A stretch of DNA of 63,888 bases from Pollutimonas subterranea. Its GTDB lineage: Bacteria; Pseudomonadota; Gammaproteobacteria; Burkholderiales; Burkholderiaceae_B. Positions 1 to 63,888 of this stretch are shown here, piece by piece. The stretch is from the NCBI RefSeq assembly GCF_002849655.1, contig NZ_PDNW01000021.1:1-63888 (forward strand), given 5' to 3'. Below the pieces are notes generated by a model. The model worked only from the letters and a program-made list of their open reading frames with translations. It had not been told where the DNA came from and did no database searches. The stretch's first letter is position 1; each line of letters opens with the position of its first letter. A program made the translations under genes and the position numbers.

Positions 1-332
1 TAAGCAAAAAGGAGAAAACCACCGACCTATCGTGACCGCTACCTATACAATCTGAACACGTAACATCATCGAATGCGCAGCGGTCACGATAGACCGGAAT
101 CAGCGGTCATCTTCACCGGAATACGCAGTTCCCGACTAATGGCACGGATCGACAGCCCCTTGCCCCGGTCATACAGCCCTTTGATCTTGTGTATCACTAC
201 CCACTCCTTCACTGACGCGCTCCCGTTGTCTTTTATATGGCAGGAACGCTACACGTTTCATGGCTTTGCAGCCACCGTCAGGTGGGTCAAAACTATTGGC
301 CATTAGTGGGTCATTTTAATTGGCCATTAACA
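1..332 (-). mobile_element. Left tip of a truncated IS21-family element, joined to a second repeat-rich end
   Basis: Read on the minus strand, the tip starts with TGTTAATGGCC at 332 and carries two directly adjacent 24-bp repeats (282-305 and 306-329) that differ only in the centre. This layout (terminal TG, multiple repeats, then istA) is known for IS21-family ends. An istA start follows, but the reading frame stops after 42 codons. From about position 120 leftward the DNA changes to another repeat-rich stretch (AGCGGTCA at 79 and 102, ACCGGAAT at 93 and 115, and an inverted copy TGACCGCT at 34-41), which may be the end of a second element. The element runs off the left edge. Confidence 0.6.
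84..212 (-). pseudogene. istA 5' fragment, IS21-family transposase (42 codons)
   Basis: The frame opens with GTG at 212 behind a GGGAG ribosome binding site and reads VKEWVVIHKIKGLYDRGKGL then SIRAISREL, the typical N-terminal helix-turn-helix start of IstA transposases, which bind the element ends. After REL the match to IstA is lost and a TGA stops the frame at 84. A full IstA is several hundred residues, so this is a dead fragment. The loss of similarity coincides with the change to the neighbouring repeat-rich DNA, suggesting that a second insertion or a deletion destroyed it. Confidence 0.6.
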
Positions 333-625
333 CGAGCAAGCCGTAGGCGAAAGGAGCCCGGACGGGCGGATGAGCAAGGCGATGCGATGTTCGGCGCCGC
401 AGGGCGATGAACCGGCAACGAGAAGCGCAACAGGGCCCCACAGGACCTGACACGCGGAGCTAGAAAGATAGCTTCATGCATAGAATAACTTCATGCCGCA
501 AGATACCTCCACGCAGCAAAATAGCATCACGCAAGAACACAGTCACATAGCCGAACACAAGAACGCTACTCAACGCAAGCAACCCATCTTCCACAAAAAG
601 CCCACTCGCCAGAGTGAAAACACAT
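333..625. other. Gene-free stretch between IS tip and dsbD
   Basis: About 290 bases. No reading frame here has a recognisable product, and no RNA gene or clear terminator was found. Small frames that enter it from dsbD are antisense or shifted shadows of dsbD. The part near 340-460 is GC-rich and the part near 470-600 is A-rich; the change in composition fits patchwork DNA next to an insertion element. Confidence 0.4.
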
Positions 626-2626
626 CTACCCTTGGGTAAGCACGCGCTCCAGCACCGCCCCGAAATCGCGGGCGTTCTTGAAGCCGACCACGCGGGCCTC
701 GTGCAATTCCTTGCCCTGCTCATCAAAGAAGATAATCCCCGGCGGGCCAAACAACTTGAATCGTTTCAGCAGTTCCCGGTCTTCCGGGGAGTTTTTGGTA
801 ACGTCGGCCTGCACCAGCAAGAACTGCGACATCTGCCCCGCCACTGCGGAATCGCTAAAGGTGAACCGCTCCATTTCTATGCACGACACGCACCAGTCCG
901 CATAGAAATCCAGCATGACCGGCCGGTTGGTATTGGCCAGCAGATTGTCCAGCTGTGCGACTGAAGTCACCTGCGTGAACTCCGGGTGTGTGGCTGCTAC
1001 GACGCCCGAACCTTGAGACGACGCCGTAAGCGGCGCCAGCGGCCTTAGCACATCGCGCGCGCCGGCCATTACGCCCACCACCAGAATCACCGCCCAAAGT
1101 GCCAGCATCAGACCCAATGCGCGGTTAGCCAGACGCCCGGCTCCTGTTCCGGCGGGCATGGCATCGAAGGCGCCCAGCATGACAGCGCTCCACAAGGCAA
1201 GGAAAGCCCAGCCGAGCATCATTATCCACGCGGGCAGTATCGGATTCACCATCCACCACGCGGTGGCAAGCAGCAAAACGCCGAAAAGACGCTTGACGCC
1301 ATTCATCCACGGGCCTGATTTGGGCAGCAACGCGCCCGATGAAGCGCCCACGGCCAGCAACAGCAAGCCCTCGCCCCAGGCCATGGCAAACAATGCCGTT
1401 CCGCCCAGCACCAGATCCCCTGTCTGGGAAATGAACAGCAACACGCCCGCGAGTGGAGCCGCCACGCAGGGCCCGACGATGAGCGCGGACAGCATGCCCA
1501 TGGCGAACACGCCACCATAGCGCCCACCCGGAATCCGGGACAGGCGCGCATTCAAAGCCGTCTGCATTCCCGTAGGGGCCTGCAAGGTGAATACATCGAA
1601 CATTGCCAACGCGAGCACGACCAGGATGACCGCGAATAAGGTCAGAACCCAGGGCGTCTGCAGCCAAACCGCCAAGCTGGCGCCAATCAACCCCGCAGCG
1701 ACACCTAGCGCCGTATAGACCAGGGACATGCCCAGCACGAACACCGCAGCCAGAGACAAGCCGCGCCAACGGGAGACCTTCCTGCCCTGACCCGCATCGC
1801 CCGCAACAATGGCCAGCAGAATAGGCACCATGGGCAGCACGCAAGGCGTGAAGGACAGCAGCAAGCCCAGCAGCAGGCATAGGGCAATGACCTGGAACCA
1901 ACCGGCCTGTGCGAGGTAGGCCGCGAAACCCGTGTCGCCGAGGTTCAGCGCACTACCCAAGCTTGTCGTGCTGGCGGCGTTCGCCGCTTGCGCTGATGCA
2001 GCCACGCTCTTTGCCTGTGCCAATTGGGGCTTTGCCGCCGGCACGCTAGCAACCACCCCGGGTCCATCCGCCCGGTACCCGGTGTCTGTGGGCGTAAGGG
2101 TGATTTCCCGCGTCATGGGTGGATAGCATAGGCCGGCATCGGCACAGCCCTGGCTGGTGATGGCCAGACGCAGCGGCTGGCCTGCGCCGGCGGTCAGAGG
2201 CAGAGTGACCGTTACCTGGTCATAGTAGACTTCCAGATCTTTCTCGAAGGTCGGATCGTACGTGACCTTTCCCGCGGGGTAGACAGCGTTGCCCAGTACG
2301 CTGGGAGAGGAGTCGGGTGCAAGCGCAAATTCAAATCGTTCCCGGTACATGTAGTACTTCGGTGCGATCACAAAATGCACATCCAGTTGTGTCGGCGTGG
2401 TCATCGCCGCGGAAAACACGAACGCTTTTTCGGGGTCGAGGAACTCGTCTTCTGCGCGCACCGATCCGGCGGGCAGAAAGGCCAGAGCCAGCATCAAGGC
2501 AGCCAGAAAGGCCCAGACGATTCGGTGTATCGGCAGCAATGCGCGTGAATCCGGTAGAGGCGGCGCCGGTTGCCTGGTGTCAAGGGGAGTTTGCATCACT
2601 GCGTTGGCCAGCGCCAAATACGACAT
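626..2626 (-). CDS. dsbD: Thiol:disulfide interchange protein DsbD
   Basis: Inner-membrane reductase that passes electrons from cytoplasmic thioredoxin to periplasmic partners such as DsbC and cytochrome c maturation proteins. The 666 residues show all three DsbD parts: a signal segment to about residue 58, an N-terminal periplasmic domain with the redox pair Cys161/Cys167 (CADAGLCYPP), a central multi-helix membrane domain with the two proline-flanked cysteines (FTPCVLP and VGPCVAAP), and a C-terminal thioredoxin-like domain with WCVSC (Cys579/Cys582). The start is supported by GAGGAAG upstream. It lies 36 bases behind cutA on the same strand, the usual cutA-dsbD pairing of proteobacteria. 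Confidence 0.95.
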   Translation of the reverse strand: MSYLALANAVMQTPLDTRQPAPPLPDSRALLPIHRIVWAFLAALMLALAFLPAGSVRAEDEFLDPEKAFVFSAAMTTPTQLDVHFVIAPKYYMYRERFEFALAPDSSPSVLGNAVYPAGKVTYDPTFEKDLEVYYDQVTVTLPLTAGAGQPLRLAITSQGCADAGLCYPPMTREITLTPTDTGYRADGPGVVASVPAAKPQLAQAKSVAASAQAANAASTTSLGSALNLGDTGFAAYLAQAGWFQVIALCLLLGLLLSFTPCVLPMVPILLAIVAGDAGQGRKVSRWRGLSLAAVFVLGMSLVYTALGVAAGLIGASLAVWLQTPWVLTLFAVILVVLALAMFDVFTLQAPTGMQTALNARLSRIPGGRYGGVFAMGMLSALIVGPCVAAPLAGVLLFISQTGDLVLGGTALFAMAWGEGLLLLAVGASSGALLPKSGPWMNGVKRLFGVLLLATAWWMVNPILPAWIMMLGWAFLALWSAVMLGAFDAMPAGTGAGRLANRALGLMLALWAVILVVGVMAGARDVLRPLAPLTASSQGSGVVAATHPEFTQVTSVAQLDNLLANTNRPVMLDFYADWCVSCIEMERFTFSDSAVAGQMSQFLLVQADVTKNSPEDRELLKRFKLFGPPGIIFFDEQGKELHEARVVGFKNARDFGAVLERVLTQG

Positions 2627-2662
2627 CTGTACTTCCTCTTGGACGCCTCGCGTCCTTTGTGT

Positions 2663-3082
2663 TCAAGTGCTGGACGGATCCGACACGGTTTGGCTGCGAC
2701 ACCAATCCAGATAGCTCGTCGAACCGCCTGAGACGGGCAGGACGAGGATTTCAGGGACTTCGTAAGGGTGTAGCTGGGCCAGTCGCGCTACGAGCTGTGG
2801 AGCCCGCGCAATCGTGGTTTTTATCGTAAGCGGAATTTCTTCGGTGCCTTCCAGTACGCCTTCCCACATATACATGGACAACACAGTGCCGCCAAGGTTC
2901 ACGCAGGCGGCGAGATGTTCTTCCACCAGGACATGGGCGATACGCTTGGCGAGCAGTAAATCGGGGGCATTGCTGAGCAGGATCACCACGTCGTCGGCTG
3001 GGGCAAGCGTAGCGCGGCCGCTGCCTGTATCGGGCGCCTCGGCGCGATCGTGGGAATGGTCGGGCGAAGTGAAGGTGCTCAC
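2663..3082 (-). CDS. cutA: Divalent-cation tolerance protein CutA
   Basis: Small trimeric cytoplasmic protein of the CutA1 family, linked to copper tolerance in E. coli although its molecular role is unsettled. The core (VVILLSNAPDLLLAKRIA then LAACVNLGG, MYMWEGVLEGTEEIP and the final YLDW) matches the ferredoxin-like CutA fold. With 139 residues it is about 25 longer than typical CutA because of a polar N-terminal lead. The assigned start is GTG with only a weak ribosome site, so a start further inside is possible. It is cotranscribed with dsbD and separated from rplQ upstream by a terminator. Confidence 0.9.
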   Translation of the reverse strand: MSTFTSPDHSHDRAEAPDTGSGRATLAPADDVVILLSNAPDLLLAKRIAHVLVEEHLAACVNLGGTVLSMYMWEGVLEGTEEIPLTIKTTIARAPQLVARLAQLHPYEVPEILVLPVSGGSTSYLDWCRSQTVSDPSST

Positions 3083-3123
3083 GAAGGGAATCCTGAGATC
3101 GTTGGCAACAATCCATTCTACCT

Positions 3124-3150
3124 ATAAAAAACGGGCCCGAAAGCCCGTTT
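3124..3150 (-). terminator. Rho-independent terminator of the alpha operon
   Basis: Stem AAACGGGC / GCCCGTTT (3129-3136 and 3143-3150) with a short CCGAAA loop. On the minus strand it is followed by a run of T. It sits just behind the rplQ stop and before cutA, so it ends the ribosomal transcript. Confidence 0.85.
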
Positions 3151-3173
3151 GAACTACTGCAGATCCGCGTCGC

Positions 3174-3557
3174 TTATTCAGCGTCGGTTTCTTCGACTTC
3201 AGGACGGTCAACCAGTTCCATGAACGCCATCGGAGCGTTGTCGCCCTGACGGAAACCCATTTTCAGGACACGGGTGTAGCCGCCGTTACGTTCTTTGTAG
3301 CGAGGACCGATTTCAGCAAACAGTTTGACCACGGCATCGCGGTCGCGCAGACGGGCAAACGCAAGGCGCTTGTTGGCCAGCGTGGGCTCTTTGCCCAGCG
3401 TGATGAGGGGCTCGACGACGCGACGCAATTCCTTGGCTTTCGGCAAGGTTGTCTTGATGGCTTCGTGTGTCAGCAACGAAACAGCCATGTTGCGGAACAT
3501 AGCCAAACGGTGACTGCTGGTGCGATTTAATTTACGCAAACCACTACGGTGACGCAT
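3174..3557 (-). CDS. rplQ: 50S ribosomal protein L17
   Basis: Last gene of the alpha operon; L17 binds 23S rRNA near the exit tunnel. The sequence starts [20 protein letters not shown], the family signature, and at 127 residues has normal length. It is separated from rpoA by an unusually long spacer of 189 bases that holds a strong stem-loop, so rplQ may be expressed differently from the genes before it. The acidic tail (EVEETDAE) is usual in this group. Confidence 0.97.
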
Positions 3558-3695
3558 GATGTTTTCCTTTGAATCTGTTTAACGGACAATTCCGTTGGTT
3601 AACCGGCTCTTCTATCAGCAGTGCTGCGGGCCGGGTGCGGGCAGGATTCTAACACGACTGTGCCAAAATCCTTTAGATACATGAATGGCGATACC

Positions 3696-3734
3696 GATAT
3701 CGGACTACCACGACTGAAGCCGTAATCCGATATC
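3696..3734. promoter_or_regulatory. Stem-loop in the rpoA-rplQ spacer
   Basis: GATATCGGA (3696-3704) pairs perfectly with TCCGATATC (3726-3734). After one C/A mismatch three more pairs (TAC/GTA) follow, leaving a 13-base loop. No T-run follows on the minus strand, so it is not a classical terminator. It lies directly after the rpoA stop codon. Possible roles are an RNA processing site or partial attenuation. Confidence 0.5.
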
Positions 3735-3746
3735 TATTCCAACAAC

Positions 3747-4742
3747 TTAAGGACGTTCCAGGCCGACTGGTGGCCAGTTTTCGAGCTTCATGCCCAACGT
3801 CAAGCCACGTGCGGCAAGGACTTCCTTGATTTCATTCAAGGACTTGCGGCCCAGGTTAGGCGTTTTGAGCAATTCGTTTTCTGTGCGCTGGATCAGATCG
3901 CCGATGTAGTAGATGTTTTCGGCTTTCAGGCAGTTGGCAGAGCGAACGGTAAGTTCCAGATCGTCGACCGGGCGCAGCAGCACTGGATCGATTTGTGGAG
4001 CATTGCCGCCGGGACCTCGAGGGCTGTCGGCGTAATCGCCGGCGCCTTCCAGGGCGGCAAATACAGAGATCTGGTCCATCAGGATGCGTGCCGACTGACG
4101 TACCGCTTCTTCGGGCGACACAACACCGTTGGTCTGGATGTCCAGAACCAGCTTGTCCAGGTCGGTGCGCTGTTCAACACGAGCGCTTTCGACCGAATAG
4201 CTGACACGGCGCACAGGGCTGTACGATGCGTCGAGCACGATACGGCCAATGGTGTGAGTGCGATCATCGACCAGCGCGCGCACATTGCCCGGGACGTAGC
4301 CACGACCCTGCTCTACCTTGATCTGCATTTCAAGCTTGCCGGCTTCGGTAAGCGTGGCAATGACATGGTCAGGGTTGATGATTTCAACGTCGTGCGGCAG
4401 TTCGATATCGCTGGCCAGCACGATGCCTTGACCCTGCTTGCGAAGAACCAGCGTGACTTCTTCGCGGTTATGCAGCTTGAACACGACGCCTTTCAGATTC
4501 AACAAGATGTCGACAACGTCTTCACGTACGCCGGCAATGGTCGAATATTCATGCACGACACCGGTCATCTGTACTTCGGTAGGCGCATAGCCGGCCATGG
4601 ATGACAACAGGATGCGACGCAGGGCATTGCCCAGTGTGTGTCCGTAGCCGCGCTCGAACGGCTCCATCACGATTTTCGCGTGATTCTTGCCGACAGGCAC
4701 GACTTCAATAGAACGGGGTTTAAGAAAACCTAGTGACGACAT
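3747..4742 (-). CDS. rpoA: DNA-directed RNA polymerase alpha subunit
   Basis: Alpha subunit that nucleates RNA polymerase assembly and contacts upstream promoter elements and activators. The N-terminal domain carries the dimerisation signature ([20 protein letters not shown]), and the C-terminal domain ends with the helix-hairpin-helix region ([19 protein letters not shown]). The length of 331 residues is normal. It lies in the alpha operon between rpsD and rplQ, with structured spacers of 154 and 189 bases on either side; in most proteobacteria these spacers are much shorter. Confidence 0.98.
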
Positions 4743-4823
4743 GTGTGTTCCTTTTCAATACCCTCGGCTCGTTACACCGATAAGGCTGATGAACTGATTG
4801 GGATGATTCTTGCGGCATCGCAA

Positions 4824-4856
4824 AGCCCACTTACCAGTGAACTGGAGAAGTGGGCT
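4824..4856. promoter_or_regulatory. Nested stem-loop in the rpsD-rpoA spacer
   Basis: Outer stem AGCCCACTT (4824-4832) with AAGTGGGCT (4848-4856); inside it a second stem CCAGT/ACTGG (4834-4838 and 4841-4845) closes a GA loop. With one bulge the outer stem extends further (GCAA/TTGC). It precedes rpoA on the transcript. It is a candidate attenuator, processing site or protein-binding RNA element. Confidence 0.5.
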
Positions 4857-4896
4857 GTTGCAATACTGCGATTTGCTGCTTTGCTGCTTGTATCAA

Positions 4897-5520
4897 TTAG
4901 CGCGAGTACAACTCGACAACCATCGATTCGTTGACGTCGCGGGCAACATCAGCACGATCAGGAACCTGTTTGAAGGTACCTGTCAGCTTGCCGGTGTCGA
5001 CGTCGACCCACTGCGGCAGGCCCTGGCCTGTTGCAAGGTCTAGCGATTCACGAATGCGCAGCTGGGCTTTCGCCTTTTCGCGGATCGAGATAACGTCGCC
5101 AGCCTTGACGAGCATCGAAGCGATGTCGGCTGTGCGGCCATTGATTTCAACGGAGCGGTGATTCACCAACTGACGTGCTTCAGCACGCGTCGAGCCAAAG
5201 CCCATGCGGTAGACGACGTTGTCCAGACGCGATTCCAGCAATTGAATCAGGGTCTCGCCAGTGTTGCCACGACGACGCTCAGCTTCAAAGAAATACTTGC
5301 GGAATTGTTTTTCCAACACACCGTACATGCGCTTGAGCTTTTGCTTTTCGCGCAACTGCAAACCGTAGTCGGACGTACGAGCGCCCGATGTACGGCCATG
5401 CTGACCAGGCTTGGACTCGATTTTGCATTTCGAGTCGAGCGAGCGGCGCGAGCTCTTTAAAAATAGATCTGTACCCTCGCGACGCGAGAGTTTGCATTTA
5501 GGTCCAATATAACGTGCCAA
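4897..5520 (-). CDS. rpsD: 30S ribosomal protein S4
   Basis: Primary 16S-binding assembly protein; in E. coli S4 is also the translational repressor of the alpha operon. The 207 residues start [20 protein letters not shown] and contain the S4 RNA-binding domain ([20 protein letters not shown], then [12 protein letters not shown]). The start codon is TTG at 5520, placed four bases after a good GGGGAAG ribosome site and 11 bases after rpsK. No ATG fits the conserved N-terminus. Confidence 0.97.
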
Positions 5521-5531
5521 GATGCTTCCCC

Positions 5532-5933
5532 TTAGATGCGACGACGCTTGGGCGGACGGCAGCCGTTATGAGGCACCGGCGTGATATCTGAAATGCTGGA
5601 GATTTTAATACCCAGGGCATTCAGAGCACGCACCGATGATTCACGGCCAGGACCGGGGCCCTTGATGCGAACTTCAAGTGTTTTGATACCATATTCCAAC
5701 GCGACGCGCCCAGCCGATTCCGCTGCAACCTGCGCCGCGAATGGTGTGGACTTGCGCGAGCCTTTAAAGCCCGCACCACCGGATGTCGCCCAGGACAAGG
5801 CATTGCCTTGACGGTCGGTAATGGTGATGATCGTGTTGTTGAAGGACGCATGGACGTGCGCAATGCCGTCCGATACGCTCTTCTTGATTTTCTTGCGTAC
5901 GCGCGATGCGCCGCTGTTGGAAGCTTTCGCCAT
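5532..5933 (-). CDS. rpsK: 30S ribosomal protein S11
   Basis: S11 forms the platform of the small subunit near the Shine-Dalgarno helix. The sequence holds the family signature ([20 protein letters not shown]), [17 protein letters not shown], and the conserved basic end [11 protein letters not shown]. Length of 133 residues is normal. It sits 14 bases behind rpsM and 11 before rpsD in the alpha operon. Confidence 0.98.
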
Positions 5934-5947
5934 CTTCTATTCCTCGA

Positions 5948-6313
5948 TTATTTCTTCAGGGAAGCAGCAGCGCGACGCGGACCTTTACGGGTGCGTGCGT
6001 TGGTACGGGTGCGTTGACCACGTACAGGCAAGCCACGCTTGTGGCGCATGCCCCGGTAAGTTCCCAGATCGATCAGACGTTTGATCGACAATTGTACTTC
6101 GCGACGCAAATCACCTTCAACCGTGAACACACCGACGTGTTCGCGGATACGTTCGAGTTCGGCGTCTGTCAGATCTTTCACTTTCTTGGAGAGCTCAATA
6201 CCAGATGCTTCGCAGATTTTGCGAGCACGGGTACGACCAATACCAAAAATAGCGGTAAGTCCGATTTCGGCGTGTTGATGCGGCGGAATGTTGATGCCAG
6301 CAATACGGGCCAT
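5948..6313 (-). CDS. rpsM: 30S ribosomal protein S13
   Basis: S13 lies in the head of the small subunit and contacts L5 and P-site tRNA. The sequence opens [20 protein letters not shown], carries the helix-hairpin-helix motif around [17 protein letters not shown], and ends with the basic tail ([20 protein letters not shown]). At 121 residues it has the usual size. It is the first gene of the alpha group and follows rpmJ. Confidence 0.98.
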
Positions 6314-6348
6314 GACTGTTCCTTGTTAAATCCGTTGCGTGTCGGCCA

Positions 6349-6462
6349 TTAGCCTTGACGCTGCTTATGACGTGGTTCGGTGCAAATTACACGCACCACG
6401 CCGTGACGTTTAATGATCTTGCAGTTGCGGCAGATCCGTTTTACCGATGCCATTACTTTCAT
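6349..6462 (-). CDS. rpmJ: 50S ribosomal protein L36
   Basis: A 37-residue protein that opens [20 protein letters not shown] and ends [11 protein letters not shown]. It has the zinc ribbon Cys11-X2-Cys14-X12-Cys27-X4-His32, so it is the zinc-binding form of L36. It sits between infA and rpsM on the same strand, its normal position in the spc operon. The ATG is preceded by AGGAGT. Confidence 0.97.
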
Positions 6463-6493
6463 GGTTGACTCCTAGTTTCCTGTAACCGGCCGC

Positions 6494-6712
6494 TTATTTA
6501 GAGCGGAATACAATTCTGGCACGCGACAGGTCATAGGGCGTGAGCTCCACTGTAACCTTGTCACCCGGCAGAATCCGGATGTAATGCATACGCATCTTGC
6601 CCGATATGTGGCCCAATACTATGTGGCCATTTTCCAGCTTGACGCGAAAAGTTGCGTTGGGAAGGTTCTCAAGAACCTCTCCTTGCATTTGAATGACGTC
6701 GTCTTTTGCCAT
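6494..6712 (-). CDS. infA: Translation initiation factor IF-1
   Basis: Small OB-fold factor that blocks the ribosomal A site during initiation. The start at [20 protein letters not shown] gives the typical 72 residues; an ATG ten codons upstream would add an unrelated lead that overlaps secY, so I reject it. Conserved core [20 protein letters not shown] is followed by [15 protein letters not shown]. The gene follows secY after 7 bases, as in many betaproteobacterial spc operons. Confidence 0.97.
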
Positions 6713-6719
6713 TTCTTTT

Positions 6720-8045
6720 TTACCGCATTGGCAATCCCGCACCCTTGAAGTTGGCCTTCTTGAGCAGCGAGTCGTATTGATGGGACATCATGTAAGCCTG
6801 AGCTTGTGCCATGAAGTCCATGGTCACCACCACGATAATCAACAAAGAAGTGCCACCAAAATAAAACGGTACATTCCAGCGAGCCTGCATAAGTTCCGGC
6901 AACAAACACACCAGAGTTATATAGAGAGCGCCCATCAGGGTCAATCGCATCAGTATCTTGTCGATATAACGCGACGTCTGGTCCCCTGGACGGATGCCTG
7001 GAACGAACGCACCGCTTTTCTTCAGGTTATCTGCGGTTTCACGACTATTGAACACCAAGGCCGTATAAAAGAAGCAGAAGAAAATAATTGCAGCAGAATA
7101 CAGCGTAATGTAGAGCGGCTGACCCGGCGAAAGTACCGCCGCGAGATCGCCCAACCAACGCATATTCGGGTTACTGGAAAACCAGCTGGTAACGGTTGCA
7201 GGAAGCAAGATGATCGATGAGGCGAAGATGGGAGGAATAACACCCGCCATGTTCAACTTCAGGGGCAAATGCGAACTTTGACCGCCGTAGATCTTGTTGC
7301 CCACCTGGCGCTTCGCGTAGTTCACCGTGATGCGGCGCTGGCCGCGTTCGACAAACACCACGAAGTACGTAACCGCAACAACCAGTACAAGAATGAACAG
7401 CGCTGACAGCACCGACATGGCGTCGGTACGAACCAGATCCAGCATTCCTGCCAAGGCACTAGGCAATCCTGCAACAATACCGGCGAAAATCAGTATGGAA
7501 ATGCCATTACCCATACCGCGCTCGGTGATTTGCTCGCCCAACCACATCACGAACATCGTGCCGGTAACCAGTGTGACTACCGTTGTGAAGCGGAACATCA
7601 TGCCAACATCGATAACCAGGCCTGGCTGCGATTCGAGGGCTACCGAGATACCGACAGCCTGAATCAGCGCCAGGAACACCGTGCCGTAGCGGGTGTACTG
7701 GGTGATCTTGCGTCGGCCCGATTCGCCTTCTTTCTTGATCGCTTCCAGGGTAGGCACCACGACCGCCATCAACTGCATGATGATGGACGCGGAGATGTAA
7801 GGCATGATACCCAGTGCGAACACGGAGAACCGCGACAGCGCGCCGCCCGAGAACATGTTGAACAAGCCCAGGATACCGTCCTGGTTTTGCTGGAACAGTT
7901 CGGCCAGCGCGTCGGGGTTGATGCCCGGCACGGGTATGTGCGTTCCCAACCGATAGACCACCAGGGCGAGTATCAGGAAGACGATACGGCGTTTTAAATC
8001 GCTGTATCGGGAACCTGATTTACTCTGTGCCTGAGCTTTAGCCAC
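6720..8045 (-). CDS. secY: Preprotein translocase subunit SecY
   Basis: Central channel of the Sec translocon, acting with SecE, SecG and SecA in the inner membrane. The 441 residues form about ten membrane helices. Family signatures include [18 protein letters not shown] near the N-terminus, [20 protein letters not shown] (plug region), and the cytoplasmic loop [20 protein letters not shown]. The start codon is GTG (VAKAQAQSK). It lies 9 bases behind rplO and 7 before infA. Confidence 0.98.
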
Positions 8046-8054
8046 CGTTACCCC

Positions 8055-8495
8055 TTAAGCCAGCGAGCCGCCAGCAGCTTCGATCGCGCTGCGAGCACCG
8101 GCCGTTGCACTGATTCCGCTAAGGGCAACCTTGCGCGACAGTTCGCCGGACTTGATGACTTTTACGTAACGCACGGCTTGGCCAATGACGCCTGCCTGCT
8201 TGAGAACCTGCACGTCGACTTGGTCGACAGGCAGGCGCTCGAGGTCGGACAGACGCACTTCGGCGGACAAATGTTGGTTCATCGCCGTAAAGCCACGTTT
8301 CGGAAGGCGGCGTTGCAAAGGCATTTGACCGCCTTCAAAACCAACCTTGTGGAAACCGCCAGTACGCGATTTTTGACCTTTGTGACCACGACCAGCGGTT
8401 TTACCGAAGCCGGAGCCGATTCCGCGACCAACACGGCGGCGAGCTGGACGGCTGCCTTCGGCTGGTTTCAGCGTATTTAATTGAGTTTCTGACAT
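8055..8495 (-). CDS. rplO: 50S ribosomal protein L15
   Basis: Late-assembly large-subunit protein. The glycine- and arginine-rich N-terminal region ([20 protein letters not shown]) and the QRRLPKRGF motif are diagnostic. 146 residues is the normal length. It stands between rpmD and secY with 9-11 base spacers. Confidence 0.98.
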
Positions 8496-8506
8496 CTCGA
8501 TTCCTT

Positions 8507-8692
8507 TCAGGCTTCCGAGACGGTGACGAGGTAATCCACTTTACGGATCATCCCACGCACCTCGGGCGTATCGACCAATACGCGGCTGCTATTCATGCGA
8601 CCCAGGCCCAGACCGCGAACTGTGGCGCGGTGGGATTTGTGAGTGCCAATAACAGAACGTACGAGAGTTACTTTAATTTGCTTCTGTGCCAT
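8507..8692 (-). CDS. rpmD: 50S ribosomal protein L30
   Basis: Small large-subunit protein of 61 residues. The sequence ([20 protein letters not shown] then [20 protein letters not shown]) is the bacterial L30 pattern. It follows rpsE after 3 bases in the standard spc order. Confidence 0.97.
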
Positions 8693-8695
8693 GAC

Positions 8696-9217
8696 TTACC
8701 CCAGAATATCTTCTACCGACTTGCCGCGTTTTGCAGCGATGTCAGCAGGAGTCGAGCAGGCACGCAAGCCATTAAGCGTTGCGCGGACCATGTTGTAAGG
8801 GTTGCTGGAGCCCAGGCTCTTTGCAACCACATTACGCACGCCCATTACGTCGAATACAGCGCGCATTGGGCCGCCTGCGATAACGCCAGTACCTTCAGGT
8901 GCTGGTGAAATCATGACTGTGGCGGCGCCATGCTTGCCAAAAACCGTGTGATGCAAGGTACCGTTTTTCAGGTTGACCTTGAGCAGTCCGCGGCGGGCCT
9001 GTTCCATTGCTTTTTGAACAGCGACGGGCACTTCACGGGCTTTACCTTTGCCCATTCCGATGCGGCCATCGCCATCACCTACCACGGTCAACGCGGCAAA
9101 GCTCATGGTGCGACCACCCTTGACCACTTTGCTGACACGGTTGACCGCGATCATTTTTTCACGCAAGCCGTCGTCGCTTTCTTTCTCTGCGGCGTGCTTA
9201 CCTTGTGCTTTAGCCAT
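8696..9217 (-). CDS. rpsE: 30S ribosomal protein S5
   Basis: S5 shapes the mRNA entry site and affects decoding fidelity. The double-stranded RNA-binding N-terminal domain ([20 protein letters not shown]) and the [20 protein letters not shown] motif are present. Length of 173 residues is normal. It lies between rplR and rpmD. Confidence 0.98.
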
Positions 9218-9232
9218 TTGATAATTCCTTGC

Positions 9233-9598
9233 TTAGAATTTCAAGCCGGCTTCACGCGCGGCGTCGGCCAACGCTTTCACGCGGCCATGATAACGAAAGC
9301 CCGAACGATCAAAGGCAACCAGCTCTATACCAGCGGCTTTTGCTTTTTCGGCTACGCGCTTACCGACCAGACCAGCGGCGGCAACGTTACCACCGTTGGC
9401 GCTATTGCCGGCGAGTTCTTTGCGTACTTCGGGCTCGAGCGTGGAAGCGCTAACGAGCACACGATCGCCTTCCGGCGAAATGATGTTCGCGTATATGTGC
9501 AGGTTCGAGCGGAAAATAGAGAGGCGGTGAACACGCAGCTCGCTGATTTTCCGACGGGTCGCCACTGCACGACGCAAACGGGAGATTCTCTTGTCCAT
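9233..9598 (-). CDS. rplR: 50S ribosomal protein L18
   Basis: 5S rRNA-binding protein of 121 residues. Family features are the basic start [40 protein letters not shown] and the C-terminal [20 protein letters not shown]. It stands between rplF and rpsE in canonical order. Confidence 0.98.
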
Positions 9599-9619
9599 AA
9601 TTCGTCCTTGCCTGCGCGC

Positions 9620-10153
9620 TTATTTCTTCTTGGTTTCTTTGATGATGACGCGTTCATCAGCGTAACGCACGCCCTTGCCCTTGTAGGGTTCGGGTTCGCG
9701 GTAAGCGCGGATTTCAGCGGCCACCTGACCAACAACCTGTTTGTCCGAACCCTTGATGACGATCTCGGTTTGAGTGGGGCACTCGACCTTGATGCCTTGG
9801 GGCATGGGATGCAGGATGTCGTGGGAAAAACCAAGTTGCAACTTCAGCGCGTCGCCCTGAACCTGGGCACGAAAGCCCACGCCAACCAGAGTGAGTTTAC
9901 GCTCGAAGCCTTTGCTGACACCAGTTACCATATTGGCAACCAGCGCGCGCAACGTGCCCGACATGGCCTTGGCCTCGCGAGAATCGTTGGCAACAGCAAA
10001 CGTCAGCTGATCACCATCTTGAACGACGGCAACGTCGCCCTTCAGGGCTTGCGTCAAGGTGCCCAATGGGCCCTTGACAACAATTTGATCGGCACTGATG
10101 GTGGCTTCTACGCCTTGGGGTACGGGGACCGGGTATTTTGCAATGCGTGACAT
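9620..10153 (-). CDS. rplF: 50S ribosomal protein L6
   Basis: L6 sits at the base of the stalk near the factor-binding site. The start at [20 protein letters not shown] gives 177 residues, the usual size, and has GGAGAATC upstream. An in-frame ATG 16 codons earlier lies inside rpsH and is rejected. The duplicated L6 fold ends with the conserved [20 protein letters not shown]. Confidence 0.97.
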
Positions 10154-10163
10154 ATGATTCTCC

Positions 10164-10559
10164 TTATGCCACGTAGCAAAGTACTTCGCCGCCCACGCCA
10201 TTGGCGCGAGCTTTGCGATCGGTCATGACACCGCGCGGAGTCGACACGATTGCGACGCCCAGGCCATTCATCACTTGAGGAATGGATTTGCTGTTTTTAT
10301 ATATACGCAGCCCAGGACGCGAAACGCGGTCGATACGTTCGATGACCGGACGGCCAGCGTAGTATTTAAGTGTGATTTCCAGAACAGGCTTGGCTTTTTC
10401 GCCGCCGATCTGGAAACTGTCGATATAGCCTTCGTCTTTCAGCACGGCAGCAATAGCTACCTTCAGCTTCGAGGAGGGCATGCTAACCGACGTTTTATTG
10501 ACTTGTTGCGCGTTACGCACGCGGGTCAACATGTCGGCGATGGGATCGCTCATGCTCAT
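10164..10559 (-). CDS. rpsH: 30S ribosomal protein S8
   Basis: 16S rRNA-binding assembly protein; in E. coli it represses translation of the spc operon. The sequence [20 protein letters not shown] and the end [34 protein letters not shown] (split here for length) are typical. 131 residues. It lies between rpsN and rplF. Confidence 0.98.
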
Positions 10560-10570
10560 TTGTATTTCTC

Positions 10571-10876
10571 CTACCAGCTGGCTTTGGTCATGCCCGGCAC
10601 TTCGCCACGCAACGTCATTTCACGCAGCTTGTGGCGAGTTAAACCGAACTTGCTATAAACGCCACGCGAACGACCCGTGACAACGCAACGATTGCGCTGG
10701 CGAGTTGGGTTGGAATTGCGCGGCAGTTGTTGCAGTTGCAAACGGGCCTGATAGCGTTCTTCGTCAGTCTTGGACTGATCGTCGATGATCGCCTTCAGCG
10801 CAGCGCGCTTGGGTGCAAATTTTTCTGCCAGCTTGGCGCGTTTGATATCGCGATTGATGAGTGAAAGTTTTGCCAC
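10571..10876 (-). CDS. rpsN: 30S ribosomal protein S14 (zinc-free form)
   Basis: S14 of the long, zinc-independent class: 101 residues, with [20 protein letters not shown] and [21 protein letters not shown] at the end, and without the CXXC pairs of the short zinc form. The start is GTG ([20 protein letters not shown]). It follows rplE after 11 bases. Confidence 0.97.
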
Positions 10877-10887
10877 GTCATCGCCCC

Positions 10888-11427
10888 TTAATTGCGAAAC
10901 GGGAAGCTGAAGGCGGTAAGCAATGCCTTGGCTTCTTCGTCGGTCTTGGCTGTAGTAGTGATGCTGATGTTCATCCCACGTACGGCGTCGATTTTGTCGT
11001 ATTCGATTTCAGGGAAAATGAGTTGCTCTTTCACCCCGATGTTGTAGTTGCCACGTCCATCGAACGCACGACCCGAAATACCACGGAAGTCGCGAACGCG
11101 CGGCAGAGCCACGGCGACCAGGCGGTCCAGGAATTCGTACATGCGGCGGCCACGCAATGTGACCATGCAACCGATGGGGTAGTCTTCACGGATCTTGAAG
11201 CCGGCGATAGCCTTTTTCGTTTTCGTGACAACAGGCTTTTGCCCTGCAATTTTCGTCAAGTCAGAGACAGCGTGCTCAATGACTTTCTTGTCGGACACCG
11301 CTTCCGATACACCCATGTTCAGGGTGATCTTGGTGATGCGCGGCACTTGCATTGCGCTTTCGTAGCCGAATTGTGCTTGCAGGTCTGCGGCGACCTTGCT
11401 GCGGTAAAACTCTTGTAAACGTGCCAT
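10888..11427 (-). CDS. rplE: 50S ribosomal protein L5
   Basis: 5S rRNA-binding protein in the central protuberance. 179 residues, with the family motifs [40 protein letters not shown] and the end [16 protein letters not shown]. It lies between rplX and rpsN with 11-12 base spacers. Confidence 0.98.
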
Positions 11428-11439
11428 GTTCTTCGCCCC

Positions 11440-11760
11440 TTAAGCCTTGGCGCCAACGACGGCGCCGCTGGAACGGAATACACGGACCTTGCTGCCATCG
11501 ACTTCTTTGATCCCAACGCGATCGGCCTTGCCGGACTCGGGATTGAAGAGCGCCACATTCGAAATGTGGATGGGCATGGTCTTGTCGATAATGCCACCTT
11601 GCGAGCCAGCCATAGGATTGGCCTTCACGTGTTTCTTGACGACATTGATGCCTTCGACCAACACGTGGTCGGCGTCTACACGTTGCAGCACGGTGCCACG
11701 GCGTTTTTTGTCGCGACCAGTCAACACAATGACTTCGTCGCCTTTACGGATTTTTTGCAT
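11440..11760 (-). CDS. rplX: 50S ribosomal protein L24
   Basis: Assembly initiator protein of the large subunit. The KOW motif is visible at the N-terminus ([26 protein letters not shown], split for length), followed by [20 protein letters not shown]. 106 residues, normal length. It follows rplN after 10 bases. Confidence 0.98.
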
Positions 11761-11770
11761 GGTTCGCTCC

Positions 11771-12139
11771 TTACAGCACTTCTGGAGCCAGCGACACGAT
11801 CTTCATGAACTTTTCTGTACGCAATTCGCGCGTGACAGGTCCGAAGATACGGGTACCGATGGGTTCCAGTTTGGCGTTGAGCAACACGGCAGCGTTGCCG
11901 CCGAACTTGATCAGCGAGCCGTCTTTACGACGAACGCCCTTAGCGGTGCGAACCACTACAGCGTTGTAAATCTCGCCCTTTTTGACGCGCCCGCGTGGGG
12001 CCGCATCTTTGACACTAACTTTGATAATGTCACCGATAGCGGCATAACGGCGCTTCGAGCCGCCTAACACCTTGATGCACATGATTCTGCGTGCACCAGT
12101 GTTATCGGCCACGTCCAGCGTGGTCTGCATTTGGATCAT
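11771..12139 (-). CDS. rplN: 50S ribosomal protein L14
   Basis: First gene of the spc operon here. The 122 residues contain [40 protein letters not shown] and the C-terminal REKFMK-like end ([19 protein letters not shown]). Normally rpsQ lies immediately upstream. Here the upstream neighbour is bcsC, 359 bases away, and rpsQ is 46 kb further on. This operon must therefore have its own promoter or be read through from the cellulose operon. Confidence 0.98.
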
Positions 12140-12498
12140 GATTTTTCCTGTTCCAACTTAGCCGCATTGCCTTGTCATTATTGACATGCCACACAACCAG
12201 TTTTGGTCCCGTTAGATCCGACATCCGCCAGCCTGATACCGTAAACCGGATTTTCAAGCCAACTAAAATCGAACCCTAGGTTGAAATCTTGCGAAAAACA
12301 AAACGTGTATTACCCGCCGAAGTACTGCATTGCGCCGGCTTGCGCTTTATTAGCAAAGCTCTTGAGCGCCCACTAGGACAGGTAAGCATTAAAGTTTATA
12401 ACATGCGCGCAACTAACGCAAGCTTTATTAACCGTTGCGGCGACGCCATCGCGATGACGTCGCCGAACTGTGTCTGACCAACTACAATTGAAGCATAG
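12140..12498 (-). promoter_or_regulatory. Leader and promoter region of the spc operon
   Basis: A 359-base stretch without a convincing gene lies between rplN and bcsC, both on the minus strand. A sigma70-like candidate on the minus strand is TTGCGT (12416-12421) with TATAAA (12395-12400), but its spacing of 15 is short. It would give a leader of roughly 250 bases ahead of rplN. Weaker promoter-like words lie closer to rplN. A short plus-strand frame (12289-12477) has no recognisable product and is not called. Confidence 0.35.
12438..12465. terminator. Near-perfect palindrome behind bcsC
   Basis: CGGCGACG (12438-12445) pairs with CGTCGCCG (12458-12465), and the inner part CATCGCGATG is itself palindromic, giving a 28-base hairpin with a single C/A mismatch. 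It lies 34 bases behind the bcsC stop. There is no proper T-run on the minus strand, so termination may be weak; it could let the cellulose transcript run into rplN. Confidence 0.45.
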
Positions 12499-15400
12499 CT
12501 ATTTGAAGTCGGCGTATGGCGTTACATTTGCAGGGCGAAGTTTGAGATCACCCTGCCACGGCTTAAAAGTATAGCGGAGGTACAGGATGAAACGGCTCGG
12601 CGCGTAGTCCTCGCCATGCTGCAGGTCGATCCCTCCCCCCAACACCCAATGACTGTCCAGGCGACGCTCTGCGACAGCGCGCAACGCGTATCCCTTCCCG
12701 CTATTGGATGAGGCGCCGACACCGTTCGCCGCGGCAAAGGACGGTCCAGTCACACCAAGTTTTTCGAGTTGGCTGAGGGGGCCGTTTATGAGCCCTGGCA
12801 CTGGATACCGCGCTGCAGCTTTACTTTGCGACACAGATGCCGACACGGAGCCTTCGAGCAAGAAGGACCAATTTTCAAGGCGACGCGCATATCCTATGGG
12901 CAGCGACACGGAGCTATAGCGTTGCGGACTGTAATAGCCGCCTTGACCCAAGGTGTATCCCCCCAGGTCCCGTTGATAGCGCCAGTGCATCAAATTAACG
13001 CCAACGGTCAGGCTCTCGCGCGGCTGATTGATTAAGCGGCGGTAATAACCGGCCATCACGCGGGTCCGTTGATTGTCTGCCACATTCCTGCCGGTCAACT
13101 TGTGATGGCTGATATCTGCCCAGACACCATTTTCTTCGCCCTTGTCCCAGCTAAGTCCTAGACTAATCCCTGTCGCCATGACGCCCCCCCAAGTAACGCC
13201 AGTGCGCGGGTCTTGGGTTCCCGCAAAGGAGAGCAATGAGTTTGACATTGGTCGTCGAGATGCTGTCGCCGTCCATCCCAAAGAATGCAGGTCGCCCTTG
13301 TAACTAACACCACCAGTCCAGTTCGTAACAGCAAAGCCTTGGGGCGTTCGCCCCAAGTCGAATGCCAGCCGCTCGCCCTGCCAGCCAGCGGCAAAGCTCG
13401 TTCCGGAAGCTTTCTGTTCGAGCCCTCCTCCACACCCCGGCAATGTCTGGTCAACGGCTTGAGCGTCAACGGCGCTAAAAAGGCAGGTCCCGAAAAGCGC
13501 ATCATTTTCGCCGGCTGGATTGGTCTCGAAGCTTCCGGCATTCATCCGGACGTGGTCAGCGCGAAGAAATGCCTTTCCGTTGCGCATGGGTAAGTCCAGC
13601 TGAGCAATGGTTGTGTTCGCGCTAAGTCGCGAGAGTCCCGGGGTGCCGTCACGCCGTCCCCAGACGTCACTTGCTATGCTGAGTGTCGGATTATGGAGCT
13701 GATACAAACTGGCCGCATCGCTTCGAATGCTACGGGTGAGCCAGTCGTCCGTCGGGGTCACGCGCATGGCACGCGTAAATTCGGCGCCATTCCGACCTTG
13801 CCGCTCACTTCGTGGCGGCAACATCTTGCCGTCTGCCATAGCCTTCTCATAGTGGTCCAGCGCCCTATCGGGATCGTCAAGCGCAGTTAAACGCGCCAAA
13901 TCCCTGAAAAGCAAAGGTGCGGGTCCATCGGTTTGAGACGCTGCATCGTTTAAAATGGAGTAAGCGCGCTCGTCGTCGCCGATACCTTTCCATAATGCCG
14001 CCACCCTAGGGGCACTCGAATCCGCTGCTAGCAACGCCAACTCCCTATTTTTCAAACCAAGCCTGACCGCTTCGACTTTTCCTTGCGCAAGCCAAGTCTC
14101 AAGCTGCCCAAGCCTCGCACTAATATTCTCTGGTTCGTCCCGCAAAATCGCCCCATAGTTGAATAGTGCCTTGGGATAGTGCCCATCTGCTAAAGACCAT
14201 GCGGCAATCTGAAGACGGCTTGCTACGCTCGCCGGAGCAGTCTCCAGCAGCGCAACCGCCGCCGATTTCGACCCCATCTCGTACAGCCTGGTTGCTTGGT
14301 CAATGCGTTCTTCATCTTGAAGCCGAATGTGCAGCGCCGCCATGTCTGCTGTCCAGCGCGCGGCAGCGACCTTATGCAGTGACTCGCTCGCTGCCGCACG
14401 ATCGTCCAGGGATGCCAACAATAATGCGTATGCATACTGACTAACCGGCTCCCCTACATGTCCAAGCAGGTGCTTCTCGAACGCCCTTATTCCCTCTTGA
14501 GGGCGCCCAGCCTGTCGAAATGCCATTGCCAAGCGATAGCTTAGCCAAGGATCGTTCAAATCAAGGCGTTGAGCGTCGGACAAGGCAGCGACGACTTCGG
14601 ACCATTGTGACCCCCGTCGAGCCTGCTCAGCACGTTGATCGAGCATGGCAAGCGTAAAGCTGCGACGGATGGAAGACAAGGCGTCCTGCTGGATCGCGGA
14701 TAATCCATCTATTAAGGACAATGCCTGATCAGGCGTCTCGCTCGCCAAATAACGAGCGATGCCTCGTTGTGCTGCTTCATCACGCGGCGTACGGTCGAGC
14801 GCCCGGCGGTAGAAGCGCCAGGCGTCCTGTTTTAGCCCCGTTGCCAGTGCAACGTCTCCCAAGCCTATTATCGCGTGTATATCGTCCGGATCCAGACGAT
14901 GAGCGCGGCGGTATAAAGACTGTGCCTCGCCCCAATGCTGTTGCTCAACGGCATCGGCGGCGTTTTGCAACAACAGCCAATAACGGGTCGACTTAATGAG
15001 ACTCGACCATTTGGATGTCTGGTCAGCGCGGACCTCTTTGGCGCGGGCGTTTTCGAAATAAATTAGCGCCTGAGATCGGTTTCCCGTCCGTGAATAAGCC
15101 AGGCCTAGCGCTCCATGGAGGTCCGCGTCGTCAGGATAGGCTTTGATTGCTCTTTGCAGCGGAATCAAAGCTTGGGCGTTTTTGCCTTGGTTCACAAGAC
15201 GGAGGCCTTCCTGCCCAGAATTCCACATCGGATCCGCTATCAATTTCTCAATTCCAGCGAGCGTCTGTCGCGCCCTTGACCCGACGACCAGATCGCCATA
15301 CCGTTCCGTAAAGGATATCCATGCCGCCACGCTTGCCGGACCCGGTCGCAAGGTTGATAAATATTCATATTCTTGACTCGCCGCGAAATCCCGATGAGCG

Positions 15401-16059
15401 GGCTGCTTTGCCAGCGTGTGCAGATGTTCCAAAGCCTTCTGCGGGTTATTTTCGGCGAAATTGAAACCAGATACTGCGGCAAGTAAGCCGGCATGCCTGG
15501 GGTAGCTCGCTAATAGCTCTGTCAGCCGTACTATAGCGATTGGCCGACCGTCGGGTTCGCGCGCACGAACTTGCCAATACTCCAGGGCATAGTCCACGGT
15601 GGGATACTCACCCTTGAACATCCCGTCATAAAGCTTGATCGCTTCCCCAACCCGTCCTGCGGCGGCATAAAGCCGTGCCATCGCAAGGGTCTGGGCACCT
15701 TCCGACGTCGAAAGCGCCATCAAGTTAAGACTATTTTGATGAACTTGTGAACCGGGCGCGAGCCCGTCTATTTTCTTTAACAAACTCGCGGCTTTGTCCA
15801 ACTGGTCGCGCCTGACGGCCAGGCGCAATTCGGCAGCCAAACCCTCGAGATGCTGCGGCGCGACCCGGTAGAGCTTTTCTACCGCATCAAGAATAATATC
15901 GTCGCGATACAAGGACTCGCCCATGTTGATCTGTTCCAGCAACCGGGCCTGGGCTTGACCTTGCGTTTTAACCGTCGCATAAGCTGTGCCTGGAGCGCCG
16001 GTGCTCAACAGCAAGAAGAGCACGCCAATAAAAATGTGCATCACGGGCATACTTTCCAT
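12499..16059 (-). CDS. bcsC: Cellulose synthase outer-membrane subunit BcsC
   Basis: Exports the cellulose chain through periplasm and outer membrane. The 1186 residues begin with a signal peptide (core IFIGVLFLLLSTGAPGTAYA), followed by a long helical region of TPR repeats (for example NALGL-type LHGALGLAYSRTGNRSQALI near residue 320) that binds peptidoglycan or periplasmic partners. A C-terminal beta-barrel of roughly 350 residues (BCSC_C type) ends in alternating hydrophobic strands. It overlaps bcsZ; starts at 16059, 16050 and 16041 are all in frame and the exact one is uncertain. Last gene of the operon. Confidence 0.93.
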   Translation of the reverse strand: MESMPVMHIFIGVLFLLLSTGAPGTAYATVKTQGQAQARLLEQINMGESLYRDDIILDAVEKLYRVAPQHLEGLAAELRLAVRRDQLDKAASLLKKIDGLAPGSQVHQNSLNLMALSTSEGAQTLAMARLYAAAGRVGEAIKLYDGMFKGEYPTVDYALEYWQVRAREPDGRPIAIVRLTELLASYPRHAGLLAAVSGFNFAENNPQKALEHLHTLAKQPAHRDFAASQEYEYLSTLRPGPASVAAWISFTERYGDLVVGSRARQTLAGIEKLIADPMWNSGQEGLRLVNQGKNAQALIPLQRAIKAYPDDADLHGALGLAYSRTGNRSQALIYFENARAKEVRADQTSKWSSLIKSTRYWLLLQNAADAVEQQHWGEAQSLYRRAHRLDPDDIHAIIGLGDVALATGLKQDAWRFYRRALDRTPRDEAAQRGIARYLASETPDQALSLIDGLSAIQQDALSSIRRSFTLAMLDQRAEQARRGSQWSEVVAALSDAQRLDLNDPWLSYRLAMAFRQAGRPQEGIRAFEKHLLGHVGEPVSQYAYALLLASLDDRAAASESLHKVAAARWTADMAALHIRLQDEERIDQATRLYEMGSKSAAVALLETAPASVASRLQIAAWSLADGHYPKALFNYGAILRDEPENISARLGQLETWLAQGKVEAVRLGLKNRELALLAADSSAPRVAALWKGIGDDERAYSILNDAASQTDGPAPLLFRDLARLTALDDPDRALDHYEKAMADGKMLPPRSERQGRNGAEFTRAMRVTPTDDWLTRSIRSDAASLYQLHNPTLSIASDVWGRRDGTPGLSRLSANTTIAQLDLPMRNGKAFLRADHVRMNAGSFETNPAGENDALFGTCLFSAVDAQAVDQTLPGCGGGLEQKASGTSFAAGWQGERLAFDLGRTPQGFAVTNWTGGVSYKGDLHSLGWTATASRRPMSNSLLSFAGTQDPRTGVTWGGVMATGISLGLSWDKGEENGVWADISHHKLTGRNVADNQRTRVMAGYYRRLINQPRESLTVGVNLMHWRYQRDLGGYTLGQGGYYSPQRYSSVSLPIGYARRLENWSFLLEGSVSASVSQSKAAARYPVPGLINGPLSQLEKLGVTGPSFAAANGVGASSNSGKGYALRAVAERRLDSHWVLGGGIDLQHGEDYAPSRFILYLRYTFKPWQGDLKLRPANVTPYADFK

Positions 16060-17156
16060 TTCGGCACCAAAGAACCGTCCGCTTCAAACCAGAATCGGCC
16101 CTCGTCCCAGCCTTCACCGAATAGAATCAGTGCCTGGCTGAAGTAGCCGAGTGTTTCCTTTCGAGATGATGCAAGCCGGTCGCGTAGCGCCTGAGCCACA
16201 CCGTAGCCATTGAATAGAGGCAATAGAGATGCTGCAAATCCTGCAGGACCGGTACCGGAAGCCGAACCTTCGTAGATGTCCAGACTTTCGGGCACGGCGG
16301 CGTCCGGTCCAAAATAAGATTGAATTGAACGAAAGTGCTGTTTCAGGGCTGTGGCGCCGGGAGTCTCCGTATTGAGCATGCCAACCCAAAGATAAACCCG
16401 AATGGCATCGTAGCTTCCTTTACGCTCTGACTTTGACAATGGCTCGAATTGACGCCCAGTCCAACTAGTCCAGTCGGGAGCCAGGCCGTTGGGGGAACTC
16501 GCGATGAGGAATCGATTCGTATTCTCGTGCAGGCTGATCCAAGGCTCCGCTGGCTGTGACCGTCGAATCGCCGCCATGAGTTGCGGCGGCATATAACTGG
16601 GATTCAGACGCCATGATGCCTCATGCACGAACCCAATTTTTCCGGGCAGCAATACGGGTCCAAATCCAGGTAGCGTCGCTACTTCCTCTTTGGCAATACG
16701 CTGCAGCAATAAGGTTCCGAGGACGGTATAACTATGTTCATCCCACAACCGACCGGCTTCGAGCAAACTGTAGGCAATCCAGAGGTCAGCGTCTGAAGCC
16801 GAATTGGTATCAAGCACCCCCCACTCCCCTGACTTCGTCCTTCCCCATAACCATGCAGGCAAGCGCGCAGTCAAATCGCTCGAGGCCAAGTGAAGCTCGG
16901 TCCAGCGTAGCAGGCGTCTGAAGAGTACGGGATCGTTGTCCACGAGAGCAAAGAACATGGCGTAGCTTTGGCCTTCGGATGTTGTAATCCGCCTGGAATC
17001 GGAACGGTCTATTACCCGTCCGTCCGGAGTGATCATCTCGCCCTGAAATCTGTTCCAGCCGGGCCACGGGTCGGCGCCCGCACATTCAGCCGCTCCTGAC
17101 AATCCTGTCGTGCAACTGGCCACACCAAGACATAGCACCGCGAAAATCTTACGCAT
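16041..17156 (-). CDS. bcsZ: Periplasmic endo-1,4-beta-glucanase BcsZ (GH8)
   Basis: Cellulase of glycoside hydrolase family 8 that trims or releases cellulose during export. The start chosen at MRKIFAVLCLGVASCTTGLS gives a clear signal peptide and 371 residues, and overlaps the bcsB end by 8 bases; the upstream in-frame ATG would add 13 residues in front of the signal. The catalytic acid region is seen in TSEGQSYAMFFALVDND (Glu), and the conserved Asp in GSYDAIRVYLWVGML. It lies between bcsB and bcsC, its usual place. Confidence 0.93.
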   Translation of the reverse strand: MRKIFAVLCLGVASCTTGLSGAAECAGADPWPGWNRFQGEMITPDGRVIDRSDSRRITTSEGQSYAMFFALVDNDPVLFRRLLRWTELHLASSDLTARLPAWLWGRTKSGEWGVLDTNSASDADLWIAYSLLEAGRLWDEHSYTVLGTLLLQRIAKEEVATLPGFGPVLLPGKIGFVHEASWRLNPSYMPPQLMAAIRRSQPAEPWISLHENTNRFLIASSPNGLAPDWTSWTGRQFEPLSKSERKGSYDAIRVYLWVGMLNTETPGATALKQHFRSIQSYFGPDAAVPESLDIYEGSASGTGPAGFAASLLPLFNGYGVAQALRDRLASSRKETLGYFSQALILFGEGWDEGRFWFEADGSLVPKWKVCP

Positions 17157-19419
17157 CTCTGGACAATCTGCGTCGAGCGACCCAGCGCAGGCCATTCCAA
17201 AGCAAAATGGCCACGAGCAACACGGTGAAGACTGCCGTTATGGCCAGCAGGACCGGTTTATCAGACAGCTTGAGCCAGATATGTTGCCACCAGTGAAGTT
17301 GGCCAACAAAATACCGTGGGCCCACTAATTCGCTCGCGACTCCAGACTCCCTGATAATAGCTACTGATCCATACATACTGTCTCGCTTGCCTGTGTCCGC
17401 CAACGCTCCGCGAAGCAGGCCATAATCTTCATTGGTTGAAGCCATCAGCCCGACCATACTGCGTTGCGGAAAACGTTCAGATTGCATCCCCACTATGGCA
17501 GCAATCGGCCCCAAGGCTCTTACACGAATTTCGGAAGCGGCATCGCGCTCTGGCGCAGACGAAAAGTCGGCAGAATGCCTTGCTTCGAAAGCTCCACGTT
17601 CCGTTCCAGGCTGCCGGAGACTCGCAGTAGCATTCTCGAGTAACAGATTGGCGTCGGGGCGACTTCGAAAGGTATCGGGCGCCTCGCCGATCCATAAAAG
17701 GTCGGCATCCAGCTGAAGGGCCTCAGCCCAATCATTCGTCACGCGTACTTTCACGGCCGGATAGCCAACTTGAGCGCCAATATGTGCGAGCTCCTCGAAC
17801 AAGGTGGATGCCTGGAGCGGAGTAGGACGGGCCGGCATCACGACTATCGTTTCCGATAAGTCCGCCATCCGACTGAACGGGAAACCGCTATTTGCAAACG
17901 CCTTCAGATTTGGCATCTCCAAATAATGCATGTAGCCTGAAAAGTCGATTACCGAACGGTCATCAATGGAAGCATGGCTATCAACCGGCATAATGGTCCG
18001 ACAACCATCCCGTTCCGACGCACCGACGGTACTGGAAAAAGAGAAATTGAAACGAATCTCGTTGCGAGCCCCGATTCTCAATGCCGGTATCATAAGACTT
18101 TCACTGCTTGCAACCGCATCATTCCCAAGGACCTGCAGACGCATGCGGGCTAAAGCGCTTTTATGATCGCTTGCCTCGAGAAGATAACTATCCAGGAACC
18201 GGCCGTTCAGACTCAATGTCAATCGCGATTCATCACTGACTTTCGGCGCGGTATAGCGGTATCCCAGCTGCAGGGGTATGCCGTTATTGCGCCAGACAAA
18301 CAAATCGGGGGGAAGATTCAAAGGCAGCGTTATCGGCGGAGGACGTAATCCAGTTACTTCCAGCTGCCCCGGATAACTGACCAACTCCGAGAGAAAAACA
18401 GGTCGGTTCGTGGGTATCCAGTTTGGTGCATCGTACGGCTTCCGAGGAGCAAAGGCGGCCGTTTCCTCTACTCTGACACTCTGCCCACGGAACAACGGGC
18501 TACCTAAAGCTAAGGCGGATACAGCGGCACTGATGTCTTTGTCGTCACGTCCCAGGATGAGCAATAGCTTCTGGTAAGGATTATCGGGTGCGCTGATCAT
18601 GTCTATGGTCGGTCCATTTACCTCAGGATAACCACGTAGAAATTCGGGACGCGCTTCATTGATTGCGAATACCACCGCGTGTTCAGACGGCAGCTCATCA
18701 TAAAATGCGGGAAAACTAAGCTGCCTCCATTGGCCTTTGGTACCAAAGTAAGAGGCCAATACCGAAGCAGCCCGGAGTTCCGGCAGTGTGGGGCTAACGG
18801 AAAAGACAAAAGGTATACGCTGCGCCCTCATATCCAGGGTATCGATAAACGGTTCAGGAAAGTATGACAAATCATTGGCCAGAGGCAGAGCCTGCTGATT
18901 GATTGCTATATTCGTCTTCCCGCTGATGTCGAGCCACAATGAACTGTGCGCAAGGTTTTCGCAGGTATCGGTATAGTGACCGACAAATTCGAGCCGTACC
19001 CGATTGAAGCTGGTCAGCAACGTTGGATCAAGAGTTAGGGAGCGCTTTTGTGGTTGCCCCGACTGACTATCGTCCACCGGAACGACGCCCATCAACTCCT
19101 CATTAAGATACACACGCAAGTGGGAAAGCTTGGGGAGCAAGGCCGGTGAAGGTGTAAACACCAGATTCAGAACCGCATCCGTCACCAACTGATCTCGGCG
19201 AAGAGAGAATTCCAGATGCTGTTTATTCTGAATGCCATAAAGCTTGAAGTCGACACCCGGGGCCAGCTTGGAAAGTCCTAGCGTATACGATTGGGACGGT
19301 ACGGAGTCGTTGTCGTCAATACTTGCAGAAGAGGTTTGAGCCTGGACCGGAAACAGAAGCGCAAAACTATGCAGCGCAACGAAAAGCCCGAGTGTGATTG
19401 CTCGCCGAGTTGGATACAT
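17149..19419 (-). CDS. bcsB: Cellulose synthase regulatory subunit BcsB
   Basis: Periplasmic partner of BcsA that guides the growing glucan, anchored by one C-terminal membrane helix. The 756 residues start with a signal peptide ending near VQAQ, contain the carbohydrate-binding and flavodoxin-like repeats typical of BcsB, and end with the helix LLAITAVFTVLLVAILLW followed by a basic tail. The gene starts 4 bases after bcsA and overlaps bcsZ by 8 bases, so translation is probably coupled. Confidence 0.93.
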   Translation of the reverse strand: MYPTRRAITLGLFVALHSFALLFPVQAQTSSASIDDNDSVPSQSYTLGLSKLAPGVDFKLYGIQNKQHLEFSLRRDQLVTDAVLNLVFTPSPALLPKLSHLRVYLNEELMGVVPVDDSQSGQPQKRSLTLDPTLLTSFNRVRLEFVGHYTDTCENLAHSSLWLDISGKTNIAINQQALPLANDLSYFPEPFIDTLDMRAQRIPFVFSVSPTLPELRAASVLASYFGTKGQWRQLSFPAFYDELPSEHAVVFAINEARPEFLRGYPEVNGPTIDMISAPDNPYQKLLLILGRDDKDISAAVSALALGSPLFRGQSVRVEETAAFAPRKPYDAPNWIPTNRPVFLSELVSYPGQLEVTGLRPPPITLPLNLPPDLFVWRNNGIPLQLGYRYTAPKVSDESRLTLSLNGRFLDSYLLEASDHKSALARMRLQVLGNDAVASSESLMIPALRIGARNEIRFNFSFSSTVGASERDGCRTIMPVDSHASIDDRSVIDFSGYMHYLEMPNLKAFANSGFPFSRMADLSETIVVMPARPTPLQASTLFEELAHIGAQVGYPAVKVRVTNDWAEALQLDADLLWIGEAPDTFRSRPDANLLLENATASLRQPGTERGAFEARHSADFSSAPERDAASEIRVRALGPIAAIVGMQSERFPQRSMVGLMASTNEDYGLLRGALADTGKRDSMYGSVAIIRESGVASELVGPRYFVGQLHWWQHIWLKLSDKPVLLAITAVFTVLLVAILLWNGLRWVARRRLSRDA

Positions 19420-19423
19420 ACAC

Positions 19424-22051
19424 TTAACGCCTGGTATTTAGAATAATGGAAACTGGCTGGCGACGCGGGATAAAAGAGATCCCAGACAAGCCCAGCGCGG
19501 TGACGCCGCGGAATATGACATTCAGCGGGAAAGGAACATGATTTACCAGGCGACGATATCCTCCGAATCCCACTAGAGCGATGTCGCGCAGGCTTTGAAG
19601 CGGACGATCAAGCTTGAATTGCGCTTGCCATGCCAACCATGAGTCTGCACGGGCAAATGTGCACTGGACTAAGTCAATATGCTGCTGTCGGGTCAAGGAA
19701 GCAAACCGGACACCGATACTCCCGTTCATGCTGCGGCTGACATGTCCCGGAAAGCTGAACTGTCGATCCCCACGAGCAAGCAACACAGTGATTGGTTCGT
19801 TCAACGTGATATTCCGCTGTGTCGACAATTTCAGTCCGACCCCGCCTTCGGAATAGTCGCTTAAGATAGTTGGCACCACATGCCCATCAATAAATTGCAC
19901 TGCCGCAGGTAGGGAAGCCGGTACTCGGTGAGTGTGGCGTATTTGCTTTACCTCGGATGCGACAGCGATCGCCCCGCCGAGGATGACTAAGTTGTACATG
20001 ACCCAGGCCATAGTAATCGCCACCGTGAGAATCTCGTCGGCAGGGCCCATGCATAGGCGCCAGACGCCAAAGGCTAACCCCACTATATTGGCCAAGGCCA
20101 GCCAGACGTAAGGATGTGAAATCGTCCAGTCAAAATAACCTTGCTCGACCAGTCCTCCTTTTGCCGTAACGTTGAAGGAGCCTTTATTGGGTGCAAAGAG
20201 AGCCACGGTAGTCGGCCGTGCGATATACCAAGCGAGTACAGTCTCGTAGATTTCAGCCCAAAAAGTGCGCCGATAAGAACCTTGTATATGCGAACTCGTC
20301 AGACTCGCATGAGCCATGTGCGGCAGCACGTTCAACATGATCGCCACGGCGGGGGCATAAATAATATACGAATGCGCCAACAGGAAAGCCAACGGCGCCG
20401 TCAAGTAGATGATGCGCGGTATACCGGAGAGAAAGTGCAGCATGGCATTGACATAACAAAGCCGTTGAAAGAAAGATAAGCCTTTACCAAAAAGTGGATT
20501 ATCCGTACGAAATATTTGCACCATTCCGCGGGCCCAACGGATTCTCTGGCCAATATGGGCAGAGAGGCTGTCGGTAGCCAGCCCGGCAGCCTGCGGAATA
20601 CGCAAGTACGCAGAGTTATATCCATTCCGATGCAGGCGCAGAGCCGTATGCGCATCCTCTGTGACTGTTTCGACAGCAAAGCCGCCAATGGACTCAAGTG
20701 AGGAACGGCGCAACACAGCACAGGAACCGCAAAAGAAGGCGGCGTTCCAAAGGTCGTTCCCATCCTGCACCAAACCATAAAACAGGGTGTTTTCATTCGG
20801 CTGATCGCCAAAATGCCCTAAGTTCCGCTCGAATGGGTCTGGTGAAAAAAAGTGGTGTGGTGTCTGTACCAATGCCAGCTTCGGATCCCTCAGAAACCAT
20901 CCAATCGTCATCTGAAGGAAGGAGCGAGTCGGGATATGGTCACAATCGAACACAGCAATCAGTTCGCCACTTGTCTCCCCCAACGCGTGGTTCAAGTTCC
21001 CCGCTTTGGCATGTTTTCCGTCTGATCGAACGATGTAATTAATGCCCACCTCTTTTGCGAACGTCCGGAATGACTCACGGCGTCCATCGTCCAGAAGGTG
21101 AATCCGTAACTTGTGTTTGGGCCAGTCCATCCCGAGGGCGGCGTAAACGGTTGGCTCAACAATACTCAAGCCCTCGTTGTACGTTGGAATCATCAAATCC
21201 ACGATTGGCCACTGCTCGGTGTCTGCCGGCAAGGGCGAAGGAGCTCTGTTCAAGGGCCACGCCGTCTGCACATAACCCATGAGTAGGACAACCCACGAGT
21301 ATGTTTCGGCCATCAGCAATAGCATGCCTAGCGTGGCATCCAATCCATTGCTCCAATTGAGTGTGGACGTATATCGCCACCATATATATCGACCGGATAT
21401 CGTTACCGACAAAACGATCAGCATGAGCGTCGAAACTTGTCCAGGTACTCGTCTCAGCACCATGGCGACGCTCCACAGCAGCACGACGAAAATCAGCTGC
21501 GCATAGACATTGAAGGGCTGCGTGATCAGTAGCACGATCAAGCCCGTCGCGAGTGCTCCTCCTCCGACAAGTATCGCCTGACGGGTCGTCTTGCCGCATT
21601 GGCTTAAGGCAGCGCCCGACCTCTTCAGCGTCGGGCTCGTTTTCAAGGAAATGGGGATGCGCAGCAAATGTCCCCCAACCCATTGCCGGAAGACCTTTAT
21701 ACTGCTGTAGAACTGTGCTCCCACCCATTCAATCGCCCGCCACCATGCCGGAGATACCCTCTGCGCGGGCAAGGCGATCAATATCCATAAAGTCTGCAAT
21801 GCATACCGCATTGGATCGCCGAGCATCAGTGGCCGGGAGGTCAAATGCAAGAACCAGGGCGCGTATCGGTGTCGTAAACGCCTCCAGGCGGGACCTTCAA
21901 GGCGCAAGAAAATATAGGCTATCACTACGAGTACCGTATATGCGACAGCCATATGCCCGCTCAGCCCGCGGACTTGACAGGCTCCGTGGTATATCCGTTC
22001 AAGGCCCTCGGAGCCACGCGGTGTCAGCAAGAGCAATCGGCCGGCACTCAT
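19424..22051 (-). CDS. bcsA: Cellulose synthase catalytic subunit BcsA
   Basis: Processive family-2 glycosyltransferase that polymerises UDP-glucose and moves the chain across the inner membrane. In the 875-residue protein the catalytic set is visible: DDG near 321, DCD near 369, TED near 464 and the QRIRW motif near 502. Membrane helices flank this domain. The C-terminal PilZ domain has RHTHR (about 705-709) and DYSEGG (about 732), the RxxxR and DxSxxG residues that bind cyclic di-GMP. The start at 22051 gives a 4-base ATGA overlap with bcsQ; a start 10 codons earlier is possible. Activity is therefore expected to depend on cyclic di-GMP. Confidence 0.96.
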   Translation of the reverse strand: MSAGRLLLLTPRGSEGLERIYHGACQVRGLSGHMAVAYTVLVVIAYIFLRLEGPAWRRLRHRYAPWFLHLTSRPLMLGDPMRYALQTLWILIALPAQRVSPAWWRAIEWVGAQFYSSIKVFRQWVGGHLLRIPISLKTSPTLKRSGAALSQCGKTTRQAILVGGGALATGLIVLLITQPFNVYAQLIFVVLLWSVAMVLRRVPGQVSTLMLIVLSVTISGRYIWWRYTSTLNWSNGLDATLGMLLLMAETYSWVVLLMGYVQTAWPLNRAPSPLPADTEQWPIVDLMIPTYNEGLSIVEPTVYAALGMDWPKHKLRIHLLDDGRRESFRTFAKEVGINYIVRSDGKHAKAGNLNHALGETSGELIAVFDCDHIPTRSFLQMTIGWFLRDPKLALVQTPHHFFSPDPFERNLGHFGDQPNENTLFYGLVQDGNDLWNAAFFCGSCAVLRRSSLESIGGFAVETVTEDAHTALRLHRNGYNSAYLRIPQAAGLATDSLSAHIGQRIRWARGMVQIFRTDNPLFGKGLSFFQRLCYVNAMLHFLSGIPRIIYLTAPLAFLLAHSYIIYAPAVAIMLNVLPHMAHASLTSSHIQGSYRRTFWAEIYETVLAWYIARPTTVALFAPNKGSFNVTAKGGLVEQGYFDWTISHPYVWLALANIVGLAFGVWRLCMGPADEILTVAITMAWVMYNLVILGGAIAVASEVKQIRHTHRVPASLPAAVQFIDGHVVPTILSDYSEGGVGLKLSTQRNITLNEPITVLLARGDRQFSFPGHVSRSMNGSIGVRFASLTRQQHIDLVQCTFARADSWLAWQAQFKLDRPLQSLRDIALVGFGGYRRLVNHVPFPLNVIFRGVTALGLSGISFIPRRQPVSIILNTRR

Positions 22052-22776
22052 GAAGCGGCTTTTTTCTGGGCAAGCAACCATGTTGCCAAGGAAAGCGCGT
22101 CACGGCTCGCAGCACAATCGGGATAGCATCGAGAAACCGGCGTTTTTTGAGCCAATGCCTCATGGACGCCTTCGTCGCGATGTATGTAGACAGGGAGCAG
22201 ATGAGCCTGATAGCGATGTCGCCACTCCAGCAACAAGTCGTTGCATAGCGCCCTGGAGGGATCGTAAGCGTTTATCAGAATGCGCGTCGTAGCGGCAATT
22301 TCGTGCTGGAGCAGCAAGATATGGCAGCCCGTATCGACCGAAGTCACCATGATATCCAATCCCGAGGTCGCTCGGAGCTTGGGATAGGCGCTCCCCCCCG
22401 CCGGCAAATCAAATAAGACCCAGGAAAATTGCCCGTCCAGCCGGCGTAGCGCTTCGCACCAAAATTCGTCCGACTGGTCCAGCGGCGTTGCCAACGCCTC
22501 AATCGAGTTGAGTCCGTGTCTTCCATATGGCAATAACCACATATTCTCCTCGAGAACGAAGCCCTCGTCTTGCCACGGCGTGGCCTGAGCCAGTGCAAGC
22601 GCCCAGCCGTTTTGTCCTCCATAATCCACATTGAAGTGCAGACGCAAGACGTCGGACGGATTCACGTCGACCATAAGCACCGACTCACCCAATGCGTGCA
22701 AGGCCTCGCCCACCATTGCTACCGTGCTCGTCGTTCCCGATCCACCTCTCAGTCCCCAAAAAGATACAGATTTCAC
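22048..22776 (-). CDS. bcsQ: Cellulose biosynthesis protein BcsQ (MinD/ParA-like)
   Basis: ATPase-fold protein that localises the cellulose synthase in enterobacteria. The start at GTG (VKSVSFWGLRGGSGTTSTVA) gives 242 residues and a GTGA overlap with bcsR. The P-loop is GLRGGSGTTS: the usual ParA lysines are missing, which also holds for E. coli BcsQ, so this is a family trait and not decay. The switch region LFDLPAGG is conserved. It lies directly before bcsA. Confidence 0.88.
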   Translation of the reverse strand: MKSVSFWGLRGGSGTTSTVAMVGEALHALGESVLMVDVNPSDVLRLHFNVDYGGQNGWALALAQATPWQDEGFVLEENMWLLPYGRHGLNSIEALATPLDQSDEFWCEALRRLDGQFSWVLFDLPAGGSAYPKLRATSGLDIMVTSVDTGCHILLLQHEIAATTRILINAYDPSRALCNDLLLEWRHRYQAHLLPVYIHRDEGVHEALAQKTPVSRCYPDCAASRDALSLATWLLAQKKAAS

Positions 22777-23024
22777 TTTTGAGTTCCTGCACTGCCAGCC
22801 CACGGTCCGGCGGGATAATGTCCCGACGGAGGCTCGTTCAACCAGGCACTGATTTCCAATAACAGCGGCCAACGGCGCAATGCCGCTAAAAGCGCTTGCT
22901 CGGCCGCAACATCCACATAGGCGAATGACGCATTGTGCAAATATTGCTGCAGCGCTGCTACATCGTCAGTCTGCGCTACCTGAGGACCAGTGCGGACGAA
23001 ATCTTCAGTCGTACTCGATTTCAT
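22773..23024 (-). CDS. bcsR: Cellulose biosynthesis protein BcsR
   Basis: Small partner of BcsQ. The region DDVAALQQYLHNASFAYVDV then ALRRWPLLLEIS matches the BcsR (YhjR) core, whose hallmark is the KRWPLL-type motif. 83 residues, slightly longer than the E. coli protein. The start at 23024 gives a 4-base ATGA overlap with bcsG, and the end overlaps bcsQ by GTGA. The C-terminal Pro/Gly tail (PPSGHYPAGPWAG) is extra. Confidence 0.82.
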   Translation of the reverse strand: MKSSTTEDFVRTGPQVAQTDDVAALQQYLHNASFAYVDVAAEQALLAALRRWPLLLEISAWLNEPPSGHYPAGPWAGSAGTQK

Positions 23025-24691
23025 TGTGGATACTCTATCCAATTGCGATTACCCATGCGGACATAGGGCACTTCGTTATGTTGCAGCAACACTGTACCGT
23101 CGTTCTCAGAAACGGCAGCCGTTACGGGCAGGTTCTTCGTAAGCTCGGGCCAGTCAATACCCTCGTCGACAAAAAGGTTCGTCCCAACAAGACGCGACAC
23201 AAGTTCCGACAATGCCAAATAGCTACTTGGACTGGTCACATGCACGGGTTGGGCTGTCGCTTTTCTATTGGCGCCTATTACACGCAGTCCGACGGGGATT
23301 TGAGTGATATCCAGCGTCGCAATTTCACGCATGCCAGCGATTTGCATACGATCGCCTTGCAGAGCTGCCCCATGCTCTGGGACGAACACCAGAACAGCCT
23401 TTCGCCCGCTACGTTCTAGATCATCTATAAAGACGTTGAGATCATCGAGGAGATTTTGAGCACGCGTTGTAAAGGGCGCGGACCTGCCGCCGCCGTCAGC
23501 AGTCGCCTCCCTGTTCCCATCATGGAGGGTGATTGTGTTGTACAGGAGCGCAGTGCGGTCCGCACCCGATTGCTTCCGCCTTTCCCACCACTGGCTTAAC
23601 GTGTCGTAATCGTTCCAAATGGGCGAGCCATCAAAGGCGGTCAATTTAGGGCGAGTCGCTGTCGGTATAAAAGGCTGGGGAAAACGGCCTTGTACTGTTA
23701 ACTCGTCAAGGAACCCCTGGAACTGGCCATTATGGTTGAGAACCGACTCCGTGTCGAACCCGAGCCTCTGTAGGTTCTGGAATAAATAACACTGATCGGC
23801 GGCAGGCTTATAGAGGTCCGAATGCGAACTCTGGCCGCAACTCGCCCGCAAAAGTCGCAATACAGCCGGTCCGCTATACCCGGTTGCTGAATTGAACTGA
23901 TCGAAGACCACGTCCATACGTTTAAACAAAGCATGGTCCTGCAAGCGACTTACCTCCAGATCCGAATTGGAGAGCGAGCAAACATTGATAAATAGAATAT
24001 CGAAGGGCGCCGACTCATTGGCGCCTGGAAAGCTCGTCTGCCGCGTCTTCTCATCCAGATAAAAAGCATCGAGCTTTTCAGTCAGCTGCGAATTGCTCGG
24101 GCTGCCTTGTATGGGCTGCGTAGTCCGCGAAAGTACTCCCGTGTCCGGATTGTGTTGGACGTCGGCCACCTGATATACCGGCTGCATGCCAGACGTCGGC
24201 TGCACTAGAAGCCATGATGGAAGAGTGAAGGAACTGGCAAGGGCGGTGCATGCTAATGCGGCCACGCTGAAGACGGTCAAGCGTAGCCATTGGGCAAGGA
24301 ATAGATAAGCCACAAGCAACACAAATCCGGCGCCCACAAGGTCCCAATTAATGAATCTTACAGCCAGCTCGAGCAAATAATCTGAAGAAAAATGTAGTAG
24401 TTCAGGCTGTGCGAGCAAGCGCTTGAAAGGAGGTAGCCAAGAGTCGTAATAAAGAAGCGCAACCCCCGCCAACGTTGCTACAGAGCATCGGACGCGATGC
24501 AGCCAGAGCGGCGGCAGTGGAACCAGCAGCGCAGCAGCGAACACCAGATTATAAAGAACGTGAAAGTTCAGTACCCCGGCCCAGTGCAACATGAGCTTTG
24601 AAATAAAGTACAAATTCCATAGTCCAAGTCCCCGCCAGTGACTGCCGACCATGATCGTGCGTTCGGGAAAACTGTCTATCCTACTTGACAT
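23021..24691 (-). CDS. bcsG: Cellulose phosphoethanolamine transferase BcsG
   Basis: Membrane enzyme that transfers phosphoethanolamine from phospholipid to nascent cellulose. The N-terminal half holds several membrane helices; the periplasmic domain shows NVCSLSNSDLEVSRL, where the serine after CSL corresponds to the nucleophile region of E. coli BcsG, and FVPEHGAALQGDRMQIAG with the metal-binding histidine. I place the start at ATG 24691 (MSSRIDSFPERTIM), overlapping bcsF by 11 bases; a GTG at 24733 is the alternative. About 556 residues, like its homologues. Confidence 0.92.
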   Translation of the reverse strand: MSSRIDSFPERTIMVGSHWRGLGLWNLYFISKLMLHWAGVLNFHVLYNLVFAAALLVPLPPLWLHRVRCSVATLAGVALLYYDSWLPPFKRLLAQPELLHFSSDYLLELAVRFINWDLVGAGFVLLVAYLFLAQWLRLTVFSVAALACTALASSFTLPSWLLVQPTSGMQPVYQVADVQHNPDTGVLSRTTQPIQGSPSNSQLTEKLDAFYLDEKTRQTSFPGANESAPFDILFINVCSLSNSDLEVSRLQDHALFKRMDVVFDQFNSATGYSGPAVLRLLRASCGQSSHSDLYKPAADQCYLFQNLQRLGFDTESVLNHNGQFQGFLDELTVQGRFPQPFIPTATRPKLTAFDGSPIWNDYDTLSQWWERRKQSGADRTALLYNTITLHDGNREATADGGGRSAPFTTRAQNLLDDLNVFIDDLERSGRKAVLVFVPEHGAALQGDRMQIAGMREIATLDITQIPVGLRVIGANRKATAQPVHVTSPSSYLALSELVSRLVGTNLFVDEGIDWPELTKNLPVTAAVSENDGTVLLQHNEVPYVRMGNRNWIEYPQ

Positions 24692-24872
24692 CGCGACTTG
24701 ATCTTTCCTTGTTAAGGCGTTTACGTTCGCCACATTTCTTTAGATGACGTGCAGGCAAAAGCCGTAAATCCATCCAATCAAGCAAGCTACGTATATAGGC
24801 ACGTGAAACCCAGCCTATTCCGACTCCGACGATTAGAGCCATAGCCACAGACTGATCGATCTGTCCGCTCAT
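24681..24872 (-). CDS. bcsF: Cellulose biosynthesis protein BcsF
   Basis: A 63-residue single-span membrane protein. One hydrophobic helix (SVAMALIVGVGIGWVSRAYI) is followed by a basic cytoplasmic tail. In enterobacteria BcsF links BcsE and BcsG at the inner membrane; size, topology and position between bcsE and bcsG all fit. It overlaps bcsE by ATGA and bcsG by 11 bases. Sequence identity alone would be too weak to name it. Confidence 0.8.
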   Translation of the reverse strand: MSGQIDQSVAMALIVGVGIGWVSRAYIRSLLDWMDLRLLPARHLKKCGERKRLNKERSSRDVK

Positions 24873-26455
24873 GAAGAACTCTTGCTAAGGAACGGCAATG
24901 ACGCCCGTATCGGGCGCAGCATGCCGGCAGACCGGAGACTGGTGAAGGTCAAAGGGACCGACGCCTTCAAGTCCGAGTCATCAAGCGTGGCTGTTCCGGC
25001 GCGGACACGTCCTAGGCGGCTCCGCATGGCAGTGATTTCTGCATCGATCTCATCGGCGGTGATGCATATGCGGTGATCAGTAAACATTTCGCTATAGTGC
25101 AGATGGAAGATATTTCGCAGCGCTACCTGCGTCATGTTGGGACGGCAGTCGAACAAGAATACATAAAGAACTCCTTCAAGTTGGCACGCAATATCGCCGG
25201 CGCGGCGTAAGTCCAGCTGGCTCATGGCTTGCGCCGCAGACAATCCCGGCACAGGAGTCAAGACGATGAGAACTCCGGTCACCACTGAAACCTTGTGCCT
25301 CGGCCTTACCGTGTCCAAAGCTCCCAAGAACTGCGTAGCGCCGAGGATCCCTCGTATTCGCAGTGGATTCAACGACGCAATAAGCGGTACCGGGTCGGCT
25401 GCCAACGCTCTCGAAAAAGTCTGGCCCTGGATGCTTTCTAGCAAACTGAAGAATTGCGGCAACGGAGTGCCAGCCGGTATTATCAACGTTGCTCCGCAGT
25501 CCCTAAGAACTTGCTCATCCCGGTACCGTAATGTCCGCTGCATTTCCCTGATTACCAACTTGAGCGCCGGTCCACGTTGCCGGCGAAGCGAATGCAGCAT
25601 TCGCGCCAACGCAGGCACCTCACTGCTGCTGCTCATTGCCAACACTACCGTGGCTGCGGTTGCATGCATCGCTTGCATGAATAGGTCAGATTGGCTTGCA
25701 AATACATGCCAGTCGTCCGCCATGAACAAAGCCATTCCCTCGAGTACCTGCGCTTCCATAAGAAAACGACCGGAGTCGAGAGTTGTCACAGACCGCTCTG
25801 GTCGCGCCTGCACTACGCTGAAGCCGTCGATCGATTTCGTCAACTCCAGCTCTGTGCTTCCTAACGAATCGAGTGTATTACGCCAATGCATTACCCTATA
25901 TCGATATACGGCTTCGCATTGTTCAAGCAATGCGAAGCCGGACAAAATATCGTTCATCGCCGTTAAATTAGCGCTTAATTTAATAACATGCGCTCCGTGT
26001 ACCACCATCAATAACGTGCATTCTCTATTGGCGAGCCACCGTTGCCATTGAGCAAAAATGTGGGCGACACGGCTTAGCAATGCTGCAAAACTATTATCGG
26101 CCAAGACCACTATCAGCGTACGGCCCCGAGGGTTCAGAATTCGATCTAAGTCTTTGGTAAGTACCTCGAGCGCGCGTGTGGGATTTCCGGTAAGTCGGTA
26201 GCTACGGGCATCCTGGGGCCCCTCGTCTGACTTCAGCTCGGACCATAGCCCGGAAGGGTCGGAGGCTGCAATCAGTGCAACCTTGGACGATGGACTGGCA
26301 TTGGCGAGTATCTGCTGAATCAACGAGTATGCATCTGCCTCGTGTGTAGCGCCGAGCCAATACAAGCTGCCCCTACGCATCTGCCCCAGTTCAATTGGCA
26401 GATCGTTTATCGCCACATGGCAGCCTAGCTCGGACTCGCAGGTCAATATAGGCAT
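24869..26455 (-). CDS. bcsE: Cyclic di-GMP-binding cellulose regulator BcsE
   Basis: Cytosolic protein that binds cyclic di-GMP through its GIL domain and is needed for full cellulose output. In the 528 residues, the N-terminal part (MRRGSLYWLGATHEADAYSL) aligns with the BcsE start region, and the RxGD motif that binds the nucleotide is seen as RAGD near residue 418, close to Arg415 of E. coli BcsE. It is the first gene of the operon. No good ribosome site precedes the chosen ATG, and a start at Met27 is possible. Confidence 0.87.
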   Translation of the reverse strand: MPILTCESELGCHVAINDLPIELGQMRRGSLYWLGATHEADAYSLIQQILANASPSSKVALIAASDPSGLWSELKSDEGPQDARSYRLTGNPTRALEVLTKDLDRILNPRGRTLIVVLADNSFAALLSRVAHIFAQWQRWLANRECTLLMVVHGAHVIKLSANLTAMNDILSGFALLEQCEAVYRYRVMHWRNTLDSLGSTELELTKSIDGFSVVQARPERSVTTLDSGRFLMEAQVLEGMALFMADDWHVFASQSDLFMQAMHATAATVVLAMSSSSEVPALARMLHSLRRQRGPALKLVIREMQRTLRYRDEQVLRDCGATLIIPAGTPLPQFFSLLESIQGQTFSRALAADPVPLIASLNPLRIRGILGATQFLGALDTVRPRHKVSVVTGVLIVLTPVPGLSAAQAMSQLDLRRAGDIACQLEGVLYVFLFDCRPNMTQVALRNIFHLHYSEMFTDHRICITADEIDAEITAMRSRLGRVRAGTATLDDSDLKASVPLTFTSLRSAGMLRPIRASLPFLSKSSS

Positions 26456-26902
26456 GTATAAGATTATGAAACTAATGGGGCATGGTCCGCATTGCGAACG
26501 TAATTACTTTACCGACAACAACTGGGCAACATGCGTATGTGGATACAAACAAGGCACAGGCGGCATATTGTGCATCGTCCTGTCTGATTTGGAAGGTGTT
26601 AACTGCAATGTTATTAAGTACTTGCATTCGTTGCCACCGAAACTAATTGTATCTGCGAATCGTCACTTAAGGTTAAGTCAATACGCTAAAAAAAATACGT
26701 ATTTGTAACCGCGTTGAACATTGAAGCGGCTTCCCCAATAGAAACACAACTAAGCCACAGTCGAGAAAGGCCGTCACTGCCAAAATGCCGTTGTAAGTAC
26801 ACAACCTTCAACGCTAGAATCAAGCATGCTATAAAGCCTCGAGGCTTTCCAACCCACCGGTTTCAAGCCATCCCACTTCTGACAGAGAGAACGACGCACA
26901 CT
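26456..26902. promoter_or_regulatory. Divergent intergenic region, bcsE / aldehyde dehydrogenase
   Basis: A 447-base stretch with AT content above its neighbours, especially 26640-26710. It must hold the promoters of the cellulose operon (minus) and of the dehydrogenase gene (plus). On the minus strand CATAAT lies close to the bcsE start, but no matching -35 box is convincing. A plus-strand frame at 26454-26708 (84 codons) shows no family motif and is not called. No RNA gene seen. Confidence 0.4.
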
Positions 26903-28330
26903 ATGTACGAGACACTAGCCCTATATATAGATGGTGAATTTGTAAGCGGCGAAGGCCGCAAGACCGAAGAAGTCACCAACCCTTCGACCCTGGATGTGCT
27001 GGGTCACCTTCCCCATGCAGGCAAGGCGGATCTGGACCGCGCCCTGGCAGCGGCCGCGCGCGCCTTCGAGACCTGGCGCCATAGCTCGCCCATGCAGCGC
27101 TCCGAAATACTGCGCAAGGTTGGCCAGCTATCGCGGGACCGCGCCCAGGAAATCGGCAGGAACATGACGCTCGACCAAGGCAAGCCTCTGGCCGAGTCCG
27201 TTGGCGAAATCATGACGTGCGCCGATCATGCCGACTGGCACGCTGAAGAGTGCCGTCGCATCTACGGTCGCATCATTACGCCACGCAGCCCCGAAATTCG
27301 CCAGATGGTGCTGCGCGAGCCCATCGGCGTGTGCGCCGCGTTCACCCCCTGGAATTTCCCGTACAACCAGGCTATCCGCAAGGTATGCGCCGCCATTGGC
27401 GCCGGTTGCACCATCATCCTGAAAGGGCCGGAAGACTCGCCCAGCGCCGTCATGGCGATCGCCCGCCTTTTCCATGATGCCGGCCTTCCTCCCGGCGTAC
27501 TGAACATTGTGTGGGGCGTGCCTGCCGAAGTATCCGACTACCTGATTCGTTCACCGATCGTGCGCAAGGTGTCCTTCACCGGCTCGGTGCCCGTCGGCAA
27601 GCATATTGCCTCGCTGGCTGGCGCGCACATGAAACGGGTCACGATGGAACTGGGTGGGCATTCGCCTGTTATTGTGTTTGAAGACGCCGACATCGACCGC
27701 GCTGCCAAGCAGCTGGCTCGCTTCAAGGTACGCAACGCGGGGCAGGTGTGCATTTCGCCTACTCGTTTTTACGTGCATGACAAGGTCTATGACCAGTTCC
27801 TGGAAACCTTCGTCAATACATTGAAAACCGTGAAGGTCGGCGACGGGCTGGATCCCGAAACCCAAATGGGACCGTTGGCGCATGCTCGACGCGTGCCGAC
27901 CATGACAAAATTCCTGGATAACGCCCGCGAACGCGGTGGAAAAATCGTCCTGGGCGGCGAGCCCATTGCCGGCAAGGGCCATTTCTTCTCGCCTACCGTG
28001 GTAACGGACCTGCCTGAAGACTCCATGCTGATGACCGAAGAGCCCTTCGGCCCCATCGCACCAATCTCGCGCTTTTCCGATACCGACGACGTCATCAAGC
28101 GCGCCAATTCCTTGCCTTTCGGCCTGGCCTCCTACGTGTTCACGAACTCGCTTCAAACCGCGACCAAAGCCTCGAACAATATTGAAGCCGGCATGGTGAA
28201 TATCAACCATTTCGGTAGTGCACTGCCCGAGACGCCGTTCGGCGGCGTCAAAGACAGCGGCATAGGCAGCGAAGGCGGCGTGGAAACCTTCGACGGCTAC
28301 CTTGTCACCAAGTTCGTCACCCACATTTAG
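26903..28330 (+). CDS. NAD(P)-dependent aldehyde dehydrogenase, succinate-semialdehyde type
   Basis: Oxidises an aldehyde to its acid; similarity is to the succinate-semialdehyde dehydrogenase group, but the substrate cannot be fixed from sequence. The start at MYETLALYIDGEFV gives 475 residues, the family norm; an in-frame ATG 63 codons earlier adds an unrelated lead. Visible are the Rossmann/NAD region (TPWNFPYNQAIRKVCAAIGA), the general base Glu in TMELGGHSPVIV, and the catalytic Cys in NAGQVCISPTRFYVH. It is monocistronic, followed by a perfect hairpin. Confidence 0.9.
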   Translation: MYETLALYIDGEFVSGEGRKTEEVTNPSTLDVLGHLPHAGKADLDRALAAAARAFETWRHSSPMQRSEILRKVGQLSRDRAQEIGRNMTLDQGKPLAESVGEIMTCADHADWHAEECRRIYGRIITPRSPEIRQMVLREPIGVCAAFTPWNFPYNQAIRKVCAAIGAGCTIILKGPEDSPSAVMAIARLFHDAGLPPGVLNIVWGVPAEVSDYLIRSPIVRKVSFTGSVPVGKHIASLAGAHMKRVTMELGGHSPVIVFEDADIDRAAKQLARFKVRNAGQVCISPTRFYVHDKVYDQFLETFVNTLKTVKVGDGLDPETQMGPLAHARRVPTMTKFLDNARERGGKIVLGGEPIAGKGHFFSPTVVTDLPEDSMLMTEEPFGPIAPISRFSDTDDVIKRANSLPFGLASYVFTNSLQTATKASNNIEAGMVNINHFGSALPETPFGGVKDSGIGSEGGVETFDGYLVTKFVTHI

Positions 28331-28352
28331 TCCGTACAGGCCCTGTAGAAGT

Positions 28353-28382
28353 CCGGTATACGCCGCTCTCGGCGTATACCGG
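28353..28382. terminator. Perfect 13-bp hairpin behind the aldehyde dehydrogenase gene
   Basis: CCGGTATACGCCG (28353-28365) and CGGCGTATACCGG (28370-28382) form a perfect stem with a CTCT loop, 22 bases after the stop codon. No T-run follows, so it may act as a weak or factor-assisted terminator or protect the mRNA end. Confidence 0.5.
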
Positions 28383-28427
28383 TATCCACGCATAAGCGCG
28401 GAGTTGGATGCAATGCACTTGCCTTTT

Positions 28428-28469
28428 AGACTGATTGACGGGTCGTCAATCGGTCTAAACTTTGGTTTC
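28428..28469. promoter_or_regulatory. Operator-like palindrome and PsrA-like box before the OmpW-like gene
   Basis: GATTGACG-GGT-CGTCAATC (28433-28451) is a perfect inverted repeat, extended by partly matching flanks to 28428-28456. Directly beside it, AAAC-TTTG-GTTT (28457-28468) fits the PsrA pattern AAAC N4 GTTT apart from one flanking base. Both lie 40-80 bases ahead of the gene start, the place for transcription factor sites. The regulator of the first palindrome is unknown; the shape fits a TetR-type protein. Confidence 0.45.
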
Positions 28470-28506
28470 TCGCAGTCCTCCATCCATTTTCTACAGCTGT
28501 CCTATC

Positions 28507-29208
28507 ATGTCCTTCATCTCAAAATCATTCTGTGCGGCTGCCTTGTTCGGCCTGCTTTGCGCTCCCGTCTTTTCCCAATCGTCTTCCGGTCAAGATGCCC
28601 GACATGGCGTTTATGCAAAAGCAGGTTTCCTGGGCGCCGGCGTAGGTTATGCCTATGGCTTGAATCCTGCCTTCACCTTGCGCGGTGAAGCCACGACCAT
28701 CGGTTCAATCACCCGCGACTTCAGCGCTGGTGCCGTCGACTATTCCGGCAAACTGAAAAATGACAATGCCAGCATTTTCCTGGACTGGTTTCCGGCGGAC
28801 AACGGTTTTCGCCTGACCGGCGGCCTGACATGGCGCAATACTGAACTGACCGGCAATGCCAATAGCATCAACGTAGGTGGAAGCAACCTGACGCTGGGCG
28901 CAGGCGACACCTACACAGCCAAAGCCAAGTACCGGACGCTGACTCCTTATATCGGTATCGGCTACGGCCTCAATGTTGCACAGCAAAAAGCGAACACATG
29001 GGGTTTCGTTGCCGACCTGGGCGTGTACTACACCAGCAAACCCAAGACGTCGTATGACATTTCGGGCCCTACCTATGATTTGGCTCGCCAGATCAATGCA
29101 CCGGCGACCGACCGCGCCATCAATGAACAGTTTGGCGAGTTCAATGACAAGGTCCAGAAATACAAATTCATTCCTGCGCTGTATATCGGCGTTTCCTATT
29201 ACTTCTAG
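28507..29208 (+). CDS. OmpW-like outer-membrane beta-barrel protein
   Basis: The 233 residues start with a signal peptide (MSFISKSFCAAALFGLLCAP VFSQ, split for length) followed by alternating strands ending in the outer-membrane signature (IPALYIGVSYYF, aromatic last residue). The internal pattern (GLTWRNTELTGNANSINVGG and LTPYIGIGYGLN) resembles OmpW and opacity-type small barrels, possibly channels for hydrophobic compounds. Its place beside a fatty acid regulator and oxidation genes suggests a role in uptake of hydrophobic substrates, but this is inference. Confidence 0.75.
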   Translation: MSFISKSFCAAALFGLLCAPVFSQSSSGQDARHGVYAKAGFLGAGVGYAYGLNPAFTLRGEATTIGSITRDFSAGAVDYSGKLKNDNASIFLDWFPADNGFRLTGGLTWRNTELTGNANSINVGGSNLTLGAGDTYTAKAKYRTLTPYIGIGYGLNVAQQKANTWGFVADLGVYYTSKPKTSYDISGPTYDLARQINAPATDRAINEQFGEFNDKVQKYKFIPALYIGVSYYF

Positions 29209-29289
29209 CCTGTACGCACCTTACCTCGCCGAGGTGAAAACCCGCGTAGTGTAAACACCTGCTTTCGTTTTGCCGTCATAAGGCGTACA

Positions 29290-29307
29290 TTCAAACAAAC
29301 GTTTGAA
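29290..29307. promoter_or_regulatory. PsrA-type operator in the promoter of the TetR regulator gene
   Basis: TTCAAAC-AAAC-GTTTGAA is a perfect 7-bp inverted repeat with a 4-base spacer. It matches the published PsrA binding pattern (G/C)AAAC N2-4 GTTT(G/C). It ends 9 bases before the ATG of the PsrA-like gene, so the regulator very likely represses its own operon, with release by long-chain fatty acyl ligands as in Pseudomonas. Confidence 0.7.
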
Positions 29308-29316
29308 CTAGGCCTT

Positions 29317-30009
29317 ATGACTCTCTCTCGCCCGAATCCCACTCGTAACGTCATTCTCGATGCCGCCGAGCATCTGTTCGCGCACCAGGGGCACGACAAC
29401 ACGTCGTTACGGCAAATCACTGCCGCCGCTGGCGTCAACTTGTCGGCGGTCAACTACCACTTCGGCTCGAAAGACGGGCTCGTCCATGCCGTGTTCCAGC
29501 GTCGGTTGGCGGCCTTGAACCAGGAACGCCTTGATCTCCTGGACACGCTTGAAAACGCGGCCCATGGCCAGCCGCTCAAGCCCTCCCAGATTGTCGAGTC
29601 GTTCTTTGGCCCCCTTGTGCGCCATGCAGCGGGCACAAGCCCCGGCCAGAAAACCTTTGTGCCGCTGCTCGAGCGCAGCATGTCGGACCCGGGCGGATTC
29701 ATACGCACCATGTTCATCGACGAGCACACCAGCGTGCTCGAGCGATTCAAGCACGCTTTGCTCAAGTCATTGCCGGACGTGCCCGAAGACGAGATCGTCT
29801 GGCGCTTTCACTTCATGCTGGGCGCCACTTCGTACGCGATTTCGGGCACCGAGGTCCTGCGCCAGGCCATGAACTGGCCTAAATCCGAAGCCGACGGTGC
29901 ACGCGACACCGACATGCTGCTTGCCCGTCTATTGAGCTTTTTGCTGGGTGGCTTGCGCGCTCCTTTGCCTGGCACCCCCAAGAGTCCAGTACAAAGGAGT
30001 GCGGCATGA
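29317..30009 (+). CDS. TetR-family regulator, PsrA-like
   Basis: DNA-binding repressor of fatty acid oxidation. The N-terminal domain (ILDAAEHLFAHQGHDNTSLR, then QITAAAGVNLSAVNYHFGSK) is very close in pattern to Pseudomonas PsrA, including VNLxAVNYHFGSK. The C-terminal ligand domain ends in an Arg/Pro-rich tail. 230 residues. A PsrA-type palindrome lies in its promoter, and the stop overlaps the fadE start (ATGA), so it leads the beta-oxidation operon it probably controls. Confidence 0.85.
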   Translation: MTLSRPNPTRNVILDAAEHLFAHQGHDNTSLRQITAAAGVNLSAVNYHFGSKDGLVHAVFQRRLAALNQERLDLLDTLENAAHGQPLKPSQIVESFFGPLVRHAAGTSPGQKTFVPLLERSMSDPGGFIRTMFIDEHTSVLERFKHALLKSLPDVPEDEIVWRFHFMLGATSYAISGTEVLRQAMNWPKSEADGARDTDMLLARLLSFLLGGLRAPLPGTPKSPVQRSAA

Positions 30010-32303
30010 ATGTTTTTCGGTCGCTACGCTGTGCTTTGCTATCGCGCCGCATGCTTGCGCTATACCGGCGCATCATGCCGCAGATGTCGGACACCGAACG
30101 CGATGCCATCGAGGCAGGCACGGTATGGTGGGAAGGCGAGCTGTTTCGCGGCAAGCCGGATTGGTCCAGGCTGCATGCCATACCCAAGCCCACCCTGACG
30201 CAGGAAGAGCGCGACTTCCTGGACAACGAGGTAGAAACGGCCTGCGCAATGATAGACGACTGGCAGGTAACCCGTGAATTGCAAGACATGCCGCAAGAGC
30301 TCTGGCAATACATCAAGGAAAATCGCTTTTTAAGCCTGATCATTCCCAAGGAATATGGCGGCCGCGGGTTTTCGGCGCTAGCCCATTCGCAGGTCATCAC
30401 CAAGCTGTCCACCCGCAATTCCGCCCTTTCCGTATCGGTAATGGTTCCGAACTCGCTGGGCCCCGCCGAGTTGCTCTTGCACTATGGCACCAATGAACAG
30501 AAAAGCCACTATTTGCCGCGCCTGGCCACCGGCGAGGAAATCCCGGCATTCGCGCTGACCAGTCCGTGGGCGGGATCCGATGCAGCCGCCATACCGGACA
30601 GCGGAATTGTTTGCATGAGCCAATGGCAGGGGCGTGAAGTGCTGGGCATGCGCGTCACCTGGGACAAGCGCTACATCACCCTTGCACCAGTGTGCACGCT
30701 GCTGGGGCTGGCCTTCCGGCTGTATGACCCGCAGGGACTGCTGGGGACGAAAACGGATATCGGTATTACGTGTGCCCTGGTCCCCGCCGCACATCCCGGC
30801 GTAGAGACCGGCCGGCGCCATTTCCCGCTGGACGCCATGTTCATGAACGGCCCTACCCGCGGCACCGACGTCTTCATGCCCCTGGACTTCATCATAGGCG
30901 GCCCGCAGATGGCTGGCCAGGGATGGCGCATGCTGATGGAAAGCCTTGCCGCCGGACGATCGATCTCATTGCCATCCTCGTTTACGGGCATGGCGAAGAT
31001 GACGTCCCGCGCCGTCGGGGCTTATTGCCGGGTGCGTACTCAGTTTCGTACGCCCATTGGCAAGTTTGAGGGCGTCGAAGAAGCGCTGGCCCGCATAGGC
31101 GGCAATACCTACCTGATTGACGCGGCACGCAGCATGACGGCCGTGGCTGTGGATCTGGGTGAAAAGCCATCCGTCGTTTCCGCCATCGTCAAATACCACC
31201 TCACCGAGCGCGGCCGCGGCGTCGTCAATGACGGCATGGATATTATCGGGGGCAAGGGCATCTGCCTGGGACCGCAAAACTTTTTGGGACGCGCCTATCA
31301 GCAAATTCCAGTGGGCATTACCGTAGAAGGCGCCAATATTCTGACCCGCAGCCTGATCATATTCGGCCAAGGCGCCATACGTTGCCATCCCTATGTACTG
31401 GCTGAACTGCACGCTGCCAATCATCCCGATCCCGAAAAGGCCCTCCATGATTTCGACCATGCATTGTGGGGCCACATCCGCTACACGACCGGTAATGTAT
31501 TCCGCTCGCTTGGCCTGGGCTTGACGACAGCGCGCTTCAGCCACATCGACGCCGATGTGGCTCCCGAGATGGAGCGCTACTATCGCCTGTTGAACCGTTT
31601 TTCCAGCGCATTCGCAGCCTGCGCCGATATTGCCATGCTGACGTTGGGCGGATCGCTGAAAAGGCGCGAGCGTCTCTCGGCCCGGATGGGCGACATCTTG
31701 TCGCACATGTACCTGATCTCCGCCACGCTCAAGCGATTCGACGACGACGGTCGTCAGGCCGACGACGCGCCCTTGGCCCATTGGGCCATCCAGGATGCCA
31801 TGTATAAGCTGCAGGAAGCCTTTGAAGGCGTCCTGGCAAACTTTCCAAATCGCGCCGTCGCCTGGGGGTTGCGCGTGCTGGTGTTTCCGTTCGGACATCC
31901 TGTGGCGCCGCCTTCGGATGAACTTGGCCAGGCGGTGGCGCACCTGCTGACCACGCCCGGCGCCACGCGTGATCGCCTTACCCACGACTGCTACGTGCCC
32001 CAGGATACGGACGAACCGATTGGCGCGATCGAAGCCGCATTTGTTGCCAGTGTGGCTACCGAGACTATCGACCGCAAGATCCGGCAGTTCGAGAAGACAG
32101 GGCAACTGGACAACAATCCTGCCGCCAATGTCCGCGACATCGCCCAAGCGGTACATGCAGCCGGCGGCATCACGGATGCCGAGTACGAAACCGTCCGCCG
32201 ACGTAACGCCTTGCGTGATCGCGTCATTGCCGTGGACGACTTCCCCTTCGACCTGCAGGGCGCAAGCCAGCGAGCGCCTGCAGCCGAACGCAACGTCGCA
32301 TAA
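30006..32303 (+). CDS. fadE: Acyl-CoA dehydrogenase FadE
   Basis: FAD enzyme of the first beta-oxidation step. The 765 residues have the FadE layout, longer than common acyl-CoA dehydrogenases: an N-terminal extension with a short hydrophobic segment, the dehydrogenase core (LIIPKEYGGRGFSALAHSQV, FALTSPWAGSDAAAIPDSG), and a C-terminal DUF1974-like helical domain (HMYLISATLKRFDDDGRQAD). Translation is coupled to the TetR regulator by a 4-base overlap, and the thiolase gene follows after 11 bases. Confidence 0.92.
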   Translation: MNVFRSLRCALLSRRMLALYRRIMPQMSDTERDAIEAGTVWWEGELFRGKPDWSRLHAIPKPTLTQEERDFLDNEVETACAMIDDWQVTRELQDMPQELWQYIKENRFLSLIIPKEYGGRGFSALAHSQVITKLSTRNSALSVSVMVPNSLGPAELLLHYGTNEQKSHYLPRLATGEEIPAFALTSPWAGSDAAAIPDSGIVCMSQWQGREVLGMRVTWDKRYITLAPVCTLLGLAFRLYDPQGLLGTKTDIGITCALVPAAHPGVETGRRHFPLDAMFMNGPTRGTDVFMPLDFIIGGPQMAGQGWRMLMESLAAGRSISLPSSFTGMAKMTSRAVGAYCRVRTQFRTPIGKFEGVEEALARIGGNTYLIDAARSMTAVAVDLGEKPSVVSAIVKYHLTERGRGVVNDGMDIIGGKGICLGPQNFLGRAYQQIPVGITVEGANILTRSLIIFGQGAIRCHPYVLAELHAANHPDPEKALHDFDHALWGHIRYTTGNVFRSLGLGLTTARFSHIDADVAPEMERYYRLLNRFSSAFAACADIAMLTLGGSLKRRERLSARMGDILSHMYLISATLKRFDDDGRQADDAPLAHWAIQDAMYKLQEAFEGVLANFPNRAVAWGLRVLVFPFGHPVAPPSDELGQAVAHLLTTPGATRDRLTHDCYVPQDTDEPIGAIEAAFVASVATETIDRKIRQFEKTGQLDNNPAANVRDIAQAVHAAGGITDAEYETVRRRNALRDRVIAVDDFPFDLQGASQRAPAAERNVA

Positions 32304-32314
32304 GGACACTAGCA

Positions 32315-33613
32315 ATGGCTTTTGTACCGGTATACATCGTAGACGGCGCCCGCAGTCCTTTTCTGAAGGCACGAAATGCGCCGGGACCATTTTCCGCATC
32401 CGACCTCGCCGTCCAGGCGGGGCGCGAGTTATTGCTCAGGCAGCCGTTCAACCCCACCGATCTGGACGAAGTGATTATCGGCTGTGCCGCCCCTTCGCCC
32501 GACGAAACCAATATCGGCCGGGTCATTGCCTTGAGGATGGGTTGCGGATACAAGGTGCCCGGATGGACCGTCATGCGCAACTGCGCCTCGGGCATGCAGG
32601 CACTGGATTCCGGGGTGATGTCCATCCAGACCGGTCGTTCCCAACTCGTTCTGGCCGGCGGGGTCGATGCGTTATCGCGGGCTCCCCTATTATTTACCGA
32701 TGAAATGGTCCAGTGGCTTGCCGCCTGGGGTAAAAGCCGCAGCATCGGTGCCAGGCTGGCCACCTTGAAAACGCTGCGCCCAAGGTTTCTGGCGCCCGTC
32801 ATCGGCCTGCTCAAGGGCCTGACGGATCCGGTCATCGGCCTGTCCATGGGCCAAACCGCCGAGAATATCGCACAACGCTTTGGCTTGACCCGCCAGCAGA
32901 TGGACAACTATGCCGCGCAGAGTCATCAACGCGCCTTGGCGGCACAGCGCGCCGGCGCATTCGATGAAATCGTCCCAGTGGTGGATCAGAAAGGGCAGCT
33001 GTATGCTGAAGACGATGGTATTCGCGAAGATTCGGCGCCTGCCAAGTTGGCTAAGCTCAAGCCTGTATTCGACAAACCCTGGGGCAACGTAACGGCCGGT
33101 AATAGCTCGCAGGTAACGGATGGGGCGTCCCTGCTGCTTCTGGCGTCGCAAGAAGCCGTCGACCGCTACCAACTCGAGCCTGTGGGCCGCATCAGTGATG
33201 CGCAATGGGCAAGCCTGGATCCGGCCACCATGGGCCTGGGACCGGTCCACGCTTCCACGCCCATCCTCGAACGCAACCAGCTGGGGCTCAATGACCTTGA
33301 CCTCTGGGAAATGAACGAAGCCTTTGCCGCCCAGGTGCTGGGCTGCGTCGCTGCCTGGAACGACGAAAGCTGGTGCCAGGAAAACCTGGGCCGCAGCGCC
33401 CTGGGCTTGCTGGACCTTGATCGCCTGAATGTGGACGGCGGTGCCATTGCCCTGGGCCATCCGGTGGGCGCGTCGGGCGCGCGTATCGTGCTGCATCTGC
33501 TTAATGCGCTGCGCGCCCGGAACCTGAAACGCGGCATCGCCACCATTTGCATCGGAGGCGGCCAGGGCGGCGCCATGCTGATAGAGACCTGCGACGCAAA
33601 GGTGGCAACATGA
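32315..33613 (+). CDS. Acetyl-CoA C-acyltransferase (FadI-type thiolase)
   Basis: Thiolytic cleavage of 3-ketoacyl-CoA, last step of beta-oxidation. 432 residues with the nucleophile Cys90 in MRNCASGMQ, NEAFA, the histidine in GHPVGASGAR and the second cysteine in ICIGGGQGGAM. Longer than the 390-residue class, like FadI. It is cotranscribed with fadE upstream and overlaps the next gene by ATGA; together they form a beta-oxidation module of the FadI/FadJ kind, though coupled to fadE. Confidence 0.88.
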   Translation: MAFVPVYIVDGARSPFLKARNAPGPFSASDLAVQAGRELLLRQPFNPTDLDEVIIGCAAPSPDETNIGRVIALRMGCGYKVPGWTVMRNCASGMQALDSGVMSIQTGRSQLVLAGGVDALSRAPLLFTDEMVQWLAAWGKSRSIGARLATLKTLRPRFLAPVIGLLKGLTDPVIGLSMGQTAENIAQRFGLTRQQMDNYAAQSHQRALAAQRAGAFDEIVPVVDQKGQLYAEDDGIREDSAPAKLAKLKPVFDKPWGNVTAGNSSQVTDGASLLLLASQEAVDRYQLEPVGRISDAQWASLDPATMGLGPVHASTPILERNQLGLNDLDLWEMNEAFAAQVLGCVAAWNDESWCQENLGRSALGLLDLDRLNVDGGAIALGHPVGASGARIVLHLLNALRARNLKRGIATICIGGGQGGAMLIETCDAKVAT

Positions 33614-35550
33614 CAAGCGATTTTGACACATTAGGCCTGCGCCATTTCAGTTGCAAGGTCGATGGCAATAACTTGGTGTGGCTGGCCATTGATTGTGCCG
33701 ACAGCCCGGTGAACCGTTTGTCAGCGGAGGTCATGGATGAGTTCAGCCGGGCACTGAACCATTTCGAGCACAAGCCGCCGGCCGGCCTGATCATTCACTC
33801 GACCAAAGAAGCCGGCTTTATCGCCGGGGCCGATATTGCCGAATTCGACGGACTGGATACGGCTCAAAAGGGCACTGAGCTGGTCTCGCGTGGCTGGCTA
33901 TTGTTCAACCGCCTGGCTGCCGTTGGGTACCCTACCCTTGCGCTGATACGAGGCCACTGCCTGGGAGGGGGGCTGGAGCTGGCTCTGGCCTGCCGATACC
34001 GCCTGGTCGTAGACCAGTCAAGCACATCCTTGTCCCTGCCGGAAGTCATGCTGGGCATCTTTCCCGGCTGGGGCGGCATACGCCGGCTCCCGCAAACCAT
34101 AGGCGCGCCGCTTGCGCTCGACATGATGTTGAGCGGACGGCCGCAAGATGCGCGCAAGGCTGCCAAAACAGGCTTGGCCGATGGCATTGTGGCCCCCCGC
34201 CTCATGAATCAAGCCGCTGCCAGCCTGGTAGTCAGCGGTAAACCCCGCCGCAAGGCGCGCGGTTTGGGTGCATGGCTTAACATGCGGCCGTTACGGCCCC
34301 TGGTCGCCAGGCAAACTGCCAGGAAAGTGGACGCCCGCGATCCTCACCGCCATTATCTCGCGCCCAGGGCCATACTCGAGATATGGGCCAAGCATGACGG
34401 CAACGCACTCAAGGCGCCCGAACTGGTCGATCGGCTGATACGCTCGGACACCGCCCGGAACCTGTTGCGGGTCTTCCGTCTTCAAGAGCGGTTGAAGAGC
34501 CTGGGCAAGAAAGGACGCAATGGCCCGTCGGTACGACATGTACACGTGATCGGCGCAGGCGTCATGGGCGGCGATATTGCCGCCTGGTGCGCACTGAAAG
34601 GCCTGACGGTCACCCTTCAGGATCAGGACCGTGGCCGGGTCGCGGTGGCGCAAGGACGCGCCCACGCCTTGTTTGCAAAGAAGAAGAAAGACACGCGTGA
34701 AGCGCGCGCTGCCGCGGACCGGCTCATACCCGACATGGACGGCAAAGGGCTGCGGCATGCCGACGTGGTCATTGAAGCCATTACCGAGAACGCCGGGATC
34801 AAGCGCGCCCTCTATGCGCAAATTGAACCGCTGATGAAACACGGCGCCATCCTGGCTACCAATACCTCCAGCATCTCGATAGAAGAATTGCGCAGCGGCC
34901 TGCAGGCACCACAACGGCTGGTCGGCATACATTTCTTCAATCCCGTGGCGAAGATGCCACTGGTCGAGGTGGTCGAAACGCCGGAAACCGATTCCGACGT
35001 CAAGGCTGCCGCACACGCCTTTATCGGCCAGATCGACAAGCTGCCATTGCCGGTGCAAAGCACGCCGGGTTTCCTGGTCAATGCGGTGCTGGCGCCCTAC
35101 ATGCTTGAAGCCATGCGTTGCGTCGATGAAGGCATCCGGCCTGAAACTGTCGACGCTGCGATGGTGGCTTTCGGCATGCCGATGGGCCCGATAGAACTCA
35201 TCGATACCGTGGGCCTGGATATTGCCCGGGACGCCGGCCAACAGCTGTCAGGCCAGGCCAGCACACCAGCCTGCCTGGAAGCACGCTTGGCGCGCCAGGA
35301 ACTGGGGCGCAAGACGGGTCAGGGATTCTATCAATGGAAGGACGGTAAGCCCGTAAAACAAGAAAGCGGATCCATTCCGGCTGGCCTGGCGCAAAGACTT
35401 ATTACGCCCTTGATCGAAAAAACGCAGGAACAGGTGAACGACGGTGTCGTGGCGGATGCCGATCTGGCCGACGCCGGCGTAATTTTTGGCACCGGGTTTG
35501 CCCCGTTTACGGGAGGGCCGCTGCATTACAGGCATAAGAAACAAACATAG
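33610..35550 (+). CDS. 3-hydroxyacyl-CoA dehydrogenase / enoyl-CoA hydratase (FadJ/FadB-type)
   Basis: Multifunctional alpha subunit that hydrates enoyl-CoA and oxidises 3-hydroxyacyl-CoA. The hydratase domain holds both catalytic glutamates ([16 protein letters not shown] and LPEVMLGIFPGWGG). The NAD domain starts with VIGAGVMGGDIAAW and holds the catalytic histidine in HFFNPVAKMPLVEVV. The C-terminal domain ends at GFAPFTGGPLHY. 646 residues, shorter than FadB (about 729), mainly in the last domain. The start at 33610 (MTSDFDTLG) overlaps the thiolase stop by 4 bases. Confidence 0.9.
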   Translation: MTSDFDTLGLRHFSCKVDGNNLVWLAIDCADSPVNRLSAEVMDEFSRALNHFEHKPPAGLIIHSTKEAGFIAGADIAEFDGLDTAQKGTELVSRGWLLFNRLAAVGYPTLALIRGHCLGGGLELALACRYRLVVDQSSTSLSLPEVMLGIFPGWGGIRRLPQTIGAPLALDMMLSGRPQDARKAAKTGLADGIVAPRLMNQAAASLVVSGKPRRKARGLGAWLNMRPLRPLVARQTARKVDARDPHRHYLAPRAILEIWAKHDGNALKAPELVDRLIRSDTARNLLRVFRLQERLKSLGKKGRNGPSVRHVHVIGAGVMGGDIAAWCALKGLTVTLQDQDRGRVAVAQGRAHALFAKKKKDTREARAAADRLIPDMDGKGLRHADVVIEAITENAGIKRALYAQIEPLMKHGAILATNTSSISIEELRSGLQAPQRLVGIHFFNPVAKMPLVEVVETPETDSDVKAAAHAFIGQIDKLPLPVQSTPGFLVNAVLAPYMLEAMRCVDEGIRPETVDAAMVAFGMPMGPIELIDTVGLDIARDAGQQLSGQASTPACLEARLARQELGRKTGQGFYQWKDGKPVKQESGSIPAGLAQRLITPLIEKTQEQVNDGVVADADLADAGVIFGTGFAPFTGGPLHYRHKKQT

Positions 35551-35629
35551 AACCGGAACGCGGAATCCGGTCGCGCATCGCAAATGTAAAAACACAGTTG
35601 GCAAAATGTGATTTAACTGGAGGTGGGAC

Positions 35630-36901
35630 ATGAAAAAAGTACTATCGTCGATACGTATTATTTCGGCAGTCGTAGCCGGGCTTGGCGCTGCAAACGTCCA
35701 TGCAGCGGGGTTCCAGATAATGGAGCAAAACGCCAGTGGCCTGGGCAACGCCTATGCAGGCTCCGGAGCCATAGCGGAAAACGCCAGCACCATTTACTAC
35801 AATCCTGCGGGGATGACGCGCTTGCCAGGTGTAAATGTATCGGCCGGGATCACCGCAATCCGCCCATCGTTCAAGTTCGAGAACGACGGCAGCAGGGTAC
35901 CCGGCGCGACCGGCTCAAACGGCGGCGATGCGGGTTCATGGGCCGCCGTGCCTAACGCCTACATCTCGTGGGAACTGACTCCTCGCTGGTACCTTGGCCT
36001 GGGCATTGGGGCGCCGTTCGGCCTGATGACCGAGTACGACGACGACAATTGGACAGGCCGGTATCACTCCAAGAAGTTTGACATTAAGACCATCAATGTG
36101 AACCCCTCGATCGCTTACAAGGTCAACGACCGTCTTTCGCTGGGAGCCGGCGTCAACTGGATGCACCTGGATGCGGAATTCAGCCGGGCCGTCCCTGCAA
36201 TCGGTCCGGTCGGATACATGGGCGACCTCGATGCCACGGTGAAGCTCAAGGGCGACGGCTGGGGTTGGAACCTGGGCGCGCAGTACCAAGTCACACCTGA
36301 AACCCGAATCGGGCTGTCTTATCGATCCAAGGTTAAGATTGACCCGGACGGTACAACCAAGCTGAGCAATCACAATGTGCCGGCGCCGATACCTGCCCGC
36401 AGCGTAAACGCGGCCACCTCGGTAGAACTTCCAGATTCGGCAATTCTCAGCGTGGTACATGACCTCAACAGCCAGTGGCAGCTCCTTGCCGACGTTTCCT
36501 GGACAGGGTGGAGCAGCATCCAATCCCTGGACATTGATAACGGCGCACTGGGCCAAGACAGCCTGGACCTTCGCTTCCGCGATACATGGCGCATCGCCCT
36601 GGGCGTCAACTACAAGCTGGATCAGCAATGGACACTCAAGGGCGGCGTCGCCTGGGATCAATCCCCTATCGATTCGGACACCTATCGTCCCACATCACTG
36701 CCCGACAATAACCGCTACTGGGTCTCGGTGGGCGCGCAATATAACTTCAATGACCGTACTACCGTCGACGTGGGCTATACCCATTTGTTTCTGAAGAGCA
36801 CGTCGATCAACAACGATACCGATGCGACCAAAGGAACCGTACGAGGCAACTATAAATCCAACGCCAACCTGATCGGGGTGCAAGTGTCGCATCGCTTCTG
36901 A
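35630..36901 (+). CDS. fadL: Long-chain fatty acid outer-membrane transporter (FadL/OmpP1)
   Basis: Beta-barrel of the FadL family that imports long-chain fatty acids or other hydrophobic compounds. 423 residues: signal peptide to AANVHA, then AGFQIMEQNASGLGNAYAGS, the FadL N-terminal hatch sequence, with the NPAGMTRL segment, and a C-terminal strand ending in HRF. A strong GGAGGTGG ribosome site precedes the ATG. It is 79 bases behind the FadJ-type gene and probably in the same operon. Confidence 0.93.
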   Translation: MKKVLSSIRIISAVVAGLGAANVHAAGFQIMEQNASGLGNAYAGSGAIAENASTIYYNPAGMTRLPGVNVSAGITAIRPSFKFENDGSRVPGATGSNGGDAGSWAAVPNAYISWELTPRWYLGLGIGAPFGLMTEYDDDNWTGRYHSKKFDIKTINVNPSIAYKVNDRLSLGAGVNWMHLDAEFSRAVPAIGPVGYMGDLDATVKLKGDGWGWNLGAQYQVTPETRIGLSYRSKVKIDPDGTTKLSNHNVPAPIPARSVNAATSVELPDSAILSVVHDLNSQWQLLADVSWTGWSSIQSLDIDNGALGQDSLDLRFRDTWRIALGVNYKLDQQWTLKGGVAWDQSPIDSDTYRPTSLPDNNRYWVSVGAQYNFNDRTTVDVGYTHLFLKSTSINNDTDATKGTVRGNYKSNANLIGVQVSHRF

Positions 36902-36923
36902 TTGCGTAATGAGAGTCGGGAAC

Positions 36924-36946
36924 ACCATGGTCGGGTCGACCATGGT
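36924..36946. terminator. Perfect hairpin between fadL and cheB
   Basis: ACCATGGTCG (36924-36933) and CGACCATGGT (36937-36946) form a perfect 10-bp stem with a GGT loop. It sits between two convergent genes, 22 bases behind fadL. There is no T-run on either strand, so termination is inferred from position. Confidence 0.5.
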
Positions 36947-36989
36947 CTACCGGTACGCCAGACAGCGGGCATATAGGCGACGAACAGGC

Positions 36990-38012
36990 TCACGTCTCGG
37001 GATCATGGCCAAAAAAGTCGGCGTCAAGCACCAGTTCACGCAATGGCTTTAATCTGTTTTCCGCATCGTCAGCCAAACGGCGACATCGCTCCGCTCCTTG
37101 CGGTACGCCGGCTTTCTCTGAAATATCAGCCATTTGCCGCAGCAGCATCATGCGCTCTTCAAGGGCCCTCAACGTGTCCCACAGGCCGGAGTCGATCGCG
37201 GCATTAACCTCGGCGATAAGCGTTTTGAGCGAGAACGCATGGCCGGTGTGGCATCGAAACCTGATGACCGATCCTTCCTCGATCTGGACCAGGACACCAT
37301 GGCAGTCGGGACAGGTATATCTCGACACTTTCCCGAGATCCATCACGCCTGCCCGAATGCCGTTGCCTGCCGTGGCGATTTGGTTTTCGATAATATGCCG
37401 TTTTTCGACGGATACCTTGACGGGACTTTCGATCGGAATTTTCACCATGGCGGCAATCTGCTGCGCCAGCGTCTCAAGAGGGCCGACAAAATCCACGTCG
37501 ACATGCCTGATGGCGCTCTCAGGCATGGAAGCGTACATTGCCTGCGCGGGCTCCTGGACCAGCGCGCGTCCGCCGTGGTCCTTGATCGCCCACAGTCCTG
37601 CCGTACCATCGTCAAGGGCGCCGCTCAACCGCGCTCCAGTAACACGAGGACCGTAGACAATTGCCGCCGAACGGAACAGGACATCGATCGCGGGCCTTAC
37701 CCGGCACTCCTTGGGTCCGCGGGTAATCCGGATACCGTACTCATCGAGCATCAGGTGACGATCGGCAGACGCCACGTATATCGTTCCAGCCTCAAGTGCC
37801 TGGCCATCTTCGGCTACAACCACCGGCATCGGTGTCAGCCTAGCCAGGATACGATGAAGCTGGCTGGGCGTATGGGCTGGGATATGAAGTACTACAAGTA
37901 TGGCCGCCGGCAGGTCGGGGGGCAAATGGCGAAACAACACCGTAAGCGCCTCGACTCCACCCGCCGACGCGCCCATGACGACAATATTTCGCATTCGAGC
38001 GTCTAGTGTCAT
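36990..38012 (-). CDS. CheB-type methylesterase without receiver domain
   Basis: The catalytic CheB domain is clear: NIVVMGASAGGVEALTVLFR with the catalytic serine, HIPAHTPSQLHRILA with the histidine, and LSGALDDGTAGLWAIKDHGG with the aspartate. There is no response-regulator domain. The C-terminal part holds a zinc-ribbon-like motif (YTCPDCHGVLVQ ... RFRCHTGHAFS) seen in a known group of stand-alone CheB proteins. I prefer the start MTLDARMRN, 11 bases after GGAGG; an ATG at 38021 is possible. No chemotaxis gene is nearby, and it interrupts a fatty acid block. Confidence 0.85.
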   Translation of the reverse strand: MTLDARMRNIVVMGASAGGVEALTVLFRHLPPDLPAAILVVLHIPAHTPSQLHRILARLTPMPVVVAEDGQALEAGTIYVASADRHLMLDEYGIRITRGPKECRVRPAIDVLFRSAAIVYGPRVTGARLSGALDDGTAGLWAIKDHGGRALVQEPAQAMYASMPESAIRHVDVDFVGPLETLAQQIAAMVKIPIESPVKVSVEKRHIIENQIATAGNGIRAGVMDLGKVSRYTCPDCHGVLVQIEEGSVIRFRCHTGHAFSLKTLIAEVNAAIDSGLWDTLRALEERMMLLRQMADISEKAGVPQGAERCRRLADDAENRLKPLRELVLDADFFGHDPET

Positions 38013-38194
38013 GTTATCCATACCCTCCCTGTCGAAGATACTTCGACGCCGGATACTGAATGTCGGCGCACGGAGAAAGCAGCACATCCTATGCCAGATA
38101 CTTTGAGGTGGCGCCGACGAATCAAACTACTGTTCTCGTGAGGCGTTGGAGAGGCAGTCGGTTATGCTATCGACACGTATATCGGGGAGACATC

Positions 38195-39859
38195 ATGGAA
38201 CGCATCTGGCTTGATCATTACCCGCCGGGCATACCGGCCGACATCACCGACCAGGCGAACGCCTATGGTTCGCTCGTGGCCATGTTCGAGGAAAGCTGTA
38301 CGCGGTTCTCGGAAAACACCGCTTACAACAGCATGGGCACGACGCTGAGCTATGCCGAACTGGACACCCATTCACGCCATTTCGCGGCATGGCTTCAGGC
38401 CATCGGTGTGCAAAAAGGCGATCGCGTGGCATTGATGCTGCCCAACGTGCTGCAGTACCCGATCTGCCTGTTCGGGGCTCTACGTGCCGGCGCCGTGGTC
38501 GTCAATACCAACCCGCTCTATACCGCCGCCGAACTGACGCATCAGTTATCCGACTCGGGTGCTGCAACAATCATCATCGCCGAGAACTTTGCCGCCACCC
38601 TGGAGAAAGCGCTGCCCGACACCGCAATCAAGAATATTGTCGTTACCTCGATAGGCGAGATGCTGGGTACAGTCAAAGGCGCAATTACCAACCTGGTTGT
38701 CCGGCACGTGAAGAAGTTGGTTCCCCCGTGGAAGCTGCCCGGTACGATAAGCCTGAAGCAGGCACTCAAGGCCGGCAAGGAAGCGTCATATAAACCCGTG
38801 ACGCTCGGCCATGGCGACCTGGCATGCCTGCAGTACACAGGCGGCACGACTGGAGTGGCAAAAGGCGCCATGCTTACACACGGCAACCTGGTTTCCAACG
38901 TATGCCAGGCCCATGCCTGGGTCAAGCCTTATACAAGCGAAGGCAAGGAATGCATCATTACAGCCTTGCCTCTCTACCATATCTTTGCGCTGACAGCCAA
39001 TTGCCTGACCTTCATGAAACTGGGCGCGGAAAACCTGCTCGTCATTAACGCGCGCGACATTCCCGACCTGATCAAGAACATGGGCAAGGTCAAGTTCACC
39101 GCCATCACCGGCGTGAATACTCTGTTCAATGCCCTGCTTAACAATCCTGAATTTGCCAAGCTTGATTTTTCGTCGTTGCAGCTTACGCTGGGTGGCGGGA
39201 TGGCGGTGCAGGAAGTCATCGCGCAGCGCTGGTTAAAGACCACCGGCAAGCCTTTGGCCCAGGCCTATGGCCTTACCGAGACCTCGCCTGCCGTTACGAT
39301 CAATCCCCTGGACAAGGTGACGTTCAACGGATCGATAGGTCTACCGGTGCCATCCACCGAAATCTCCATACGGGACGACCAGGGAAAGGAGCAAGCCCAG
39401 GGTGAAAGCGGGGAAATCTGTGTGCGGGGGCCCCAAGTGACGCCCGGATACTGGAACCGCCCGGACGAGACCGAAAAAGCGTTCGAACCAGACGGATTCC
39501 TGCGCACCGGCGATATCGGCTATGTCAATCCCGAAGGCTACGTCTTTATCCTGGATCGCAAGAAAGACATGATCCTGGTATCGGGATTCAATGTCTACCC
39601 CAATGAGGTCGAAGCGGTTGCCATGCAGCATCCGGATGTCCGGGAGGCGGCAGCCATTGGCGTACCCGACGAACATTCCGGCGAGGTCGTAAAGCTGTTT
39701 GTCATCCGCAAGAACAATACGCTTACTGAAGAAGCGCTTATCAAGCACTGTCGCAGCATGCTCACCGGCTACAAGGCGCCCAAATCAGTCGAGTTCCGGG
39801 ACGATTTTCCACGCACCAACGTGGGCAAGATTCTGCGGCGTGAGCTAAGAATGCCGTAG
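38195..39859 (+). CDS. fadD: Long-chain fatty acid--CoA ligase
   Basis: Activates fatty acids with ATP and CoA, feeding the beta-oxidation genes nearby. The 554 residues show the adenylate-forming motifs: YTGGTTGVAKGAMLTHGNLV (P-loop-like), QAYGLTETSPAV, the aspartate in LRTGDIGYV, and DRKKDMILVSGFNVYPNEVE. The start at MERIWLDHYPPG follows GGGGAGA. It is divergent from cheB across 182 bases; a degenerate PsrA-like box (CAAAC TACT GTTCT, 38123-38136) lies upstream. Confidence 0.93.
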   Translation: MERIWLDHYPPGIPADITDQANAYGSLVAMFEESCTRFSENTAYNSMGTTLSYAELDTHSRHFAAWLQAIGVQKGDRVALMLPNVLQYPICLFGALRAGAVVVNTNPLYTAAELTHQLSDSGAATIIIAENFAATLEKALPDTAIKNIVVTSIGEMLGTVKGAITNLVVRHVKKLVPPWKLPGTISLKQALKAGKEASYKPVTLGHGDLACLQYTGGTTGVAKGAMLTHGNLVSNVCQAHAWVKPYTSEGKECIITALPLYHIFALTANCLTFMKLGAENLLVINARDIPDLIKNMGKVKFTAITGVNTLFNALLNNPEFAKLDFSSLQLTLGGGMAVQEVIAQRWLKTTGKPLAQAYGLTETSPAVTINPLDKVTFNGSIGLPVPSTEISIRDDQGKEQAQGESGEICVRGPQVTPGYWNRPDETEKAFEPDGFLRTGDIGYVNPEGYVFILDRKKDMILVSGFNVYPNEVEAVAMQHPDVREAAAIGVPDEHSGEVVKLFVIRKNNTLTEEALIKHCRSMLTGYKAPKSVEFRDDFPRTNVGKILRRELRMP

Positions 39860-39877
39860 CGGCACAGGAAACCGCAA

Positions 39878-40525
39878 CTATTGCGCAACAGGAAAATGTA
39901 GGACCGCTCCTGTCAGGGACTGGAGTTCCTCATCAGAGATATCGACTAATTTTTCTATAACTTGCATCCCCTGGGGCGCTGACTCGATAACGGCTAAGTC
40001 GGTGTAAACGCGAGACACAACACCCAACCCTGTAACCGGCAATGTACATTTCTCGACGATCTTAGGTGTGCCGTCTTTGGCATTGTGCTCCATCAGGATA
40101 AACACCTTTTTGGCGCCCACCGCCAAGTCCATGGCACCGCCTACAGCAGGGGGCTCTCCTGGCCTGCCCAGCGACCAATTCGCCAGGTCACCCGTCGACG
40201 ACACTTGCATGCCGCCCATTATGCATAGGTCCAAATGGCCGCCACGCATAATGGCGAACGAGTCGACATGGTGGAAAAAAGCACCGCCTGTCAACAGGGT
40301 GACGGGCTTTTTTCCGGCATTGATCATTTCCAGATCAATTTCGTTTTCTGGAGCTGACGGGCCCATACCCAATATGCCATTTTCGCTGTGCAGCAAGATT
40401 TCGTCAGCAGGATCCAGGTAGTTTGCTACTAGTTCCGGCATGCCGATGCCGATATTGACGTAGCTGCCCGGTGCGATGTCCTTGGCTAGGCGTTGAGCCA
40501 TTTGTTGGCGTGTCAGTCTCTGCAT
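39878..40525 (-). CDS. 3-oxoacid CoA-transferase subunit B (PcaJ/DcaJ-like)
   Basis: Beta subunit that carries the catalytic glutamate: in LLHSENGILGMGPSAPENE the Glu of SENG forms the acyl-CoA anhydride. Other family motifs are GSYVNIGIGMPELVANYL and GGHLDLCIMGGMQVSSTGDL. 215 residues. It follows subunit A after 8 bases and is the last gene of the operon. The pair resembles 3-oxoadipate:succinyl-CoA transferases, which suggests activation of a dicarboxylic acid, but acetoacetate-type substrates are possible. Confidence 0.9.
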   Translation of the reverse strand: MQRLTRQQMAQRLAKDIAPGSYVNIGIGMPELVANYLDPADEILLHSENGILGMGPSAPENEIDLEMINAGKKPVTLLTGGAFFHHVDSFAIMRGGHLDLCIMGGMQVSSTGDLANWSLGRPGEPPAVGGAMDLAVGAKKVFILMEHNAKDGTPKIVEKCTLPVTGLGVVSRVYTDLAVIESAPQGMQVIEKLVDISDEELQSLTGAVLHFPVAQ

Positions 40526-40533
40526 AGCCTGCC

Positions 40534-41214
40534 TCAGCTTGAAATTTGTGGATTTGGAATTTCGACCACGCGGTTAACAAAAATGCCTGGCGTAACAATG
40601 TTCTCGGGATCCAGCTCGCCCAGTTCCACTTTTTGCTTGACTTGAACGATGGTCGTCTTTGCCGCCATGCACATGACCGGACCGAAGTTCCGGGCTGCTT
40701 TGCGATAAACCAGGTTCCCCCAGCGATCACCCTTTTGCGCCAGCACCAGGGCGAAATCACCGCGGATGGGGGACTCAAACACATAAAACTCGCCATCGAT
40801 TTCGCGCACTTCTTTACCCTTAGCTAAATCGGTGCCGTAGCTGGTGCGCGTGAAAAATCCGCCGATACCGGCCCCGGCTGCGTGCAGACGCTCGGCAATA
40901 GTGCCCTGCGGCACGCATTCCAGCTCGATCCGGCCTTCTTTATACATTTGATTGAATACATGCGAATGGCTTGCCTTGGGGAAAGAACAAATCATTTTCC
41001 GCACCCGTCCGGCCTTGATCAACGCAGCCAGACCCACTTCGAAATTGCCCGCATTGTTATTGACGATGGTCAGGTCGGTCGCCCCCTGATCTATCAAGGC
41101 ATGGAGCAATTCGGTCGGATGCCCGGCCCCCCCGAATCCCCCTACCAATACGGTCGCACCGTCGAACACATCGACCACGGCCTCATGCGCATTGTCCACA
41201 AACTTGTTTACCAT
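40534..41214 (-). CDS. 3-oxoacid CoA-transferase subunit A (PcaI/DcaI-like)
   Basis: Alpha subunit of a family-I CoA-transferase. It is very similar in pattern to Pseudomonas PcaI: DGATVLVGGFGGAGHPTELL, TIVNNNAGNFEVGLAALIKA, GRVRKMICSFP, KGDRWGNLVYRKAARNFGP and VELGELDPENIVTPGIFV. 226 residues. Located between the SDR gene and subunit B in an operon for stepwise oxidation of an acyl-CoA. Confidence 0.9.
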   Translation of the reverse strand: MVNKFVDNAHEAVVDVFDGATVLVGGFGGAGHPTELLHALIDQGATDLTIVNNNAGNFEVGLAALIKAGRVRKMICSFPKASHSHVFNQMYKEGRIELECVPQGTIAERLHAAGAGIGGFFTRTSYGTDLAKGKEVREIDGEFYVFESPIRGDFALVLAQKGDRWGNLVYRKAARNFGPVMCMAAKTTIVQVKQKVELGELDPENIVTPGIFVNRVVEIPNPQISS

Positions 41215-41268
41215 TACTTGCTCTTGTCCCTACTGTTGAATTCACCTATGGTTATCGCCAGAGGCTAT

Positions 41269-42039
41269 TTACGCGCTTGCCCCGCCATCAATTACTATGG
41301 CCTGGCCCGTAATATGGCGGGAAGCCTCCGAAGCCAGGAATATTGCGACGCCTTTCAGATCGTCTTCGCCCCCTATGCGTCCCAACGGGATACGGTCCAG
41401 CAGGCTTTGGCCCAACTGCTCGATCAGATTGTCAGCCAACTTTGACGAAAAAAACCCGGGGCAAATCGCGTTGACGTTGATGTTGTGTTGGCCCCATTCG
41501 CAGGCCAGGGTGCGGGTGAAATTGACTGCAGCCGCCTTGGAGGTGTTGTAGCCTATGGTAGTAACGCCCTTCACCGTACCGCGCAGCCCGGCTGCTGAGG
41601 CGATATTTATGATCTTACCGTGTTGCCGCGGGATCATCACGCGCTTGCCGACTTCGCGGCACAAATAGAATAGTGCATTGATATTCAGGTCCATCAGCTT
41701 GTGCCACGCGGCATCGGGGTAGTCTTCGGCCGGAGCGCCCCAGGTCGCGCCCGCGTTATTCACCAGAATATCGATAGTGCCATAGTGCTCCAGAACCTGA
41801 TCCACCATACCCGGTATGGTATCGAACTGAGCCAGATTGTTGACAATGGCAATCACTTCGACGCCCCGCTGTTCCAAGTGGGCGCGGGCCTCTTCCAGTT
41901 CTTGGGGCTTACGTGCCGTAATGGCCAGCTTGCAGCCCATTTCACCTAGCGCCTCGGCAATTTGCAGTCCCAGGCCACGCGAACCACCGGTAATCAGGGC
42001 CACCTGGCCGTCTAGTTTGAACAGTTCCTTCACGCTCAT
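41269..42039 (-). CDS. Short-chain dehydrogenase/reductase
   Basis: NAD(P)-dependent Rossmann enzyme of 256 residues. Seen are the cofactor motif TGGSRGLGLQIAEALG, NNAG in DILVNNAGATWG, the catalytic serine in NIASAAGLRG, and YNTSK (Tyr and Lys of the active site). The start MSVKELFKLDGQVALITGG lies 23 bases behind the thiolase stop; a longer in-frame version would overlap the thiolase and is rejected. Probably acts on a 3-hydroxyacyl intermediate of the operon's substrate. Confidence 0.87.
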   Translation of the reverse strand: MSVKELFKLDGQVALITGGSRGLGLQIAEALGEMGCKLAITARKPQELEEARAHLEQRGVEVIAIVNNLAQFDTIPGMVDQVLEHYGTIDILVNNAGATWGAPAEDYPDAAWHKLMDLNINALFYLCREVGKRVMIPRQHGKIINIASAAGLRGTVKGVTTIGYNTSKAAAVNFTRTLACEWGQHNINVNAICPGFFSSKLADNLIEQLGQSLLDRIPLGRIGGEDDLKGVAIFLASEASRHITGQAIVIDGGASA

Positions 42040-42062
42040 ATCATTTTCCTGTTTTGCGTGGC

Positions 42063-43241
42063 TCAAGCGACTTCGAACAGGCCAGCCGCGCCTTGGCCGC
42101 CGCCTATGCACATTGTTACCACCACATACTTGGCTCCGCGGCGCTTTCCCTCGATCAGGGCATGGCCGGTAAGCCGGCTGCCCGACACGCCATACGGATG
42201 GCCTACGGCGATAGCTCCGCCATTCACGTTGAGGAGTTCGTCGGGGATGCCCAGCCGGTCGCGACAATACAGCACCTGGCAGGCAAAGGCTTCATTCAGT
42301 TCCCACAAGCCGATGTCATGCATCTTCAAGCCGTTTCTTTCGAGCAGGCGAGGCACGGCAAATACCGGGCCTATGCCCATTTCATCAGACTCGCAGCCGG
42401 CCACTGCAAAGCCTCGGAAAATACCCAATGGCTGCAAGCCTTTGCGCTCCGCCAGTTTCGCATCCATGACGACGCAAGCTGAAGCGCCATCGGAAAATTG
42501 GCTGGCATTGCCGGCGGTAATCACACCACCAGGGAAGACGGGTCGTATTTTCGACACCCCTTCGAGCGTAGTGTCTGCGCGTATGCCTTCGTCGGCAGCA
42601 ATGGTGACTTGACGCGTGCTGATTCGCCCCGTGGCCTTGTCGACGATGCCCATATTGGTGGTCATGGGCACGATTTCATCGTTGAACAGCCCCGCCGCCT
42701 GAGCCGCCGCAGCGCGCTGCTGACTGCGCGCTCCGTATTCATCTTGGGCATCTCGGGAAATCCCATAGCGCTTGGCTACGGTTTCGGCGGTTTGCAACAT
42801 GTTCCAGTACAGTTCAGGCTTGTGCTCGATCAGCCAGGGATCGCGGCGCATGTGCATATTGGCTTCGTTCTGCACACAAGAGATGCTTTCCACGCCGCCA
42901 GCCACCATCACCGGAACTTGCTCGGTCATCACACGCTGCGCCGCCAATGCAATGGCTTGCAAACCGGACGAACAAAAACGATTGATGCTCAAGCCGGCTG
43001 TCGTGACCGGCAGGCCGGCCCGCAACGCGATGGCCCGGGCAATATTGCCGCCAGTCGTGCCTTCAAGGTTCGTCGCACCCATGATGACATCTTCGACCTC
43101 GGCCGGGTCAATACCGGCGCGCGCCACGGCATGCTCGACGGCATGTCCGCCCAACGTGGCACCGTAGGTCATGTTGAATGCGCCCCGCCATGATCTGGCT
43201 AGGCCTGTCCTGGCGGTTGAGACAATAACTGCTTCTTTCAT
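42063..43241 (-). CDS. Acetyl-CoA acyltransferase (thiolase)
   Basis: 392-residue thiolase of the degradative class with the nucleophile Cys90 ([13 protein letters not shown]), [13 protein letters not shown], the histidine in [10 protein letters not shown] and the second cysteine in [15 protein letters not shown]. It is the second gene of the operon, 39 bases behind the multifunctional enzyme. It should cleave the 3-ketoacyl-CoA made by the preceding enzyme, or the CoA ester of a 3-oxo dicarboxylate. Confidence 0.9.
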
Positions 43242-43280
43242 TCTGCCCTCACTATGCTTAACGCAGTGCTGTTCTATGGT

Positions 43281-45368
43281 TTACTTGAGCGCCTGGCCAG
43301 GCTCGGCGCATTGCAGCAACCGGGCTGGCTGCCAGAATTCCGCAGCCTTATCAGACTGGGCCGCGAAGCCCCGCATCGATCGCACGACATTGAACAGGCC
43401 AATCTGCTGCGCATAATGCATGGGACCGCCGCGATGCAAAGGAAAGCCGTAGCCGCTCAGGTAAACCACATCAATATCGGAAGCCCGCAAGGCAATGCCT
43501 TCTTCGAGTATCTTGGCGCCTTCATTGACTAGGGCATACACACAGCGCTCAACGATCTCACGATCGGTATAGGTTCTGGTTGTGATGCCTTTTTCGGCAC
43601 GATAATCTTCAATAATCTTGTCGACCGCAGGATCCACGATGGGCGTGCGGTTGCCCGTTTCATAGCGGTACCAACCCGCTCCCGCTTTTTGTCCGTAGCG
43701 GCCTGTCTCGCAGAGCCGGTCAGCCACCGCAGAAAAATCAGCATCCGGATTTTCTGTCTGGCGGCGCTTGCGTATTGCCCAGCCTATGTCCAGTCCAGCT
43801 AAATCGCCCATCCGATATGGCCCCATGGCGAAACCAAAAGCTTCCAGTGCCTTGTCAATGGATTCGGGCGATGCGCCGCCCAGCAAGAGCTCTTCCGAGG
43901 CGGCGCGATAGCTGTTCAACATCCGATTACCGATAAAGCCGTCACAAACGCCTGACACGACTGGCTTCTTGTTAATTTTCTTAGCCAGCGCAATAGAAGT
44001 AGCCAGCACGTCTTTGGCAGTCTTGGCGCCCCGCACGATTTCCAGCAGCTTCATGACGTTGGCCGGACTAAAAAAATGCAGACCGATGACGTCTTCGGGG
44101 CGTTTGGTCAAAGCGGCGATCGCGTCCACATTGAGCGTAGAGGTATTCGAAGCCAGAATAGCGCCCGGCTTGACGACCGCGTCCAACGCCTTGAATACTT
44201 TTTCCTTCACGCCGAGTTCTTCAAACACGGCTTCGATCACCAGATCGACGTCCACCAGGTCTTCGTAGCGCAACGTGGTGCTTAGCAAAGCCATGCGCTC
44301 ATCAAGCTGCTCCTGCGTCAGGCGGCCACGCTTCATACTGTTTTCGTAGTTGCGCCTTATGGTGCCAACGCCACGGTCCAGTGCGGCCTGCTCGGCCTCG
44401 AGCAACATGACTGGAATGCCGGCGTTCAGGAAATTCATGCTGATGCCGCCGCCCATGGTGCCCGCGCCGATTACTCCTACCTTGTGAATATCGCGCAGCG
44501 GCGTATCGGCGGGCACGTCGGGGATTTTGGTGGCTGCACGCTCAGCCGCAAATACATGCCGCAACGCCAATGATTCGGGCGAATTCATCAGTTGCAAGAA
44601 CAATTTACGTTCGTTGGCCAGACCTTGATCGAAAGGCAAAGACGCGCTGCCGGCAACCGCTTCCAGGCATAGGCGCGGTGCCGGCTGATGCTTGCTGGCT
44701 GCGGCAATATTCTTTCGGGCGACTTGCAGGAAAGCCTGAGCGTCAGGTTGCGTCACGTTCAGGTCGCGAATGCGTTTCAAAGGTGTACTCTGGCGCACGA
44801 GTTCTTTTGCGAATTCAGTGGCGGCTTCAACCACCGACGTCTCGACCACACGGTCAAACAAAGGCGTATCGGCCAGCGTAGACGCCTTGACAATAGACCC
44901 CGTGACAATCATGTCCAGCGCCGTTTCCAGGCCCAGCACGCGTGGCAAGCGCTGGGTTCCGCCACCGCCCGGCAAGAGTCCTAGGTTGACCTCCGGCAGG
45001 CCGACTTTGGCCTGGGCGGCAGCCACGCGAAAATGGGCCCCCAGAGCCAACTCCAGGCCACCCCCCAGGCACACGCCATCAATGGCTGCAACCACCGGCT
45101 TGCTTACCTGCTCGAGCACTTCAATGACGGTTCTAAGCGTGGGCTGCCAACCTGATTTGGGCGTGCCGAACTCGGTAATATCGGCGCCGCCGGAAAAAGC
45201 GCGCTCATTTCCTGTGAGGACGATGGCTGCGACCGCGGCATCGCCTTGAGCCTGATCCAACGCTTCGACTATGCCTTTGCGCACCGCAAAGCCTAGACCA
45301 TTGACGGGTGGATTTTGTAGGGTGATGCGGGCAATTCCGTCCACCACGTCGTAAAGTACAAGACTCAT
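43281..45368 (-). CDS. Enoyl-CoA hydratase / 3-hydroxyacyl-CoA dehydrogenase (FadB/PaaH-fused type)
   Basis: Bifunctional enzyme of 695 residues. The hydratase domain carries [20 protein letters not shown] and [20 protein letters not shown] with both acidic residues; the dehydrogenase domain begins [20 protein letters not shown] and contains [15 protein letters not shown] with the catalytic histidine. The C-terminal domain ends at [13 protein letters not shown]. This layout equals the short-chain bifunctional enzymes of betaproteobacteria. First gene of the operon; an IclR-type site lies 37 bases before the start. Confidence 0.92.
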
Positions 45369-45400
45369 TAGCTTAGGCTCCGTGCAGTTTCAATTTAATC

Positions 45401-45423
45401 GTAGTTCTAATATGTAGAATTAC
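45401..45423. promoter_or_regulatory. Operator-like palindrome before the bifunctional enzyme gene
   Basis: GTAGTTCTA-ATATG-TAGAATTAC is an inverted repeat with 8 of 9 arm positions matching. Its 15-base core TTCTAATATGTAGAA shares the TTC-N9-GAA frame with a site at 47342-47356. It lies 33 bases ahead of the start codon. The neighbouring IclR-family regulator is the obvious candidate to bind it. Confidence 0.5.
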
Positions 45424-45455
45424 TGTTTGTTAGGCGATCTTTAGGCAAGGAGATG

Positions 45456-46274
45456 CTATCTCCCTGTGGATTCTTTCAGCTTTTGCACGAGATCGAGCAG
45501 CCTGGGCCTGACATCGTTGATCAGGAAGTCACTGGATAACTGAGAAGCCGGGCCACCACAATTGATGGCCATCACAGGAAAGTTTCCGCCCAACCTGACC
45601 CCAACGGCAATACCATTGACGTCTTTATTCCAATCGCCAAACGAGCAGGTACACCCAAGGCGGTGGTAATCAAGCAGTGACTGTTCAATACCATGCACAA
45701 TCGCCTGGCTGGCCTGCTCGTCTAGTTCTCGCACGCGCTCGATGATTTCCAGACGTTCTTGATCCGTAGCTTCTGCCAGATAGGCGCGCCCGATAGCGGA
45801 CGTTGCAATGGGTATGCGCGACCCCACGTCCATGCTTAAGGTCAGAGCCGCCCTGCTACGGCTATTCTCGATATAGAGCATCGACAAGCGATCACGCACC
45901 CCCAGTGTTACCATGCCTTGAGAAAAATCAGCCACTTCTTGCATCCAGGGCTTAGCCACCTGGCCGATATCCAACTTTGCCAGCATGCCCACGCCCAGCG
46001 CCAAGGTAGCGACACCCAGGCAATACTTGCCGCTGTTTTCGTCGGTCGCGAGATAACCTAGGCGAATAAGGGTAGACGTCAGCCGGGAAACTGTCGACTT
46101 GGGCAAGCCACAGCTTTTAGCGATCTCCTGATTGCTCAATACCTTGTTACCCGAACGGAAACACGCCAGTACCTCAAGCCCGCGGGCAAGCGCCGTCACA
46201 AAGTGACGGTCTTGCGCCCTTTGCATTTCAATACCGGCAGGTGCCATTCGTGTGCTCTCGCGCTGTTGAGTCAC
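45456..46274 (-). CDS. IclR-family transcriptional regulator
   Basis: 272 residues with the N-terminal winged helix (LSNQEIAKSCGLPKSTVSRL then TSTLIRLGYLAT) and the C-terminal IclR effector domain (MLYIENSRSRAALTLSMDVG, RIPIATSAIGRAYLA, and CSFGDWNKDVNGIAVGVRLG). The closest pattern is the PcaR/PcaU group, which controls aromatic and dicarboxylate breakdown. It follows the Bug protein gene after 7 bases, so both are cotranscribed, and it stands between the operon it likely controls and a divergent acyl-CoA dehydrogenase. Confidence 0.9.
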   Translation of the reverse strand: MTQQRESTRMAPAGIEMQRAQDRHFVTALARGLEVLACFRSGNKVLSNQEIAKSCGLPKSTVSRLTSTLIRLGYLATDENSGKYCLGVATLALGVGMLAKLDIGQVAKPWMQEVADFSQGMVTLGVRDRLSMLYIENSRSRAALTLSMDVGSRIPIATSAIGRAYLAEATDQERLEIIERVRELDEQASQAIVHGIEQSLLDYHRLGCTCSFGDWNKDVNGIAVGVRLGGNFPVMAINCGGPASQLSSDFLINDVRPRLLDLVQKLKESTGR

Positions 46275-46281
46275 GATCTCG

Positions 46282-47244
46282 TCAGTCGTTTAATCCCAGG
46301 CTCTGGATAATGTCCTTTTCCGCCTTAAAGGTGGTTTCGGCAAATTTTGTGTAGGTTTGATTGTCCATGTAGAAGGTTCGTACACCATAGTTCTCGAGTA
46401 CCTTCTTGAAGGCTGGGTCGCTCATCGCAGTCTTAACGGCTTTGTCTAGTTTATCGACGATATCTTGCGGCATCCCCTTCGGACCAGCCAGACCCAATGG
46501 CGAAGGCACTTCAACATTGAAGCCGGCTTCCTTCATGGTGGGGACGTGCGAGAAAGCCTCGGGGCGTACATCAGCCGCGGTGGCCAAGACGCGAACTTTT
46601 CCGGACTGCATGAAAGGAAGGACGCTATTGGTGACCACAGCGACCTGGGTGTGTCCGCCTAATAAAGAGGCGATGGCTTCGCTATCGCCTTTATAAGGGA
46701 CATGTACGAACTTTATGCCATCGTCTTTGCCGAGCTTGGCCAGCACCACCTGATTTCCCGTAAAGCGGCCAGGCGTACCATATTCGATGCCACCAGGATT
46801 CTTTTTGGCGAAGCTGACCATGTCATTGATGGTCTTGAAAGGCGAGTCGGCAGCTACCGTAACCATAAAGTCGTAAGTCAGGAACGAAGCGATATAGGTC
46901 AGATCACGGATAGGATCGTAGCGGGTCTTTTGCAGATAAGGCTGGCGAAAAATACCAACCGGCGCCATGGTAAGCCGATAACCGTCCGGCTTGGTGTTCA
47001 TCATTTCTATCACGCCCATGGAGCCAGCTGCTCCCGGTTTGTTTTCAATAACAACCGGTTGCTTGAGTTGGCGCCCCAGGCTTTCGCCCAGCGCTCGCCC
47101 GACAACATCCGTGGTTCCACCGGGACCATAGGGCACGATGATGGTGATGGGCTTGTTTGGGTAGACGTCCTGGGCCTGAACCGCCGCAACAGGCGCTATG
47201 CTTGCTATTAACCCTGCGAATACTAGCGTTTCAAATTTGTTCAT
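46282..47244 (-). CDS. Bug/TctC-type tripartite tricarboxylate transporter binding protein
   Basis: Periplasmic solute receptor of 320 residues. Signal peptide ends near AAVQAQ; the mature part shows the family marks YPNKPITIIVPYGPGGTTDV, IENKPGAAGSMGVIEMM and VPYKGDSEAIASLLGGHTQV. No TctA/TctB membrane genes are in the window, a common situation for this expanded Alcaligenaceae family. The start MNKFETLV follows GAGGAGACATAC. In context it probably senses or imports the acid degraded by the adjacent operon. Confidence 0.9.
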   Translation of the reverse strand: MNKFETLVFAGLIASIAPVAAVQAQDVYPNKPITIIVPYGPGGTTDVVGRALGESLGRQLKQPVVIENKPGAAGSMGVIEMMNTKPDGYRLTMAPVGIFRQPYLQKTRYDPIRDLTYIASFLTYDFMVTVAADSPFKTINDMVSFAKKNPGGIEYGTPGRFTGNQVVLAKLGKDDGIKFVHVPYKGDSEAIASLLGGHTQVAVVTNSVLPFMQSGKVRVLATAADVRPEAFSHVPTMKEAGFNVEVPSPLGLAGPKGMPQDIVDKLDKAVKTAMSDPAFKKVLENYGVRTFYMDNQTYTKFAETTFKAEKDIIQSLGLND

Positions 47245-47341
47245 GTATGTCTCCTCTTTGTTTATTGGCAGTGGTGGCCTCGTTTGGTAGAAACGGGCCG
47301 ATTGGGACGGTGAATGCACCGTACTCCCGCTCTATTTTATG

Positions 47342-47356
47342 TTCCGTAGTACAGAA
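47342..47356. promoter_or_regulatory. Operator-like site in the divergent promoter region
   Basis: TTC-C-GTA-G-TAC-A-GAA is a 15-base palindrome. It shares the TTC-N9-GAA frame with the site at 45405-45419. It lies about 100 bases from each of the two divergent start codons (47244 and 47458), so one site could serve both. A second short repeat (TACAG ... CTGTA) overlaps it. Confidence 0.5.
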
Positions 47357-47457
47357 TACTATGCTGTATCGCAGATCGAATCAACGTAAAAAGATGCTAG
47401 CATGGACATTTCCTCCCATTTACGCTCAATCAATTCCGCTATGCAGAACCGAACGCT

Positions 47458-49266
47458 ATGAATTCATCGCTCAATTCACTATTGATCAATCGCATCGATC
47501 TTGACTTTCTCCTCAACGATGTACTCCAGAGCGGGCTGCTTCTCGAACGGGATCGCTATGCAGACCATTCCAGCGAAACTTTTACCGCCACCATCGATAC
47601 CGCGCAAAAACTGGCACAGGAGCTATTTGCTCCGCATAACCGTAAAGCCGACGAAAACGAACCGCATTTCGATGGTGTGACGGTCAAGACGCTGCCGGAG
47701 ATAAAAGCAGCAGTAGTGGCTTTTGCGCAGGCGGGCTTCCTGGCCGCCACCCATGATTATGGGTTGGACGGCATGCAACTACCCGTCACTATTTCGCAAT
47801 CTTGCCTAGCCTTGTTTCGCGCCGCCAATGTGAGCACCTCAGCGTATTGTTTCCTGACAGCCGCCAACGCCAACCTGATCCGCAGCTTTGGCACGGATGA
47901 GCAAAAACGCCGCTATTTGCCTGCGTTATTACAAGGCCGCTGGTTCGGCACCATGGCGCTGACCGAGCCGCAGGCAGGTTCGTCGGTCTCCGACCTGCGC
48001 TGTACCGCTACCCCCCAAGCCGATGGCCGTTACCTAATCAAAGGCCAGAAAATTTTCATTTCAGGCGGCGATCATGACTTGGGTGAAAACATCATCCACC
48101 TGGTGTTGGCCCGCCTGCCCGACGCACCACTCGGTTCCAAGGGTCTTTCGCTGTTCATCGTGCCCAAGTTTCGCGTTAATGCCGACGGCCTGGCCGGCGA
48201 GCCGAACGATGTCGCGCTGGCCGGCCTGATCCATAAGATGGGCTATCGGGGCACCACATCCGCCATGCTCAATTTTGGCGAACAAGACGCGTGCATGGGC
48301 GAACTGATAGGCGAGCCAGGCATGGGGCTCAACTGCATGTTCCATATGATGAACGAAGCTCGCATCGGAGTTGGTATGGGAGCCAGCATGCTCGCTTATA
48401 CTGCCTATCTGCACGCGCTGGACTACGCCAAGAACCGTGAACAAGGCCGCCTAATAGGGCAGAATGACCCAGCCAGCCCGCCTGTCGCTATTATCGAACA
48501 TGCCGATGTGCGGCGCATGCTGCTCACGCAGAAATCCTATGTAGAAGGCGCACTGCATCTATGCCTGTACGCCGCGCGTCTCGTCGACGACGAGAGAACG
48601 CAGCCCGATGAGGATGCTCGCCGCGAAGCGGCACAGGTCCTGGCCCTGCTCATTCCCATCGTTAAATCATGGCCAGCCCGTTATGGCCTTGCCGCCAACG
48701 ATCTGGCGATCCAGGTATACGGCGGCTATGGCTACACTCGAGAATACCCCGTTGAGCAGTTCTACCGTGACAACCGTCTGAACCAATTGCACGAGGGCAC
48801 GCATGGCATTCAGAGTTTGGATCTGCTGAACCGTAAAGTAGGTATGAAAGAAGGCCTGCCGTTACGTCAATTGCACGCGCGCGTATTAGCCACCATTGAT
48901 CGTGCACATCAGGTGGCCGGCCTTAAATCCCATGCAGATCAGTTGCAGACGGCTTGGCAAGAACTATTACGTACAACAGAAGTGCTACTGGCTGCCGCCA
49001 GCGAAGACCTGCGCAAAGCCAGCGCGAACTCGGCCGCCTACCTCGACCTGTTCGGCCATCATGTATTAGCCTGGCTATGGCTGGAACAGGCGGTAGCCGC
49101 CCATGCCCTGCTGGAACACCAGCCTCATATGGCAGATTTCTACCAAGGCAAACTCGCTGCTTGCACCTGGTTTTATCATACTGAACTCGCGACCACCCAG
49201 CCACAACACCTGTTGCTGCGCGATATCGAACGCCATGCATTGAACGTCAAGGCGGAATGGCTCTAA
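47458..49266 (+). CDS. Acyl-CoA dehydrogenase, large DmdC-like class
   Basis: FAD-dependent dehydrogenase of 602 residues. The length and motifs (MALTEPQAGSSVSDLRC, KGQKIFISGGDHDLGENIIH, LFIVPKFRVNADG, MMNEARIGVGMG and QVYGGYGYTREYPVEQFYRD) follow the 590-600 residue class that includes 3-methylmercaptopropionyl-CoA dehydrogenase DmdC. The real substrate is not known. It is divergent from the Bug/IclR pair and converges on the sigma54 activator, and could supply the first oxidation for the minus-strand operon. Confidence 0.88.
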   Translation: MNSSLNSLLINRIDLDFLLNDVLQSGLLLERDRYADHSSETFTATIDTAQKLAQELFAPHNRKADENEPHFDGVTVKTLPEIKAAVVAFAQAGFLAATHDYGLDGMQLPVTISQSCLALFRAANVSTSAYCFLTAANANLIRSFGTDEQKRRYLPALLQGRWFGTMALTEPQAGSSVSDLRCTATPQADGRYLIKGQKIFISGGDHDLGENIIHLVLARLPDAPLGSKGLSLFIVPKFRVNADGLAGEPNDVALAGLIHKMGYRGTTSAMLNFGEQDACMGELIGEPGMGLNCMFHMMNEARIGVGMGASMLAYTAYLHALDYAKNREQGRLIGQNDPASPPVAIIEHADVRRMLLTQKSYVEGALHLCLYAARLVDDERTQPDEDARREAAQVLALLIPIVKSWPARYGLAANDLAIQVYGGYGYTREYPVEQFYRDNRLNQLHEGTHGIQSLDLLNRKVGMKEGLPLRQLHARVLATIDRAHQVAGLKSHADQLQTAWQELLRTTEVLLAAASEDLRKASANSAAYLDLFGHHVLAWLWLEQAVAAHALLEHQPHMADFYQGKLAACTWFYHTELATTQPQHLLLRDIERHALNVKAEWL

Positions 49267-49284
49267 TAGGGGCTTTTGCACCCG

Positions 49285-51021
49285 CTAGTGTTGTGAGTCC
49301 GTGTCACGTCGCAGCACCTTATACAGATAAGAACGCGAAATACCCAAGCTCTCGGCAGCCTGTTTCTTGTTGCCGTTATGGTGGCTAATAGCATCTTGCA
49401 CTGCTTCATACTCTAGCAGTCTCAATGTGTGGCCAGAAGACAACCGACCTTCCTGCGGCCCAAAAGTGCCTTTGTTGCCTCTGCCCGAAGACTTGCTAAT
49501 TGCATTGGGCGCCGCGCCAATCAACGCCTGCTCCCGCTCCTCTCTCGTGAAATCCTCTATGCGCAACACTTGGCCGTCGCAAAAAACCAGCGCCTCTTCG
49601 ACTTTTTGCCTTAGTTGTCGCACATTTCCTGGCCACGGCAACTGCGCAAGATAACGCGCCACATCGCTAGCAATGGCTGGCGCAACAATAGCATTGCGCT
49701 TGCAGAAACCTCGAACGAAATGAGACAGGAATGCGGGAATTTCTTCCCGCCTTTGTTCGAGGGCAGGAATGCGTAATACTACCCCGCTAAGACGATAATA
49801 AAGATCCAGGCGGAATCGCCCAGCATCAATCAGCGACTGAATATCACGATTTGTAGCCGCTACGATTCTGAAGGCAATACGCCGTGGAATGTGACTGCCG
49901 ATTCTTTCAACCATATGGTCTTCAAGCACTCGCAGCAATTTAACCTGCATCTCCATGGGAATGTCGGCTACCTCATCCAGAAAAAGCGTGCCTCCTTCGG
50001 CCTGCTCCAGCTTGCCGACTTGTCCCTCGCGCCTACCGCCTGTAAAGGCGCCAGGCGCATACCCGAACAACTCCGACTCCAATAGGGTGGCCGGCAATGC
50101 CGCCAGGTTCAGGCTAATCAACGGCCGGCCTCCTATGCTATTGTCGCCCCCCGCATGGATCGCTCGCGCAACCAGTTCTTTGCCCGTGCCGCTTTCCCCA
50201 AGAATAAGCACAGGCACATCAAGTTTTGCAACGGTTTCTATTTCACGCCGCAGGCGTTGCATAGGAGCGCTGTCACCAATCAGCCTTTTGTCTGGTTCGT
50301 TCTTGCCGCGTAACTCCTCGAGCTCACGTCGGTATTGCTCAAGCTGTGTCTTCATACGTGCCAGACTGCGCTGCATTTGCGTAAGCGCCTCGGAATTCTT
50401 AAACAAGACTTGACCAATAGCGCCAACAACCTCGCCATCTCGCATAACCGGAATACGGTTAACAATGCGCGTCACGCCATCGGATACGTCCTGTAATTGT
50501 GCAATCTCGGCCTTACCAGTGGTGGCCACGATATCCAGCCGGGAGTTCGGAATCACCTCGCCAGCTTGGCGACCATAGCCTTCCCCCTTCCTGAGGCCGA
50601 AAAAACGTTCATGCGTAGGGCTTATGTAAAGAATTTTTCCTGTGCTGTCCACCACGTTCACCGCCTGATAGGGGCTGGTAATGAAATGGTTGAGAATAGT
50701 GGCCGCAAACGGCACAGCGGCAATAAAATCGACTAGGGCATCCTCGAAACGGCAGTCGCGCAGCAGCACTAATTGATGCGCATGATCCTGTAGCCGAAGG
50801 CCTATATATTTTTTTGGCTGCGCGTTGTCGCCGTCCGTATCATCAACCACGTCAACGTGGAACATCACGCTGCTATGCCCAGGCATATTTTCAAGGGTGC
50901 GGCACGCACTTAGGGTCGCTTGCTGAACCGCGTCATTGCCAGCCACTCCAAAGGCATAAAGCACAACGCTCTCGGCATCGCACACCATGGCTCCGAGCAC
51001 CTCGTCTTCAAGTGTTTTCAC
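49285..51021 (-). CDS. Sigma54-dependent transcriptional activator (PAS-AAA+-Fis)
   Basis: Bacterial enhancer-binding protein. From the N-terminus: an unassigned sensor region, a PAS-like domain (about 115-205, AVNVVDSTGKILYISPTHER), a short coiled coil, the AAA+ domain with Walker A GESGTGKE near 275, loop GAFTGG near 324 (usual GAFTGA) and Walker B GGTLFLDE near 343, and a Fis-type helix-turn-helix at the end (KKQAAESLGISRSYLYKVLR). I prefer GTG 51021 with AAAGG upstream (578 residues); an ATG at 51075 is the alternative. Divergent from the operon with a sigma54 promoter. Confidence 0.9.
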   Translation of the reverse strand: MKTLEDEVLGAMVCDAESVVLYAFGVAGNDAVQQATLSACRTLENMPGHSSVMFHVDVVDDTDGDNAQPKKYIGLRLQDHAHQLVLLRDCRFEDALVDFIAAVPFAATILNHFITSPYQAVNVVDSTGKILYISPTHERFFGLRKGEGYGRQAGEVIPNSRLDIVATTGKAEIAQLQDVSDGVTRIVNRIPVMRDGEVVGAIGQVLFKNSEALTQMQRSLARMKTQLEQYRRELEELRGKNEPDKRLIGDSAPMQRLRREIETVAKLDVPVLILGESGTGKELVARAIHAGGDNSIGGRPLISLNLAALPATLLESELFGYAPGAFTGGRREGQVGKLEQAEGGTLFLDEVADIPMEMQVKLLRVLEDHMVERIGSHIPRRIAFRIVAATNRDIQSLIDAGRFRLDLYYRLSGVVLRIPALEQRREEIPAFLSHFVRGFCKRNAIVAPAIASDVARYLAQLPWPGNVRQLRQKVEEALVFCDGQVLRIEDFTREEREQALIGAAPNAISKSSGRGNKGTFGPQEGRLSSGHTLRLLEYEAVQDAISHHNGNKKQAAESLGISRSYLYKVLRRDTDSQH

Positions 51022-51124
51022 TGAGCACACCTTTCTGTTTATACAAACACACTTTTGTGTCTCCAATGAGGACATTCTATCGTCTCAATCGAAACATACC
51101 CAGTTAAATCATTATTGATTGACG

Positions 51125-51140
51125 TTGGCACAGATATTGC
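51125..51140 (+). promoter_or_regulatory. Sigma54 promoter of the carboxylase operon
   Basis: TTGGCACAGATATTGC contains TGGCAC, 5 bases, then TTGC, matching the -24/-12 consensus (TGGCAC N5 TTGC) at all invariant positions including GG and GC with correct spacing. It lies 53 bases before the GTG start of the carboxyltransferase gene and next to a divergent sigma54 activator gene. Confidence 0.85.
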
Positions 51141-51192
51141 GCTTCATCTCATATAGCTTATTGAAAATATAAAACCATACAAGGAGTCAAAT

Positions 51193-52740
51193 GTGACTTG
51201 GCAGCCCGAAATTGATGAATTGGCATATCGCAAGCAATTAGCTTCAGCCCTAGGAGGGGCAGAAAAAGTGGCTCGGCATAAAGCCGCGGGGAAGCTGACA
51301 GTTCGAGAACGTATCGCTACCTGCGCCGACCCCGAGTCTTTCCACGAAATAGGGGCGTTGACAGGCACGGGGCAGTACGACGCCCAAGGCAAACTCATAG
51401 GCTTGACACCCGCCAATCTAGTAATAGGACGAGCACGCATATCGGGGCGGCCCGTCGTCTTGGTCGGAGACGACTTTACTGTGCGCGGTGGAGCCAACGA
51501 TGGCAGTATCGGCGACAAGCTGATCTATGCTGAAAAAATGGCCCGTGATCTACGCCTGCCCATGGTTCGCTTGGTAGACGGCACTGGCGGAGGCGGCTCG
51601 GTACGCAATATAGAAACCAAGGGCCATACTCTTATTCCTACAATGAAAGTCTGGCAGCATGTAGTCGAAAATATGTCGCTGGTGCCCGTCGTATCGTTAG
51701 CGCTTGGCTCTGTGGCGGGAATGGGTGCGGCCCGTGTGGCTGCGAGCCATTACTCGGTCATGGTCAAAGACAGCTCACAATTATTCAATGCGGGGCCGCC
51801 TGTTGTGGCCCGTGCCGGCCAACATATTGAAAAAAACGACCTTGGCGGCAGCCACATTCACACTCGCAACGGCGTGGTCGACGACGAAGCCGCCAGTGAA
51901 GCAGATGCGCTAGAACGCGTACGACGCTTCCTTTCTTATTTGCCATCAAACGTTTTCGAGCTCCCTCCCCGCGGCGAAATCAATGATGACACCAATCGGC
52001 GTGATGAGTGGCTGCTCTCAGCCATTCCTCGTAATAGCCGGTCCGTTTATAAAATCCGGCCCATCGTCGAAACTCTGGTCGACAATGGCTCGTTCATGGA
52101 AATGGGTCGCTACTGGGGCAAAGGCCTCGTCACCGGCCTGGCTCGCATCGACGGCTGGCCGGTAGCGGTCGTTGCCAGCGATCCTTACCATTACGGGGGC
52201 GGCTGGGACGGCCCGACAGCGGAAAAATTCACCCGCTTTGTCGATTTGGCTGAAGTTTTTCATCTACCAGTGTTAAATCTGGTCGATATCGCCGGCTTCC
52301 AGATCGGGCTAGAGGCCGAGAAGGCGGGCATCATGCGCTATGGGGTGCGCGCACTGGCGGCGGTGTATCAGACGACAACGCCCTGGTGCTCTCTTATATT
52401 GCGCCGCGCCTATGGCGTTGCCGCTGCGGGGCATCAGCATATGGGCCGCTATAACTTCCGCTATGCATGGCCGTCGGGAAATTGGGGCTCTCTGCCTATC
52501 GAAGGCGGCCTCGACGTGGCTTACAAGGCAGAAATCGAAGGCGCAGACGATCCTGTACAAAAACGCGCGGAAATCGAGCAACGCGTACGCAGCCTGACAT
52601 CCCCTTTCCGTAGCGCCGAAGCCTTCGTCATCGAAGACATCATTGATCCGCGTGACACACGGCGCCTGCTATGCGAATTCGCAAATCTTGCCGCACCGCT
52701 GCGCGAACCGGGTATACGCAAATTCGGTATCCGCCCATAG
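51193..52740 (+). CDS. Acyl-CoA carboxylase, carboxyltransferase subunit
   Basis: Biotin-dependent carboxyltransferase beta-type protein of 515 residues. N domain: RHKAAGKLTVRERIATCADP, FHEIGALTG and VAGMGAARVAASHYSVMVKD; FNAGPPVVARAGQHIEKNDL then GGSHIHTRNGVVDDEA is the pattern of propionyl- and methylcrotonyl-CoA carboxylases. The C domain (LPVLNLVDIAGFQIGLEAEK and RRAYGVAAAGHQHMGRYNFR) is more divergent. GTG start after AAGGAG. Operates with the separate biotin carboxylase and carrier encoded downstream. Substrate not known. Confidence 0.87.
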   Translation: MTWQPEIDELAYRKQLASALGGAEKVARHKAAGKLTVRERIATCADPESFHEIGALTGTGQYDAQGKLIGLTPANLVIGRARISGRPVVLVGDDFTVRGGANDGSIGDKLIYAEKMARDLRLPMVRLVDGTGGGGSVRNIETKGHTLIPTMKVWQHVVENMSLVPVVSLALGSVAGMGAARVAASHYSVMVKDSSQLFNAGPPVVARAGQHIEKNDLGGSHIHTRNGVVDDEAASEADALERVRRFLSYLPSNVFELPPRGEINDDTNRRDEWLLSAIPRNSRSVYKIRPIVETLVDNGSFMEMGRYWGKGLVTGLARIDGWPVAVVASDPYHYGGGWDGPTAEKFTRFVDLAEVFHLPVLNLVDIAGFQIGLEAEKAGIMRYGVRALAAVYQTTTPWCSLILRRAYGVAAAGHQHMGRYNFRYAWPSGNWGSLPIEGGLDVAYKAEIEGADDPVQKRAEIEQRVRSLTSPFRSAEAFVIEDIIDPRDTRRLLCEFANLAAPLREPGIRKFGIRP

Positions 52741-52781
52741 ACAACACCCTTTCCGTCAACACAACAAATTGAGAGACAAAC

Positions 52782-53798
52782 ATGACCAACAACGCCTTGC
52801 AACTTCAATTGCCATATCAATCTGCGGCGATGGCCGCCGCGGCTTTCATCATGGCGATGCTTGCCATGCTTTTTACCCCGCCTTCCTTTGCGCAGCCTGA
52901 CGCCTGGCCAAAAAAGCCGATTACGCTGATCGTTCCCTTTCCCGCTGGCGGCATGACAGACGTGCTTGCCCGCCGTATTGGGCGAGATATGCAAGAAACG
53001 CTAAAGCAGTCCGTAGTCATTGAAAACCGGCCCGGCGCCAGCGGGCAAATTGGCACCCAGCATGTGGCACAAGCGACACCTGACGGATACACTCTTCTGG
53101 TATCGGCAACGCATCACGCCATCAATCCTGCGCTACGGCACAACCTGCCCTACGACGCATCCAAAGACTTTACCGCTATAGCGCTGCTTGCCACCACGCC
53201 CAATTTACTCGTGGTGAACAAGGACATACCCGTATCCAACCTGCAAGAGTATCTTGCCTATGCAAAAAAAATGGATGGCGGCATGTTATTTGCATCGTCC
53301 AGCGTGGGCGGCGCCACCCATTTGTCAGGGGAGTTGCTCAAGCTGATGACGGGCGCCCCCATGGCCCATATCTCCTACAAGGGCGCCACGCCCGCATTAC
53401 AAGATCTTCTTGGCGGCCATGTCCCTTCACTTTTCCACGATGTCATGACCATGGCTCCTTTCGTTAAAGATGGCCAAGTCAAGGCCATTGGCGTTACTTC
53501 CAGCACACGCAGCGAAGCCTTACCCGATGTTCCCACCATTGCCGAGCAAGGCGTGCAAGGATATGAAGCCATTACATGGATAGGCTTTTATGGTCCTGCA
53601 GGCCTGGATAAATCCATCACCGACAAACTGAATGCCATCGCGGTAAAAAGCCTGAATAACGCCGAAGCAAAGGAGTATTTCACACTGAACGGAACCTCTC
53701 CAGGCGAGCTGAATCCCGAGCAGTTTGACTCCTTCGTCCATGGCGAACTGACCAAGTGGAAGCGCGTGGTGCAGGATGCCAACCTGAAGGTGGAATAA
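52782..53798 (+). CDS. Bug/TctC-type periplasmic binding protein
   Basis: 338 residues. A long signal region ends near PPSFAQ; the family marks are WPKKPITLIVPFPAGGMTDV, IENRPGASGQIGTQHVAQAT and ISYKGATPALQDLLGGHVPS. Encoded inside the sigma54 operon between carboxyltransferase and acyl-CoA ligase, so it likely captures the acid that the operon activates and carboxylates. No membrane transporter genes are near; it may share one encoded elsewhere. Confidence 0.9.
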   Translation: MTNNALQLQLPYQSAAMAAAAFIMAMLAMLFTPPSFAQPDAWPKKPITLIVPFPAGGMTDVLARRIGRDMQETLKQSVVIENRPGASGQIGTQHVAQATPDGYTLLVSATHHAINPALRHNLPYDASKDFTAIALLATTPNLLVVNKDIPVSNLQEYLAYAKKMDGGMLFASSSVGGATHLSGELLKLMTGAPMAHISYKGATPALQDLLGGHVPSLFHDVMTMAPFVKDGQVKAIGVTSSTRSEALPDVPTIAEQGVQGYEAITWIGFYGPAGLDKSITDKLNAIAVKSLNNAEAKEYFTLNGTSPGELNPEQFDSFVHGELTKWKRVVQDANLKVE

Positions 53799-53800
53799 TT

Positions 53801-55888
53801 ATGTTGCTCGATATCCTGGCGCCGCGATCTGTTGCCATCCTTGGCGCATCGGACAGTCCGATCAAGGCAGGTGGGCGGCCTATAGACTACATGCGCCGCT
53901 TTGGCTTTAAAGGGGACATTTACCCCGTCAACCCCCACCGCCGGCAAATTCAGGGCATGCCCTCGTACCGTCAATTGACAGACTTGCCTGCGCAGCCTGA
54001 CATCGTCATTGTCAGCGTAGCCAGCCAAGACGTAGTGCAAGCCATCGATGACTCCATTGCCGTAGGCGCTCGCGCCGCAGTTATCTATTCGTCGGGCTTT
54101 GCCGAGCTTGGCGCGGCGGGCCAGAAACAGCAACAAGAGTTGGTCGAGCGGGCCAGAGCCGGCGGCCTACGCCTGTTTGGGCCCAATACCCAGGGCATCG
54201 CCAATTTCCGTGATGGCGCTGTGCTGCATTTTTCAACCATGATCAACGAGAACCCGCCCAGCGATGGTCCTGTGGCGATCGTCAGCCAGAGCGGCGCGGG
54301 CTCCGCCATTATCTATGGAGGCTTGAGGCGTGCGGGCATCGGTGTCCGCTACATGGTCGCCACGGGTAATGAAGCCGATATATCCGCTGCAGAAGTCGTG
54401 CGCGCCGTCGTTGAAGACGAATCGATCCGCGCCGTGCTGCTTTACATCGAAGCCATGCGCAATGCCGACGCACTTGCCGAAGCGGCATGTATTGCACATG
54501 CCCGCGATATACCCATATTGGCCGTTAAAGCGGGGCGCACCCGTGCCGGCCAACTTACCGCGTCTTCTCATACCGGATCGCTCGCCGGCGAAGATGCGCT
54601 CACAGACGCTTTCTTTCGCCAGCACGGCATTGTACGTTTAGCGGACTTCCATGAACTCATTGAATACAGTGCGCTATTTTCGAGCCCGTATAGGCCAAAA
54701 GGGCGCAAGGTGGTGTCTATAAGCAACTCGGGCGCCACCTGCGTACTGGCCGCCGATGCGGCGGAAGACCATGGGTTATCACTATGTGAATTTTCACCGT
54801 CAACCATCAGCGCACTAAAACAAGTACTGCCTTCCTACGTCACGGCCCGCAACCCTATTGACATGACAACAGCACTATTAGGCCAGCCGGAAATCTACGG
54901 CAAAACCCTTGAAACGCTGGCGCAACAGCAGCAAGCCGACATGATCCATATTGGATTCCCCATCGGTGGAGAGGGTTATGACTTCAGCGATTTTTCAGTA
55001 CAAACAGGCAGCTTCATGGAGCACAGCGGGATACCCGTAACAGTAAGCACTAATCAGGATTGGGTCAGTAACACATTTCGTGTCCAAAACGTACCCGTAT
55101 TTGGCAGCGAACGCAGCGCCATGCGCGGCCTGGCTCTGCTGGAAAACTATGTTGAAATGCGGGATGCGCTGCGAAAAGAACCTGGCGGCATTGCTCCAAA
55201 AAAACAAAATATCAGCGCCGCCGCCATTACGCTGGATGAACCCAGCAGTCTTGCAGCGCTGGCTGCAGCCCATCTTCCAGTAGTCCAGCACATACTATGC
55301 CGTTCTGAAGCTGATGTGCGTAATGCGATCGCACAGATGGAAGGGCCGTTGGTCGCTAAAGGCGTATCCAAAAACTTGGCTCATAAGTCCGAGCACAAGC
55401 TTGTACGGTTAGGCATACACACCGAATCAGAAGCCATTCGGGCCTTTAACGACTTCATGGCCATCCTGAACCAGCTTTCCGTCGAAAATGGCGGCATGCT
55501 ATTGGCGCGCCAGCATCACGGCGATTTTGAACTGGCTATTGGCGCCCATCTTGACCCGGACTACGGACCCATCGTCATGGTAGGTCAGGGCGGCGTACTG
55601 GTGGAAGTGCTCAAAGATGTCCAGTTCTTGATCGCTCCCTTCACGGAAAGACAAGCCTACGATGCTCTACTGCGTCTGCGCATTGCCCCCGCTTTTGGTG
55701 AAGTCCGAGGCATGCCGGCCGTTAACCTGCACCGCATAACAGCCATGCTGACCTCGCTTGGTGACTGGATGATGCACGCCCAGGGCGCCATCTGTTCGGT
55801 TGACGCCAACCCTGTCATTGTGGCTCGGGGAGACATCGACCCAGTGATTGTCGATGCCGTTGTCATGGGCACCGGAGTTCCGGCATGA
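53801..55888 (+). CDS. NDP-forming-type acyl-CoA ligase (acetate/feruloyl-CoA synthetase-like)
   Basis: 695-residue fused CoA ligase of the succinyl-CoA synthetase superfamily: a CoA-binding domain (LAPRSVAILGASDSPIKAGG RP, split for length), VAIVSQSGAGSAIIYGGLRR, the phospho-histidine loop SHTGSLAGEDALTDAFFRQH, and a C-terminal ATP-grasp domain (GPLVAKGVSKNLAHKSEHKL, VMVGQGGVLVEVLKDVQFLI). This domain order is shared with ADP-forming acetyl-CoA and feruloyl-CoA synthetases. It starts 3 bases behind the Bug gene and overlaps the biotin carboxylase gene by ATGA. Substrate not known. Confidence 0.87.
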   Translation: MLLDILAPRSVAILGASDSPIKAGGRPIDYMRRFGFKGDIYPVNPHRRQIQGMPSYRQLTDLPAQPDIVIVSVASQDVVQAIDDSIAVGARAAVIYSSGFAELGAAGQKQQQELVERARAGGLRLFGPNTQGIANFRDGAVLHFSTMINENPPSDGPVAIVSQSGAGSAIIYGGLRRAGIGVRYMVATGNEADISAAEVVRAVVEDESIRAVLLYIEAMRNADALAEAACIAHARDIPILAVKAGRTRAGQLTASSHTGSLAGEDALTDAFFRQHGIVRLADFHELIEYSALFSSPYRPKGRKVVSISNSGATCVLAADAAEDHGLSLCEFSPSTISALKQVLPSYVTARNPIDMTTALLGQPEIYGKTLETLAQQQQADMIHIGFPIGGEGYDFSDFSVQTGSFMEHSGIPVTVSTNQDWVSNTFRVQNVPVFGSERSAMRGLALLENYVEMRDALRKEPGGIAPKKQNISAAAITLDEPSSLAALAAAHLPVVQHILCRSEADVRNAIAQMEGPLVAKGVSKNLAHKSEHKLVRLGIHTESEAIRAFNDFMAILNQLSVENGGMLLARQHHGDFELAIGAHLDPDYGPIVMVGQGGVLVEVLKDVQFLIAPFTERQAYDALLRLRIAPAFGEVRGMPAVNLHRITAMLTSLGDWMMHAQGAICSVDANPVIVARGDIDPVIVDAVVMGTGVPA

Positions 55889-57282
55889 AGTCACAAAAAA
55901 ACATACACCACCAACCCCTACGCCGCGTACTGGTGGCCAATCGCGGCGCTGCCGCAGCGCGTGTAATTCGAGCCCTTCGCGTGTTGGGCATTATCTCGAT
56001 TGCCGTCTATTCGGAAGCAGATGCTGGCCTCCCCTATCTGCAAGAGGCTGATCTCGCCATCCCTATTGGTCCTGCTCAAGCATCGCTTAGCTACCTTGAT
56101 CAGGACAACATCATCAAGGTCGCTTTGGAGGCAGAGGCCGACGGCATACACCCCGGCTATGGCTTCCTCTCCGAGAATGCGGAATTCGCCGAACGCGTAC
56201 AGGCCGCTGGCTTATGCTTCATTGGGCCATCACCGCAATGGATACGCCGCCTCGGTCACAAAACCCAGGCTCGCAGCTTCATGGCAAGCGAAGGCATGCC
56301 TCAGGCAGCCAGCTCGCCGGTATTGCCCAACGATCCCAGAGCCATAGCTGCCGCCGCCGACGCCATCGGTTTTCCGGTTCTTATCAAACCCGCCGGCGGT
56401 GGCGGTGGCATTGGAATGCTGCCGGCCCACAATCATGCAGAGCTGATGACAGCATGGTCGAAGGCCAGTTCGATTTCACAAAAAAGCTTTGGCACCGCGG
56501 AGCTCTACCTTGAAAAGCTGATAAGCGCGCCACGTCACGTCGAATTTCAAGTACTGGCCGACCGTTACGGCGGCGTGCGTGTGCTGTTCGAGCGAGATTG
56601 CTCGGTTCAGCGCCGCCATCAGAAGGTGATAGAAGAAGCACGAGCACCCGCCATCAATAACGAAACGCTTGAGCATGTGTCGGCATTAATCGCCGAACTG
56701 CTCGCACGGGTCGGCTACGATATCATTGGCACCGTCGAAATGCTTTACACGCCAGAGGCCGGCTTTGTGTTTCTTGAAATGAATACCCGGCTACAGGTGG
56801 AACATGCCATCACCGAAGAAATAACCGGTATAGACATTGTTACAGCTCAAATCCGCCTGGCCAGCGGCGAATCCATAGACGCCGTCCTGCCTCAGGCCAT
56901 TACCGCGCATGGCCATGCCATTGAAGCTCGTATCTATGCCGAAGACCCCTTGAGCTTCCTGCCCTCCCCCGGTCCGCTGCAGACTTTCACGCTGCCTCAA
57001 GGAGATGGCATCCGCACCGAAACCGGCTACGCACAAGGATGCATCGTTTCGTCCTACTACGATCCGATGATCGCAAAAGTCATTGCATGGGGTGAAGACA
57101 GGCCTGCGGCTATCCAACGATTACGGCAGGCGCTTACAGAATTCGACATACGCGGCATCAAGACCAACATCCCTTTCATCATACGAGTGCTGGATCACGA
57201 CGACTTTAATGCATGCCGCATTGATACCGCGCTCTCACAACGCGTGCTCGCCACGCCTGAAACACAAAAGGAAATGATATGA
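55885..57282 (+). CDS. Biotin carboxylase-like subunit
   Basis: ATP-grasp enzyme of 465 residues that carboxylates biotin. Conserved active-site parts are ADGIHPGYGFLSENAEFAER, FERDCSVQRRHQKVIEEARA and FLEMNTRLQVEHAITEEITG (Glu, Asn and Arg of the catalytic set). Two deviations stand out: VANRGAAAARVIRAL lacks the usual RGEIA glutamate, and the glycine loop reads KPAGGGGGIGM where most have a basic residue before GM. 4-base overlaps on both sides show tight coupling to ligase and carrier. Confidence 0.87.
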   Translation: MKSQKNIHHQPLRRVLVANRGAAAARVIRALRVLGIISIAVYSEADAGLPYLQEADLAIPIGPAQASLSYLDQDNIIKVALEAEADGIHPGYGFLSENAEFAERVQAAGLCFIGPSPQWIRRLGHKTQARSFMASEGMPQAASSPVLPNDPRAIAAAADAIGFPVLIKPAGGGGGIGMLPAHNHAELMTAWSKASSISQKSFGTAELYLEKLISAPRHVEFQVLADRYGGVRVLFERDCSVQRRHQKVIEEARAPAINNETLEHVSALIAELLARVGYDIIGTVEMLYTPEAGFVFLEMNTRLQVEHAITEEITGIDIVTAQIRLASGESIDAVLPQAITAHGHAIEARIYAEDPLSFLPSPGPLQTFTLPQGDGIRTETGYAQGCIVSSYYDPMIAKVIAWGEDRPAAIQRLRQALTEFDIRGIKTNIPFIIRVLDHDDFNACRIDTALSQRVLATPETQKEMI

Positions 57283-57491
57283 AATCCATAGAAAGCCAAG
57301 TCGGCGGTCAAATCATGCGTATTGAAGTGTCGGAAGGCTCAACCATCACCGAGGGACAGACGCTGTTAATTGTGGAATCCATGAAAATGGAAATCCCGCT
57401 GGAAGCTGATGAGGGGGGTACGATCAAGGCCATACTTGTGCAGCCGGGCGATGCAATCACCGAAGGACAAATCGTAATGGAGATCGAGTGA
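57279..57491 (+). CDS. Biotin carboxyl carrier protein, single-domain
   Basis: 70-residue biotinyl domain. The biotinylated lysine is Lys36 in VESMKMEIPLEADEGG, and the rest (GGQIMRIEVSEGSTITEGQT) is the typical flattened beta barrel. It has no N-terminal extension, unlike AccB. Encoded between biotin carboxylase and thioesterase with overlaps of ATGA and GTGA. Together with the two enzymes it forms a three-part acyl-CoA carboxylase with the carrier as a free-standing subunit. Confidence 0.93.
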   Translation: MKSIESQVGGQIMRIEVSEGSTITEGQTLLIVESMKMEIPLEADEGGTIKAILVQPGDAITEGQIVMEIE

Positions 57492-57940
57492 GCACACTGA
57501 CTAACATAGTGCTCCGGCCAGAGCCTTCCAGTGCAATGACTGCCAAGGGCCTGTATTTTGGTATCGACGTTCCCTTCATGCGCCATATTGGCCTCAAGCC
57601 CGAACGGCTGGAACCTGGCTATGCAAGAACCCGGCTGCCGCTGAAAGAAGAGTTGCTGAACAGTCGCGGCGATGTCCATGGCGGAACACTGATGAGCGCC
57701 CTAGACTTCTCTTTAAGTGCGGCGGCGCGCTCAAGCGATCCACTAAGCTATGGCGTAATCACGATCGAGATGTCGACGCACTTTCTGGGTGCAGCACGTT
57801 CTGACCTGCTGTTCGAGGCGCGAGTGATCCGGCAAGGTAGTCGTATCGTATTCTGTGAGGGCACCGTATCAGACGACAACGAGGCTATCGTTTGCGTGGC
57901 GCGGGCGACATTCAAACTTGTTCCCCTCGGGCGCAGATAA
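57488..57940 (+). CDS. PaaI-family hotdog thioesterase
   Basis: 150 residues of the hotdog fold: LLNSRGDVHGGTLMSALDFS holds the HGG loop of PaaI-type thioesterases, followed by GVITIEMSTHFLGAARSDLL and VSDDNEAIVCVARATFKLVP. It starts with GTG overlapping the biotin carrier stop. It may release the free acid or clear dead-end CoA esters. The stop lies only 2-3 bases before the remnant of an IS630 transposase, so the 3' end is next to a transposon scar and its last residues could be altered. Confidence 0.87.
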   Translation: MSTLTNIVLRPEPSSAMTAKGLYFGIDVPFMRHIGLKPERLEPGYARTRLPLKEELLNSRGDVHGGTLMSALDFSLSAAARSSDPLSYGVITIEMSTHFLGAARSDLLFEARVIRQGSRIVFCEGTVSDDNEAIVCVARATFKLVPLGRR

Positions 57941-57942
57941 TG

Positions 57943-58442
57943 CGCATTAATGAATTGGCGGATCGCATCGCGCAGTTCCTGCACGCTGCTTAACACGCCT
58001 CAGTACGGCGCTCGACGACATTCAGTTCCTCAGCAAAATGAGGATCGTTGCTAGTTTTGAAGCTCTGCAGCCGGTGCGGCTTAAGATCCGCACCCTGCTA
58101 GACCTGAGAGACCTGCCAGACAGTGGCACCCGTGTACTTGGCTATCAGCCCCAGGATCTCCTGGACCTTCTGTTGCGTGAGCTTGGGTGGCTGCCCCGGA
58201 CGTGGCAGATCATCCAGCCCGGCAAGGCCTTGCTCCTGATAGCGATTACGTTATTTAAAGACGACTGGCGCCGAGATTCCAAGGCCTTCACTGACCTTGC
58301 CGGGCGGCTGTGCCGCATCCAACTTCAGCAGGATCCGCGCACGTTGCGCAAGGCGTTGATCCAGGGTGCTTTTGCCAAGCCACCCTGGAAATTCCGCGCG
58401 GTCCAAGGCAGACAAAGTGAAAACAGCAGTAGGTTTACTCAT
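57943..58442 (-). pseudogene. IS630-family transposase remnant, frameshifted and internally deleted
   Basis: Minus-strand pieces in order: ALDRAEFPGWL and RLAQRARILLKLDAAQPPG (N-terminal helix-turn-helix); after a frame change NRYQEQGLAGLDDLPRPGQP then LTQQKVQEILGLIAKYTGAT; then after a stop KPHRLQSFKTSNDPHFAEEL; finally ELRDAIRQFINAH from the normal C-terminus. The catalytic core with the DDE residues is missing. This is a decayed insertion sequence located exactly between the thioesterase gene and the S10 operon terminator. Confidence 0.8.
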
Positions 58443-58573
58443 GGCAGACATCCGATCAAAATGGACATCACCCATTTTTACTTCAAACCGTTTTACAAAT
58501 AAATTAACGAAACTCTACAGACAGGTCAAATGCATTATGCTTAGTTCCGGATGTATAACCGCTAAGCAAAAAA
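58443..58573. other. Spacer between IS630 remnant and rpsQ terminator
   Basis: About 130 AT-rich bases with no gene and no recognised repeat. It may contain the lost terminal repeat of the IS630 element, but I could not pick one out with confidence. Confidence 0.3.
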
Positions 58574-58601
58574 AACGCCCCGAAGTGATTCGGGGCGTTT
58601 T
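58572..58601 (-). terminator. Strong bidirectional terminator behind rpsQ
   Basis: AACGCCCCGAA (58574-58584) and TTCGGGGCGTT (58589-58599) form a perfect GC-rich 11-bp stem with a GTGA loop. Runs of A and T flank it on both sides, so it can end transcription from either direction. It closes the S10 operon after rpsQ. Confidence 0.92.
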
Positions 58602-58622
58602 TCCTACTACGTATCTAATTGC

Positions 58623-58904
58623 TTAAATAGCGCGCGAGGCTTCGAGCAGACGTACAACACTCCATGACTTATCGCGGGAGATCGGACGACCTTCTGCGAT
58701 TTCGACCATGTCACCTTCGTTGTACTGGTTCGTTTCGTCATGCGCCTTGTACTTGTTCGTGCGCACAATGATCTTGCCAAAGATGGGGTGCTTGACGCGG
58801 CGCTCAACGCTGACCACGACAGTCTTGTCCATCTTGTTGCTCACCACCTTGCCAACGAGGGTACGCTGGCGTTTGGCTGGCTGGGTATTTTGAGTTTCGC
58901 TCAT
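58623..58904 (-). CDS. rpsQ: 30S ribosomal protein S17
   Basis: OB-fold assembly protein that binds 16S rRNA. 93 residues with [40 protein letters not shown] and [20 protein letters not shown]. It is the last gene of this S10 cluster and is followed by a strong terminator. In most bacteria rplN comes next; here rplN is 46 kb away. Confidence 0.98.
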
Positions 58905-58905
58905 C

Positions 58906-59097
58906 TTACTTTCCTGCGTTCTCAGTCATGATGGTACGGACACGTGCGATATCGCGACGGACCTTGCCAATTTGACTGGTGTTGGAAAGCTGCTGAGTAG
59001 CACGCTGCATACGCAGGTTGAATTGTGCTCTGAGCAGGCTCTCGAGCTCTTTACCGAGCTCGGTGGCGTCTTTGGAACGGAGTTCGCTGGCTTTCAT
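58906..59097 (-). CDS. rpmC: 50S ribosomal protein L29
   Basis: 63-residue two-helix protein near the tunnel exit. [20 protein letters not shown] and [20 protein letters not shown] are the L29 signature. It lies between rplP and rpsQ with almost no spacer. Confidence 0.97.
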
Positions 59098-59106
59098 GAG
59101 GTCTCC

Positions 59107-59523
59107 TTAAGCACCAATGTGGCGCGACACGAAGGTCGTGCGCAACGGCAACTTAGCGGCGGCCAGGCGGAAAGCTTCACGTGCAAGCTCTTCGCTTACA
59201 CCTTCCATTTCATAGAGCACCTTGCCGGGTTGAATTTCGGCGACCCAGAATTCCGGATTACCTTTACCGTTACCCATACGGACTTCGGCAGGTTTCTGCG
59301 AAATGGGCTTATCGGGGAAAATACGGATCCAGATACGGCCACCACGTTTGATGTGGCGGTTGATCGCACGACGAGCAGATTCGATTTGACGAGCGGTCAG
59401 ACGGCCACGATCGATGGACTTAAGACCGAAATCACCAAATGAAACTTCTGCACCGCGAGTAGCCAGGCCGGTGTTACGGCCCTTATGCTCTTTGCGGTAT
59501 TTTCTGCGTGACGGTTGCAGCAT
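59107..59523 (-). CDS. rplP: 50S ribosomal protein L16
   Basis: L16 helps shape the A-site region of the large subunit. 138 residues: [40 protein letters not shown] and [20 protein letters not shown] are family motifs. Located 2 bases behind rpsC and 9 before rpmC. Confidence 0.98.
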
Positions 59524-59525
59524 GT

Positions 59526-60314
59526 TTATTCTCCTTCAGGCGCCGGCGCGGCGTCTGGCTTACGAGGGCCGCGACCACGTCCAGCACCAGCGGGACGACG
59601 GCTGTCAGGACGGTCGCCACGAGGCGCACGACGCGGACGACGCTCTTCATCACGGGGAGCTGCGGTCTCGGGAGGCATTTCGCCGTTAGGCAACATGTCG
59701 CCCTTGTAGACCCAGACCTTGATACCGATAATGCCATAGGTTGTTTGGGCTTCGGCAGTGCCGTAGTCGATATTGGCGCGCAATGTGTGCAGGGGCACAC
59801 GACCTTCGCGATACCATTCGGTACGGGCAATTTCGATACCATTCAAACGACCGGCGCTCATGATCTTGATGCCTTGGGCACCAAGACGCATTGCGTTCTG
59901 CATCGCGCGTTTCATGGCGCGGCGGAACATAATGCGCTTTTCGAGCTGCTGGGCGATCGAGTCGGCAACAAGCTGAGCATCGGTTTCAGGCTTGCGAATT
60001 TCTTCGATATTGACGTGCACGGGCACGCCCATCAAGCGTTGCAGATCGGCCTTGAGGTTTTCGATGTCTTCGCCGCGTTTGCCAATTACCACGCCCGGAC
60101 GAGCCGAGTAAATGGTAATGCGGGCATTCTTGGCAGGACGCTCGATAATCACGCGACCAACAGAAGCGCTTTTCAGTTTTTTCTTCAGATATTCGCGTAC
60201 ACGAATGTCTTCGGCGAGCATTCCGCCAAAGGCCTTGTCGTCGGCGTACCAGCGCGAAGTCCAGTTACGGTTAACCGCGAGGCGGAACCCAATCGGGTGT
60301 ATTTTCTGTCCCAT
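59526..60314 (-). CDS. rpsC: 30S ribosomal protein S3
   Basis: S3 forms part of the mRNA entry channel. 262 residues: [20 protein letters not shown] at the start and the KH-domain GxxG loop in [20 protein letters not shown]. The C-terminal tail of about 40 residues is rich in Arg and Pro ([20 protein letters not shown]), a long form that I associate with Bordetella and relatives and one basis for the taxonomic guess. Confidence 0.98.
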
Positions 60315-60323
60315 TGTTGCTCC

Positions 60324-60656
60324 TTAGGCGCCGACTTTGACCACAATGTGGCAAGTCTGCTTCTCGATGCGGTTACCGCGGCCTTTTGCACGGGCGGAAA
60401 AACGCTTCATCGACTGAGCCTTGTCTACAAACACTGTAGTGACTTTGAGCTCATCGATATCGGCGCCGTCGTTGTGTTCGGCGTTGGCGATCGCGGACTC
60501 AAGAGCTTTCTTGAGCAGACCCGCGGCTTTCTTGGGTGTGAATGTCAGGATATTCAGCGCCTGGGCAACCGACTTGCCACGGATCATATCCGCAACAAGA
60601 CGTGCTTTCTGGGCCGAGATATGGACTCCACGGATAATAGCTGTAGTTTCCATCAC
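60324..60656 (-). CDS. rplV: 50S ribosomal protein L22
   Basis: Tunnel-lining protein of 110 residues. [40 protein letters not shown] and the end [20 protein letters not shown] are the L22 pattern. The start is immediately adjacent to the rpsS stop. Confidence 0.98.
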
Positions 60657-60932
60657 TTACCTCTTGGACTTTTTGTCCGCAGCATGGCCCTTGAACGTAC
60701 GGGTCAGTGCGAACTCGCCGAGCTTGTGGCCGACCATGTTCTCGTTGACGTACACGGGAACGTGCTGGCGGCCATTGTGCACAGCAATCGTCAGCCCAAT
60801 GAACTCGGGCAGGATGGTGGAACGGCGCGACCAGGTTTTGATCGGCTTTTTGTCTTTGCCCTCGACGGCCGCATCGATCTTTTTGATCAAATGCGCGTCG
60901 ACGAATGGGCCTTTCTTGATCGAACGTGACAT
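60657..60932 (-). CDS. rpsS: 30S ribosomal protein S19
   Basis: Head protein of the small subunit that contacts S13. 91 residues: [40 protein letters not shown] and [20 protein letters not shown] are the S19 signature. Stands between rplB and rplV. Confidence 0.98.
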
Positions 60933-60944
60933 AGTGTTCGCCCC

Positions 60945-61772
60945 TTACTTGCGCTTGCGGCGCGAGACAATCATATTGTCTGTGCGCTTGTTACGACGGG
61001 TTCTGAAGCCCTTGGCCGGAGTGCCCCATGGGGAAACCGGTTCGCGACCTTCACCAGTGCGGCCTTCGCCACCACCGTGCGGGTGATCGACCGGGTTCAT
61101 GGCAACACCACGAACCGTAGGACGCACACCACGCCAGCGCATCGCACCGGCTTTACCGATTTGACGCAAGCTGTGTTCTTCGTTTCCGACTTCACCGATG
61201 GTTGCACGGCAGTCGATATGGACACGGCGGACTTCGCCAGAGCGCAAGCGCACCTGAGCGTAAGTACCTTCGCGAGCCATCAGGACAGCCGAAGCACCTG
61301 CGGAGCGAGCCATTTGTGCACCCTTGCCCGGAAGCATTTCGATGCAGTGAATGGTTGAACCCACTGGGATGTTGCGGATAGGCAGCGTATTGCCCGAGCG
61401 GATGGGAGCATCCAGGCCCGACAAAAGCGTTGCGCCTACTTCCAGGCCGCGGGGAGCGATGATGTAGCGGCGCTCGCCGTCGGCATAGCACAACAAGGCA
61501 ATGTGTGCAGTGCGGTTAGGGTCGTATTCCAGACGCTCGACCTTGGCAGGAATGCCGTCTTTGTTGCGACGGAAGTCGACAAGACGGTAATGCTGCTTGT
61601 GGCCACCGCCACGATGGCGCACAGTGATGTGGCCATTGTTGTTGCGACCGGAGCCGCGAGTTTGTTTTTCGAGCAGAGCTTCGAAGGGAGCGCCTTTATG
61701 CAGATTAGGCGTTACCACCTTGATCATGCCACGGCGACCGGGCGAAGTCGGCTTGACTTTTACGAGTGCCAT
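60945..61772 (-). CDS. rplB: 50S ribosomal protein L2
   Basis: One of the most conserved large-subunit proteins, important for subunit association and peptidyl transfer. 275 residues: [20 protein letters not shown] near residue 40 and [20 protein letters not shown], with the conserved histidine, near the end. Stop and start codons lie directly against rplW. Confidence 0.98.
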
Positions 61773-62069
61773 TTAGTTCACCTCCGTAAAGTCGAGTTCC
61801 TGACCGGGCTTGAGCGAAACATACGCTTTGCGCTCGTTGCGGCGGCGACCCATGAAACGGCCAAAGCGCTTTTCTTTGCCCTTGCGGTTCAAGACCTGCA
61901 CCGACTCAACTTCCACCTTGAACAAGAGTTCAACGGCAGCCTTGATTTCGGGCTTGCTTGCGTCGGCAGCGACACGGAAAGCGATTTGCTGATTTTTTTC
62001 GGCAACAAACGTGGCTTTTTCAGTCACGATGGGAGCCAGGATTATTTGCAGTAAGCGTTCGGCGTTCAT
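61773..62069 (-). CDS. rplW: 50S ribosomal protein L23
   Basis: Docking site for trigger factor and SRP at the tunnel exit. 98 residues: [40 protein letters not shown] and [20 protein letters not shown] are typical. Overlaps rplD by 4 bases. Confidence 0.98.
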
Positions 62070-62686
62070 CCCAACATCTCCTCGAGTTGAGCGATAGCCG
62101 TCTTGGTGATCAGCACTTGCTTGTAGTGGATCAGCGACAGCGGATCGGCATAACGCGGTTCAACCACGGCAACATGCGGCAGATTGCGTGTTGCGAGGTA
62201 CAGATTTTCGTCGAGCACGTCGGTAATGATCAGCACCGATTCGAGGCCCATGTTCTTGAGTTTGTCTGCGGCCAATTTGGTTTTGGGCGCATCAAGAACA
62301 AAAGTATCGACGATGGAAATGCGGTCTTCGCGAGCCAGCTGGGAAAGGATCGCACGAATGCCGGCGCGATACATTTTCTTGTTGACTTTCTGCGTGAAGT
62401 TTTCTTCAGGCGAATTCGGGAACGCACGACCACCTCCACGCCAGATGGGCGAGGATGTCATACCCGAACGGGCACGACCTGTGCCTTTTTGGCGCCAAGG
62501 CTTTTTAGTGCTGTGCTTGACGGTATCGCGGCCCTTCTGGGCGCGGTTGCCGCTGCGTGCGTTGGCCTGGAAGGCCACGACGACTTGGTGCACCAGCGCT
62601 TCGTTGAAGTCGCGACCGAAAATCGTGTCAGGAGCAGCGAACGTACTTGCGGATTGACCTTGGTCATTCAGGAGCTTGAGTTCCAT
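62066..62686 (-). CDS. rplD: 50S ribosomal protein L4
   Basis: Tunnel protein; in E. coli it also represses its own S10 operon through the leader RNA. 206 residues with the extended loop [25 protein letters not shown] (split for length) and [20 protein letters not shown]. Lies 2 bases behind rplC. Confidence 0.98.
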
Positions 62687-62688
62687 GA

Positions 62689-63378
62689 TTAGGCTCCTTT
62701 CTTCGCCGACATCTTGATGGCGGGACGCACGATGACGTCGCTGTTCTTGTGGCCGGGGACTGCGCCCTTGACCAACAGCAAGCCACGTTCCGCGTCAACG
62801 CGTACGATGTCTAGATTTTGAACGGTACGGGTAGCATCACCGAGGTGGCCCGACATTTTCTTACCTGGGAACACGCGACCGGGATCTTGAGCCTGGCCGA
62901 TGGAACCGGGTACGCGGTGCGAACGCGAGTTACCGTGCGAATTACGTTGCGCGGTGAAGTGATGGCGCTTGATGGTGCCGGCAAAGCCTTTACCGATCGT
63001 GGTGCCTGTCACATCCACTTTTTGCCCTGCTTCGAACACGCTTTCGATGGCCACGACGGAACCGGCTGTAAATTCAGCGGCCTTGGTGGGATCTAGACGG
63101 AATTCTTTAAGGATACTACCGGCTTCGGCGCCGGCTTTGGCGTAATGCCCTGCCTGTGGCTTGGTCACGCGTGAAGCGCGACGTGTGCCATAGGCAACTT
63201 GCACTGCCGCGTAGCCATCGATTTCTGGTGACTTGACTTGGGTAACGCGGTTGTTCGACACGTCCAGTACTGTTACCGGGATGGACTCGCCTTCCTCGGT
63301 GAAAATACGGGTCATGCCGACTTTGCGCCCAACCAGCCCCAGCCGATAGGCGGCAGGCGTAGGTGTCGAGTTCGACAT
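62689..63378 (-). CDS. rplC: 50S ribosomal protein L3
   Basis: Assembly-initiating large-subunit protein. The start [20 protein letters not shown] with GGAGAAAACG upstream gives 229 residues; an in-frame ATG 4 codons earlier is inside that ribosome site and is rejected. Motifs include [40 protein letters not shown] and [17 protein letters not shown]. It is the first gene of the cluster here: rpsJ, usually just upstream, is absent. Confidence 0.98.
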
Positions 63379-63607
63379 CGTTTTCTCCATTCCCGACTGC
63401 GATTGGTCGGGGCTAATTACCGTATGTGAAACCTACACATACACGATTTCTTCTTTAAACATGGGGTGCAGCACATGGTTGTACCCCACACTTATCAAAA
63501 ATTGACCAACTTTTTTGGTCAAGCTTAGTACTTTAGCATGCTGGTCGCACTGTAAGCAAGCGGCAAATAGGTAGAAACACTTAAAACGCAGCGAATGTGT
63601 TGGGCCG
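63379..63607 (-). promoter_or_regulatory. Structured leader and promoter region of the truncated S10 operon
   Basis: About 230 bases without a gene. Reading toward rplC there are several hairpins: TTGACCAA/TTGGTCAA (63502-63522) followed on the minus strand by a T-run, GTATGTG/CACATAC (63422-63442), and CCCGAC/GTCGGG (63392-63411) just before the ribosome site. A possible promoter on the minus strand is TTGCTT then about 17 bases then CTAAAG near 63530-63560. The layout resembles an attenuation leader, like the L4-controlled S10 leader of E. coli, but no direct homology is claimed. Confidence 0.4.
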
Positions 63608-63760
63608 CTACACACGGCGCACCACGAATCTTTCCACATACTCGTTGACCGGATGGTTTTTGATGTCCTCCGCCGTTCCGATCTGTTCCACCTTGCCGTC
63701 GCGCAAGATCACGATACGCTGCCCCAGCCGTAACGCTTCATCAATGTCGTGGGTGACGAA
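63608..63760 (-). pseudogene. 3' end of an ABC-transporter ATPase gene, cut by an insertion
   Basis: The last 50 codons read FVTHDIDEALRLGQRIVILR then DGKVEQIGTAEDIKNHPVNE and end YVERFVVRRV. VTHDIDEA contains the H-loop histidine of ABC ATPases, and the C-terminal pattern is that of osmoprotectant (glycine betaine/OpuC/ProV-like) importers. The frame is lost at 63760 exactly where insertion-element DNA begins. The rest of the gene may lie beyond the element. Confidence 0.75.
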
Positions 63761-63888
63761 CTAAAGTGGACCCATTTGTCAAGACAGATTTCGTCCGGGT
63801 TTAGGCTGCGTCCATCTGTTCAATTGCAGCGGAATGGCGCTGCCCCGTTGATGCCAAAGTGGACCGTCCACACTCGGTGAAACGATCT
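63761..63888 (-). mobile_element. End of an insertion sequence (family uncertain)
   Basis: The DNA breaks away from the ABC ATPase frame at 63761 with CTAAAGTGGACCC, an end-like sequence. The word AAAGTGGACC recurs inside at 63853-63862. On the minus strand an open frame enters from the window edge (DRFTECGRSTLASTGQRHSA ... MDAA) and stops at 63801, about 40 bases from the tip, as expected for the 3' end of a transposase gene. The tip style suggests the IS3 family, but the piece is too short to be sure. Confidence 0.5.

Follow-up and report, generated by a model that had tools for sequence, protein, structure and literature searches.

A putative sigma54-controlled operon for CoA activation and carboxylation of a carboxylic acid in Pollutimonas subterranea

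Introduction

Which acid does a biotin-dependent carboxylase serve when its genes lie beside those of a periplasmic binding protein and a CoA ligase, and is the acid activated before it is carboxylated? These questions are raised by an operon of Pollutimonas subterranea at 51193-57940 of contig NZ_PDNW01000021.1, within the 63,888-nucleotide stretch of DNA analysed here (the window). To our knowledge, few acyl groups serve as substrates of biotin-dependent carboxylation. A sequence-only reading of the window had proposed a dedicated route that imports an acid, makes its CoA ester and carboxylates it.

Organization of the operon

Open reading frames, translations and Pfam matches confirmed a six-gene operon with a divergent PAS-AAA+-Fis activator, in the position and on the strands proposed. 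The six genes lie on the forward strand. The first has a GTG start and encodes a 515-aa carboxyltransferase (CT; 51193-52740; PF01039 Carboxyl_trans, 279.6 bits). It is followed after 41 bases by a Bug/TctC periplasmic binding protein (52782-53798; Pfam TctC, 239 bits) and, after a further gap of 2 bases, by a fused NDP-forming acyl-CoA ligase of 695 aa (53801-55888; Pfam CoA_binding_2, Succ_CoA_lig and ATP-grasp_5). Overlaps of 4 bases join the ligase gene to that of a stand-alone biotin carboxylase (BC; 465 aa, 55885-57282; Pfam, NCBIfam), the latter to that of a stand-alone 70-aa biotin carrier with the biotin motif ESMKMEI (BCCP; 57279-57491; Pfam, NCBIfam), and the carrier gene to that of a 150-aa hotdog thioesterase (57488-57940; Pfam 4HBT). 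A BC, a biotin carrier with an MKM motif and a CT thus occur together, as is typical of the biotin-dependent acyl-CoA carboxylase superfamily. No permease gene was found within the operon.

The domains of the ligase bore out its description as a fused NDP-forming CoA ligase, and its best match among solved structures was 4-hydroxybutyrate-CoA ligase. A specific label could not be kept, because the scores against the curated acetate-, 3-hydroxypropionate- and 4-hydroxybutyrate-CoA ligase models were far under their cut-offs (335/567, 282/1300 and 293/1300 bits, respectively). The last protein, earlier named a PaaI thioesterase, is by its sequence a generic hotdog enzyme; the 4HBT assignment stood and the PaaI label did not (25.1 bits vs a cut-off of 118.9). 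A thioesterase lay within five genes of the CT in 10 of 39 loci with a CT at least 74% identical, a count in which, as in the sigma54-site and per-gene-density counts below, two loci (L056/L120 and L088/L194) were counted twice and several strains of one species separately. The best solved matches of the Bug protein were a terephthalate-binding protein and Bug27. Prediction of its ligand by homology was dropped, since the solved relatives each bind different acids.

Sigma54 promoter and activator

The sigma54 promoter element TTGGCACAGATATTGC (51125-51140, forward strand) contains an exact TGGCACN5TTGC at 51126-51140, whose end is separated from the start codon of the CT gene by 52 bases. Within the window, this pattern occurred twice exactly and nine times with at most one mismatch, against 7.4 expected, which is not above chance. 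The significance of the site derives from the comparison between genomes. Of the 38 loci with the divergent activator, a number that includes the window and counts one locus twice, 35 had the pattern TGGCN8TGC within 260 bases upstream of the CT, as did 4 of 122 loci without the activator and 2.3% of shuffles. For the strict pattern, the corresponding values were 6/38, 0/122 and 0.04%. The proposed sigma54 control was thus supported by a -24/-12 element and an AAA+ activator, with the site recurring across genomes alongside the activator.

The activator (49285-51075, reverse strand) consists of a variable N-terminal region, PAS, AAA+, lid and Fis-type HTH segments by Pfam. After removal of duplicates, it was near the CT in 37 of 38 loci with a CT at least 74% identical. 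Its PAS match scored 20.2 bits, under the Pfam cut-off of 22.6, and the domain weakly resembled a CitA cytoplasmic PAS (E 1e-4 to 6e-4). Prediction of the effector from PAS homology was dropped because the matches were weak only.

A carboxyltransferase of a probable distinct subfamily

The fold model of the CT had a pLDDT of 84, with values of 54-60 for residues 131-150. Its nearest solved structures were acetyl-/propionyl-CoA carboxylases and transcarboxylase 12S, several of them with CoA or a CoA ester, and its structural neighbours included the extender-unit carboxylases 5ini and 5ing. The CT active site sits between two subunits, so the single-chain model was used for fold comparison alone. 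The CT shares with propionyl-CoA carboxylase (PCC, PccB type) both the fold and the N-terminal CoA-proximal stretch, in which G19, G20, R36 and R38 (8pn8 numbering) were invariant in 155/155 CTs. In the solved enzyme, the G20R substitution is some 8 Å away from the CoA 3'-phosphate (PMC10729300).

PCC, including that of a canonical locus (L223), has Leu100, Tyr143 and Asp407 at its specificity positions, numbered as in Methylorubrum. The window CT was 33% identical to that PCC, with a differing loop at about residues 130-150. At or near the specificity positions it has instead Asn102, His145 and Ala412, though His145 aligned with Tyr143 in two of five alignments only and its placement is uncertain. 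At 407, Ile is found in two solved PCC-like chains, 1x0u and 1vrg, so that only positions 100 and 143 separated the natural PCC rows used. Among 91 CTs of clade A, defined as at least 60% identical to the window CT, Asn102 was present in 89, Ala or Gly at 412 in 89, and His145, with the same uncertainty of alignment to Tyr143, in 74. The window system also differs from PCC in its separate BC and 70-aa BCCP. We looked for the specificity residues of propionyl- and methylcrotonyl-CoA carboxylases, and the CT lacks them, in agreement with the earlier reading. Judging from its residues, we infer that the CT forms a distinct subfamily of the PCC fold, acting on another small and probably more polar acyl group. 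The operon carboxylase matches no characterised type among those compared, and, as had been claimed, no known pathway assigned to the gene set was found among the open-licence papers searched; nor did we find a clade A enzyme with a measured activity.

A PCC has been engineered with Asn and His to accept glycolyl-CoA (8pn8, PMC10729300). The window CT resembles this enzyme in having Asn at the Leu100 position and no Asp at 407, and the His at the Tyr143 position would add to the likeness in the alignments that place it there. However, the engineered enzyme is laboratory-made from PCC, whereas the window CT is natural and 29% identical to it by structural alignment. It is a rather long shot that clade A comprises natural hydroxyacyl-CoA (glycolyl-, lactyl- or similar) carboxylases, with an imported hydroxy acid passing through its CoA ester to a tartronyl-type product.

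CoA activation beside the carboxyltransferase across genomes

Comparison across genomes backed the proposal that CoA activation and carboxylation are functionally linked. CoA-activating enzymes and BCs were counted within seven genes of the CT, with two duplicate fetches removed. Wherever a clade A CT had a BC nearby, a CoA-activating enzyme was near too (36/36 and 23/23 loci, 59 in total), and the same was found for 28 of 33 loci with a BC and a CT 37-50% identical. Neither of the genome's two methylcrotonyl/geranyl-like CTs has such an enzyme beside it (0/2). The kind of enzyme varied. With CTs at least 74% identical, the NDP ligase was present in 15 of 38 loci and a fused class III CoA-transferase in 22; with CTs 60-73% identical, a class I CoA-transferase was found in 23 of 54, and on the tree of 155 CTs the kind changed at least 17 times. 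Such swapping of non-homologous enzymes beside one CT argues for one pathway. A Bug gene was near the CT in 37/38 and 39/54 loci of the two groups. The putative pathway recurs in relatives among Cupriavidus, Achromobacter and Bordetella; with a more distant CT, it extends to other members of the phylum.

Weighing against the pathway, the CT can also stand apart from this module, since within seven genes a BC was absent from 31/54 loci of the 60-73% group and 18/20 of the 51-59% group, and a CoA-activating enzyme from 21/54 and 12/20, respectively. The density of CoA-activating genes near the CT and further off was 0.113 and 0.068, 0.078 and 0.058, 0.043 and 0.042, and 0.097 and 0.027 per gene in the four groups, only a modest excess in three of them. 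Genes in the fetched loci were called by codon usage, as longest-ORF calling was confounded by antisense ORFs. This procedure may miss small or unusual genes; the Pelistega locus L049 showed only the activator, CT and BCCP.

The operon had been set apart from other carboxylases by its lack of hydratase and dehydrogenase neighbours. This contrast fails for the family, in which such genes lay near the CT in 26 of 54 loci with a CT 60-73% identical, and thiolase or hydratase/dehydrogenase genes were also present in about a third of relatives with a CT at least 60% identical. Relatives of the window operon carry a class I 3-oxoacid CoA-transferase as well as a thiolase of the SCP-x type that has an OB-fold partner, and in relatives LysR, IclR or GntR regulators and CoA-transferases stood beside the CT. 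The gene set of benzylsuccinate beta-oxidation (Bbs) includes a class III CoA-transferase, an SDR and a thiolase with an OB-fold partner, all of which lie beside the CT in various relatives too. We know of no carboxylase in the Bbs set, whereas the window operon has carboxylation. The IlvD, RraA and hydroxyacid-dehydrogenase neighbours of loci L066-L074, though conserved, were given no weight, because those CTs are nearly identical.

In the window, a possible second half of the pathway lies in a separate cluster. It comprises a two-subunit class I 3-oxoacid CoA-transferase (39878-41214, reverse strand; NCBIfam), an SDR and a thiolase (41269-43241), and a fused enoyl-CoA hydratase/3-hydroxyacyl-CoA dehydrogenase (43281-45368, reverse strand). 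The CoA-transferase belongs to the same NCBIfam subfamilies as the one inside a relative's operon (L105); the best eight matches of its subunits among the fetched loci were 54-57% and 60-63% identical, and those of the fused enzyme 50-59%. The membership of an acyl-CoA dehydrogenase with a PF12806 C-terminus (47458-49266, forward strand; Pfam) is uncertain; dehydrogenases 34-39% identical to it were found in three CT loci (L075, L076 and L109).

Proposed pathway and alternatives

With middling confidence, we read the operon as a sigma54-controlled catabolic route in which an imported carboxylic acid would be converted to its CoA ester and then carboxylated. The PAS-AAA+ protein would sense a signal and open the sigma54 promoter, which is itself supported by its conservation. 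The Bug protein may capture the acid in the periplasm. As their families suggest, the ligase would use ATP to form the CoA ester, BC would load CO2 onto the small biotin carrier, and the CT would transfer it to the ester. The carboxylated acyl-CoA might then be hydrolysed by the thioesterase or pass through hydratase, dehydrogenase and thiolase steps; in some relatives the operon itself includes such genes, and here they are found in the separate cluster at 39.9-47.3 kb. Import was not supported as stated, as it was deduced from a lone binding protein in an operon without a permease.

The order of activation and carboxylation was likewise not supported as stated. HpeCBA, a three-subunit biotin-dependent carboxylase (BCCP, CT, BC) acting on phosphorylated acetophenones, carboxylates first, and the CoA ligase of its operon is predicted to act later (PMC9618137). 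It is conceivable, though on balance doubtful, that here too a ketone is carboxylated to a beta-keto acid, which the ligase or CoA-transferase activates and a thiolase cleaves. The relatives' class I 3-oxoacid CoA-transferases and SCP-x-type thiolases with OB-fold partners suit beta-keto acids and fit carboxylation before CoA activation, and the benzoylsuccinyl-CoA thiolase (BbsB) model matches the SCP-x-type thiolase, if far below its cut-off (160/750 bits). The same logic is found in p-ethylphenol degradation by Aromatoleum (XccBCA). HpeCBA, Acv and XccBCA resemble the window system in their three separate subunits and biotin dependence. Compared by gene content, however, the Hpe and Acv operons have a kinase and a phosphatase, and neither was present among the eight annotated genes at 47.4-57.9 kb. 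Moreover, the Bug protein fits an acid rather than a ketone, and the CoA-proximal stretch of the CT is conserved, although HpeB may keep the same stretch.

Known carboxylase types account less well for the operon. A propionyl-CoA (or acetyl-CoA) carboxylase accompanied by a propionate ligase of its own would agree with the best solved matches of the CT and with the genome's five PF01039 matches, which are the operon CT, two methylcrotonyl/geranyl-like (MCC/GCC-like) CTs and two partial ones, with no other PCC-type CT seen among them. This explanation is improbable, and propionyl-CoA an unlikely substrate, given the Asn/His/Ala in place of Leu/Tyr/Asp at the specificity positions (the His alignment being uncertain) and the absence of methylmalonyl-CoA mutase from the genome (0 matches; the same search was positive in 8 of 14 control genomes). 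L223 encodes the mutase (identified by Pfam) together with proteins that by eye look like MeaB and an epimerase; a search of the genes called in the other 182 stretches gave no homologue of any of these at E 1e-15. Acetyl-CoA carboxylase was set aside, as by their place in the model the two partial matches look like AccA and AccD. A methylcrotonyl- or geranyl-CoA carboxylase paralogue would share the domain family of the CT, and the Liu/Atu enzymes carboxylate in the catabolism of acids that resist beta-oxidation. We consider it the most far-fetched of these explanations. Two CTs that look to be of this type lie elsewhere in the genome, one beside AtuA; after each comes a BC-like protein that, at 672 or 657 aa, matches a BC-BCCP fusion in size. 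Both carry DSGGA(N/F)LP, a motif derived from these two proteins; the operon CT lacks it, is 27-28% identical to them, differs from Liu/Atu in clade and motifs, and is served by a separate BC and BCCP. A biosynthetic instead of a catabolic role, in supplying a malonyl-type extender unit, which the relatives' SCP-x thiolase, SDR and MaoC would condense, reduce and dehydrate, is very improbable. Such enzymes can run in the synthetic direction, and 5ini and 5ing are structural neighbours, but the Bug protein, the sigma54 activator and the relatives' regulators and CoA-transferases point to an external acid. A link to arylmalonate was also rejected; the Amdase family had a single match, on another contig (20.1 bits vs a cut-off of 25.9).

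Significance

The exchange of several unrelated CoA-activating enzymes beside one CT offers a route to the identity of the acid, which every one of these enzymes should accept. Should the acyl group prove to be hydroxylated, synthetic photorespiration bypasses, which now depend on an engineered enzyme, would gain a natural one to start from. A conserved carboxylation pathway of this kind would add a CO2-fixing reaction to catabolism.

Operon layout and sigma54 control

Gene coordinates, translations and Pfam matches bore out the six genes and the gene order proposed by the sequence-only reading: carboxyltransferase (CT, 51193-52740), Bug protein, NDP-forming CoA ligase, biotin carboxylase (BC), biotin carrier (BCCP) and hotdog thioesterase, on the forward strand at 51193-57940. 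The CT and Bug genes are 41 bases apart and the Bug and ligase genes 2 bases, and the stop codons of the ligase, BC and BCCP genes overlap the starts of BC, BCCP and thioesterase, respectively, by 4 bases. In Pfam, the divergent activator (49285-51075, reverse strand) showed a weak PAS domain, a full AAA+ sigma54-interaction domain with its lid, and a Fis-type helix-turn-helix. An exact TGGCACN5TTGC ends 52 bases 5' of the CT start codon. A single exact match in 64 kb has little weight alone, and a one-mismatch search of the window returned the sigma54 pattern at chance frequency; the pattern was therefore compared across relatives. TGGCN8TGC lay within 260 bases upstream of the CT in 35 of 38 activator-bearing loci, versus 4 of 122 without an activator (background in shuffled upstream regions, 2.3%), in agreement with the sigma54 control proposed earlier. 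Between the operon and a ribosomal protein cluster (58.6-63.4 kb), positions 58250-58480 contain one short ORF and otherwise no clear gene; the region looked by eye like a transposase remnant yet matched no Pfam family.

Exchange of the CoA-activating enzyme

The neighbourhood sample comprised 77 loci chosen by CT similarity, five annotated plasmid stretches and 80 further stretches (four from the genome of the window itself). Including the window this made 163 stretches, 161 with a CT, in which genes were called by codon usage. Two duplicate fetches were dropped from the group counts, and "near" means within seven genes of the CT.

Next to a conserved CT, enzymes of unrelated families that all make CoA esters from free acids take each other's place; it is chiefly on this ground that we link activation with carboxylation. 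Where the CT was about 75-85% identical to that of the window, the NDP ligase occurred in 15 of 38 loci, the window included, and a fused two-domain class III CoA-transferase with a BC-BCCP-CT fusion in 22 of 38. Class I 3-oxoacid CoA-transferases were found in Achromobacter and other loci, AMP-forming ligases on some Hyphomicrobiales and Rhodococcus plasmids, and single-domain class III transferases predominated at 37-50% CT identity (29/45). A FastTree phylogeny of 155 CTs showed at least 17 changes of enzyme kind, with each locus labelled once, a fixed priority applied where two kinds were near, and unlabelled rows omitted.

The module was most complete in the group with CT identity of at least 74% (n = 38), with an activating enzyme near the CT in 37 loci, Bug in 37, the sigma54 activator in 37 and BC in 36. 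At 60-73% identity (n = 54) an activating enzyme was near in 33, BC in 23, an SCP-x thiolase in 24 and a 3-hydroxyacyl-CoA dehydrogenase (HAD) or MaoC in 26, and a sigma54 activator within seven genes in none. The module was mostly missing at 51-59% (n = 20; activating enzyme 8, BC 2), and at 37-50% (n = 45) the two enzymes were present in 35 and 33 loci. BC-bearing loci also had an activating enzyme in 36/36, 23/23 and 28/33 cases (at least 74%, 60-73% and 37-50%), compared with 0/2 for the BC-accompanied methylcrotonyl- and geranyl-like CTs of the window genome. Activating enzymes per gene, within five genes versus seven or more away, numbered 0.113 v 0.068, 0.078 v 0.058, 0.043 v 0.042 and 0.097 v 0.027 in descending order of identity. 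This contrast is modest except in the 37-50% group; co-occurrence with BC carries more weight.

Several loci had other arrangements. Eleven with closely related CTs (L065-L074 and L112) had no BC, BCCP or activating enzyme called nearby, and seven of them had an adjacent Bug gene; in L065 a first, cruder gene calling gave a BCCP-like ORF on the opposite strand, which codon-usage calling did not. Five genomes of the phylum, sized about 6 to 8 Mb (L205-L209), had a CT of about 56% identity with no BC called nearby; its neighbours were genes for a TRAP permease, a solute-binding protein and an IclR-like regulator, the permease being identified as DctM by Pfam in L205 and by homology in the other four. 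Six distant loci (L106, L147, L150, L152, L153 and L201) carried two or three CT genes each. Downstream of the CT, C. necator-type loci (L053:10612-16444) encode a 1105-aa BC-BCCP-CT fusion and a fusion of two class III CoA-transferase domains (823 aa); the two different CTs per operon perhaps form a mixed hexamer. On Cupriavidus plasmid pMTS3 (L115:17469-21948), bioA, bioF, bioD and bioB follow a class III transferase/BCCP/CT/BC cluster.

Order of activation and carboxylation

Of the activation-then-carboxylation route read from the sequence, the functional link is thus supported by the exchange, which leaves the order unfixed. We give an even chance to the CoA ester being made first and then carboxylated; the presence of a Bug protein fits this, as does the conservation of the CoA-proximal CT N-terminus. 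The same two features speak against the reverse, in which a free ketone would be carboxylated and CoA attached afterwards. This is unlikely, though relatives have a class I CoA-transferase and a thiolase that would suit it. Such an order is described in PMC9618137 for the Rhodococcus ketone carboxylase HpeCBA, which carboxylates 4-phospho-acetovanillone ahead of CoA attachment and whose closest characterised homologue is given there as XccBCA of Aromatoleum. Kinase and carboxylase genes of the Hpe kind were clustered in only 52 of 836 cases, according to a later paper (PMC13101465).

Acyl group and specificity residues

A search of the genome found no methylmalonyl-CoA mutase. At a canonical propionyl-CoA carboxylase (PCC) locus (L223, CT 33% identical), a mutase (Pfam) and MeaB- and epimerase-like genes (by eye) adjoin the CT; these proteins had no homologue among genes called in 182 other stretches. 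Compared with this PCC, the window CT has Asn102 for Leu, Ala412 for Asp (Ile in solved chains 1x0u and 1vrg) and a different loop near 130-150. Asn102 was kept in 89 of 91 CTs at least 60% identical to that of the window; the next group had Ala there in 16/20 and the distant group Ser in 28/44. Position 145 in the same 91 CTs was His (74), Tyr (10) or Arg (7). His145 aligned with PCC Tyr143 in a 14-row L-INS-i alignment and a profile comparison, but not in three other alignments. An engineered glycolyl-CoA carboxylase (8pn8) has Asn100 and His143, as the window CT has Asn102 and, with uncertain alignment, His145. This residue match suggests only that the acyl group is polar.

Possible downstream steps

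In some relatives the operon also encodes an SCP-x-type thiolase and its ChsH2-type OB-fold partner, together with one of three alternatives: a fused hydratase-dehydrogenase, a 3-hydroxyacyl-CoA dehydrogenase, or an MFE-2-type MaoC hydratase plus an SDR. A window-type operon is followed directly by OB-fold, thiolase and dehydrogenase genes in L045 (Bordetella trematum) and L108 (an Achromobacter). The window has comparable genes at 39.9-47.3 kb with their own IclR regulator, which is 61% identical to the IclR upstream of the L046 operon. The CoA-transferase there shares its NCBIfam subfamilies with that of L105, and the hydratase-dehydrogenase is 50-59% identical to its eight best matches among fetched loci; the thiolase is of another kind (PRK07108) than the relatives' SCP-x type. 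The cluster may supply the later steps of the pathway, or serve ordinary beta-oxidation instead.

A separate window cluster (29317-35550) encodes TetR, acyl-CoA dehydrogenase, thiolase and hydratase-dehydrogenase, followed at 35630-36901 by an outer membrane protein, FadL-like by eye. In L043 a putative cyclase gene (PF04199; 5067-6128) lies upstream of the activator with IclR-like regulator, NDP ligase, Bug, OB-fold and thiolase genes, and L102 has the identical gene order.

Prior description and distribution

No report of such a pathway appeared among the papers listed by searches of open-licence literature on the gene set and on analogous carboxylases; an earlier description, for example in subscription papers, is conceivable. 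Of 268 genomes sampled from the family, 85 had the CT at E 1e-100 or better; these included three of the five genus members seen in that sample (the window genome, G201 at 67% and G202 at 44%). At E 1e-90 it occurred in 44 of 399 genomes of the order. Among the matches listed for 398 genomes of the phylum, 30 places had at least 49% identity and the next one 34%. Judged by this gap, the CT is a discrete subfamily within the phylum sample, with relatives of 37-48% identity nonetheless found in Burkholderiales and on plasmids.
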